Virus record (IMG/VR): IMGVR_UViG_3300033146_001486
Coordinates: 1-32,577 of that record
DNA length: 32,577 nt
Reading direction: 5' to 3' (one strand)
Origin: a virus
The notes beneath the pieces were generated by a model that made no database searches, was not told where the DNA came from, and saw only the letters and a program-made list of their open reading frames with translations. Made by a program: the position numbers and the translations under genes. Below, piece by piece: positions 1 through 32,577 of this stretch (the first letter of the stretch is position 1; each line of letters starts with the position of its first letter).

Positions 1-12
1 ATAAGAGAACGG

Positions 13-34
13 TATATAGAGTAGCGTCTATATA
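13..34 (+). other. Perfect hairpin beside the DNA polymerase break
   Basis: TATATAGA (13-20) and TCTATATA (27-34) form a perfect 8-bp stem with the 6-base loop GTAGCG. It sits where the polymerase reading frame fails, just before motif B. This would suit the last hairpin of a group I intron or another structured insertion, but the rest of such an element would lie outside the window. Confidence 0.4.
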
Positions 35-600
35 TGAACATACATGTTGGACTTAGTTATGGAGCATACCCTCAGAAAGTATCAGAGTCTATAGGATGTT
101 CATTAGAAGAAGCAGAAGAAATATTTAATGCTTATCATAATGAAATGTTCCCTAAAATATCAGAGTTTAAAGAAAAAATATTAAATTATGTAGAAGAACA
201 TAATTATACACATATAGGTTTAGGTTGTAGACTATATTCATCTAATACTAATAAACATAGTAGAACATTATTTAATAGTAATAGTCAATTTTGGAGTATA
301 TTAACTCTATTAACTATTAATAAAATACATACTCTAATAGATGAAGAAGGGTATACTGAAGATATTAAATGTATATCTACTATCTATGATAGTATATATT
401 ACTTAGTGAAGGAGGATAGTAAAATAATAAAATGGTTAAATGATAAATTAATACCTACTATGTGTAGAGATTATTTAGAAGATCAAATAGTGTCTAACAC
501 TAGTTCTTGTGAAATAGGTAAGGATTGGAGTAATTTAATAAAGATATCTAATAATGCTTCAATAGAAGAAATTAAAGAAAAATTAAAAGGATTAAAATGA
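34..600 (+). CDS. DNA polymerase, family A, C-terminal part (broken upstream of motif B)
   Basis: This is the palm/fingers end of a family A replicative DNA polymerase. Motif B is recognisable only by its second half, GLSYGA at residues 6-11. Motif C is YDS at 118-120, where most family A enzymes have HDE or HDS. The C-terminal stretch with IGKDW (about 162-166) is also typical of phage polymerases of this kind. The ATG at 34 is probably not a true start. It has no good ribosome binding site, and in the same frame there is a TAG at 22-24, exactly where the upstream half of motif B (the conserved Arg and Lys) should be. The gene is therefore split, frameshifted or interrupted by an intron here. 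The exonuclease and N-terminal polymerase regions must lie outside the window. The downstream gene overlaps the stop codon (ATGA). The family call is firm; the reason for the break is open. Confidence 0.85.
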   Translation: MNIHVGLSYGAYPQKVSESIGCSLEEAEEIFNAYHNEMFPKISEFKEKILNYVEEHNYTHIGLGCRLYSSNTNKHSRTLFNSNSQFWSILTLLTINKIHTLIDEEGYTEDIKCISTIYDSIYYLVKEDSKIIKWLNDKLIPTMCRDYLEDQIVSNTSSCEIGKDWSNLIKISNNASIEEIKEKLKGLK

Positions 601-779
601 GAAAAGAACCAAAAATTAATGTAAGACCAAGTAATGTAAGAAGTATTATGAGAGTAACTAATGGTAAAAAAAGAATGGTTACTTGTGAATGTGGAAGTAA
701 AGAGTTTGATATAAATAGTAAAGAAGAGCTGTCTAACCCTAAATGCTATAAGTGTGGTAAAGAATTGGTATCTTTATGA
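597..779 (+). CDS. Small zinc-ribbon protein
   Basis: A 60-residue basic protein with two cysteine pairs, CEC at 30-32 and CYKC at 50-53, separated by 17 residues. This is the spacing of a zinc ribbon, so it probably binds one zinc ion and perhaps nucleic acid. It starts inside the stop codon of the polymerase gene (ATGA) and ends inside the start of the nuclease gene (ATGA). It is therefore translationally coupled on both sides and belongs to the replication operon. I do not recognise a named family; a role in replication or transcription is only inferred from position. Confidence 0.6.
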   Translation: MRKEPKINVRPSNVRSIMRVTNGKKRMVTCECGSKEFDINSKEELSNPKCYKCGKELVSL

Positions 780-1573
780 AAACTAAACTAGATTACTATG
801 ATGGTGTAGATAAACTACCTGAAGATAGCTTTAGAATATCTCCTAGTAGCTTTTATACATTTATAACTAAACCTCATCAATGGTATAGAGAACAAGTACT
901 AAAAGAAGAAGGTTTTAAAGGTAATACAGCTAGTGTCATAGGTACTTGCGTACATTATGTAGCTGAATGTATAGGTAAAGGTGTAGAGGTTGATAAACAA
1001 GAAATAGAAAACTATATAAACAATTTTAAAGACAATGTAGATGTGGATATAGAAATAGTTAAAAAAGAGTATCCACTTACAGCAGAAACCTTAGTTAATG
1101 GTTATGTATTAGCTAATATACCTACAATAGTAGAAGAATTTATACAGTATGATTTAGGTAGTAATATAATAGTAGCTGGAAGTGTAGATGCTTTAGATGG
1201 AGGTACTTGTATAGTTGACTATAAGACCTATAGTAGTAAAACTAAGCCTAAGAATATACCTATATATTATAAGTATCAATTACTTATATATGCTTATATA
1301 TACACTAGACTAGGTAAAGATATAGACCGTATAAGATTAGTATATGTTAATAGACCTATTGATGGTAGATACATAAGTGAAAAAACAGGTAATCAATGTG
1401 GTAAGATACACCCACCTGAAGTAACAGTATTAACTGAAAGTATAACTAAAGAAGATTTAGATTTTATAGAAAGTGTACTTACTTTATGTAAAGATACTTA
1501 TATAGAGTCTATACTACAACCTGAAATTACACATTTGTTGTATAAAGATATGAGATTAAAAAAGGAGATATAA
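776..1573 (+). CDS. PD-(D/E)XK nuclease (RecB/Cas4-like exonuclease)
   Basis: A 265-residue nuclease of the PD-(D/E)XK superfamily. The core is easy to see: His60 in GTCVHYVAE, Asp138 in GSVDAL, Asp148 and Lys150 in VDYKTY, then the helix with Gln168 and Tyr172 (QLLIYAY). This is the His...Asp...(D/E)xK...QxxxY order of RecB, Cas4 and lambda-exonuclease-like enzymes. No four-cysteine Fe-S cluster of the Cas4 type is visible, so a plain RecB-like phage exonuclease is preferred. N4-like phages carry a nuclease of this superfamily among their replication genes, next to the ATPase and SSB, as here. It probably acts in DNA end processing, recombination or host DNA breakdown. Start: ATGA overlap with the gene before it. 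Confidence 0.85.
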   Translation: MKTKLDYYDGVDKLPEDSFRISPSSFYTFITKPHQWYREQVLKEEGFKGNTASVIGTCVHYVAECIGKGVEVDKQEIENYINNFKDNVDVDIEIVKKEYPLTAETLVNGYVLANIPTIVEEFIQYDLGSNIIVAGSVDALDGGTCIVDYKTYSSKTKPKNIPIYYKYQLLIYAYIYTRLGKDIDRIRLVYVNRPIDGRYISEKTGNQCGKIHPPEVTVLTESITKEDLDFIESVLTLCKDTYIESILQPEITHLLYKDMRLKKEI

Positions 1574-2059
1574 ATGAATGATAACTTAAAAAAACGAATA
1601 GAAGAGATAAAAAGAACTTTATCTAACTGGAAGCTTACTTTAAGAGATATAAATGAAGATATAGAAATTGCTAAAAACGCTAAGGTTCAGTTAGATCATA
1701 TAGAAGCACTACAAAGGGTACAAGCTATAGCTATGGAAGAAATATCACATAGAGAAGAACTTATAATTTACCTAAGTACGGAAGATATACCTACAACTAA
1801 AAAAGATAATATAACTGATATATTAGAAGAAAGAGAACAACAACATGGTAGATTTTTAGATAATAGTATTACTTCTCAACACTTTAAATACATAGCTAGA
1901 GATAATCCTCAATGGGAGATGTTAGGAGTAGTAGAGAAAGAAGCTATAGATAATATACTTCAGAAAATCAGTAGATATATATCAGGTAATAACCACTTAG
2001 ATACATTACTAGATATACAAGGGTATACTCAACTAATTATAGATAGTTTAGAGGAATAA
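1574..2059 (+). CDS. DUF6378-domain protein with N-terminal coiled coil
   Basis: This 161-residue protein has two parts. Residues 1-65 are helical and charged and probably form a coiled coil. Residues 83-157 match the pattern of the DUF6378 domain found in many phages: ILEEREQQHGRF, an alternating helix, then KISRYISG and a DIQGYTQL end. The function of that domain is not known to me. It starts immediately after the stop codon of the nuclease gene with a good ribosome binding site (AAAGGAGA, near 1561-1568). The position within the replication operon suggests an early role in DNA or nucleotide metabolism, but that is inference. Confidence 0.65.
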   Translation: MNDNLKKRIEEIKRTLSNWKLTLRDINEDIEIAKNAKVQLDHIEALQRVQAIAMEEISHREELIIYLSTEDIPTTKKDNITDILEEREQQHGRFLDNSITSQHFKYIARDNPQWEMLGVVEKEAIDNILQKISRYISGNNHLDTLLDIQGYTQLIIDSLEE

Positions 2060-2060
2060 T

Positions 2061-2306
2061 ATGCAGTATTTGGGTAATGATTATTTTAGATTTCATAGAA
2101 CAAATGGTACTTCTTTAGAAATATTATTTGAAGATATTAAAAAATTAATCAATGAAATGGAGGGGTTAGAATTAAGTATAGAATTAGACAAAAAACATTT
2201 AAAACTTTTATTAGAAGATAAAGAGGCAACAGTTATAGTACAAGCTAAAGAACTAATAACTAATGCTCACATAATAACAATTATATCAAGGAAAGAAGAT
2301 GAATAA
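2061..2306 (+). CDS. Hypothetical 81-aa protein
   Basis: I do not recognise this small protein. It has a short aromatic N-terminus, an acidic helical middle and a beta-rich C-terminal end (VIVQAKE, HIITIIS). No signal peptide, membrane segment or metal motif is visible. The start follows the previous stop closely, with AGAGGA as ribosome binding site inside the preceding gene, and its end overlaps the next start by 8 bases. The tight packing on both sides is the main evidence that it is a real gene. Confidence 0.6.
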   Translation: MQYLGNDYFRFHRTNGTSLEILFEDIKKLINEMEGLELSIELDKKHLKLLLEDKEATVIVQAKELITNAHIITIISRKEDE

Positions 2307-2742
2307 CTCAATAGAAGAGATTAAGAGATTTCAAATAGATAGAGGTCTAAATAAACAAGAGTATAGCTCTATCAATGAAGCTACAAACATTATAGAAGAG
2401 GTATTAGAGTCTCTAGGTTATGATGTACCTAAAAATAAGAGAAAAGCTCTTATAGCTCAACTGTTAAGTTTTATAGGTACATTAATAGAGACAAATACTA
2501 TACATACAGTAACTAATACTACAGAAGATAAAGTAGACGCTTATGCAGATATTATTGTATTTGCTATAGGTGCTATTATGAAGTTAGGTTATGAACCTAA
2601 TGAAGTACTAGGTGAAACAGCTAAAGAGATAAATAGTAGAGTTGGTTCTATGGTAGGTGGTAAATTTGAAAAAGATCTATCAGATGAAGCTAAGAGTAAT
2701 TGGTATAAAGCTAATTATGATAAATGCAAAGTAAAGGATTAA
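2299..2742 (+). CDS. MazG-like NTP pyrophosphohydrolase
   Basis: A 147-residue all-helical protein of the MazG/phosphoribosyl-ATP pyrophosphatase-like class. The first metal helix is INEATNIIEEVLES (25-38), with Glu33, Glu34 and Glu37. The second is EDKVDAYADIIVF (76-88), with Asp80 and Asp84 in place of the usual ExxD. The downstream stretch MKLGYEPNEVLGE and KEINSRVGSMVGGKF (110-124) is typical of phage MazG-like proteins. These enzymes hydrolyse nucleoside triphosphates to monophosphates; in phages they may adjust dNTP pools or lower the alarmone (p)ppGpp. Here it sits with ThyX genes and polymerase, which suits nucleotide control. The subfamily is uncertain, and the second motif departs from the consensus. 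Confidence 0.65.
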   Translation: MNNSIEEIKRFQIDRGLNKQEYSSINEATNIIEEVLESLGYDVPKNKRKALIAQLLSFIGTLIETNTIHTVTNTTEDKVDAYADIIVFAIGAIMKLGYEPNEVLGETAKEINSRVGSMVGGKFEKDLSDEAKSNWYKANYDKCKVKD

Positions 2743-2744
2743 AA

Positions 2745-2981
2745 ATGGAAAATAATAACAATGAAGAGGTATTAGGTATACCTTTTGAAGAAGCTCTAAT
2801 AGCATTAAAAGAAGGTAAAAAAATATTTCGTAATGGTTGGAAAAATAAAATAACATATCTTGTTATGAATGATGAAGTACCTTACTGGTTTACCTTAGAT
2901 AGAGTACAAGATACTATGAATAGTGCTTATAGCCCTAAAATAATAGATATTATGGCAGAAGACTGGGCAATTATAGATTAA
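2745..2981 (+). CDS. DUF2829 / Tad2-like protein (candidate anti-Thoeris)
   Basis: A 78-residue protein with the full DUF2829 pattern. The opening is GIPFEEALIALKEGKKIFRNGW (11-32; key residues FeeAl, LkeGk and RngW), then a beta segment around TYLVM. The closing motif is SPKIIDIMAEDWAIID (63-78), matching the family's DiLAeDWevv ending. Some DUF2829 members are Tad2, a phage protein that binds and sequesters the cyclic-ADPR signal of Thoeris defence; other members are uncharacterised. I chose the ATG at 2745, not one 21 bases upstream, because it has AAAGGA at 2733-2738 and because the family begins near the FeeAl helix. It lies between MazG-like and Sak4-like genes in the early operon, a suitable time for a counter-defence protein. 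Family call strong, anti-defence role inferred. Confidence 0.8.
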   Translation: MENNNNEEVLGIPFEEALIALKEGKKIFRNGWKNKITYLVMNDEVPYWFTLDRVQDTMNSAYSPKIIDIMAEDWAIID

Positions 2982-3001
2982 CTTAAATAAAGGATATAAA
3001 A

Positions 3002-3769
3002 ATGTCAGCAAAAATATTAGTAAATGGAGAGTCAGGTACAGGTAAAACTACTCTTCTAAATAGTTTAGATCCTAAAACAACTTTTGTTGTATCAAGAGAT
3101 AGTAAGGAATTTACTTTACCTATACCTCATATGTTAGTAAAAGAGTACTACGATATGAATACTTTTCTATTTGGAGGTACTCTTAAAATAGATGGAGAAG
3201 AAGTAGAGACATTAGGTGTAGTAGATAAAATGGAAGCCTTTAATGATAAATTAGGTTACTATCCTGAAACAGTAGTATTTGATACTGTTTCACAGCTAAC
3301 TATGGATGTTATTAACAAAGCTCTTAAAACTCCTAATGTATACGGAAGTCAAGGTGCAGAGATAAATAAAGAGTTAGGTATATTTGTAGATTTCTTACAC
3401 GAATACCTAGAATTAAATGGTATAAATATTATACTACTTAATCATGTAATTAAAGATAAGTCAGATGAAGCTACTGAATATGTAGCTTTTGGGCAAGGAC
3501 AATTTAAAAATAAAGGTGGATTTTATTCAATAGTAGATGAAAGTGTAACCTTAGCTCAAGAAGGTAATTACTTAGTAGTATATACAAAAGGTATGTTAAA
3601 ACAAGCTAGAAGTAAATTAGATATTCCTGCTAAGATGTATATAGAAAGTAAAGGTGAACCTATTAAAACAAAAAAACTCAAAGAGGGTGAAAGTTACTAT
3701 AACCTAAACACTCATCTACAAATGCTTATTGAAAATAATAGTAAAGTCACTACAGACTTTAGACTTTAA
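3002..3769 (+). CDS. RecA-fold ATPase (Sak4-like)
   Basis: A 255-residue P-loop ATPase. The Walker A motif is GESGTGKTT at 9-17 and the Walker B strand is TVVFDT at 90-95 with Asp94. A sensor-type strand IILLNHV follows, as in RecA-like phage ATPases of the Sak4/AAA_24 type. These proteins help single-strand annealing and recombination or act as helicase-like accessory ATPases; in phage genomes they usually sit next to an SSB, and one lies two genes downstream here (5037). N4-like phages have an ATPase in this region. No zinc or DNA-binding extra domain is visible. Start with AAAGGA a short way upstream. An accessory helicase loader is the alternative. Confidence 0.75.
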   Translation: MSAKILVNGESGTGKTTLLNSLDPKTTFVVSRDSKEFTLPIPHMLVKEYYDMNTFLFGGTLKIDGEEVETLGVVDKMEAFNDKLGYYPETVVFDTVSQLTMDVINKALKTPNVYGSQGAEINKELGIFVDFLHEYLELNGINIILLNHVIKDKSDEATEYVAFGQGQFKNKGGFYSIVDESVTLAQEGNYLVVYTKGMLKQARSKLDIPAKMYIESKGEPIKTKKLKEGESYYNLNTHLQMLIENNSKVTTDFRL

Positions 3770-3778
3770 GGAATTATT

Positions 3779-3856
3779 ATGGAAGTAAATTTACTACATT
3801 ATACACCATTACACATAGCCAGTAAAGCTATAAGAACTTGTTGGGCTAGTGAATGA
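3779..3856 (+). CDS. N-terminal piece of ThyX-1 (frame-interrupted)
   Basis: This 25-codon reading frame starts with ATG behind a good ribosome binding site (AAGGA, near 3768-3772). It encodes a clear ThyX N-terminus: LLHYTPL, then SKAIRTCWASE. It ends at TGA 3854-3856, while the rest of ThyX continues in the +1 frame from 3849. Skipping the T at 3854 would join the two parts smoothly. So the two frames belong to one gene, and the junction is either a real frameshift mutation, a recoding site, reinitiation on overlapping codons, or an assembly error. Confidence 0.7.
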   Translation: MEVNLLHYTPLHIASKAIRTCWASE

Positions 3857-4490
3857 GAGTACAGACATACAGTCAATATCTATGACTTGTAATACTTGTG
3901 GTTCAGATAAAGTAACTATAAAGTTAATGATTGGAGAGAAAGATAAAGCTCTTATAGATAAAGTAGGTAACAAAAATAAACATAGTTCTACACTAGAACA
4001 TCTATATTATAACTTTACTATAAAAGGTATCAGTAGAGCATTACTACAAGAACTAGCTCGACATAGAATAGCTAGTTTAAGTGTTAAGAGTACTAGATAT
4101 ACACTCAAAGAGCTTAAAGAAGAAGAACCGTTTATCTTGTTTTATCCTCGAGAATTAAAGTTTCATAGCACTCCTGAACAAGTAACCAGAGCTAAAAAGT
4201 ATTTAGTTTTTACAGGAGTTGAAATGATTGATATGGCTTCAATAAGTGCTTTAGACTATATATGCAAAGCATTAAAAGAAGGTATCTCAAATGATATAGC
4301 AAAATACTGTCTTCCTGAGAGTTATAAAACAGAATTATCTTGGAGTATAAATGCTAGAAGTTTACAAAACTTTTTATTTCTTAGAACAGATAAAGCAGCT
4401 TTATGGGAGATAAGAGAACTAGCTAATGAAATACATAACAAGTTACCTGAAGAACACAAATATTTATTCACCTCCAATATAAAGAATTGA
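3849..4490 (+). CDS. thyX: Flavin-dependent thymidylate synthase ThyX-1, main part
   Basis: ThyX makes dTMP from dUMP with FAD, NADPH and methylene-tetrahydrofolate. The signature RHRx7S is complete: RHRIASLSVKS at residues 71-81, followed by TRYTLKEL. The upstream block GEKDKALIDKVGNK and HSSTLEHLYYNF and the C-terminal SWSINARSLQNFLFLR are also typical. From memory this version is closest to ThyX of Campylobacterota hosts. The first 25 residues are in another frame (3779-3856), so this part would have to begin at GTG 3849, which has no good ribosome binding site, or be reached by frameshift. Before the conserved core there is an unusual insert with a CxxC pair (CNTC, 14-17). The stop is followed by a hairpin terminator near 4544. 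Family certain; whether an intact enzyme is made is open. Confidence 0.85.
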   Translation: MNESTDIQSISMTCNTCGSDKVTIKLMIGEKDKALIDKVGNKNKHSSTLEHLYYNFTIKGISRALLQELARHRIASLSVKSTRYTLKELKEEEPFILFYPRELKFHSTPEQVTRAKKYLVFTGVEMIDMASISALDYICKALKEGISNDIAKYCLPESYKTELSWSINARSLQNFLFLRTDKAALWEIRELANEIHNKLPEEHKYLFTSNIKN

Positions 4491-4491
4491 T

Positions 4492-4524
4492 ATGTTGACT
4501 GAAGATTGGTTGGTCATAGATTAA
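4492..4524 (+). pseudogene. Stray copy of the DUF2829 C-terminal tail
   Basis: Immediately after the thyX-1 stop, an ATG opens a 10-codon frame whose product is MLTEDWLVID. This matches the end of the DUF2829 protein at 2745-2981 (IMAEDWAIID) and the general family ending. The rest of the domain is absent. It looks like the leftover end of a second DUF2829 gene that was deleted or replaced, perhaps by the arrival of thyX-1. At ten residues, chance cannot be ruled out. Confidence 0.45.
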
Positions 4525-4543
4525 TCATTTAAAGATATAATAT

Positions 4544-4579
4544 TACCTATAGATGTACTATCTATAGGTATAACTTTTT
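4544..4579 (+). terminator. Probable Rho-independent terminator after thyX-1
   Basis: TACCTATAGA (4544-4553) and TCTATAGGTA (4561-4570) form a perfect 10-bp stem with a 7-base loop. A run of five T follows at 4575-4579. It lies about 20 bases after the last possible codon of the upstream operon and would end rightward transcription. Confidence 0.6.
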
Positions 4580-4602
4580 CTATAACTATTTATATAATTA
4601 AT

Positions 4603-4633
4603 CATACAGAGTACTCTAAGAGTATTGTGTATG
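4603..4633 (+). promoter_or_regulatory. Long hairpin with 3-base-loop tip (terminator or hairpin promoter)
   Basis: Two 15-base arms, 4603-4617 and 4619-4633, are complementary at 12 to 13 positions and run from CATACA to TGTATG. The tip can close as TACTC-TAA-GAGTA. N4 virion RNA polymerase recognises promoters that extrude 5-7-bp hairpins with 3-base loops and a purine in the loop centre, and this tip fits that description. T-rich sequence downstream also allows a second terminator. The sequence alone cannot decide. Confidence 0.35.
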
Positions 4634-4963
4634 GTTCAATTTTTAACATTTTTTAAGAACTTACCTAAACCTGACCACTCATACAGGATTAAGTTGCTAA
4701 GTGTATTTGCAATGTAACATTTAGATAGGGGGTATAAGCCAAAAAATGTAACTACTACTTTTTGCAGAGTGGTAGTTTCTTAATACTAGGTAGACCTAAA
4801 ATATGATTATTTTATTACACCTAATATCTATAAAATCAACAAGAAATTAAAAACTAATATGAATATAAATGTATTTAAACTAATACTAATAACTTAAATA
4901 GAAAAAAATTCTATAAAAGGTTAATTAAAAAGAATTTAAACTACCTAAAAAGGAGAAAACTAT

Positions 4964-5044
4964 ATGAAGAATGTTTATTAAAAATAATTGGTATAGACTA
5001 GCTTTATGAAAATAACTAAAAAATTAAGGAAAAATAATGTTTAA
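4964..5044 (+). other. Mini-ORF cascade leading into the SSB gene
   Basis: Three tiny frames lie before the SSB start: 4964-4981 (MKNVY), which has a strong ribosome binding site (AAGGAG near 4951-4956), 4970-5008 (12 codons) and 5006-5044 (12 codons). The last overlaps the SSB ATG at 5037. The second stop and third start share bases, as in translational coupling. They may be a leader that sets SSB translation, or debris of a decayed gene. Confidence 0.35.
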
Positions 5045-5723
5045 AAGAAATAAAAATGCAGAAGAAGTAAAAGATTTTGAAGGTGGTAGTAATGACTATC
5101 TAACTAAGTCAGGTATCTATGAAGATGTAACTATAAAAACTCTTATTTATGATGAAGCTGAAAATGGTGGAGCAGTAGTAAATCTATTTGTAGACAATAA
5201 TGGTGTAGAACAAGTCATTTATGGTGATATTAGAGTAAAAAACAAAAAAGGAGTTACTAATAAAATAGGACAATCACTACTAAATGAACTAATGGTTATA
5301 CTAGATGTAGATTTAGGTGAACCTGTAGAAGCAGAACTACCTATAGGTAAAAATAATGCTATGAAAGATGTTACTGTATTTGAAGAGGTAGTAGATGAAG
5401 AAATTACTATAAAGATTACTAATAAGTATAATGTATGGGATGGAAGTATAAAAGAGAAATCTGCTATATCCAAATTTTACAGAAATAGCGATAAAGCTAC
5501 TGCTGCTGAAATCGTACTTGCTGAAACAAAACCTGATGAAGTAGAATTTGGTACTAAGTATGAAAAAGATTTAGAGTATGCAGAAAATACTAAATATGAG
5601 GATAATCTTACAGAGGAAGAAGTAACTGCTTGGATTAAAGCTAAAAGACCTAAAGGTACTGCTGGTGCTAGTAGTAAGCCTACTAACTTTCAAAAACCAA
5701 AAAATAAATTTGGCAGAAAATGA
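5037..5723 (+). CDS. Probable single-stranded DNA-binding protein (N4 gp45 position)
   Basis: A 228-residue protein with a beta-rich N-terminal two thirds, consistent with an OB fold, and a charged, flexible C-terminal end (KPTNFQKPKNKFGRK, from about residue 214). The C-terminus is basic, not the acidic tail of bacterial SSB. The call rests mainly on context: N4-like phages encode their SSB between the replication ATPase/nuclease genes and the virion polymerase, and its length and composition fit. N4 SSB works in replication and also activates the virion polymerase and host polymerase at phage promoters, so this gene would link the early and late blocks. Ribosome binding site AAGGA at 5026-5030. 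No diagnostic motif is available; another DNA-binding protein is possible. Confidence 0.5.
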   Translation: MFKRNKNAEEVKDFEGGSNDYLTKSGIYEDVTIKTLIYDEAENGGAVVNLFVDNNGVEQVIYGDIRVKNKKGVTNKIGQSLLNELMVILDVDLGEPVEAELPIGKNNAMKDVTVFEEVVDEEITIKITNKYNVWDGSIKEKSAISKFYRNSDKATAAEIVLAETKPDEVEFGTKYEKDLEYAENTKYEDNLTEEEVTAWIKAKRPKGTAGASSKPTNFQKPKNKFGRK

Positions 5724-6580
5724 AGTTAGTTAATGATAAAAACCTATATCAAGATGGTATAGGTTATATAGAACAATATGATTTTAGTACAGCTAATAGA
5801 AGCTACGAAGATAGAGTTAAAGCTGTATCTACAGTAGCTAGTATATGCTACGGTAAAGAATGGAAAGGTACAGATACCTTATTTAAAAGATTAGGTACTG
5901 AGTCTAAAGGGTTACCAAGTTCAAGTTATGAATTTGTACCTATTCTACTTAATATAGACCAAATAATACACATAACAAAAACATATGGTGAAGTTCACAA
6001 TACGATTAAATATGGAGAATGGGTAGAAGATGAGGAATACTTACTAACCAATCTTAGAACTTTAATAGCTGATATAGGAAGTAAATCAGACCAATTCTAT
6101 AATACTACAGAAGAAGAAATAAATATCATTAAAAAACACTATAAAGTATTTAAAACTAAAATACCTTTATTTGTAGCTAGACAATATATGAGACATAGAG
6201 TATCTTGGCAAGAACAAAGTAGAAGATATATAAGTGATAAGAAACAACCTTTTGAATTTTACATATCAAAAGATATGTATGATATTAAATCACATGAACA
6301 CCCATATTATAATCCTGCTCATGGTATTAACTTAACAGATAACTACTCTACACAGAATATTTATGATTTATGTGTAGAGCATTACCATAAAGCTTTAGAG
6401 CAGGGAATAAAACCTCAAGAAGCTAGAATAGTTCTGCCTCAATCTATGTATACTACTATGTGGAGTGCTTGGTATCCTAAACAATTAGAGTCATTTATAG
6501 AGCTTAGAACTGAAGCTCATACACAAGAGGAAACTAGAGAACTAGCAATAGCTAAACAACAGTTACTAAAGGATAAATAA
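5720..6580 (+). CDS. thyX: Second ThyX-like thymidylate synthase (divergent)
   Basis: A 286-residue ThyX-family protein, very different from the one at 3849. The signature region is FVARQYMRHRVSWQEQSRRY (151-170). RHR is at 158-160 and the following Ser at 167, so the spacing is RHRx6S, one residue shorter than the family's RHRx7S. The C-terminal half keeps the family features: ARIVLPQSMYTTMW (235-248), LESFIELRTEAHTQEETRELA (about 256-276). The N-terminal 90 residues contain ThyX-like SYEDRVKAVSTVASICYG. It should bind FAD and dUMP and make dTMP, but the altered loop may change substrate or rate. It overlaps the SSB stop (ATGA), and its own stop overlaps the ligase start (TAATG), so the three are co-translated. 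Confidence 0.85.
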   Translation: MKLVNDKNLYQDGIGYIEQYDFSTANRSYEDRVKAVSTVASICYGKEWKGTDTLFKRLGTESKGLPSSSYEFVPILLNIDQIIHITKTYGEVHNTIKYGEWVEDEEYLLTNLRTLIADIGSKSDQFYNTTEEEINIIKKHYKVFKTKIPLFVARQYMRHRVSWQEQSRRYISDKKQPFEFYISKDMYDIKSHEHPYYNPAHGINLTDNYSTQNIYDLCVEHYHKALEQGIKPQEARIVLPQSMYTTMWSAWYPKQLESFIELRTEAHTQEETRELAIAKQQLLKDK

Positions 6581-7644
6581 TGAAACAATTTATATCTATG
6601 GGGTCAATACCTCAATTTAGAGATGTAGTTAGAGAGATTACTTACTTAACACAATCTATTGGATATGATGAAAAATTAAATTTTCCTAAGTTAGATAAAA
6701 GTATACCATTACCTAAACTAAATGTAGTAGGGTATGAGAAGATACATGGTACTAATGCAAGTGTATGCTACAACGATATTGATGGATTATGGGTACAATC
6801 TCGTAAAAATATAATTGATAGTCTTAATAACCCTAATTATGAAAAAGGTATTGCAGATAATTTTGGATGTGCATTTGCAGTATACCAACGAATAGAAGAA
6901 TGGATGTACTTAATTGATAAATTTAAAAATACTAATAATATAGATACTTCGACTAATACTATAGTAATATATTATGAATGGTGTGGAGGTAGTATTCAAA
7001 GAAATTCAGCAGTTAGCGGTTTAGACAGAATGAGTATAATATTCTCACATTGTAAAGTAGTAGATATAAAAGATAAAAATAAATACACTTGGCTAAGCAC
7101 TAAAAATATACACTTACCAAATCATCTAATATATAATATTAGAGACTTCCCTAAAGTAGAACTAGAAATTGATTTTAATACTCCATCACTAAGTCAAAAT
7201 GTTATGGTAGATATGGTAAACAATATGGAAAACAATTCTCCAGTAGGAGAACAGTTAGGTATTAAAAATAATATAGGAGAAGGATATGTATTTGAAGTAT
7301 TCTATAAAGATAACTATATTCAATGGAAAGTAAAAGGTGAAAAATATAGTAAAAGTTCAGGTAAAGTCAAAACACTAGCACCAGTAGATGAAGAACTAGA
7401 ACAAAAGAAAATAGACTTCGTAAATAATATAGCTTGTAAAGAGTGGAGATTAGACCAAATGTATAATGAACTACCTGTTAAGGATATATCAGCTACAGGT
7501 GATTACATTAAAGCTGTAATTAAAGATACAATAAAAGAAGAGTCTGATATTATGCAAGAATTAGGACTAAAAACTAAAACTATTAATTCTATGATTAGTA
7601 AAGTAGCTAGAAACTATTTCTTTAGTAGGCTAGATAATGAATGA
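6580..7644 (+). CDS. RNA ligase, Rnl2 type
   Basis: A 354-residue ATP-dependent RNA ligase of the nucleotidyltransferase superfamily. Motif I is EKIHGTN, residues 53-59, with Lys54 as the AMP-accepting residue; the KxHGTN form is that of T4 Rnl2 and of editing ligases. Further motifs are YYEWCGGSI (motif III/IIIa, about 128-138), GEGYVFE (IV) and QWKVKGEKYS (V). The helical last 80 residues fit the Rnl2 C-terminal domain. Rnl2 seals nicks in double-stranded or structured RNA; in phages this can repair tRNAs cut by host defence nucleases. It is coupled to the upstream thyX by TAATG. The length is slightly above T4 Rnl2. A DNA-ligase role is less likely given motif I. Confidence 0.88.
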   Translation: MKQFISMGSIPQFRDVVREITYLTQSIGYDEKLNFPKLDKSIPLPKLNVVGYEKIHGTNASVCYNDIDGLWVQSRKNIIDSLNNPNYEKGIADNFGCAFAVYQRIEEWMYLIDKFKNTNNIDTSTNTIVIYYEWCGGSIQRNSAVSGLDRMSIIFSHCKVVDIKDKNKYTWLSTKNIHLPNHLIYNIRDFPKVELEIDFNTPSLSQNVMVDMVNNMENNSPVGEQLGIKNNIGEGYVFEVFYKDNYIQWKVKGEKYSKSSGKVKTLAPVDEELEQKKIDFVNNIACKEWRLDQMYNELPVKDISATGDYIKAVIKDTIKEESDIMQELGLKTKTINSMISKVARNYFFSRLDNE

Positions 7645-7786
7645 TATAAAATTAATTATATATAGTGTACTAATAATATCTTTTGTTATTACTATTATAT
7701 CAATAGCTTTTATAGCTACTAATATAATAATTTTTATATTAGTTATATATGCTATATATATAGTACTAAAAGAACTTAACCCATAA
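7637..7786 (+). CDS. Tiny membrane protein (49 aa)
   Basis: A 49-codon frame starts inside the end of the ligase gene (ATG 7637) and ends with TAA at 7784-7786. The product is almost entirely hydrophobic from residue 4 to 44 (Ile, Leu, Val, Phe, Ala) with Lys, Glu and Asn at the end, giving one long or two short membrane helices. It overlaps the 3' end of the oppositely oriented giant gene by 11 bases. The lack of any other gene here and the membrane-protein composition support it, but no family is recognised. It could be an early membrane protein such as a superinfection or lysis-timing factor; that is a guess. Confidence 0.5.
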   Translation: MNDIKLIIYSVLIISFVITIISIAFIATNIIIFILVIYAIYIVLKELNP

Positions 7787-10700
7787 AATTTCTAACTAAT
7801 GGACTTTCTACTATTTCTATTAAGTGATCAATAGGACTACCTGAAGTATCAGATATTAAAGGAAAGAATGACTCTTCAGGTCTTTCTATATCTACTAAAG
7901 TATTATCTATAAACATTAGCATATTACCTATTATGAGTGCTGTTAAAGGATTATCACTATATCTTTTATAGAGTACTTTAGCTATTCTTTGTTTAAATTT
8001 AAAAAATGGTGTAATACCTAGTTTATCTAACGAAGTAAGCCAATCACCAGACTTAGTTGAATAATCTATATGTTGTTCTTGTAGGTATCTAACTCTTTCT
8101 TTTTCAAACTCTTTCAATCTTTTAGCTCTATAATTCTTAAATAAAACATTTCTAGTTTTACTATCTACTTTAGGATACCTAACTTTAAAATCTCTCTTTA
8201 TATCCTCTTCTATATACTTAGCATCTAATTGGTCAGTAGCATATCTTGAACCTATATCAGAAGCTATTACTATTCTTTTAAATATTTGATTAGAAGTAGT
8301 ATTTGTTGTCATATATAACTCATCAAATACTTGTTTACCTAATTTAAGTCCTTTACTACTATTGATTTTATCTATTACTTTTTGAACTTTTTTATCTTTA
8401 TACATAGAGTTATCAGACATAGTATCTTCAACAAATGATGAGTTAAAACCTAAGTCTACTAAATATTTTACAGGAGAATTTTCTAATTTTTTCTCTAGTC
8501 TACTTAACTTATTAGTTAATGCAGTTTTTTGAGACAAATTTCTAGTACTATCTATAGCTAATTTTAATTCTACAATATCTTTCTCTATTTGGTTATAACT
8601 ATCTATAGCTATTATACCTTCTAACATATACTTCATAATAGTTATAGGATTTCTACCTTTAAGCATTTCTAGTAATATATTAGATACTATATTACCAAAT
8701 ATAACTTGATACATTTTACCTACTACTTCTATTTTAAATAATGTAGATATTTCAACTAACATTCTTTCTACACCTCTAATAACTTTATTTAATTTAGGTT
8801 TATCAATACCATAATGATTTAGTATATCTATTATAGATTTAACATCTCCTCCAAATGTATACCTAATTAAACTTTTTCTAACCCACATACCACCTTTACC
8901 ACTAGACATATCAGAATTATTAATCCAATATTTTAAATAGTTAGGAAGTATGTTATAATGTTTTCTATACTCTTTATTATTAGAATTTTCTCCTATGTAT
9001 ATAAATTCTTCAGGATGTTTATAGTAATTATCTATAAAATCTTTATTAGCTAAATCTACCCATTCTTTATTATATTTCTTAGCTTTAGTATGCTCTTCTA
9101 TAGCACCTAATGTATGAGCTAAAGTAACACTAGCTCTAGTATCTATATTAAGATGAGAATTAATAAGATATTGAGGTACTTTAACTTTTATATCAGTTAC
9201 ATACCCTTTAGTGTCATAGGAATAAATAAACTTTTCACTTTTATAAGATGTATCAGTATTATCTAAATCTACTATTATTTTTCTCCTTTCTTCTTTGCTA
9301 AGATTATCAAATAAAGAGGTAGAATTTCTATTAAAATAATCAATAATACCTATACTACCTTCTACTCTACTCTGCATTACAGACTCTTCTACTTTATAGT
9401 AAGATAATGTTTTATCTCCTATCTTGATAGACTCTAGTAGTATAAAATTACTAGGTACTTTCTTATCTGACTCTACTATAGGAACTATATAGCTTAAATT
9501 ATCTGTAACAGGACTATACTCACCTTTTATTAGATAAGAGTATCTATCCATAGATAAATGCTTTTTAATGATTTCTTGAGCTGTATAGACCTCTTTAAAC
9601 ATACCTGTTATAACTTCAGAGTTATTATTTAACAATTCACCTATAATATCTATAGAGTGATCTTCTAATCCCTTTAATACCTCTAAAGAAGCTAAAGCAT
9701 CAATTAAATTTTCTATTTCTAATAATTTACTATTAGACACCTCTTTACCACTCTTTCTAGTATATTTGTAAGCTATAGTACCAGCATTTTTAATAATACT
9801 AGTAGAGTTAGGATTATTACTCAATCTATCAATAGCACCTAAAGCTAAATCTTTTATATCATTAAATAAATACTTAATATGTTCATCTTTAAACTTATGA
9901 TTATTCAATAATCTAGTTTTTAATTTACCTATTAACTCATATCTATATTCTATATCAGTAGTAGCTTTATGTATATCTTCAACAGTAATACCTTTTATAT
10001 TGTATAAAGCATATAAATCAGTCTGTAGTATATATTTATATAAATTATTATCAGTTTGATAAGGTATATCGTTTTTACCTAATATAGAGTGCATTACTCT
10101 TTTAACAACTAAATCTCTAGCTCTAGTAATAAAAGACCTAGCTTTAATACCATGTTCTACATAAGGAGTAGACTTATTAGAACTAGGTAATAAATCCAAT
10201 ATTAATGCTGATAAATCATTTTTATCTTCTATATTATCTACACCAGTAGTAGGTATGTGTTCTTTAGCTTCTTTTACTAGATTTATATTATTAATAAGTT
10301 TAGTTATTCTACCTTTAAAAGGTAATTTACCTTGTCTTAGGTGAGAGTCTAATATTTTTACTTTTTCTATAGCATTATACATAGGTCTAAATAATAATTT
10401 CTTCTTAGAGGTATGTATATTATTTATTTCTAATATGATATCTTTAACTGTTTCAGTAGCTACTTTACCTTTTTTACTAAATAACTTATTTAGTATATTA
10501 ACTATAGTATTTATTATTTTAGAAACTACTCCTTTAGTATTAACAGGTTCAAATATATTTACTTCTATTTTACCTATTTCTTTATCTACTCTCTTAGCAA
10601 ATTCTATATTACTCATTAAATAAGTAGTAAACTCGTGTATACCTATATTTTTATCTTCATTATTAAATATATGATTATATTGATGTTTAGCTGTTTGTCC

Positions 10701-13700
10701 TTCACCAAACCAACTACTATCAGCAATTTCACCTACTTTATTATATAAATCTTTAATGATAGATAGTTCTTTTGAAAAACTATTTTTAATTCTAGTTTTA
10801 TGAAATAAAGGTTTTAAAGTAGAGTGTATTAACTCGTGTACGAATACTTCAGCAGAAGATTGATCTATACCATTATAAGCTACTGGATGTTCCATTGTTA
10901 TAATATCAGGACTACCATTAGTAGTAGTACTAATAGCACCTATACTATAACTACTATCCGCAGTATACTCTTTAAATAAAATAGTATCAATAATAGGTTG
11001 TATAATACTATTAACTATATGTGATAGATAAGGCATTTCATTAGGTTTAGAGCTAATATTAGATACTTCATTAAATGTTTCTACTACATTACTACTATTT
11101 ATAGTTTTAAATTTAGTAATACTTTCTTTATCTAAAGTTTCACCTATAGAGAATAAGAGGTCTTCCTCTTCTTCCATTTCATAGTCATTAAAATCTATTT
11201 CATCATCATCTAAAGTATCTTCTTCTTCTACTTCTTTTTTTCCTACATTATTTAATATCTCTTTTTTAATTTCAGCTTTTTCATCTTTCTCAATTTTATC
11301 TATTATTTCTTGTTCTTTCTGTATTTGTTCTAACTTTTCAGTAATAACATCATAAGTATTATTTTCTATAATAGTATGAGCTTGATTATTTTCTTTACTA
11401 GACTTAGTTACTTTAATATAACTATCACTATCACTATGCTCATCTTCTAATATACTAGCTACATTATCTTTTATTACTTTAGTAGATTGTTCCTTAGAAG
11501 TTTTAGCTAAGTCATTTAGTTGAGTTCTAATACTACTACTAGTACCTTCTTTAGCTTCTTTAATAAGAGTATCTTTAGCTTTAGTAGAAGAACTATTACC
11601 TAAATAATATTTAACTACTTCATTCTTTAATACTGCAATACTTAAATCTTTAATACTCTTACCATCCAAACTAGTCTCTAATTTATCATTATAAGCAGTA
11701 TGTATACCTATTAAGTTACCTTCTTTAAACACTAACCTAGAATTAACTCCATATTGACTTATGTTTATCAAAGAATCTAAAAGTTTTTGTTTATTCTCTT
11801 TAACTGTTTTAGACTCCTTTTCTAAAGTTGTTTTTACCTTTTCTAATTTAAGAGAAATACTTCCACTATCTACTTTACCTTTCTTATATCCATAAGTTTT
11901 AAGTATTTTACTAAAACTAGTATCTAGTTGTTGCACAGCTTCATCATTCAAATCTAATGATTTTATTACTGTTAAAGCTCTACTAACTGAATGAATAGCA
12001 TAATCAACTAAATGTTCTTGTTTTAAAGTCTGTTCATAAAACCCAATATTAGCTAGTATTTCCGCTGTTAATCTAACTCTACCTGCACCTACTATAGCAT
12101 CATATATTTGATTAACTTTTACAAATTCTATTATATAAGCTATAGCAGAAAAGTCTCTTAAATGAGTATCAAGAGGAAACATAGCACTACCTTTCTTCTT
12201 TTGCCTATAAGAATTAAACCTACTAGATATAGTATGAGATTTACCTTCTTGGTCTTTAAAAGGTACTACAATTCTATTACCTCCTTCTAATAAAGATAGT
12301 TCTCCTTTACCTTCATCATAAATAGCAGGATCTATTTCTGTCTCACTAATCACTAATTCTTGTATATTTTTATCACCTATTTTAAACGATAATTTTTCAT
12401 TTAACTCTTTAGTTACTTCTCTTTCAAATGCTTTAGTGTTAGAATATTCATTAGTATTTTTTAGTACATCTTTAATAGTTTCTCTAAATATAAATATTAA
12501 ATCATAAGCTTCTAAAGCAGCATCTTTATTATGTTTAAGCTTAGTAAACTTAGCTTTTATAACATCATATAAAGCTGTACCAGCTAATTCCCCTATTAAG
12601 TTAGTAATATTGTCATAAGTAGCTTCTAAATCAATATCACCTTCTTCGTCAAATCTATATTCAGCACTCATCCCAGTTAATGTCGTAAATCTCTTATCCT
12701 CAATATCCAATGTATCTGTAGTCTCATCATTAGCTTTATTCAATAAATCCATTAAGTTCTCTAACCTATCATCTAATTCTTCTTTAGTTTTAGTCTTATC
12801 CATAAACATATTCTGTATATCTTCAACAAGGTCTTTACTTAATGTATAAGATAATCCTTCTTTTTGTTGTTCGTACATATGTCTCATTAAAGGACCTTTA
12901 GCAAAATTTCTTCCTGCACTAGTAACTTCACCAGTATTAGAGTCAATAAAAGAACCTCCATATAGCAATTCTAAGAACCTTAAGAATGTAGGCATACTTT
13001 TACTTGTCTCTGCTATAAAGTCTGCTGTGATTGCTTGATAAGCGTCAAGAATATCTATTCCTGCTTCAACTAATTCTTCTACACTACCAGTACCACTCTC
13101 TAACATACTATCTACTAACTCTTTTTGTTCACCTTCTAGTTTTTTAGATAATTCTTCTAAAGCAGGTCTAGTCATAACACCAACACTTAATAATATACTA
13201 GAAGTCTCACTATTAGATATATCTCCATTTTGGATAGTTGAAAAACCTACTGCTGAATTTTTACCATCCACTTCTGAAGATACATCAGCTACAAAAGTAG
13301 GCTTATTAGTTTCTACTGCTTCTATATAAGAATAAGCAGATATGAGAGAAGATAAAGTATGACTATTAGTCATATCTACTAATTTACCTAAGTTATAAAT
13401 ATCTTTACTAGTAGTAGTACCTTCTGATATAGCTTTTATTAAAGCTTTTAAGTTACTATCTGAAGCTAATTTACTAATAGTACTTTCAAATTTCTCAATA
13501 GAAGTATTAGGAGTAGACTTATCCTCTCCATAGTAATCATCAGTAAACTGAGCTAATCCTGTCATTAAATCTAATTTAAATAAATCTAACTCCTCTTTAT
13601 TTGTTAGATCTATCACTTGTTTAGAATTTTGACTAGTAAGAAGAAATCTTAAAAAAGTATCTGATTGTAGGTTTTCTGTACCATAACTATTAAGGTATAA

Positions 13701-16700
13701 TCTACCATTAGACCCTATCTTACCGTCTGTATGAATATATTTATTAGGATAATTTTTTAATTGTTGTATAGTTTTAATAGTCAATAATTTCTTATTTATT
13801 TTACCAGCATAAGATAACTTAGCTCCAGCAGTTAATATTCTATGACTATTTAAATTCTTTTTATAGGTATTCACTAATTCATTATACTTAAGTCCTTTAG
13901 TATTATATAGTTCATTTATTTTATCTAGGTCTAAACCAATAGAACTTAACCCCATAGGATGTACTAATTTAGGATCAATATTTAATAAATCTAACAACTC
14001 TTTACTGTTTAAACTAGTCAATACTTCTACATCTTTATTTAATACATAATAGGTACTCTTAACAGACTCTAAAGCTCTACTAGCACCTTTACCTACAGGT
14101 TGCCCATTCTTTAATTTAGTTTGAGTCTTAGGTAGTTCATCATCTACAGTATAAAAACCTTTTTCTTCTGTTTTACCTGTAAATAAAGTATCAAAATACT
14201 CTTTATACTTATTCGAATTACTAGCTCTTAAAAACTTAGAAAAAGCATCTTTACCAAATCTAACAAATGGTATTGGTGCATCAATATCTTCTTTTGTAAA
14301 GGTATTAGTTTCTATATAACCTAGTTGGTTTAACCCTGCCACTACTAATAAAGCTAACTCTTGAGATAGAATATTAGATGTTTCTTCCCCACTATCTAAT
14401 GATATTTTTTTAGTTCCATCAATAGTATTCATTTCTATTTCAATAGAGTTTCCTTCTATTTTTATTAGTTTTTCAATACCACTTTTAATTCTATTAACTA
14501 ATTGAGTTCTAGGCATACCTAATCTATGTAACTCTATTTTTTGTGCATTTGTAGCAAAGTCTAATCCTATAGTTTTACCTATATTTTTATTAAACCCTTC
14601 CTCAATATTACCTACTAAACTATTAGTTAATGAAGCTATACTATCAGAAGTTACATAAGTTAAAACACTTAGTAACTCGTCTTTACTTCTATCTTTTAAT
14701 AGTAGAGCTAATGAAGGAGAAGTAGTTAATAGTTTATTTGTATCTAATATATTAAATTTATCACTAGTAAATATTGTTTTTAATCTATTAAACATAGTAT
14801 TATAGAAAGATATAGCAGAGTCTAAATTATCTTCAGAATAAGCTATATCATCTTCAGGCATCAATTCTGTAATATCATCAGTAGATATACCTTGTAAAGC
14901 ATTAGCGTTCATATCAAACACATATTCAATATCTAAATTAATATTAGTAACATTAGATAATATATGAGAAATATTAGATTTCTTATTATCACTAATACTA
15001 GTATTATCTAATTCATCTAATAATTTACTTTTAGCTTTACTAAGCTCTATTTTACTATTAACTCTATCTACTACCTCTTTAAATACTTCTTGATCTATGC
15101 TTTCATACCCTTTTAAAGAATTGGTTAACATAGTGTAATTTTCACTACTTAATTTAAACATTTCTAATAACATATTTTCTAATCGTTTAGTTTCACTATT
15201 TTCTTTTAAGTTTTGAGCTGCACTTCGTATATTAGATAATAGTCTATCTAAATCCATTTTCTTTTGTTTTTCTTTTTTTGCTTCTTCTTCTTTATTAGTA
15301 GAAGTATCTTTATCTTCTTCTTTCTTTTTATTATCAGTTTCCTCTTCAGTAGAAGTATCTTTTTCTTCTTTATTACTAGTTTCTTCTTCTTTATTAGTAG
15401 AAGTATCTTTACTTTTTACTTTTAAATCTTCTTTATTATTTTCACTTATTAAACTAGTAATATAATCAACTACATCTTTTATGTATGCTGTCTCTTCTAC
15501 AGCTATTTTTTTAAGAAAACCTTGATTTATATTCTTATATGCTTCATTTCTACTCTCTAAAAAAGCATTACCTTTAGATACTAATTTTGATAATAATGTA
15601 TTTCTATTTTCTTCATCACTAAATGCCATAGCTTTTAGTACATTATCCATATAATCTTGTAAAGACATATCTTCTGATAAATCATCTCCTACAAATATAT
15701 CGTGAGATACATTATACATAGTCTTATCTTTACCATATCTATTTTCTTCAGTAATGAATGGAGCTTCTAATAGACTATTTTGTATTCTTACAAATTCCTC
15801 TATTTGCTCATTATTCATATTATTAAATGCTTTAGAGGCTTTAATTATAGGTTCTCCAAATGTAGACCCAACTATAGCGTCAGTAAGTCTGTTAGATTTA
15901 AGATATTTATCTTTTACACTACCTAGATATTCAGCTACTGTATTAACTAATTCCTCTTCACCTTTAGTGTTATATCTACTTTTTTTACCTATCAATAACA
16001 TTTTTTGTATAGTATTTAGTATATTACTATTTGTATCATTTTCACCTATATTCTCAACTACATCTTTTAAAGAACTAAATCTTTCAGTATTATTATAAAA
16101 TTCTGCTTTTTCATCAATATCTTTAGTATCTTTTTTAGCTAATTTTTCTATAGTAGAGTTATCATATTTATTATGGTTAAGAGCATTTAAAAAAATACTA
16201 ATATTAGTTTTATCTTCAACATCAGATAAAGACTCTTCTAACATAAATTCTAAACTTTCTTGGTCTAATTCTCCATTATCTATAGCTTTCTTAGTATTAG
16301 ATATAAGGTTACTAAGATGTTTACCTGCATTATTTATTAGACTAATACTACGACTAGTAGCTTCTTTTCTTTTAAAACTGTTACCTTCTTTATTAGTAGC
16401 TAACTTAAATTGATTTATATATGGATGTTTTAAAGTGTCTACCTTAGCTTTTAAGCTATCTAAAGTAGTATCATCTACTCCTAGCCTATCTTTAGCGTTT
16501 TTATCACTTAATATAGCTTCTAATACAGTTATTTTTTCTTCATAGTTATCTATATTACCTGACTCTAAATCTTCTACTTCTTGATTAAATGATTTAAGAT
16601 ACTCATTACTGTCTTTAGGTTTAACAGTATCATATATTTCTTCACTATTTTGATAGTTAGAAGTATCTTTAAAAGATGAGTCTGTACTAAAAGGTTTTTC

Positions 16701-18587
16701 TTCGTCTATTTTTGTTTTTCTTTCTGCTTCAGATAATTCACCAAGTAGAGCTTCACCTCCTAGTACGGTACTATGTGTTAATCCACCTGCTCCAGCACCT
16801 AGTAAAGCTCCTTTAGTAGCTTCATCTAAGAAATATTGACTAAATGGATCATCTCCATACTTCTCTGTACCTAAAGCACTATTAATAGTTTCTCCATAAG
16901 TCTGTATATATTCTTGAGCAGCTTCTACTCCACTTTCTTTAAGTATACTAGCTGTAACTCCTGCTGCTTTTTTAGCTATATCTACTACCTTATTTTCAGG
17001 TAAACTTATAAGTAACTCTTTAATTTTATCAGTATTTATATTTGATTTAAAAGCTAATTTATCAATACCTCCTAATACATAGTTAGAAGCTAACATACCA
17101 GCTATAGTACCTAGACCTACATCATCACCTTCTACACCATTAGCTAGTCTATCATCAATTTGATTATTAGTTTGTTTAGCTGCATAAGCTAATAAACCTC
17201 TATTTTTAGATACTTGAGATAAACTTTTAACACTATTTAATAAACCACTAAATCTAGCTACCTTTTCTGCTTTACTTAATGCTCCTAAACCACCACTATA
17301 GAACATTAATAACATATCAGGTATTGATTGTGCTACAGTATCAGGAGAAGCTTGAATACCTTTAATTAATGCTCCTGCATAGTTACCTTTATCCCACTCT
17401 CTTAAAGCTAATTCTCCTAGTCTATTAGCCTCTTTTCTACCAGTATACCCCCAAGCTTTATCAGCTACTTCAGGATTTTTAGCATTATCTAGTAAAGTAG
17501 AATTACCTGCTACTGTAGCATCTAGTACTGCATCACCAAATCCTGCTATAGTCTGTTGACTACCTGATTGTACTGCATCAATCAGATCTCCAGCTGTACC
17601 AAATACACCTCTAGTCTTAATTCTATCTATCTGTTGTATATTATTAAAAGTAGTATATGCTTCTTTATACTCCTTACTATTTTTACCATATATACTTCCT
17701 AATTTATCTAAATGCTTTAAATCCATTTCCATATTGTCATATCTATTTTGAGATTTAAAACCTAACTCTCTACCTTTTTCAATAGATGACATATTAAGAG
17801 TTCTCAACTTATCAGTAGTTACTGTACCATCTAAGTCAAATAAATCTTTATTATATATTTCTGTATAACCACTACCATACTTCTCTTTATCTCGACCTAA
17901 ATCAAATCTTCTACTCTTTAACATATTAGAGTTACCATGTATCAAAGCTTCTATCTCTTTAGCTTTAGAGTTTCTGATAGCATATAAGTATGTAAGATCT
18001 TTTTCTCTCTTAAAATCCTTAGTTCTACTATAAGGATCAATAGAAGTAGTACCATACTTATAAGATACACTACCATCAGGATTATCTACTCTACCTATAT
18101 AAAGTATATCTTTAGCATCTTCCTCTTCTTCTAGGTTATAAAACATACTTTGTAACTCATTAATATCCAAATCATTTCTAATCTTATTCTTAGTCTTAAC
18201 TCTTTGACCATTCCATACTTCTATATTATTATCTTCTTGAGCTTCTTTCTTCTCTTTAGCAGTTTTAGGAGTATCTTTACCAAATATAAAATCAGTTACT
18301 TCATCATACTTATCATCTAACCAATTAAGACCTCTCTCATAAGGTCCAGTATCTTGATATGTTTTAGGATCTTTATATTGTTTATGGCTAATAGGAGCAT
18401 AAGGATTTTGAGTAAGTAAATCTACTTTATTTTTTCTTTCATATTTAAGTTTATCAAGATAAGCTTTGCTTTCTTCATAATCTTTTTTAGGTTTATCAGG
18501 TATTACTGAATAAGGACTATCTATTTCATACTGATTATTAGTTTTACTTGAGCCATATAATTGGTCTAAAAATTCTATATCATCCAT
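7776..18587 (-). CDS. Giant virion RNA polymerase (N4 vRNAP-like) with GIY-YIG-like and metallopeptidase-like domains
   Basis: A 3603-residue protein, close to the 3500 of N4 gp50, in the same genomic position. Residues 160-245 resemble a GIY-YIG domain (ILYIG, KYGTT, later EIEALIHG). Residues about 330-610 contain Ala/Gly-rich possible membrane segments and the pattern EAAQEYIQ near 555. About 1056-1111 is a Lys/Glu/Thr low-complexity linker. The single-subunit RNA polymerase core follows: SNGRLY with Arg1629 (T/DxxGR motif), Asp1774 in EVDGK (A), Arg1893, Lys1897 and Tyr1905 (B), Asp2163 in YDAIV (C). The spacings (145, 123, 266) are near those I recall for N4. HELIH at 2584-2588 is a zinc-peptidase motif. 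By analogy it is packaged, ejected and transcribes early genes from single-stranded hairpin promoters. Start: ATG 18587 behind AAAGGT. Confidence 0.9.
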   Translation of the reverse strand: MDDIEFLDQLYGSSKTNNQYEIDSPYSVIPDKPKKDYEESKAYLDKLKYERKNKVDLLTQNPYAPISHKQYKDPKTYQDTGPYERGLNWLDDKYDEVTDFIFGKDTPKTAKEKKEAQEDNNIEVWNGQRVKTKNKIRNDLDINELQSMFYNLEEEEDAKDILYIGRVDNPDGSVSYKYGTTSIDPYSRTKDFKREKDLTYLYAIRNSKAKEIEALIHGNSNMLKSRRFDLGRDKEKYGSGYTEIYNKDLFDLDGTVTTDKLRTLNMSSIEKGRELGFKSQNRYDNMEMDLKHLDKLGSIYGKNSKEYKEAYTTFNNIQQIDRIKTRGVFGTAGDLIDAVQSGSQQTIAGFGDAVLDATVAGNSTLLDNAKNPEVADKAWGYTGRKEANRLGELALREWDKGNYAGALIKGIQASPDTVAQSIPDMLLMFYSGGLGALSKAEKVARFSGLLNSVKSLSQVSKNRGLLAYAAKQTNNQIDDRLANGVEGDDVGLGTIAGMLASNYVLGGIDKLAFKSNINTDKIKELLISLPENKVVDIAKKAAGVTASILKESGVEAAQEYIQTYGETINSALGTEKYGDDPFSQYFLDEATKGALLGAGAGGLTHSTVLGGEALLGELSEAERKTKIDEEKPFSTDSSFKDTSNYQNSEEIYDTVKPKDSNEYLKSFNQEVEDLESGNIDNYEEKITVLEAILSDKNAKDRLGVDDTTLDSLKAKVDTLKHPYINQFKLATNKEGNSFKRKEATSRSISLINNAGKHLSNLISNTKKAIDNGELDQESLEFMLEESLSDVEDKTNISIFLNALNHNKYDNSTIEKLAKKDTKDIDEKAEFYNNTERFSSLKDVVENIGENDTNSNILNTIQKMLLIGKKSRYNTKGEEELVNTVAEYLGSVKDKYLKSNRLTDAIVGSTFGEPIIKASKAFNNMNNEQIEEFVRIQNSLLEAPFITEENRYGKDKTMYNVSHDIFVGDDLSEDMSLQDYMDNVLKAMAFSDEENRNTLLSKLVSKGNAFLESRNEAYKNINQGFLKKIAVEETAYIKDVVDYITSLISENNKEDLKVKSKDTSTNKEEETSNKEEKDTSTEEETDNKKKEEDKDTSTNKEEEAKKEKQKKMDLDRLLSNIRSAAQNLKENSETKRLENMLLEMFKLSSENYTMLTNSLKGYESIDQEVFKEVVDRVNSKIELSKAKSKLLDELDNTSISDNKKSNISHILSNVTNINLDIEYVFDMNANALQGISTDDITELMPEDDIAYSEDNLDSAISFYNTMFNRLKTIFTSDKFNILDTNKLLTTSPSLALLLKDRSKDELLSVLTYVTSDSIASLTNSLVGNIEEGFNKNIGKTIGLDFATNAQKIELHRLGMPRTQLVNRIKSGIEKLIKIEGNSIEIEMNTIDGTKKISLDSGEETSNILSQELALLVVAGLNQLGYIETNTFTKEDIDAPIPFVRFGKDAFSKFLRASNSNKYKEYFDTLFTGKTEEKGFYTVDDELPKTQTKLKNGQPVGKGASRALESVKSTYYVLNKDVEVLTSLNSKELLDLLNIDPKLVHPMGLSSIGLDLDKINELYNTKGLKYNELVNTYKKNLNSHRILTAGAKLSYAGKINKKLLTIKTIQQLKNYPNKYIHTDGKIGSNGRLYLNSYGTENLQSDTFLRFLLTSQNSKQVIDLTNKEELDLFKLDLMTGLAQFTDDYYGEDKSTPNTSIEKFESTISKLASDSNLKALIKAISEGTTTSKDIYNLGKLVDMTNSHTLSSLISAYSYIEAVETNKPTFVADVSSEVDGKNSAVGFSTIQNGDISNSETSSILLSVGVMTRPALEELSKKLEGEQKELVDSMLESGTGSVEELVEAGIDILDAYQAITADFIAETSKSMPTFLRFLELLYGGSFIDSNTGEVTSAGRNFAKGPLMRHMYEQQKEGLSYTLSKDLVEDIQNMFMDKTKTKEELDDRLENLMDLLNKANDETTDTLDIEDKRFTTLTGMSAEYRFDEEGDIDLEATYDNITNLIGELAGTALYDVIKAKFTKLKHNKDAALEAYDLIFIFRETIKDVLKNTNEYSNTKAFEREVTKELNEKLSFKIGDKNIQELVISETEIDPAIYDEGKGELSLLEGGNRIVVPFKDQEGKSHTISSRFNSYRQKKKGSAMFPLDTHLRDFSAIAYIIEFVKVNQIYDAIVGAGRVRLTAEILANIGFYEQTLKQEHLVDYAIHSVSRALTVIKSLDLNDEAVQQLDTSFSKILKTYGYKKGKVDSGSISLKLEKVKTTLEKESKTVKENKQKLLDSLINISQYGVNSRLVFKEGNLIGIHTAYNDKLETSLDGKSIKDLSIAVLKNEVVKYYLGNSSSTKAKDTLIKEAKEGTSSSIRTQLNDLAKTSKEQSTKVIKDNVASILEDEHSDSDSYIKVTKSSKENNQAHTIIENNTYDVITEKLEQIQKEQEIIDKIEKDEKAEIKKEILNNVGKKEVEEEDTLDDDEIDFNDYEMEEEEDLLFSIGETLDKESITKFKTINSSNVVETFNEVSNISSKPNEMPYLSHIVNSIIQPIIDTILFKEYTADSSYSIGAISTTTNGSPDIITMEHPVAYNGIDQSSAEVFVHELIHSTLKPLFHKTRIKNSFSKELSIIKDLYNKVGEIADSSWFGEGQTAKHQYNHIFNNEDKNIGIHEFTTYLMSNIEFAKRVDKEIGKIEVNIFEPVNTKGVVSKIINTIVNILNKLFSKKGKVATETVKDIILEINNIHTSKKKLLFRPMYNAIEKVKILDSHLRQGKLPFKGRITKLINNINLVKEAKEHIPTTGVDNIEDKNDLSALILDLLPSSNKSTPYVEHGIKARSFITRARDLVVKRVMHSILGKNDIPYQTDNNLYKYILQTDLYALYNIKGITVEDIHKATTDIEYRYELIGKLKTRLLNNHKFKDEHIKYLFNDIKDLALGAIDRLSNNPNSTSIIKNAGTIAYKYTRKSGKEVSNSKLLEIENLIDALASLEVLKGLEDHSIDIIGELLNNNSEVITGMFKEVYTAQEIIKKHLSMDRYSYLIKGEYSPVTDNLSYIVPIVESDKKVPSNFILLESIKIGDKTLSYYKVEESVMQSRVEGSIGIIDYFNRNSTSLFDNLSKEERRKIIVDLDNTDTSYKSEKFIYSYDTKGYVTDIKVKVPQYLINSHLNIDTRASVTLAHTLGAIEEHTKAKKYNKEWVDLANKDFIDNYYKHPEEFIYIGENSNNKEYRKHYNILPNYLKYWINNSDMSSGKGGMWVRKSLIRYTFGGDVKSIIDILNHYGIDKPKLNKVIRGVERMLVEISTLFKIEVVGKMYQVIFGNIVSNILLEMLKGRNPITIMKYMLEGIIAIDSYNQIEKDIVELKLAIDSTRNLSQKTALTNKLSRLEKKLENSPVKYLVDLGFNSSFVEDTMSDNSMYKDKKVQKVIDKINSSKGLKLGKQVFDELYMTTNTTSNQIFKRIVIASDIGSRYATDQLDAKYIEEDIKRDFKVRYPKVDSKTRNVLFKNYRAKRLKEFEKERVRYLQEQHIDYSTKSGDWLTSLDKLGITPFFKFKQRIAKVLYKRYSDNPLTALIIGNMLMFIDNTLVDIERPEESFFPLISDTSGSPIDHLIEIVESPLVRNFMG
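15257..15423 (-). repeat. Low-complexity Lys/Glu/Thr repeat inside the giant gene
   Basis: This part of the giant gene encodes repeated DTST and NKEEE blocks (DTSTNKEEE occurs twice, DTSTEEE once). At DNA level, a 31-base sequence at 15282-15312 is repeated exactly at 15381-15411. It is probably a flexible charged linker before the polymerase core and a site of slippage or recombination between copies. Confidence 0.75.
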
Positions 18588-18899
18588 AAGTTACCTTTGT
18601 ATTTATTAGTGATTATAACAATATTTATCTATATATAAAGGATAAAAAATTATAAATCCTCTGTAATACCCAACAGTAGGGACTTTGATAAGTATTGTAC
18701 TATCCTAGATATTAAGGACACTTCAGTTAAAGAAGAGGGTAGTTTTTATATCTATATATGTATATAAAGAGATAATTTTATAAGAAGTACCACAAACCAC
18801 GATATACTGGTACTTAAGTATGGCTTTACATAGGAACTAGTATACTACATATTAGGAAGTATCAGTTCCTAATAGATATAAGATATTGAAGGAGTAAAA
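18588..18899. other. Divergent control region with two inverted repeats
   Basis: About 310 bases separate the leftward giant gene and the rightward RepL-like gene. Apart from the promoter at 18612-18620 there are two perfect 8-base inverted repeats: AAGTACCA (18785-18792) with TGGTACTT (18808-18815), and TAGGAACT (18831-18838) with AGTTCCTA (18864-18871). The second has a further partial inner stem (ATACT/AGTAT). They could be operators for the adjacent winged-helix protein, hairpin promoters, or attenuators. AAGGAG at 18889-18894 is the ribosome binding site of the downstream gene. No gene is seen inside. Confidence 0.55.
18612..18620 (-). promoter_or_regulatory. Extended -10 promoter for the giant gene
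   Basis: Read leftward, TGTTATAAT is a perfect extended -10 element (TG, one base, TATAAT). The sequence 17 bases further up (CTTTAT) is only a weak -35. Transcription would begin near 18605, leaving a short leader with AAAGGT before the ATG at 18587. It fits recognition by the host's main sigma factor, as for late genes of N4. Confidence 0.5.
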
Positions 18900-19364
18900 A
18901 TGGTGTTTACTACCATAGATGAAATTATAACTAAAAGAGTCTTAAATGACATTACAGGTACATTAGAAACTAAAGATTTTAAGCAATTAAAGAAAACTAA
19001 GAAGATACGAGGAGGATTTAGAATGGTTTATTTATTATATGATGAAGCTGTATATCAATGTATAACTTCTAAAAAAGATTTTGAAATAATAATGATAATA
19101 AGAGAAAAATTTACTTATAAACAAATAGAGGTAGAGCTATCTCCAACATATTTAGCAAAAGAATTAAATGTATCTAGGAGAAAAATATCTGATATGTTGA
19201 AAAAAATGCAAAATACTATGATACTATTAAAGGTACATTCAAATAGTTATAGATTTAATCCTTATATGTATTTACCTTTTAGAGCTAATGCTGAAGAATT
19301 ACAAAAAGAATGGAAAAAACTAATAGATAATAAATATATGAGGAGAGACAATCCTCATATATAA
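18900..19364 (+). CDS. RepL-like winged-helix protein
   Basis: A 154-residue protein resembling the plasmid replication initiator RepL and related winged-helix proteins. Visible elements are GGFRMVYL (38-45), a helical region with TSKKDFEIIMIIREK (56-70), a helix-turn-helix PTYLAKELNVSRRKISDMLK (82-101) and a wing with YRFNPYMYLPF (117-127). RepL proteins bind the origin or act as DNA-binding regulators. In this phage it is the only rightward gene inside the leftward late block. It has its own 300-base upstream region with inverted repeats and a bidirectional terminator behind it, so it is an independent unit. It may bind those inverted repeats and regulate the giant gene, or start replication here. 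Family match good at the fold level; function inferred. Confidence 0.65.
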   Translation: MVFTTIDEIITKRVLNDITGTLETKDFKQLKKTKKIRGGFRMVYLLYDEAVYQCITSKKDFEIIMIIREKFTYKQIEVELSPTYLAKELNVSRRKISDMLKKMQNTMILLKVHSNSYRFNPYMYLPFRANAEELQKEWKKLIDNKYMRRDNPHI

Positions 19365-19366
19365 TC

Positions 19367-19405
19367 AAGAAAGGAATGGACTAGAAATTATACTATTCTT
19401 TTCTT
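19367..19405. terminator. Bidirectional terminator between converging genes
   Basis: AAGAAAGGAAT (19367-19377) pairs with ATTCTTTTCTT (19395-19405), 11 bp with one G-T pair and a 17-base loop. It sits exactly between the stop codons of the rightward RepL-like gene and the leftward tail gene. T-rich arms on one strand and A-rich on the other suit a two-way terminator. Confidence 0.6.
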
Positions 19406-19407
19406 AA

Positions 19408-20598
19408 CTACTGTCTACTAGCTATATCTTGTAGTAGTTTAAATACTTTACTATTAGCTAATGGATTTACATTTTTCCATTTAGGATCTTTACTTAATTT
19501 TTTTACAAACTCTTTAACCTTTATACTATCCAGTTGTAGTTGTAACTCTTTTTCTTCTGGAGAACCTACAGGTGCTTTAGCTAATTTAGCCTCTATATCA
19601 GCTATAGGTATTTTATGCTTAAGCCTATTTTCATAATTTATTGAAGGATTTTTTATTGTATCCATAACACTAGGATTAGATATATCCTTAGTATTCATTA
19701 ATTTATCATATAGATCTTTAATAGGTTTACTTTCTTTTGTTTTTAAAAAGTTAGTTATATTCTTGGGGTTATCTAAATTCGTATTTGCTAATCTAGCTCT
19801 AGTAGGTTTAGATACTAAAGGGTCTTCTTCAACATCATAGGAAGTATAGTTATTTTTAGGAGATAGACCTTTCTCATATGCTGCCCAAAAAGCTATATCC
19901 TGTATATTGTCATCTTCATATGCTTTTTCTTTACCTGATGCTATTCGTTCTTTAGTATAAGTAACTCCATTTTCTAAATCTTTAGTAGCTAATGCTTCTC
20001 CTAATCTAGTTTGATTATAATTATGTAACTTCTTGTCTGAAGCACTAAGTTTAGGGTTATTTTTATTCTTAGCTAATATATCATTATGGTATCTAATAGT
20101 TTCTTCTAGTTCTTTATTTTTATAATGTTGATTAAATCTTCTATTAGCTAATTCGCTATTATGATCTCTAATAGTTTCTTCTAGTTCTTTATTTTTATAC
20201 TTTTGATTAAATCTTTTATCAGCTAATAAACCATTATGATATCTAGTAGTTTCTTGTAATTGATCATTTTTATAATTTTGATTAAATATTCTATCAGCCA
20301 ATATACTATCTAAGTCTTGTTTTTTAGCTAATCCTTGAACTAATGCAGTAGTATCATAATTACCTATTGGTAGACTACCTATATCTTTTAATTCTCCTGA
20401 ACTAATTTTAGCTAATAGATCATTAGTTATATTACTTCTCTGAGTTTTATAGTTTTCTACATTAGTTTGATTATTTTTATCTAATCTCTCTTGTACTTCA
20501 TCAAACATAGTTTGACCATAACTTTTAAGTAGTCCACTATAAGGATTAACATAACTAGGTTCTCTTAGTGTTTGATCTCCCATTTGAAAATTATCCAT
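19408..20598 (-). CDS. Repeat-containing virion protein (N4 gp51 position)
   Basis: A 396-residue soluble, charged, mostly helical protein. Residues 99-173 are three consecutive 25-residue repeats with the core (R/K)xFNQxYKNxxLxET. The N-terminal part has QMGDQTLREPSYVNPYSGLL. The ATG at 20598 was chosen; a longer reading would need a TTG at 20628 inside the previous gene. It is the second gene upstream of the giant polymerase in the late direction. In N4, gp51 and gp52 in these positions are small proteins ejected with the polymerase, so an ejected or tail-internal role is likely. It ends with TAG, one of only two such stops I found among the genes here. No enzyme motif. Confidence 0.65.
   Translation of the reverse strand: MDNFQMGDQTLREPSYVNPYSGLLKSYGQTMFDEVQERLDKNNQTNVENYKTQRSNITNDLLAKISSGELKDIGSLPIGNYDTTALVQGLAKKQDLDSILADRIFNQNYKNDQLQETTRYHNGLLADKRFNQKYKNKELEETIRDHNSELANRRFNQHYKNKELEETIRYHNDILAKNKNNPKLSASDKKLHNYNQTRLGEALATKDLENGVTYTKERIASGKEKAYEDDNIQDIAFWAAYEKGLSPKNNYTSYDVEEDPLVSKPTRARLANTNLDNPKNITNFLKTKESKPIKDLYDKLMNTKDISNPSVMDTIKNPSINYENRLKHKIPIADIEAKLAKAPVGSPEEKELQLQLDSIKVKEFVKKLSKDPKWKNVNPLANSKVFKLLQDIASRQ
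20080..20304 (-). repeat. Three tandem 75-base coding repeats
   Basis: Three adjacent 75-base units each encode 25 residues with the shared frame FNQ-YKN-L-ET-R-HN. The second and third copies are most alike (YKNKELEETIR in both). The repeat keeps the reading frame, so it probably builds a regular helical rod or coiled coil. Confidence 0.85.
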
Positions 20599-20599
20599 C

Positions 20600-21322
20600 T
20601 TAATACCTACTATATGGATTAGCAGCAACTACTCCAGCAGTAGTAGCATAGTTATTAGCATTACCCATTAATAGTCCTGCTTTTCTCTTCTTCTCATTAA
20701 CTACATTATTATATCTAGTCTTAGCTCTTCTAGCATTCTCTTTAGCTAATTCATAATTTCTAGCATTATTTTCTTTAGTAGCTTTAAGACCTTGGTAAGC
20801 ATTATAACCATTAAATAAGGTACTACCTACACTTAAAGCACTAGGAACTATACCTGTATTTTTAAATCCATTAGCATCTATTCCACCTAACATACCATTC
20901 ATAGAGTTCCAATCATTATTACCAGTAACACTATTAAAATCACTATAATCTATACCATTCCTAGTATTACCACTAATATCTATATTAGAGTATGGGTTAG
21001 TTCTACCATAAGCTGTTTTAGTGATGTTATCAGGAGTTACTGTAACAGCTTCTACTGTATTAGTTGGTGAAATATTATTAGTTACAGTAGGAAGATCTAC
21101 TAAACCATTAGGAGTATCCATTGTTCCATTGTTTCTAGTAGATTTTCCATAAACATCAAATATAGTATCACTAAAAACACTTTCTCCATAAGTATTTTCC
21201 ATACCTTTTAAAGCATTAACTAATTCAGGTATAGAAGTATCATCTTCAGTATAAGCATTAACTACTGCATTATCACCATATTTAATCATTAATTCATTTA
21301 AAGTTTGTTCTAAATTATTCAT
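20600..21322 (-). CDS. Virion protein (N4 gp52 position)
   Basis: A 240-residue protein. The first half is Asn/Thr-rich and polar and looks disordered. The second half has a short hydrophobic stretch near LSVGSTLFNGYNAYQGL (about 163-179), then a basic helix (ENNARNYELAKENARRAKTR region) and an Ala-rich end ANNYATTAGVVAANPYSRY. This organisation, with a small Gly/Ala helix followed by a basic coiled helix, is common in podovirus internal or ejected proteins. Position next to the repeat protein and the polymerase supports that. Start ATG 21322 has AAAGGAAG upstream and overlaps the previous gene by 8 bases. No specific family recognised from sequence alone. Confidence 0.6.
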   Translation of the reverse strand: MNNLEQTLNELMIKYGDNAVVNAYTEDDTSIPELVNALKGMENTYGESVFSDTIFDVYGKSTRNNGTMDTPNGLVDLPTVTNNISPTNTVEAVTVTPDNITKTAYGRTNPYSNIDISGNTRNGIDYSDFNSVTGNNDWNSMNGMLGGIDANGFKNTGIVPSALSVGSTLFNGYNAYQGLKATKENNARNYELAKENARRAKTRYNNVVNEKKRKAGLLMGNANNYATTAGVVAANPYSRY

Positions 21323-23174
21323 AAGTTCTTCCTTTATCTAAGTATAATAGACCTCTAAGTGAACTAGGCTCAGGTCTTCTATTAAGAGTTCTATCCATAA
21401 ACTCATCTCTAGTTTCAACTAATGGTATATTAATACTATCTAACATTCTATTTAGTTCAAATATTATACTAGAAGTATTAGATACCACTATTTCTTCTGT
21501 TTTATCAATATAGTATTTAGTTTCTTTTTTAAGTTCAGCTAACTTCTCTTTATACTCTTTAGTTTCTTTTTTAAGTTCTAAAGCATAAGCTTTACCAGTA
21601 GCTTCTGTCAACCTAGAGGCTGTATAAGCTAATGAGAAGTCTAACTTAAGGTTTAGTATTCCTGAACCAAAATAAAGGCTTGTAACAGCAATTAGAGCTA
21701 TTAATAGACCATTACTAATTATATCTAAGTCTACTAATACTTTTATTACTAAATCTAAAGCTATACCAGTTAATATACCTACTAATAGACTTTGTACTAG
21801 CATATTTATAGTGACAGTTAAACCCATAGTAAATACATTTAATACTACTCCAACTACTGTTACTATAGCTCCTATAATACCACTTTGATACCATTTAGTT
21901 TCTTGTATATTTATAGCTTGTATAAAATGACATTTAGTTTCAGCTAATAATCTAGCTCTACTAAAAGTACTTACTTTTAGCATACTACTAGCTGTGAGAG
22001 GTATAAAGCTCTCTGCTATAAATCCTTCTAACCAAGTCATTTCTCCCTGACTTTCATCTAAATAACCTGAATTACCTACTCTTTTCTTACCATTACCTTC
22101 TATAGAGGTTTCTTGATATAGATCAACTAATATTAGTTCTTTATAAGTATTAATACCTGTTTGATATTTTATACTAACATAATGTTTAGGCATTTCTTGA
22201 TAATTAGGTAATCCTTCATTAGCCCATTCATCTCTATTATAATATGGAACATTACCATTACCATAATCTGAAAATATGACTTTACCAATAGTAGTATTTA
22301 AAGGATTATCATCTTCTAATATTACCTCTATCTTACCTAATCCCATCTTACTATTAATTTTACCTTCCATCTCTCTTTCTATTATACCATTAACTGTATA
22401 CTTAGCTTCATATAGTTTATTTTTTAGTATAAATTTTCTAGCTGTCTTACCTGTTTGATTAGTAGTAGTTTTAATAGAAGTTCGTTTTAAAGCACTTAAA
22501 AAAGTATGATAAGTAGCCTTAGGAGATATAGTATTTTTAGAGTTAAATGTACCAAAATAACCTACTGTTACATCAGTTATATCTTTAAGTTGTTTCTGTT
22601 TATCTCTATTAGCTTCTACTAGTTTAGTTCTATATACTCCTTCAGAACCATACTCCTGTTTTAAAGCACTACTTTTATGGTAAGTTAAAGCATATTTACC
22701 CCAAGCAGTAGTACCTAGTGGAGGTATAGAATTAGTACCCAAAGTACTTTCAGTTATATCTTTAAGAGATAAGTTCATAGCTTTTAATAGTCTATCTGAA
22801 GTTTCTCTCTCTTTACTATTTTTAGGATCATAATATACACCTAAAGGATTTCTATCTGATTTAATTTCAACTAATGACATAAAATCTAATTTGTATTCTG
22901 TATCTACAGTATGTGTAGTATCAATATTAGATGGATTATCAGCAGTAATAGGATTTAAAGAGATTAATCTCATACTATCACCTATTTGTTTACTTAGTTG
23001 AGAAGTAAGTCTTATTTCTTTTGTATAACCTATCTTACTATCTTTTTGTTTATATTGAGTATAGTCTAAATCTAGTACTTCTGTTTCAGCTATAAAGTGA
23101 GAATAAGTACTACTTACAGAGGTAAAATCAGTTAAAGGATTTACTGATACTGAAGAATGTACTATTTCTCCCAT
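21315..23174 (-). CDS. Large virion protein with C-terminal membrane segments (N4 gp53 position)
   Basis: A 619-residue protein. Residues 1-420 are soluble and beta-rich (many Thr, Ser, Tyr), as in tail or collar proteins. Residues about 433-505 contain three or four hydrophobic segments (GAIVTVVGVVLNVF, LLVGILTGIALDLVI, GLLIALIAVTSLYFG). A charged helix with repeats LKKETK(E/Y)YK follows at about 528-550. Membrane segments in a late structural protein suggest that it is ejected or inserted into the host envelope to make the DNA channel. In the late operon it lies between the coiled-coil protein and the ejected proteins, the place of N4 gp53. Ribosome binding site AGGAAT; only 2 bases from the previous stop. 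Confidence 0.6.
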   Translation of the reverse strand: MGEIVHSSVSVNPLTDFTSVSSTYSHFIAETEVLDLDYTQYKQKDSKIGYTKEIRLTSQLSKQIGDSMRLISLNPITADNPSNIDTTHTVDTEYKLDFMSLVEIKSDRNPLGVYYDPKNSKERETSDRLLKAMNLSLKDITESTLGTNSIPPLGTTAWGKYALTYHKSSALKQEYGSEGVYRTKLVEANRDKQKQLKDITDVTVGYFGTFNSKNTISPKATYHTFLSALKRTSIKTTTNQTGKTARKFILKNKLYEAKYTVNGIIEREMEGKINSKMGLGKIEVILEDDNPLNTTIGKVIFSDYGNGNVPYYNRDEWANEGLPNYQEMPKHYVSIKYQTGINTYKELILVDLYQETSIEGNGKKRVGNSGYLDESQGEMTWLEGFIAESFIPLTASSMLKVSTFSRARLLAETKCHFIQAINIQETKWYQSGIIGAIVTVVGVVLNVFTMGLTVTINMLVQSLLVGILTGIALDLVIKVLVDLDIISNGLLIALIAVTSLYFGSGILNLKLDFSLAYTASRLTEATGKAYALELKKETKEYKEKLAELKKETKYYIDKTEEIVVSNTSSIIFELNRMLDSINIPLVETRDEFMDRTLNRRPEPSSLRGLLYLDKGRTYE

Positions 23175-23176
23175 AA

Positions 23177-24700
23177 TTATATTCCTGCGTCAATAAAGGC
23201 TCTTTCCATCCTAGAAGAAAGTTCTGAACCTTTAACAGCTTCTACTACCATATTTTCTAATCCACCATTCTCTACTTGTTGACCCCATATATCTCTACCA
23301 ATTTTAAGTATATTCTCTCTATGTTGTTGAGTATACCCTTTAGCTTGTTGTTGAGTAAGTAAAGCTTGTTGAACTTTAACTTGCACATCTGCATCACTAA
23401 CTCTTCTCATACTAGCGTTATTATGTTTAGCTTCTAAAGTAGTACTCTTAGTTGCTAATATTTTTTCTTTAGTTAATATAGTTTCAAACTTAGCTGTTTG
23501 AGTACTAACTCTAGTATTCTCTATCTTAGCTTCAGTAAAATTTCTATTAATTCTACCATCCAATTTAGCTTCAACTCTATCTCTATATATCTTTTTAGTA
23601 CTAGCTAAGGTATTTTCTATTTGTCTACTAGTTAATTCTACTTGTTTCTCACTATTCTTAGCTTCTTGAGTAAGTATACTCATCTCTAATGGTATTTTAT
23701 CTACTCTTTCCTGTACTCTTAAATCTAACTCTTTTATCTGCATTAAGGTTAGTTCTACTCTAGCTTTAGCTTCTTGTTCTAATGCTTTAGCTAAACCTAC
23801 TTCATACTTTATTCTTTCTTCAGTTATACCTTTTTCTTTATACTCTAATTCTAATCTAGCCTTATCTAATTCAAATTGTTTATCTTTTATAACTAATGCT
23901 ACTGCTTGTTGTAAAGTAGTCTGTAAAGCTTCTGCATAGTACTTATTAAATGTATTAGCATCTAATCTATTATTTTTAAATTGCATATCAATATTACTAT
24001 CTATAGCTGTCATCATCTTATCAAAGTAACCAGTACCATTAGCACAACCACTAGTTAATTCTTTTACATCAATAGTAGGATCAAAATCAATATCATCTAA
24101 CTCTATATCTTCAGTTGGAGATATAATTGATTTAGTATTTAGTGGAGTTAGTTTATCATAAGTACAAGGTATATCATTTAAACAAGTAGTATGATCTGTA
24201 GAAAAAGTATCTTCTACTCCTTCACTATGTTCTCTATAATTAATAATATCATATGTTGGATCTTCTATATCATATTCATCCTCATCTAAAATATCTTCCT
24301 CAGGTATATCATTTACATCTATAGCATTTTGATACCCATCCATTTCACTATATATAGTACCTAATGGTGTACTTCTTCTAGTATTCTTAGATAAATCATC
24401 TGCAAAATCACCCATTCTAGTAGTATAAAAAAAGATAGGTTCTACAGCTATACCATCATCATAAGCTACCATAGCTTGATTTAGATTATAACAACTAGCT
24501 TGATGATTTTCAGCTATACTTTGTAGCTCTAATCTAATATCTTCATTATCTGCTTCTTCTGCTGCTTGATGAAAACATACTGCTGCTTCACAATACTTAT
24601 CTCTCATATAAGTAAGTCTTTCAAACTCACTCATAGGACTCATTATTTCATAAGTAAAGTAACTAGTAGGGTCTACACATACTATCTGTGGTACTGGCAT
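23177..24700 (-). CDS. Coiled-coil tail/structural protein (N4 gp54 position)
   Basis: A 507-residue protein. Residues 1-90 are helical with Cys and Gln. Residues 115-220 are strongly acidic and probably disordered (PEEDILDEDEYDIED). From about 240 to 460 it is a long coiled coil: DANTFNKYYAEALQTTLQQA, then many Glu/Lys heptads such as QLELDKARLE-type stretches, ending with WGQQVENGG. The YYAEALQ...LQQA segment is like that of N4 gp54-type tail proteins as I remember them. Strong ribosome binding site AAAGGAG before ATG 24700, following an intercistronic hairpin. Probably part of the tail or portal-proximal collar; exact role not proven by sequence. Confidence 0.65.
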   Translation of the reverse strand: MPVPQIVCVDPTSYFTYEIMSPMSEFERLTYMRDKYCEAAVCFHQAAEEADNEDIRLELQSIAENHQASCYNLNQAMVAYDDGIAVEPIFFYTTRMGDFADDLSKNTRRSTPLGTIYSEMDGYQNAIDVNDIPEEDILDEDEYDIEDPTYDIINYREHSEGVEDTFSTDHTTCLNDIPCTYDKLTPLNTKSIISPTEDIELDDIDFDPTIDVKELTSGCANGTGYFDKMMTAIDSNIDMQFKNNRLDANTFNKYYAEALQTTLQQAVALVIKDKQFELDKARLELEYKEKGITEERIKYEVGLAKALEQEAKARVELTLMQIKELDLRVQERVDKIPLEMSILTQEAKNSEKQVELTSRQIENTLASTKKIYRDRVEAKLDGRINRNFTEAKIENTRVSTQTAKFETILTKEKILATKSTTLEAKHNNASMRRVSDADVQVKVQQALLTQQQAKGYTQQHRENILKIGRDIWGQQVENGGLENMVVEAVKGSELSSRMERAFIDAGI

Positions 24701-24723
24701 TTAATCTCCTTTATAAACATAAT

Positions 24724-24747
24724 AGAACTAACTAAATAGTTAGCTCT
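24724..24747 (-). terminator. Intercistronic hairpin upstream of the coiled-coil protein
   Basis: CTAACT (24728-24733) pairs with AGTTAG (24738-24743) around AAAT, with AGA/TCT extending the stem beyond one mismatch (24724-24747). The U-run after it is weak, so it is more likely a partial terminator or an RNA-stability element than a full stop. Confidence 0.4.
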
Positions 24748-24753
24748 ATATAC

Positions 24754-25485
24754 TTATAGGCTGTAACCTAACTCTTTTAATTCATCTTTCTCTTCTATCT
24801 TAGTAGTTTCACTATCTAATATAGCATCTTCTCTCTCATCTAAATCATCACTTCTTAGTTTCTGTTTTTTAGCTAACTCTTCTAGTTGTTTCTTAGTTAG
24901 AGGAGGTAATACATTTATATTATAGGCTTCTATAGTATTATACCCCCCACTTACTTGACCTGTTAAAGGTGAACCTGAAACCATATCAGGATCAAATATA
25001 TTTACTTTTTTATCTTTTAATACTCTATAAATACAGTAAGGTATATGAGTTTCAGTATTGAAGTCTACTCTATACTTTATATCACCAATAAGGTCATTAC
25101 TAAATGATATTATCTCCGCTTTAAAAGTTTGTTTAGAAGGATCTCTACTCATAATAGTACATCTAATATGTGTTAGTGCTTTTACTATCTTTTCATCTCT
25201 ATTTGGAGTATCTGCTACATTAATACCTCTATCTATCTTAGATGAAGCATCCTTCTTACTCATAGCTCTAACTAATAAATCAACAGTATTATTATCTTCT
25301 ACTTTATTAGTGCCACTAAGCCTATCTATTTGAGCTTGTAAAGCATTAATCATATCTAGTGTAGGTGTACTATTATAATTACCTATTAGCTCTTCTAACT
25401 TCTCATCAGTTATATTTTTTGGGAACTCAATACCAAGTTCTTTAGCTTCTGCTATTAGATCTTGTCTACTAGTATTCTCACTCAT
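24754..25485 (-). CDS. Head-associated structural protein (N4 gp55 position)
   Basis: A 243-residue protein directly downstream of the capsid gene. The N-terminal 36 residues (SRQDLIAEAKELGIEF, ITDEKLEELIG) look like a SAP/HeH-type helix-turn-helix-extended segment often attached to phage head proteins. The middle (about 90-195) is a beta-rich domain with VDFNTETHIPYCIYRVLKDK and an IEAYNINVLPPL end. The last 45 residues are acidic and helical. N4 has a structural protein of similar size in this position. It may be a head-tail joining or capsid-linked protein. Good ribosome binding site (AAAGGAAA). Confidence 0.6.
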   Translation of the reverse strand: MSENTSRQDLIAEAKELGIEFPKNITDEKLEELIGNYNSTPTLDMINALQAQIDRLSGTNKVEDNNTVDLLVRAMSKKDASSKIDRGINVADTPNRDEKIVKALTHIRCTIMSRDPSKQTFKAEIISFSNDLIGDIKYRVDFNTETHIPYCIYRVLKDKKVNIFDPDMVSGSPLTGQVSGGYNTIEAYNINVLPPLTKKQLEELAKKQKLRSDDLDEREDAILDSETTKIEEKDELKELGYSL

Positions 25486-25513
25486 ATATATTTCCTTTTA
25501 TTATTTATAAATA

Positions 25514-25533
25514 AGAGAGTATTTCTACTCTCT
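25514..25533 (-). terminator. Hairpin with GAAA loop after the capsid gene
   Basis: Perfect 8-bp stem AGAGAGTA/TACTCTCT. Read in the direction of transcription the loop is GAAA, a stable GNRA tetraloop. It begins 8 bases after the capsid stop codon. The U-run is broken (TTATTTATAAA), so it could be a leaky terminator or a 3' stability hairpin that raises capsid expression over downstream genes. Confidence 0.6.
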
Positions 25534-25540
25534 AACTCTT

Positions 25541-26791
25541 TTAAAGTTCTGCTACAGAATAGTATACTGCAATTCTCTCACTTCTTTCAATAAGAGTTCC
25601 ATAGTACCATTTTACTGCAAAGAAACCAGTCTCTCCGAATGGATCTAGTGTACCTCTATTATCATCAGGTGCTCTGTAGTAGACTTCCCATCTTTTACCA
25701 AGTTTACCTGTTCTAAGACCTATAGTAGAAAATGACTCACTTCCTACAATAGTTAGAGGATAAACATTATATCTATTATCTGTAGTCTTATATCCTGCAT
25801 TATTAGTTGCTACTGCTCCACTACCTGCAAAATAACCACTATAAGGGTTTACAATTATTCTAAAGTTATCTACTGCTCCTACTTCACCTTCAGCTAAGTT
25901 TCCTGCTGCTGCATAATGTCTTACTGGATGATAAGCTCTCTCACCGTGAGTATCTTTCATTCTAATAAATGTAGGTAGTAGTTCTGAACCTATTACTGCA
26001 TATCTACTAGCATCAACAGTAAGAGTATCTTCGTTTCTATGCCCTTTAATTATCTTAGTAGATATAGGAGTTTGATTATCATCAAGTGTGATCCCTAGTT
26101 TCATAAGACCCTCATAAGTAACTTGTGATATTACTTCACCTATATTACCTGTCATCTCACTCATAGTAAGTGCTTCACCACCATACTTAATAACTCCTGC
26201 ACCATTAATAAGATCACTAGCTAGAGTAAGTTCATATACTTCTGCTGCTGCTTTTATCATTTCTCTTCTAATATGTAATTCCATTTTCATAGTATTACCA
26301 AACATAAAAGACTCTGCTGAATGTTCAATAAAGAAACCATATCTACATATACTACCAGTAACTTTCTGCTTAGTAATACCTACTCTATTAACTCTACCAC
26401 CATGTTCTGTCAGTACTGGCATATAAGTCTTAATACTATTAAAATCTTTACTACCAGCTATCAAATTACCATTTACAATAGTTACACCATTAGCGTCTAT
26501 ACCTTGATCATTTACATTTCGAGGATCATTAATTGGTAGTATTAGTTCTTTACTAATAGCTTTACCATTATGTAGAGGTAAATTAGTTGTAGAACCGAAC
26601 TGACTGAATACCATTCTATAAGCTTCTTCTGTCAATACTTTTCTATCTAAGGCTTCTCTTATAGTCTCTTCACCCATTGAACCATATTTACCATCTCCAT
26701 AGATGATCTCTGAGTCCATAGTTCCTGAATTTAAGTGTTTAGTTAATGCTCCACCTTTATTAGGGTGAAGATTTCCATCAATCTGTGGCAT
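25541..26791 (-). CDS. Major capsid protein
   Basis: A 416-residue protein, near the 400 of N4 gp56. It lies between the scaffold-like gene and a head-associated gene and has its own strong ribosome binding site (AAAGGAT). The sequence has the alternating helix and strand pattern of an HK97-fold capsid protein: a polar N-arm up to about residue 60, then a long E-loop-like stretch, the helical MKMELHIRREMIKAAAEVYEL (about 165-185; spine-helix-like), and a C-terminal domain rich in Gly, Tyr and Val ending AVKWYYGTLIERSERIAVYYS. N4-like capsid proteins have this GTLIERPERIA-type ending as I remember. The following hairpin may enhance its level. Confidence 0.85.
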   Translation of the reverse strand: MPQIDGNLHPNKGGALTKHLNSGTMDSEIIYGDGKYGSMGEETIREALDRKVLTEEAYRMVFSQFGSTTNLPLHNGKAISKELILPINDPRNVNDQGIDANGVTIVNGNLIAGSKDFNSIKTYMPVLTEHGGRVNRVGITKQKVTGSICRYGFFIEHSAESFMFGNTMKMELHIRREMIKAAAEVYELTLASDLINGAGVIKYGGEALTMSEMTGNIGEVISQVTYEGLMKLGITLDDNQTPISTKIIKGHRNEDTLTVDASRYAVIGSELLPTFIRMKDTHGERAYHPVRHYAAAGNLAEGEVGAVDNFRIIVNPYSGYFAGSGAVATNNAGYKTTDNRYNVYPLTIVGSESFSTIGLRTGKLGKRWEVYYRAPDDNRGTLDPFGETGFFAVKWYYGTLIERSERIAVYYSVAEL

Positions 26792-26802
26792 ATTATTATC
26801 CT

Positions 26803-27825
26803 TTAATTATCTAATCCTAATGAGCTAAAAAAATCATCAAATTCTTTATTACTCATTGTACTAGGTTTAATTTCTTTGGTATCTACTGTGTTATTAGTAG
26901 CTACATTCTTTCTACCATTAGGTGTAGCTTTTTTCTTCCTACTTTTTACTTTATCTGTTTTAGTTTTTGTAGTTCCTGCTCCTACTAAACTATTAACAAA
27001 TGTATTATCCTGCATAGTTTTTACATATGCTAGAAGTTTAGATTGTTCAGGTTCAGTTCCTGCTTCTATCCTATACATAGTCTCATCTAATGCTTTATCA
27101 AAAATACCTTTTTGCATATCATTATGTATAAGTCTTAGTACTTCAGGATTTTCTGCTAAGAATTGTTCACTTCTACTATCTAAATCCCCTAAAAAACTAA
27201 TAGTTTTATCATAAAACCCTGTATTCTTAGTATCAGATATAACGGACTCTAACTCTAATCTACCTTCAGGTATCATATGATTATTAGCTGTATATTCTGA
27301 TTTGTTTTCTTCATCAAACCAGCTATTTACAGTATCTTCATCAATACCTTTATCTTTAATTAGTTTAGATATAGCTCCTTTATCTCCTTTAAGTAAGTCT
27401 ACTACAAAATTTAATGTATCACCATCATTAAGGTCTATATTAGCCTGTTCTAAGCTCTTTAGTTGTCTTAGGTAAGGTTTTACCTCTTTATTACTTTTAT
27501 TAGCTCCTATACCTATTCTAACTAATGTTTTAAGATGTTCTGCATCTCTTATAACTCTATTTGAACCTGCTGCTTTTATACCATCTACAAATAATTCTTG
27601 GTATATACTATCCATATCTACAGGTATATCAGAAGTAGTCTCTTCTTCATTAGTAGTATTTTCTTCTTCTTCTTTTTCTTCTATAACAGACTCTTCAACT
27701 ACAGGTTCAATAGTCTTTTCTTCAGTATTATCAGCTTCTTCTTCTTCAGGTACAAAATTACCTATAAGTTCATCTACTTCTTCATTTGACATACTATCTA
27801 TATCTATAGATGCTTCTTCAGCCAT
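26803..27825 (-). CDS. Scaffold-like acidic protein (N4 gp57 position)
   Basis: A 340-residue protein directly upstream of the capsid gene. Residues 1-65 are extremely acidic (EEEEAD, EEKTIE, EEKEEEE) and disordered. The middle is helical with DMDSIYQELFVDGIKAAGS and HIRKLVRIGIG-like stretches. Near the end a basic patch TKTDKVKSRKKKATPNGRK (about 288-306) precedes a final helix SNKEFDDFFSSLGLDN. An acidic N-terminus with a basic C-terminal helix is how scaffolding proteins often look. Overlaps the previous gene by 8 bases, so the two are coupled. A head-assembly role is inferred mainly from place and composition. Confidence 0.6.
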   Translation of the reverse strand: MAEEASIDIDSMSNEEVDELIGNFVPEEEEADNTEEKTIEPVVEESVIEEKEEEENTTNEEETTSDIPVDMDSIYQELFVDGIKAAGSNRVIRDAEHLKTLVRIGIGANKSNKEVKPYLRQLKSLEQANIDLNDGDTLNFVVDLLKGDKGAISKLIKDKGIDEDTVNSWFDEENKSEYTANNHMIPEGRLELESVISDTKNTGFYDKTISFLGDLDSRSEQFLAENPEVLRLIHNDMQKGIFDKALDETMYRIEAGTEPEQSKLLAYVKTMQDNTFVNSLVGAGTTKTKTDKVKSRKKKATPNGRKNVATNNTVDTKEIKPSTMSNKEFDDFFSSLGLDN

Positions 27826-28210
27826 TTGGTATCCCTTTCATCAATAAGGTATTTTCATTTTTAATTCTTTCTTCTATAGATACTACACTATTTTTAAGAG
27901 TAGACTCTATAGTAAGTTGAGACTTAAACCAATCATTAGTTGTAGAAACACCTACTATACTATCCGTAAGAGACTGTCTTTCTTTCTCCTCTAAAAAAGG
28001 TTTTTCAGGTAGAAGATTTACCATTCTAATAACTTCATCTTTAAAGTAATACTCTAAAAATACTTCTCTAAATTCAGGTAACTCATTTAGTTTTTTAGCT
28101 GATTTACTTATATTTATAGCTTTATTAAGTCTTTCTAATTCTTCTTTTAAATTAGTTAATCTTCTTTTAGCTTCTTCTTCTTCTGTTGCTGTTAATGCTT
28201 TATATTTCAT
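27818..28210 (-). CDS. Small helical protein between portal and scaffold (N4 gp58 position)
   Basis: A 130-residue helical protein with an N-terminal coiled coil (EEEEAKRRLTNLKEELERLN, about 9-28) and further helices with a FREVFLEYYFKDEVIRM segment. No membrane segment or enzyme motif. In N4-like phages a small protein with this form lies between the portal and the capsid genes and may help head assembly. Good ribosome binding site (AAGGAAAA). I do not recognise a more specific function. Confidence 0.6.
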   Translation of the reverse strand: MKYKALTATEEEEAKRRLTNLKEELERLNKAINISKSAKKLNELPEFREVFLEYYFKDEVIRMVNLLPEKPFLEEKERQSLTDSIVGVSTTNDWFKSQLTIESTLKNSVVSIEERIKNENTLLMKGIPNG

Positions 28211-28219
28211 TAGTTTTCC

Positions 28220-30373
28220 TTATTTTTTTAAATCACTAGGCTGTAAAGACTCTTTAGGAGTATCTATTACTGGTATCTTTGTGTCATCTGTTTTATTAGG
28301 AACTTTATGTTTTATTTCATTTTCACCTTTCTCTGTTGATTTAATTAATCCACCCATCATAGCTTGTTCTAAATCTAAGGTATGTTGATGTTCTCTACCT
28401 CTAGCTTCTCTAATTTCATCAGTACCTGCTTTCTTCTGCAAGAAGTCTAAATCTTGTAAATCTTTATTACTCATCAATACTTGAGTTTTAGCTACTTCTG
28501 TATTAGCTTTAGCATCTTTAAGAGTACTATCACTAACATTCTCTTCTGCTTGAGCATACTCATTCTGTATTTGAGCTTTAAGTAATTCTACCTGTAATTG
28601 ATGTATTTCTACTTCCATTTGACTAGGTTGAGGTTCAGGTATATTTTCTATCTGTACTGCTAAATCAGGTCTCTTCTTCAATCTAGCTATATCTGCTAAT
28701 ATAATATGTTTAGTAGTATGATCTACAGTATCTCCTAATGTTTGCATAATAAAGCCTAAATCTCTAGCTTTTTTATCATCTAGTTCAGGAGTAGATACAC
28801 CTACTTTAATATTTATATCTGTCTGTAAAGTATCATTTCTAATAGTTTCATAACTACCATCAGATAACACTATTATCTTATCATCAGTAATAAACTCTTT
28901 ATTTAATTCTGCTAGTTTCTTAAATATACTTACAAATGGTCTATTAAACTTTCTAACACTAGCTGTAAGTCTTTGAGTAGTAGCATCTACTACTGCATTA
29001 ATACCACTAGCTACATCACCATAAGAGTTACTGTTAAGTCCTTCTCCAAACATCTTCTTACCTGAAGTAGACTCCATACTTTTACTAGCTATATCTAACA
29101 TCTGTAAACCACTAACAGGTAATTCAGGGAACTTAGTATGATATATAGCTTTACTAGGATCAAATGAAGGATTAAACCTATAATTTTGACCTGACTGTAG
29201 TTTTGTAAACTCAGCAGGATTTAGAAAACCTTCTACTACACCTACTTGACCACTAGCTACTGAACCTAATATATCTATTAAACCTCTACTTACTGCTCCA
29301 TAAACTAGTTGATCTTCTTCTAAATCTTTAGTATCAGGTACTCCATCATATAGTTCATCATCCATACTAGGAGAATAAGCTCCTCTAGCATAAGGATAGC
29401 CTACTTCTTCACCAAATGGGGATATCTCTTGTCCTATAATAATTCCAGCTACATAAGTAACTACTACAGTCCTAATAGTACCTTTACCATCTATATCTAC
29501 TCTAGTCCAATACTCTGTAACTACTACTGCTTTATTATCGTCTAGTTTAGTCCTTTCTACAGGACTAGTATCATCTTTAATCATATCTTCATATAATGCT
29601 TGAAAATCACTATCAGGTAAACCATCTATATTATAATCTGTAGACTCATCTTCTCTATAGTATACTTTATTTAAATTCTTATACTTACCAGTAGCTCTTA
29701 AACTAGCTATAGTAGAGTAATACTTATCTGCTATAAACTCTAAACTATCAATATCATTACTACCATCATTACTAGGTCCTAATATTATTTGATTATACCT
29801 TTTAAGAGCTATAGTAGGATGATCATTAACTACTTTAGTTATTTCTTTAGGTACTTTTAGTAAACCATTCTCTATCATACCTGTAGCTTCTAATTGTTGT
29901 AATTGAGCAGGATCAATACCTTCAGGTAATTGAACATATTCATAGTCTCTAGTTTTAACTTTTCTCTCTTTATAATTCCAAGAAAGTTTTAAATAGAAAC
30001 TACCATAATCTTCAAAATAAACACTTGCTTTTTCTACTACTGGTGCAAAATTCATCTCTTCGTTTATCTGATAATTTAATAGTAAGTTATGACTATTAGC
30101 TCCTACTCTATCATTACTACCTCTAGGAGATACTTCTACTACATCATAATCACTTAGTAAACCTTCAGATAAAGCAGAATAAGTATAATTATGTAACTTT
30201 TTAATAACTTTAGGTCTTACTTTAGACTTACCTTTATTATTAGTTACTTTATATTTTGCTTCTATAATATTTTTATACTCATCTACTCTATTAACATAAT
30301 CAGTATATAGATCATGTACATCAGAAATATTATTTATTATTTTTTTAACAGTTAAATCTTTTTTCCAACTCAT
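28220..30373 (-). CDS. Portal protein (N4 gp59-like)
   Basis: A 717-residue protein, like the N4-type portal (about 760). Features of podoviral portals are seen: an N-terminal helical clamp with KVRPKVIKKLHNYTYSAL, a beta-rich wing with YYREDEST and VVVTEYWTRVDIDG, the stem region EEDQLVYGAVSRGLIDILGS (about 354-373), GVVEGFLNP, and a long C-terminal helical barrel with LQVELLKAQIQNEYAQAEE (about 605-623). Residues after 670 are polar and charged. It forms the ring through which DNA is packaged and ejected. The start codon directly follows the stop of a tiny lipoprotein gene. The terminase expected nearby is not in this window. Confidence 0.85.
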   Translation of the reverse strand: MSWKKDLTVKKIINNISDVHDLYTDYVNRVDEYKNIIEAKYKVTNNKGKSKVRPKVIKKLHNYTYSALSEGLLSDYDVVEVSPRGSNDRVGANSHNLLLNYQINEEMNFAPVVEKASVYFEDYGSFYLKLSWNYKERKVKTRDYEYVQLPEGIDPAQLQQLEATGMIENGLLKVPKEITKVVNDHPTIALKRYNQIILGPSNDGSNDIDSLEFIADKYYSTIASLRATGKYKNLNKVYYREDESTDYNIDGLPDSDFQALYEDMIKDDTSPVERTKLDDNKAVVVTEYWTRVDIDGKGTIRTVVVTYVAGIIIGQEISPFGEEVGYPYARGAYSPSMDDELYDGVPDTKDLEEDQLVYGAVSRGLIDILGSVASGQVGVVEGFLNPAEFTKLQSGQNYRFNPSFDPSKAIYHTKFPELPVSGLQMLDIASKSMESTSGKKMFGEGLNSNSYGDVASGINAVVDATTQRLTASVRKFNRPFVSIFKKLAELNKEFITDDKIIVLSDGSYETIRNDTLQTDINIKVGVSTPELDDKKARDLGFIMQTLGDTVDHTTKHIILADIARLKKRPDLAVQIENIPEPQPSQMEVEIHQLQVELLKAQIQNEYAQAEENVSDSTLKDAKANTEVAKTQVLMSNKDLQDLDFLQKKAGTDEIREARGREHQHTLDLEQAMMGGLIKSTEKGENEIKHKVPNKTDDTKIPVIDTPKESLQPSDLKK

Positions 30374-30526
30374 CTATATACCTTTATTCTTCTTTTTACT
30401 ATCAATATCAGGTAATACTATCTGTATTCTATTATTAGTAGTAAATATCTCTAATCGCATATCAGGTTGTTTTTCAGCACAACCTGACAATACTAATGCT
30501 AATAAAATAAGTATTATCTTATACAT
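30374..30526 (-). CDS. Small lipoprotein (50 aa), spanin-type candidate
   Basis: A 50-codon frame fills the gap between the endolysin and the portal gene. It begins with ATG 30526 and ends in TAG directly before the portal ATG. The product starts MYKIILILLALVLSGC, a very good lipoprotein signal with lipobox LSGC and Cys16. The remaining 34 residues are polar with a basic end (DSKKKNKG). Short outer-membrane lipoproteins next to lysis genes are typical of Rz1-like o-spanins, which pair with an inner-membrane coiled-coil partner; a candidate partner is at 31545-31829. A general lipoprotein role is certain from the signal; spanin is inferred. Confidence 0.65.
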   Translation of the reverse strand: MYKIILILLALVLSGCAEKQPDMRLEIFTTNNRIQIVLPDIDSKKKNKGI

Positions 30527-30528
30527 AC

Positions 30529-31257
30529 TTATATACCTGATACCCACTGATATATACTATTTCTCTTCTCATAAGTATCTGTATAATAATTCCATTTACT
30601 AGTTACACAATCCATAGTACTACAAGTATAAGCTTTAGATACATACCAATAGCCCATACCAGCTAGTGAAGCTAAATAAGGTCTAGTAATATTATTAGCT
30701 AAATCTTCAGGTTTGTAAGTAGCTCTAATTCTAGCATTAATAGCATTAGTTATTATTTCATAATTACTTCTACCAGTAGTTTGTGAATATCCTCCACCTC
30801 TAAAGGTATAGCCATCTCCACTACTTACATCACCATTACCTATCCTATTAGCATAAGCTTTATTACCTATATTGACTTGATTAGCACTATGACCATTACA
30901 TCTACCATCTTCATTATATCCACCATTACTTCTATAATAACTAAACATATTATATAAAGCACTGCAACTATAGTTCAAATTCTCTCGAGTAGGTACTAAA
31001 GTAGCTCCTACTTCTGCATATACAGTAGATATATACATATCTTCTTGTTGTTTACTTTGTATACCAAAGTAGTGAGCATACTGTAAAGCATTATAAAACT
31101 TTTGTATATCATCTTGAGTAGCTTGAGTAAATATTTTAGTTAGTTTATCTGTAGAACTAAAACTACTATAACTACTCTTAGGAATTGTAGGTTTTTCTGC
31201 TACACATCCTGTCATAATCCCTAGTATGATACTAGCTATCAATAGTAACTTCTTCAT
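30529..31257 (-). CDS. Endolysin, GH19 (chitinase-like) with lipoprotein-type signal
   Basis: A 242-residue cell-wall hydrolase of glycoside hydrolase family 19. The core is clear: YAEVGATLVPTRENLNYS (80-97) with likely catalytic Glu82 and Glu92, then NKAYANRIGNGDVSSGDGY (132-150) and FRGGGYSQTTGRSNYE (152-167). It should cleave the glycan chain of peptidoglycan. The N-terminus is a hydrophobic signal, LLLIASIILGIMTGC, with Cys18 in a lipobox-like place (the -3 residue, Met, is unusual). It could therefore reach the periplasm by the host Sec system, either as lipoprotein or as signal-arrest-release form, without a large-hole holin. It has the strongest ribosome binding site here (AGGAGGT). 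Confidence 0.85.
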   Translation of the reverse strand: MKKLLLIASIILGIMTGCVAEKPTIPKSSYSSFSSTDKLTKIFTQATQDDIQKFYNALQYAHYFGIQSKQQEDMYISTVYAEVGATLVPTRENLNYSCSALYNMFSYYRSNGGYNEDGRCNGHSANQVNIGNKAYANRIGNGDVSSGDGYTFRGGGYSQTTGRSNYEIITNAINARIRATYKPEDLANNITRPYLASLAGMGYWYVSKAYTCSTMDCVTSKWNYYTDTYEKRNSIYQWVSGI

Positions 31258-31303
31258 TTATTACCTCCTATTATATTAATCAATAATTTAACATCTTAAA
31301 ATA

Positions 31304-31543
31304 TTAAACTTTACTTAATTTTTTCTTTAAACTAAACACAGCAACTTCTATTAATATATTTAAAATAGTAGTACTATAATTAGTAAATAATTTAGTTAAC
31401 TCTTTAAACACTATATCTTTTTTCTGTGTACCTGTTAAATTTAGCTTATTAGTTTTATGTACTATATTTTTAGCTATATCATATACATCTCCACTAGTAA
31501 GCATTTTTAATGCCACTTCTAATAGCTTAATTTTCCAATTCAT
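31304..31543 (-). CDS. Small helical protein of the lysis cluster
   Basis: A 79-residue basic protein. The C-terminal third (STTILNILIEVAVFSLKKKL, 57-76) is a hydrophobic helix ended by lysines, which could insert in the membrane. The N-terminal part is amphipathic. It lies between the endolysin gene and a TM-coiled-coil gene, so a holin-like or accessory lysis role is possible, but the helix is short and I do not recognise a family. Good ribosome binding site AAAGGAT. Confidence 0.5.
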   Translation of the reverse strand: MNWKIKLLEVALKMLTSGDVYDIAKNIVHKTNKLNLTGTQKKDIVFKELTKLFTNYSTTILNILIEVAVFSLKKKLSKV

Positions 31544-31544
31544 A

Positions 31545-31829
31545 TTAATCCTTTATTCTATTTTTACATTCCTCTAATGAGTCTTCACATATATCTAAAT
31601 GTCTTTTAAGTTTTTCTATTTTATAAGTTAAGTCTAATATTAACTTATTATTATTTTGATGGTTCTCATAGTGCTTACTACTAGATTTTACAAAATGATA
31701 TAGTAGTAATCCTTCTAATATAAACATAAAAAAAACTACAACTATTGCAAATACTACAAATCCTCCTTCACCTGATGTAGATAAAGCTAAAACGGATTTA
31801 GTTGTACTATCAATTATTTGTTCTGTCAT
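31545..31829 (-). CDS. Membrane protein with coiled coil: i-spanin or holin candidate
   Basis: A 94-residue protein with a single membrane helix at about 22-46 (GGFVVFAIVVVFFMFILEGLLLYHFV), followed by a charged helix to the end that reads as a coiled coil (LILDLTYKIEKLKRHLDICEDSLEECKNRI). This topology is that of Rz-like inner-membrane spanins and also of one-TM holins. With three lipoprotein genes in the same cluster, a spanin partner is plausible. Its start overlaps the stop of the M15 peptidase gene (TAATG), so the two are co-translated. Confidence 0.55.
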   Translation of the reverse strand: MTEQIIDSTTKSVLALSTSGEGGFVVFAIVVVFFMFILEGLLLYHFVKSSSKHYENHQNNNKLILDLTYKIEKLKRHLDICEDSLEECKNRIKD

Positions 31830-32239
31830 TATATAACTTCTACATCTATAGTTCGTATATCATATTCAGCTTTCATACCTGTCAATTGCCAATGTGGTAA
31901 ATCCCATCCCCATATATCAAAGCCATTATCTATACCTACTAGGTTGTGTTTAGTTATTACTTCTTTCATAGCTCTATTTATTTCAGGATATAATACTTCA
32001 TCCCAACTAGGTCCTTTCTTATAAGCTACTAAGTCTACAGCTAATCCGTATAAGTGATAAGAGTCTAATGTTTTACTAGTACCTTTATCATAATATTCTT
32101 GCTGTTTCTGCATAGTTCTTATACCCTCAAATACCATAAAATCTTGTTTAGTTACTTTAATTGCTTCAGTAACTGCAAAAGCAATTAAAGGGTGAACACC
32201 AACTAAGTTACTTAAACTTTTTTGACTTAGTTTATACAT
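31829..32239 (-). CDS. M15-family peptidase (endolysin, L-alanyl-D-glutamate peptidase type)
   Basis: A 136-residue zinc peptidase of the M15/VanY type that cuts the peptide stems of peptidoglycan. Motifs: EGIRTMQKQQ (38-47) with Arg41, SYHLYGLAVDL (60-70) with zinc ligands His62 and Asp69, and WDLPHWQL (112-119) with ligand His116. The length is that of a single catalytic domain. No signal peptide is seen, so export needs a holin or it works after lysis starts. It is the second wall hydrolase of the cluster and cuts a different bond from the GH19 enzyme. Coupled on both sides by TAATG overlaps. Confidence 0.88.
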   Translation of the reverse strand: MYKLSQKSLSNLVGVHPLIAFAVTEAIKVTKQDFMVFEGIRTMQKQQEYYDKGTSKTLDSYHLYGLAVDLVAYKKGPSWDEVLYPEINRAMKEVITKHNLVGIDNGFDIWGWDLPHWQLTGMKAEYDIRTIDVEVI

Positions 32240-32544
32240 TATGCCTCTTCCTTATCTTCTTCAATTACTACTTCCTCCTCTTCTTCTGTTGGTTCAGCAT
32301 TATATAACGCATTACACCCTTCACCTTCACAAGTAATAGTAACAGTAGTTATACTAGTATTATTATAGTCCTTAGTTATAGTGGAGACTTTATTAGAGTC
32401 TCCTTCTACTAGTATAGCACCATTAGTTTGTACTGGAATTTCTTGAGGTTCAATAACTTCAGTAGTAGTATAGCTCCTAGAACTACCACTACCACAACCT
32501 ATTATAAACATCATAATCAGTATACTCACTAACATTTGTATCAT
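32239..32544 (-). CDS. Acidic lipoprotein of the lysis cluster
   Basis: A 101-residue protein with a lipoprotein signal (LVSILIMMFIIGC, Cys17 in lipobox IIGC, followed by GSGSS). The mature part is Thr/Ser-rich with one CEGEGC cysteine pair (about 73-78), and it ends in a very acidic tail (EEEEEVVIEEDKEEA). It could be the outer-membrane part of a spanin pair or a surface-exclusion lipoprotein. Ribosome binding site AAGGAT before the ATG at 32544. No family recognised beyond the signal. The 33 bases after it to the window end hold no stop or further gene. Confidence 0.6.
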   Translation of the reverse strand: MIQMLVSILIMMFIIGCGSGSSRSYTTTEVIEPQEIPVQTNGAILVEGDSNKVSTITKDYNNTSITTVTITCEGEGCNALYNAEPTEEEEEVVIEEDKEEA

Positions 32545-32577
32545 TAACTTATCCTTTTTATTTAGTGTAGAAGCTAT

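Follow-up and report, generated by a model that had tools for sequence, protein, structure and literature searches.

A sequence-divergent N4-type virion RNA polymerase in a low-GC, uncultivated Schitoviridae phage

Virion RNA polymerases (vRNAPs) of the N4 type are ejected together with the phage DNA and transcribe the early genes from extruded single-stranded hairpins (PMC4496689; PMC12633501). Members of this gp50-type family are about 2,800-3,800 residues in length (PMC10654107), and two linkers have been delimited in N4 gp50, at residues 907-1006 and 2102-2123 (PMC12633501). A zincin-like metallopeptidase domain is almost always fused to the N4-type polymerases, as described by Iyer et al. 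(PMC5512222), and this HExxH domain is named C1 in the recent gp50 structure paper (PMC12633501). Metagenomic N4-like viruses, including those represented in IMG/VR, have already been surveyed (PMC10654107).

The window analyzed here is the whole of a 32,577-base virus contig (IMG/VR record IMGVR_UViG_3300033146_001486, positions 1 to 32,577), a fragment of a phage genome with a G+C content of 28%. We are highly confident that its longest feature in Table 1, the open reading frame at 7776-18587, encodes the virion RNA polymerase of a low-GC, uncultivated phage of the Schitoviridae. The 3603-residue product lies within the length range of N4-type vRNAPs and as a whole matches PHROG 2206 (virion RNA polymerase; E=2.9e-82), such that both size and profile place it in the family; a six-frame PHROGs search recovers four collinear stretches spanning profile positions 173 to 3366. 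A preliminary description, made from the sequence alone, had suggested that automatic annotation might miss this gene, which is correct for Pfam and NCBIfam, neither of which has a match in the polymerase region, and for PHROGs when searched with the polymerase region alone, but not for the PHROGs search with the whole protein. Likewise, no relative was retrieved from the PDB by phmmer with the full protein, and scans of viral contigs for this domain with one protein at a time as query (that of the window, L108, L111 or L116) returned either nothing or only the query contig. A family-alignment search of viral contigs succeeded where these scans failed.

Table 1. Positions of the vRNAP gene, its domains and catalytic motifs, and selected late genes in the window.
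Feature	Position	Strand	Basis
Virion RNA polymerase, N4 gp50 homologue, 3603 aa, ATG start	7776..18587	-	PHROG 2206, genome search, alignment
N-terminal domain, residues 1-1030	15498..18587	-	residues 12-628 share 42% identity with the closest relative (L008)
Low-complexity linker, residues about 1031-1130, corresponding to N4 linker 907-1006	15198..15497	-	entropy scan; PMC12633501
Single-subunit RNA polymerase domain core, residues 1616-2282	11742..13742	-	profile 124.3 bits; AF2 model and PDB fold search
Arg1629 (N4 R424) in SNGR	13701..13703	-	alignments
Asp1774 (N4 D559), motif A, EVDGK, catalytic metal ligand by homology	13266..13268	-	alignments
Motif B RNFAKGPLMRHMY, Arg1893/Lys1897/Tyr1905 (N4 R666/K670/Y678)	12873..12911	-	alignments
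Asp2163 (N4 D951), motif C, YDAIV, catalytic metal ligand by homology	12099..12101	-	alignments
Second low-complexity linker, residues about 2411-2490, corresponding to N4 2102-2123	11118..11357	-	entropy scan; PMC12633501
HELIH (HExxH), residues 2584-2588, zincin-like metallopeptidase domain (N4 C1 domain)	10824..10838	-	comparison with vRNAPs; PMC5512222, PMC12633501
C-terminal domain (N4 C2), residues about 2760-3603	7779..10310	-	PHROG 2206 best stretch 3107-3560; tblastn matches in 211 phage records
Two late genes in place of N4 gp51/gp52 ejection protein genes (19408-20628, 20600-21322)	19408..21322	-	order relative to N4
Major capsid protein	25541..26791	-	42% identical to N4 gp56
Portal protein	28220..30373	-	PHROG 1216 E=1.4e-107

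The gene order and the capsid protein are those of the Schitoviridae. Upstream, on the plus strand, lie genes for the C-terminus of a DNA polymerase, a PD-(D/E)XK exonuclease, a Sak4-like protein and a single-stranded DNA binding protein (SSB); beyond the vRNAP gene, on the minus strand, gp53-, gp54- and gp55-like genes, the capsid gene, gp57- and gp58-like genes, the portal gene and lysis genes follow in the N4 order. The vRNAP gene is co-oriented with the adjoining virion genes and opposite to the replication genes, as in N4, and the resemblance to N4 gp50 in size (3603 versus 3500 residues) and in gene position reported in the preliminary description is borne out, the place and orientation being the same. 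The second of the two late genes occupying the gp51/gp52 position (20600-21322) is weakly similar to internal virion proteins. Four of the seven Schitoviridae hallmarks are present (vRNAP, DNA polymerase, major capsid protein and portal), and the other three (TerL, TerS and tail) are not covered by the fragment. The window lacks a primase gene, which is accounted for by the closest relative, where primase precedes the DNA polymerase. When genome contigs were scanned for a host, none emerged, the matches being limited to capsid relatives with 28-44% identity that belong to unrelated bins. An Rfam scan of the window gave no match.

Several other genes in the window deserve mention. A 154-residue helix-turn-helix protein is encoded on the plus strand between the vRNAP and gp51-like genes (18900-19364), where N4 has no gene; its matches, to helix-turn-helix and phage replication protein O-like families, are weak. 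Two ThyX-like (flavin-dependent thymidylate synthase) genes (3849-4490 and 5720-6580) flank the SSB gene, and the product of 2724-2981 contains a Tad2-like (Thoeris anti-defence) domain (Pfam PF11195, E=3.6e-12), a family to which N4 gp49, annotated as DUF2829, presumably also belongs. The segment at 30529-32239 includes two different endolysin-like genes with two small open reading frames between them; one is of the PHROG 181 type and begins like a lipoprotein, and the other is an M15-type peptidase.

The 3603-residue protein has the complete architecture of N4 gp50, since the HExxH domain and both low-complexity linkers, none of which figured in the preliminary description, are found at the N4 places. 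The HExxH at residue 2584 is equivalent in position to that at 2228 of N4 and to that of every vRNAP compared. The order of the parts is thus N-terminal domain, linker, polymerase, linker, HExxH domain and C-terminal domain, as in N4 gp50 (NC_008720; PDB 2po4, 9pnr).

The polymerase had been recognized in the preliminary description from four motifs, which do occur in that order and at the residues given there, each string being unique within the protein (Table 1). The Arg-Lys and Lys-Tyr steps within RNFAKGPLMRHMY are 4 and 8 residues, equal to those of T7 RNA polymerase. Because the region is too divergent for PHROGs, Pfam and NCBIfam, independent profiles were built, first a seed profile from the polymerase domains of seven annotated vRNAPs and then one from 83 N4-type polymerase sequences from IMG/VR, obtained mainly by the family-alignment search and with the window left out. 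The seed profile alone scores 63 bits over window residues 1606-2353, and the 83-sequence profile 124.3 bits over residues 1616-2282 (E=2.5e-40 for one target). The match is confirmed to be more than chance, as neither 200 shuffles of residues 1400-2400 nor the protein read in reverse exceed 3.6 bits.

The catalytic residues align with N4 R424, D559, R666, K670, Y678 and D951, in agreement with the N4-type assignment proposed earlier. Columns occupied by Arg1629, Asp1774, Arg1893 and Lys1897 are identical in all 83 aligned relatives, that of Asp2163 is Asp in 80 of 80 (the remaining three having gaps), and Tyr1905 sits in a Tyr/Phe column. In a separate, untuned MAFFT alignment of the full-length protein, which also included N4 gp50 and six annotated vRNAPs, these residues coincide with N4 R1421, D1556, K1667 and D1948, which correspond to R424, D559, K670 and D951 of the mini-vRNAP. 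The mini-vRNAP numbers used here (R424, D559, R666, K670, Y678, D951) agree with a 997-residue offset and with the alignment.

Structure prediction supports a fold for the polymerase region that is closest to the N4 mini-vRNAP. An AlphaFold2 model of residues 1180-2310, computed with 63 relatives, has a mean pLDDT of 76 and a pTM of 0.78, with values of 85-91 for the ten-residue blocks containing Arg1629, Asp1774, Lys1897 and Asp2163, and it positions Asp2163 between two short strands as is typical of motif C. The ten best PDB fold matches are all N4 mini-vRNAP or gp50 (E from 8.6e-18 to 1.5e-15, TM about 0.55), followed by T7 RNA polymerase and mitochondrial RNA polymerases. The comparison with the mini-vRNAP structure suggested in the preliminary description therefore comes out as anticipated as far as the fold is concerned, although the model is biased by an input alignment made up of vRNAPs, and the test is not fully independent.

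The likeness to N4 gp50 thus extends to catalytic residues and predicted fold, although overall identity is only about 15%. Differences are found immediately next to the catalytic residues. Motif A continues as DGKNSA where N4 has DGVTNGP and most relatives DGVTNG, and the motif B Tyr is followed by Glu1906, a position that is Gly in 82 of the 83 aligned relatives. The N4 promoter-contact residues (K114, R119, W129, K267, K268, K849, K850, D901 and R904) could not be matched to residues of the window protein, but they are not conserved across the vRNAP family either and are thus uninformative as to promoter type. Given Glu1906 and DGKNSA, full polymerase activity is not certain from the sequence, but we do not read Glu1906 as a loss of function since the Gly is also missing from several more distant vRNAPs.

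The closest relative found is IMGVR_UViG_3300028490_000016 (L008, L108, L118), whose capsid protein and Sak4 are each 80% identical to those of the window, with 56% identity for the portal and 42% for the vRNAP N-terminal domain. Its polymerase domain is only about 24% identical, yet all of the catalytic residues are kept. It retains the motif B Tyr-Gly but has DGK-SA after the motif A Asp in common with the window, and this, together with the variability of the Gly position in vRNAPs, weakens the objection to activity. In a small set of other pairs, 80% capsid identity goes with 36-43% vRNAP identity and capsid identities near 75% with 24-34%, which suggests that about 24% polymerase identity at 80% capsid identity is low for the family but consistent with it, and that the vRNAP probably diverges much faster than the capsid protein.

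Three other interpretations were weighed. It appears improbable that the low-GC lineage combines the altered surroundings of motifs A and B (DGKNSA, Tyr-Glu), and hence a changed handling of nucleotide or promoter, with an extra GIY-YIG-type nuclease-like module in the injected N-terminal domain. A pattern of this kind (YIG, YKYG, R, E, TEIY) can be made out by eye at residues of about 158-262 (window 17763-18170, minus strand) and is largely conserved in the closest relative, but searches of the segment for GIY-YIG (T5orf172/MUG113) by Pfam scans, single-family searches, phage tblastn and PDB phmmer gave no match, its AlphaFold2 model is poor (pLDDT 42), and a module of this type, not supported by these tests, is at most a candidate. 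It is less likely still that the protein, though homologous to vRNAPs, has lost or altered its polymerase activity and is retained mainly for ejection: Glu1906 does replace a nearly invariant Gly, the residues after Asp1774 are altered, and conservation relative to the nearest phage is lowest in the polymerase domain, but every residue known to be needed for catalysis persists despite this divergence, in the relative too, and low conservation of the vRNAP relative to the capsid is the family norm. An enzyme of the T7 type, the N4 RNAPII type or another polymerase A fold can be dismissed as extremely improbable, for in spite of the T7-like motif spacing and the presence of T7 RNA polymerase in the second group of structural matches, the N4 mini-vRNAP is the best match both by fold and by sequence (alignment profile against the PDB, E=4e-74, as opposed to about 0.8 for T7), and the protein has the size, the HExxH and C-terminal domains and the synteny that distinguish vRNAPs. 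T7 RNA polymerase shares the single-subunit right-hand fold, the motif A, B and C residues and the 4- and 8-residue spacing, but it is an 883-residue enzyme of double-stranded promoters, without N4-type flanking domains and with weak sequence similarity to the window protein.

The window protein is thus a clear, if sequence-divergent, member of a known and structurally solved family. Building on the family membership, fold and catalytic residues shown here, we infer packaging, ejection, promoter type and activity from N4 gp50. A few copies would be packed in the head and ejected through the tail together with the genome, and the central T7-like domain would transcribe the early genes, whose region lies outside the 32,577-base fragment, from single-stranded hairpin promoters. 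In a two-metal catalysis Asp1774 and Asp2163 would bind Mg, Lys1897 and Arg1893 would contact the nucleotide, and Tyr1905 would sense the ribose; the N-terminal, HExxH and C-terminal domains, joined by flexible linkers, may serve in ejection and regulation. With this gene the N4-type virion polymerases gain a very divergent branch of low GC content, without any concept being changed, and the persistence of catalytic residues and domain plan at about 15% identity makes it a useful diversity point for the polymerase family.

Of more use to the specialist may be, mainly, the relatives with a split vRNAP, and also an interrupted DNA polymerase gene. Two IMG/VR relatives have two adjacent clean open reading frames at the vRNAP place on the minus strand (L109:8563-19124 and L110:9476-19972), with products of 1113 and 2402 residues and of 1156 and 2340 residues, the division falling close to where the N-terminal and polymerase domains of N4 meet. 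The larger frame contains TGR or TTR, DATGSG or DASSSG, RDxxKxxxxxxxY and HExxH, and the capsid proteins are 48-49% identical to that of the window. A split vRNAP in two known N4-like phages has been explained by gene calling or by read-through (PMC10654107).

The family A DNA polymerase of the closest relative also seems to be split (L108:265-6208), into a 225-residue exonuclease-like frame and an intact 604-residue polymerase frame, and the primase gene, which in N4 lies between exonuclease and Sak4, is upstream of it. The DNA polymerase gene of the window has an interruption immediately ahead of motif B: resemblance to the 604-residue protein starts only at VGLSYGAYPQ, and the frame upstream contains a stop. 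A hairpin (TATATAGA, GTAGCG, TCTATATA) precedes this point, and positions 1-60 resemble the 3' end of an insertion, such as an intron, that is truncated by the contig end.
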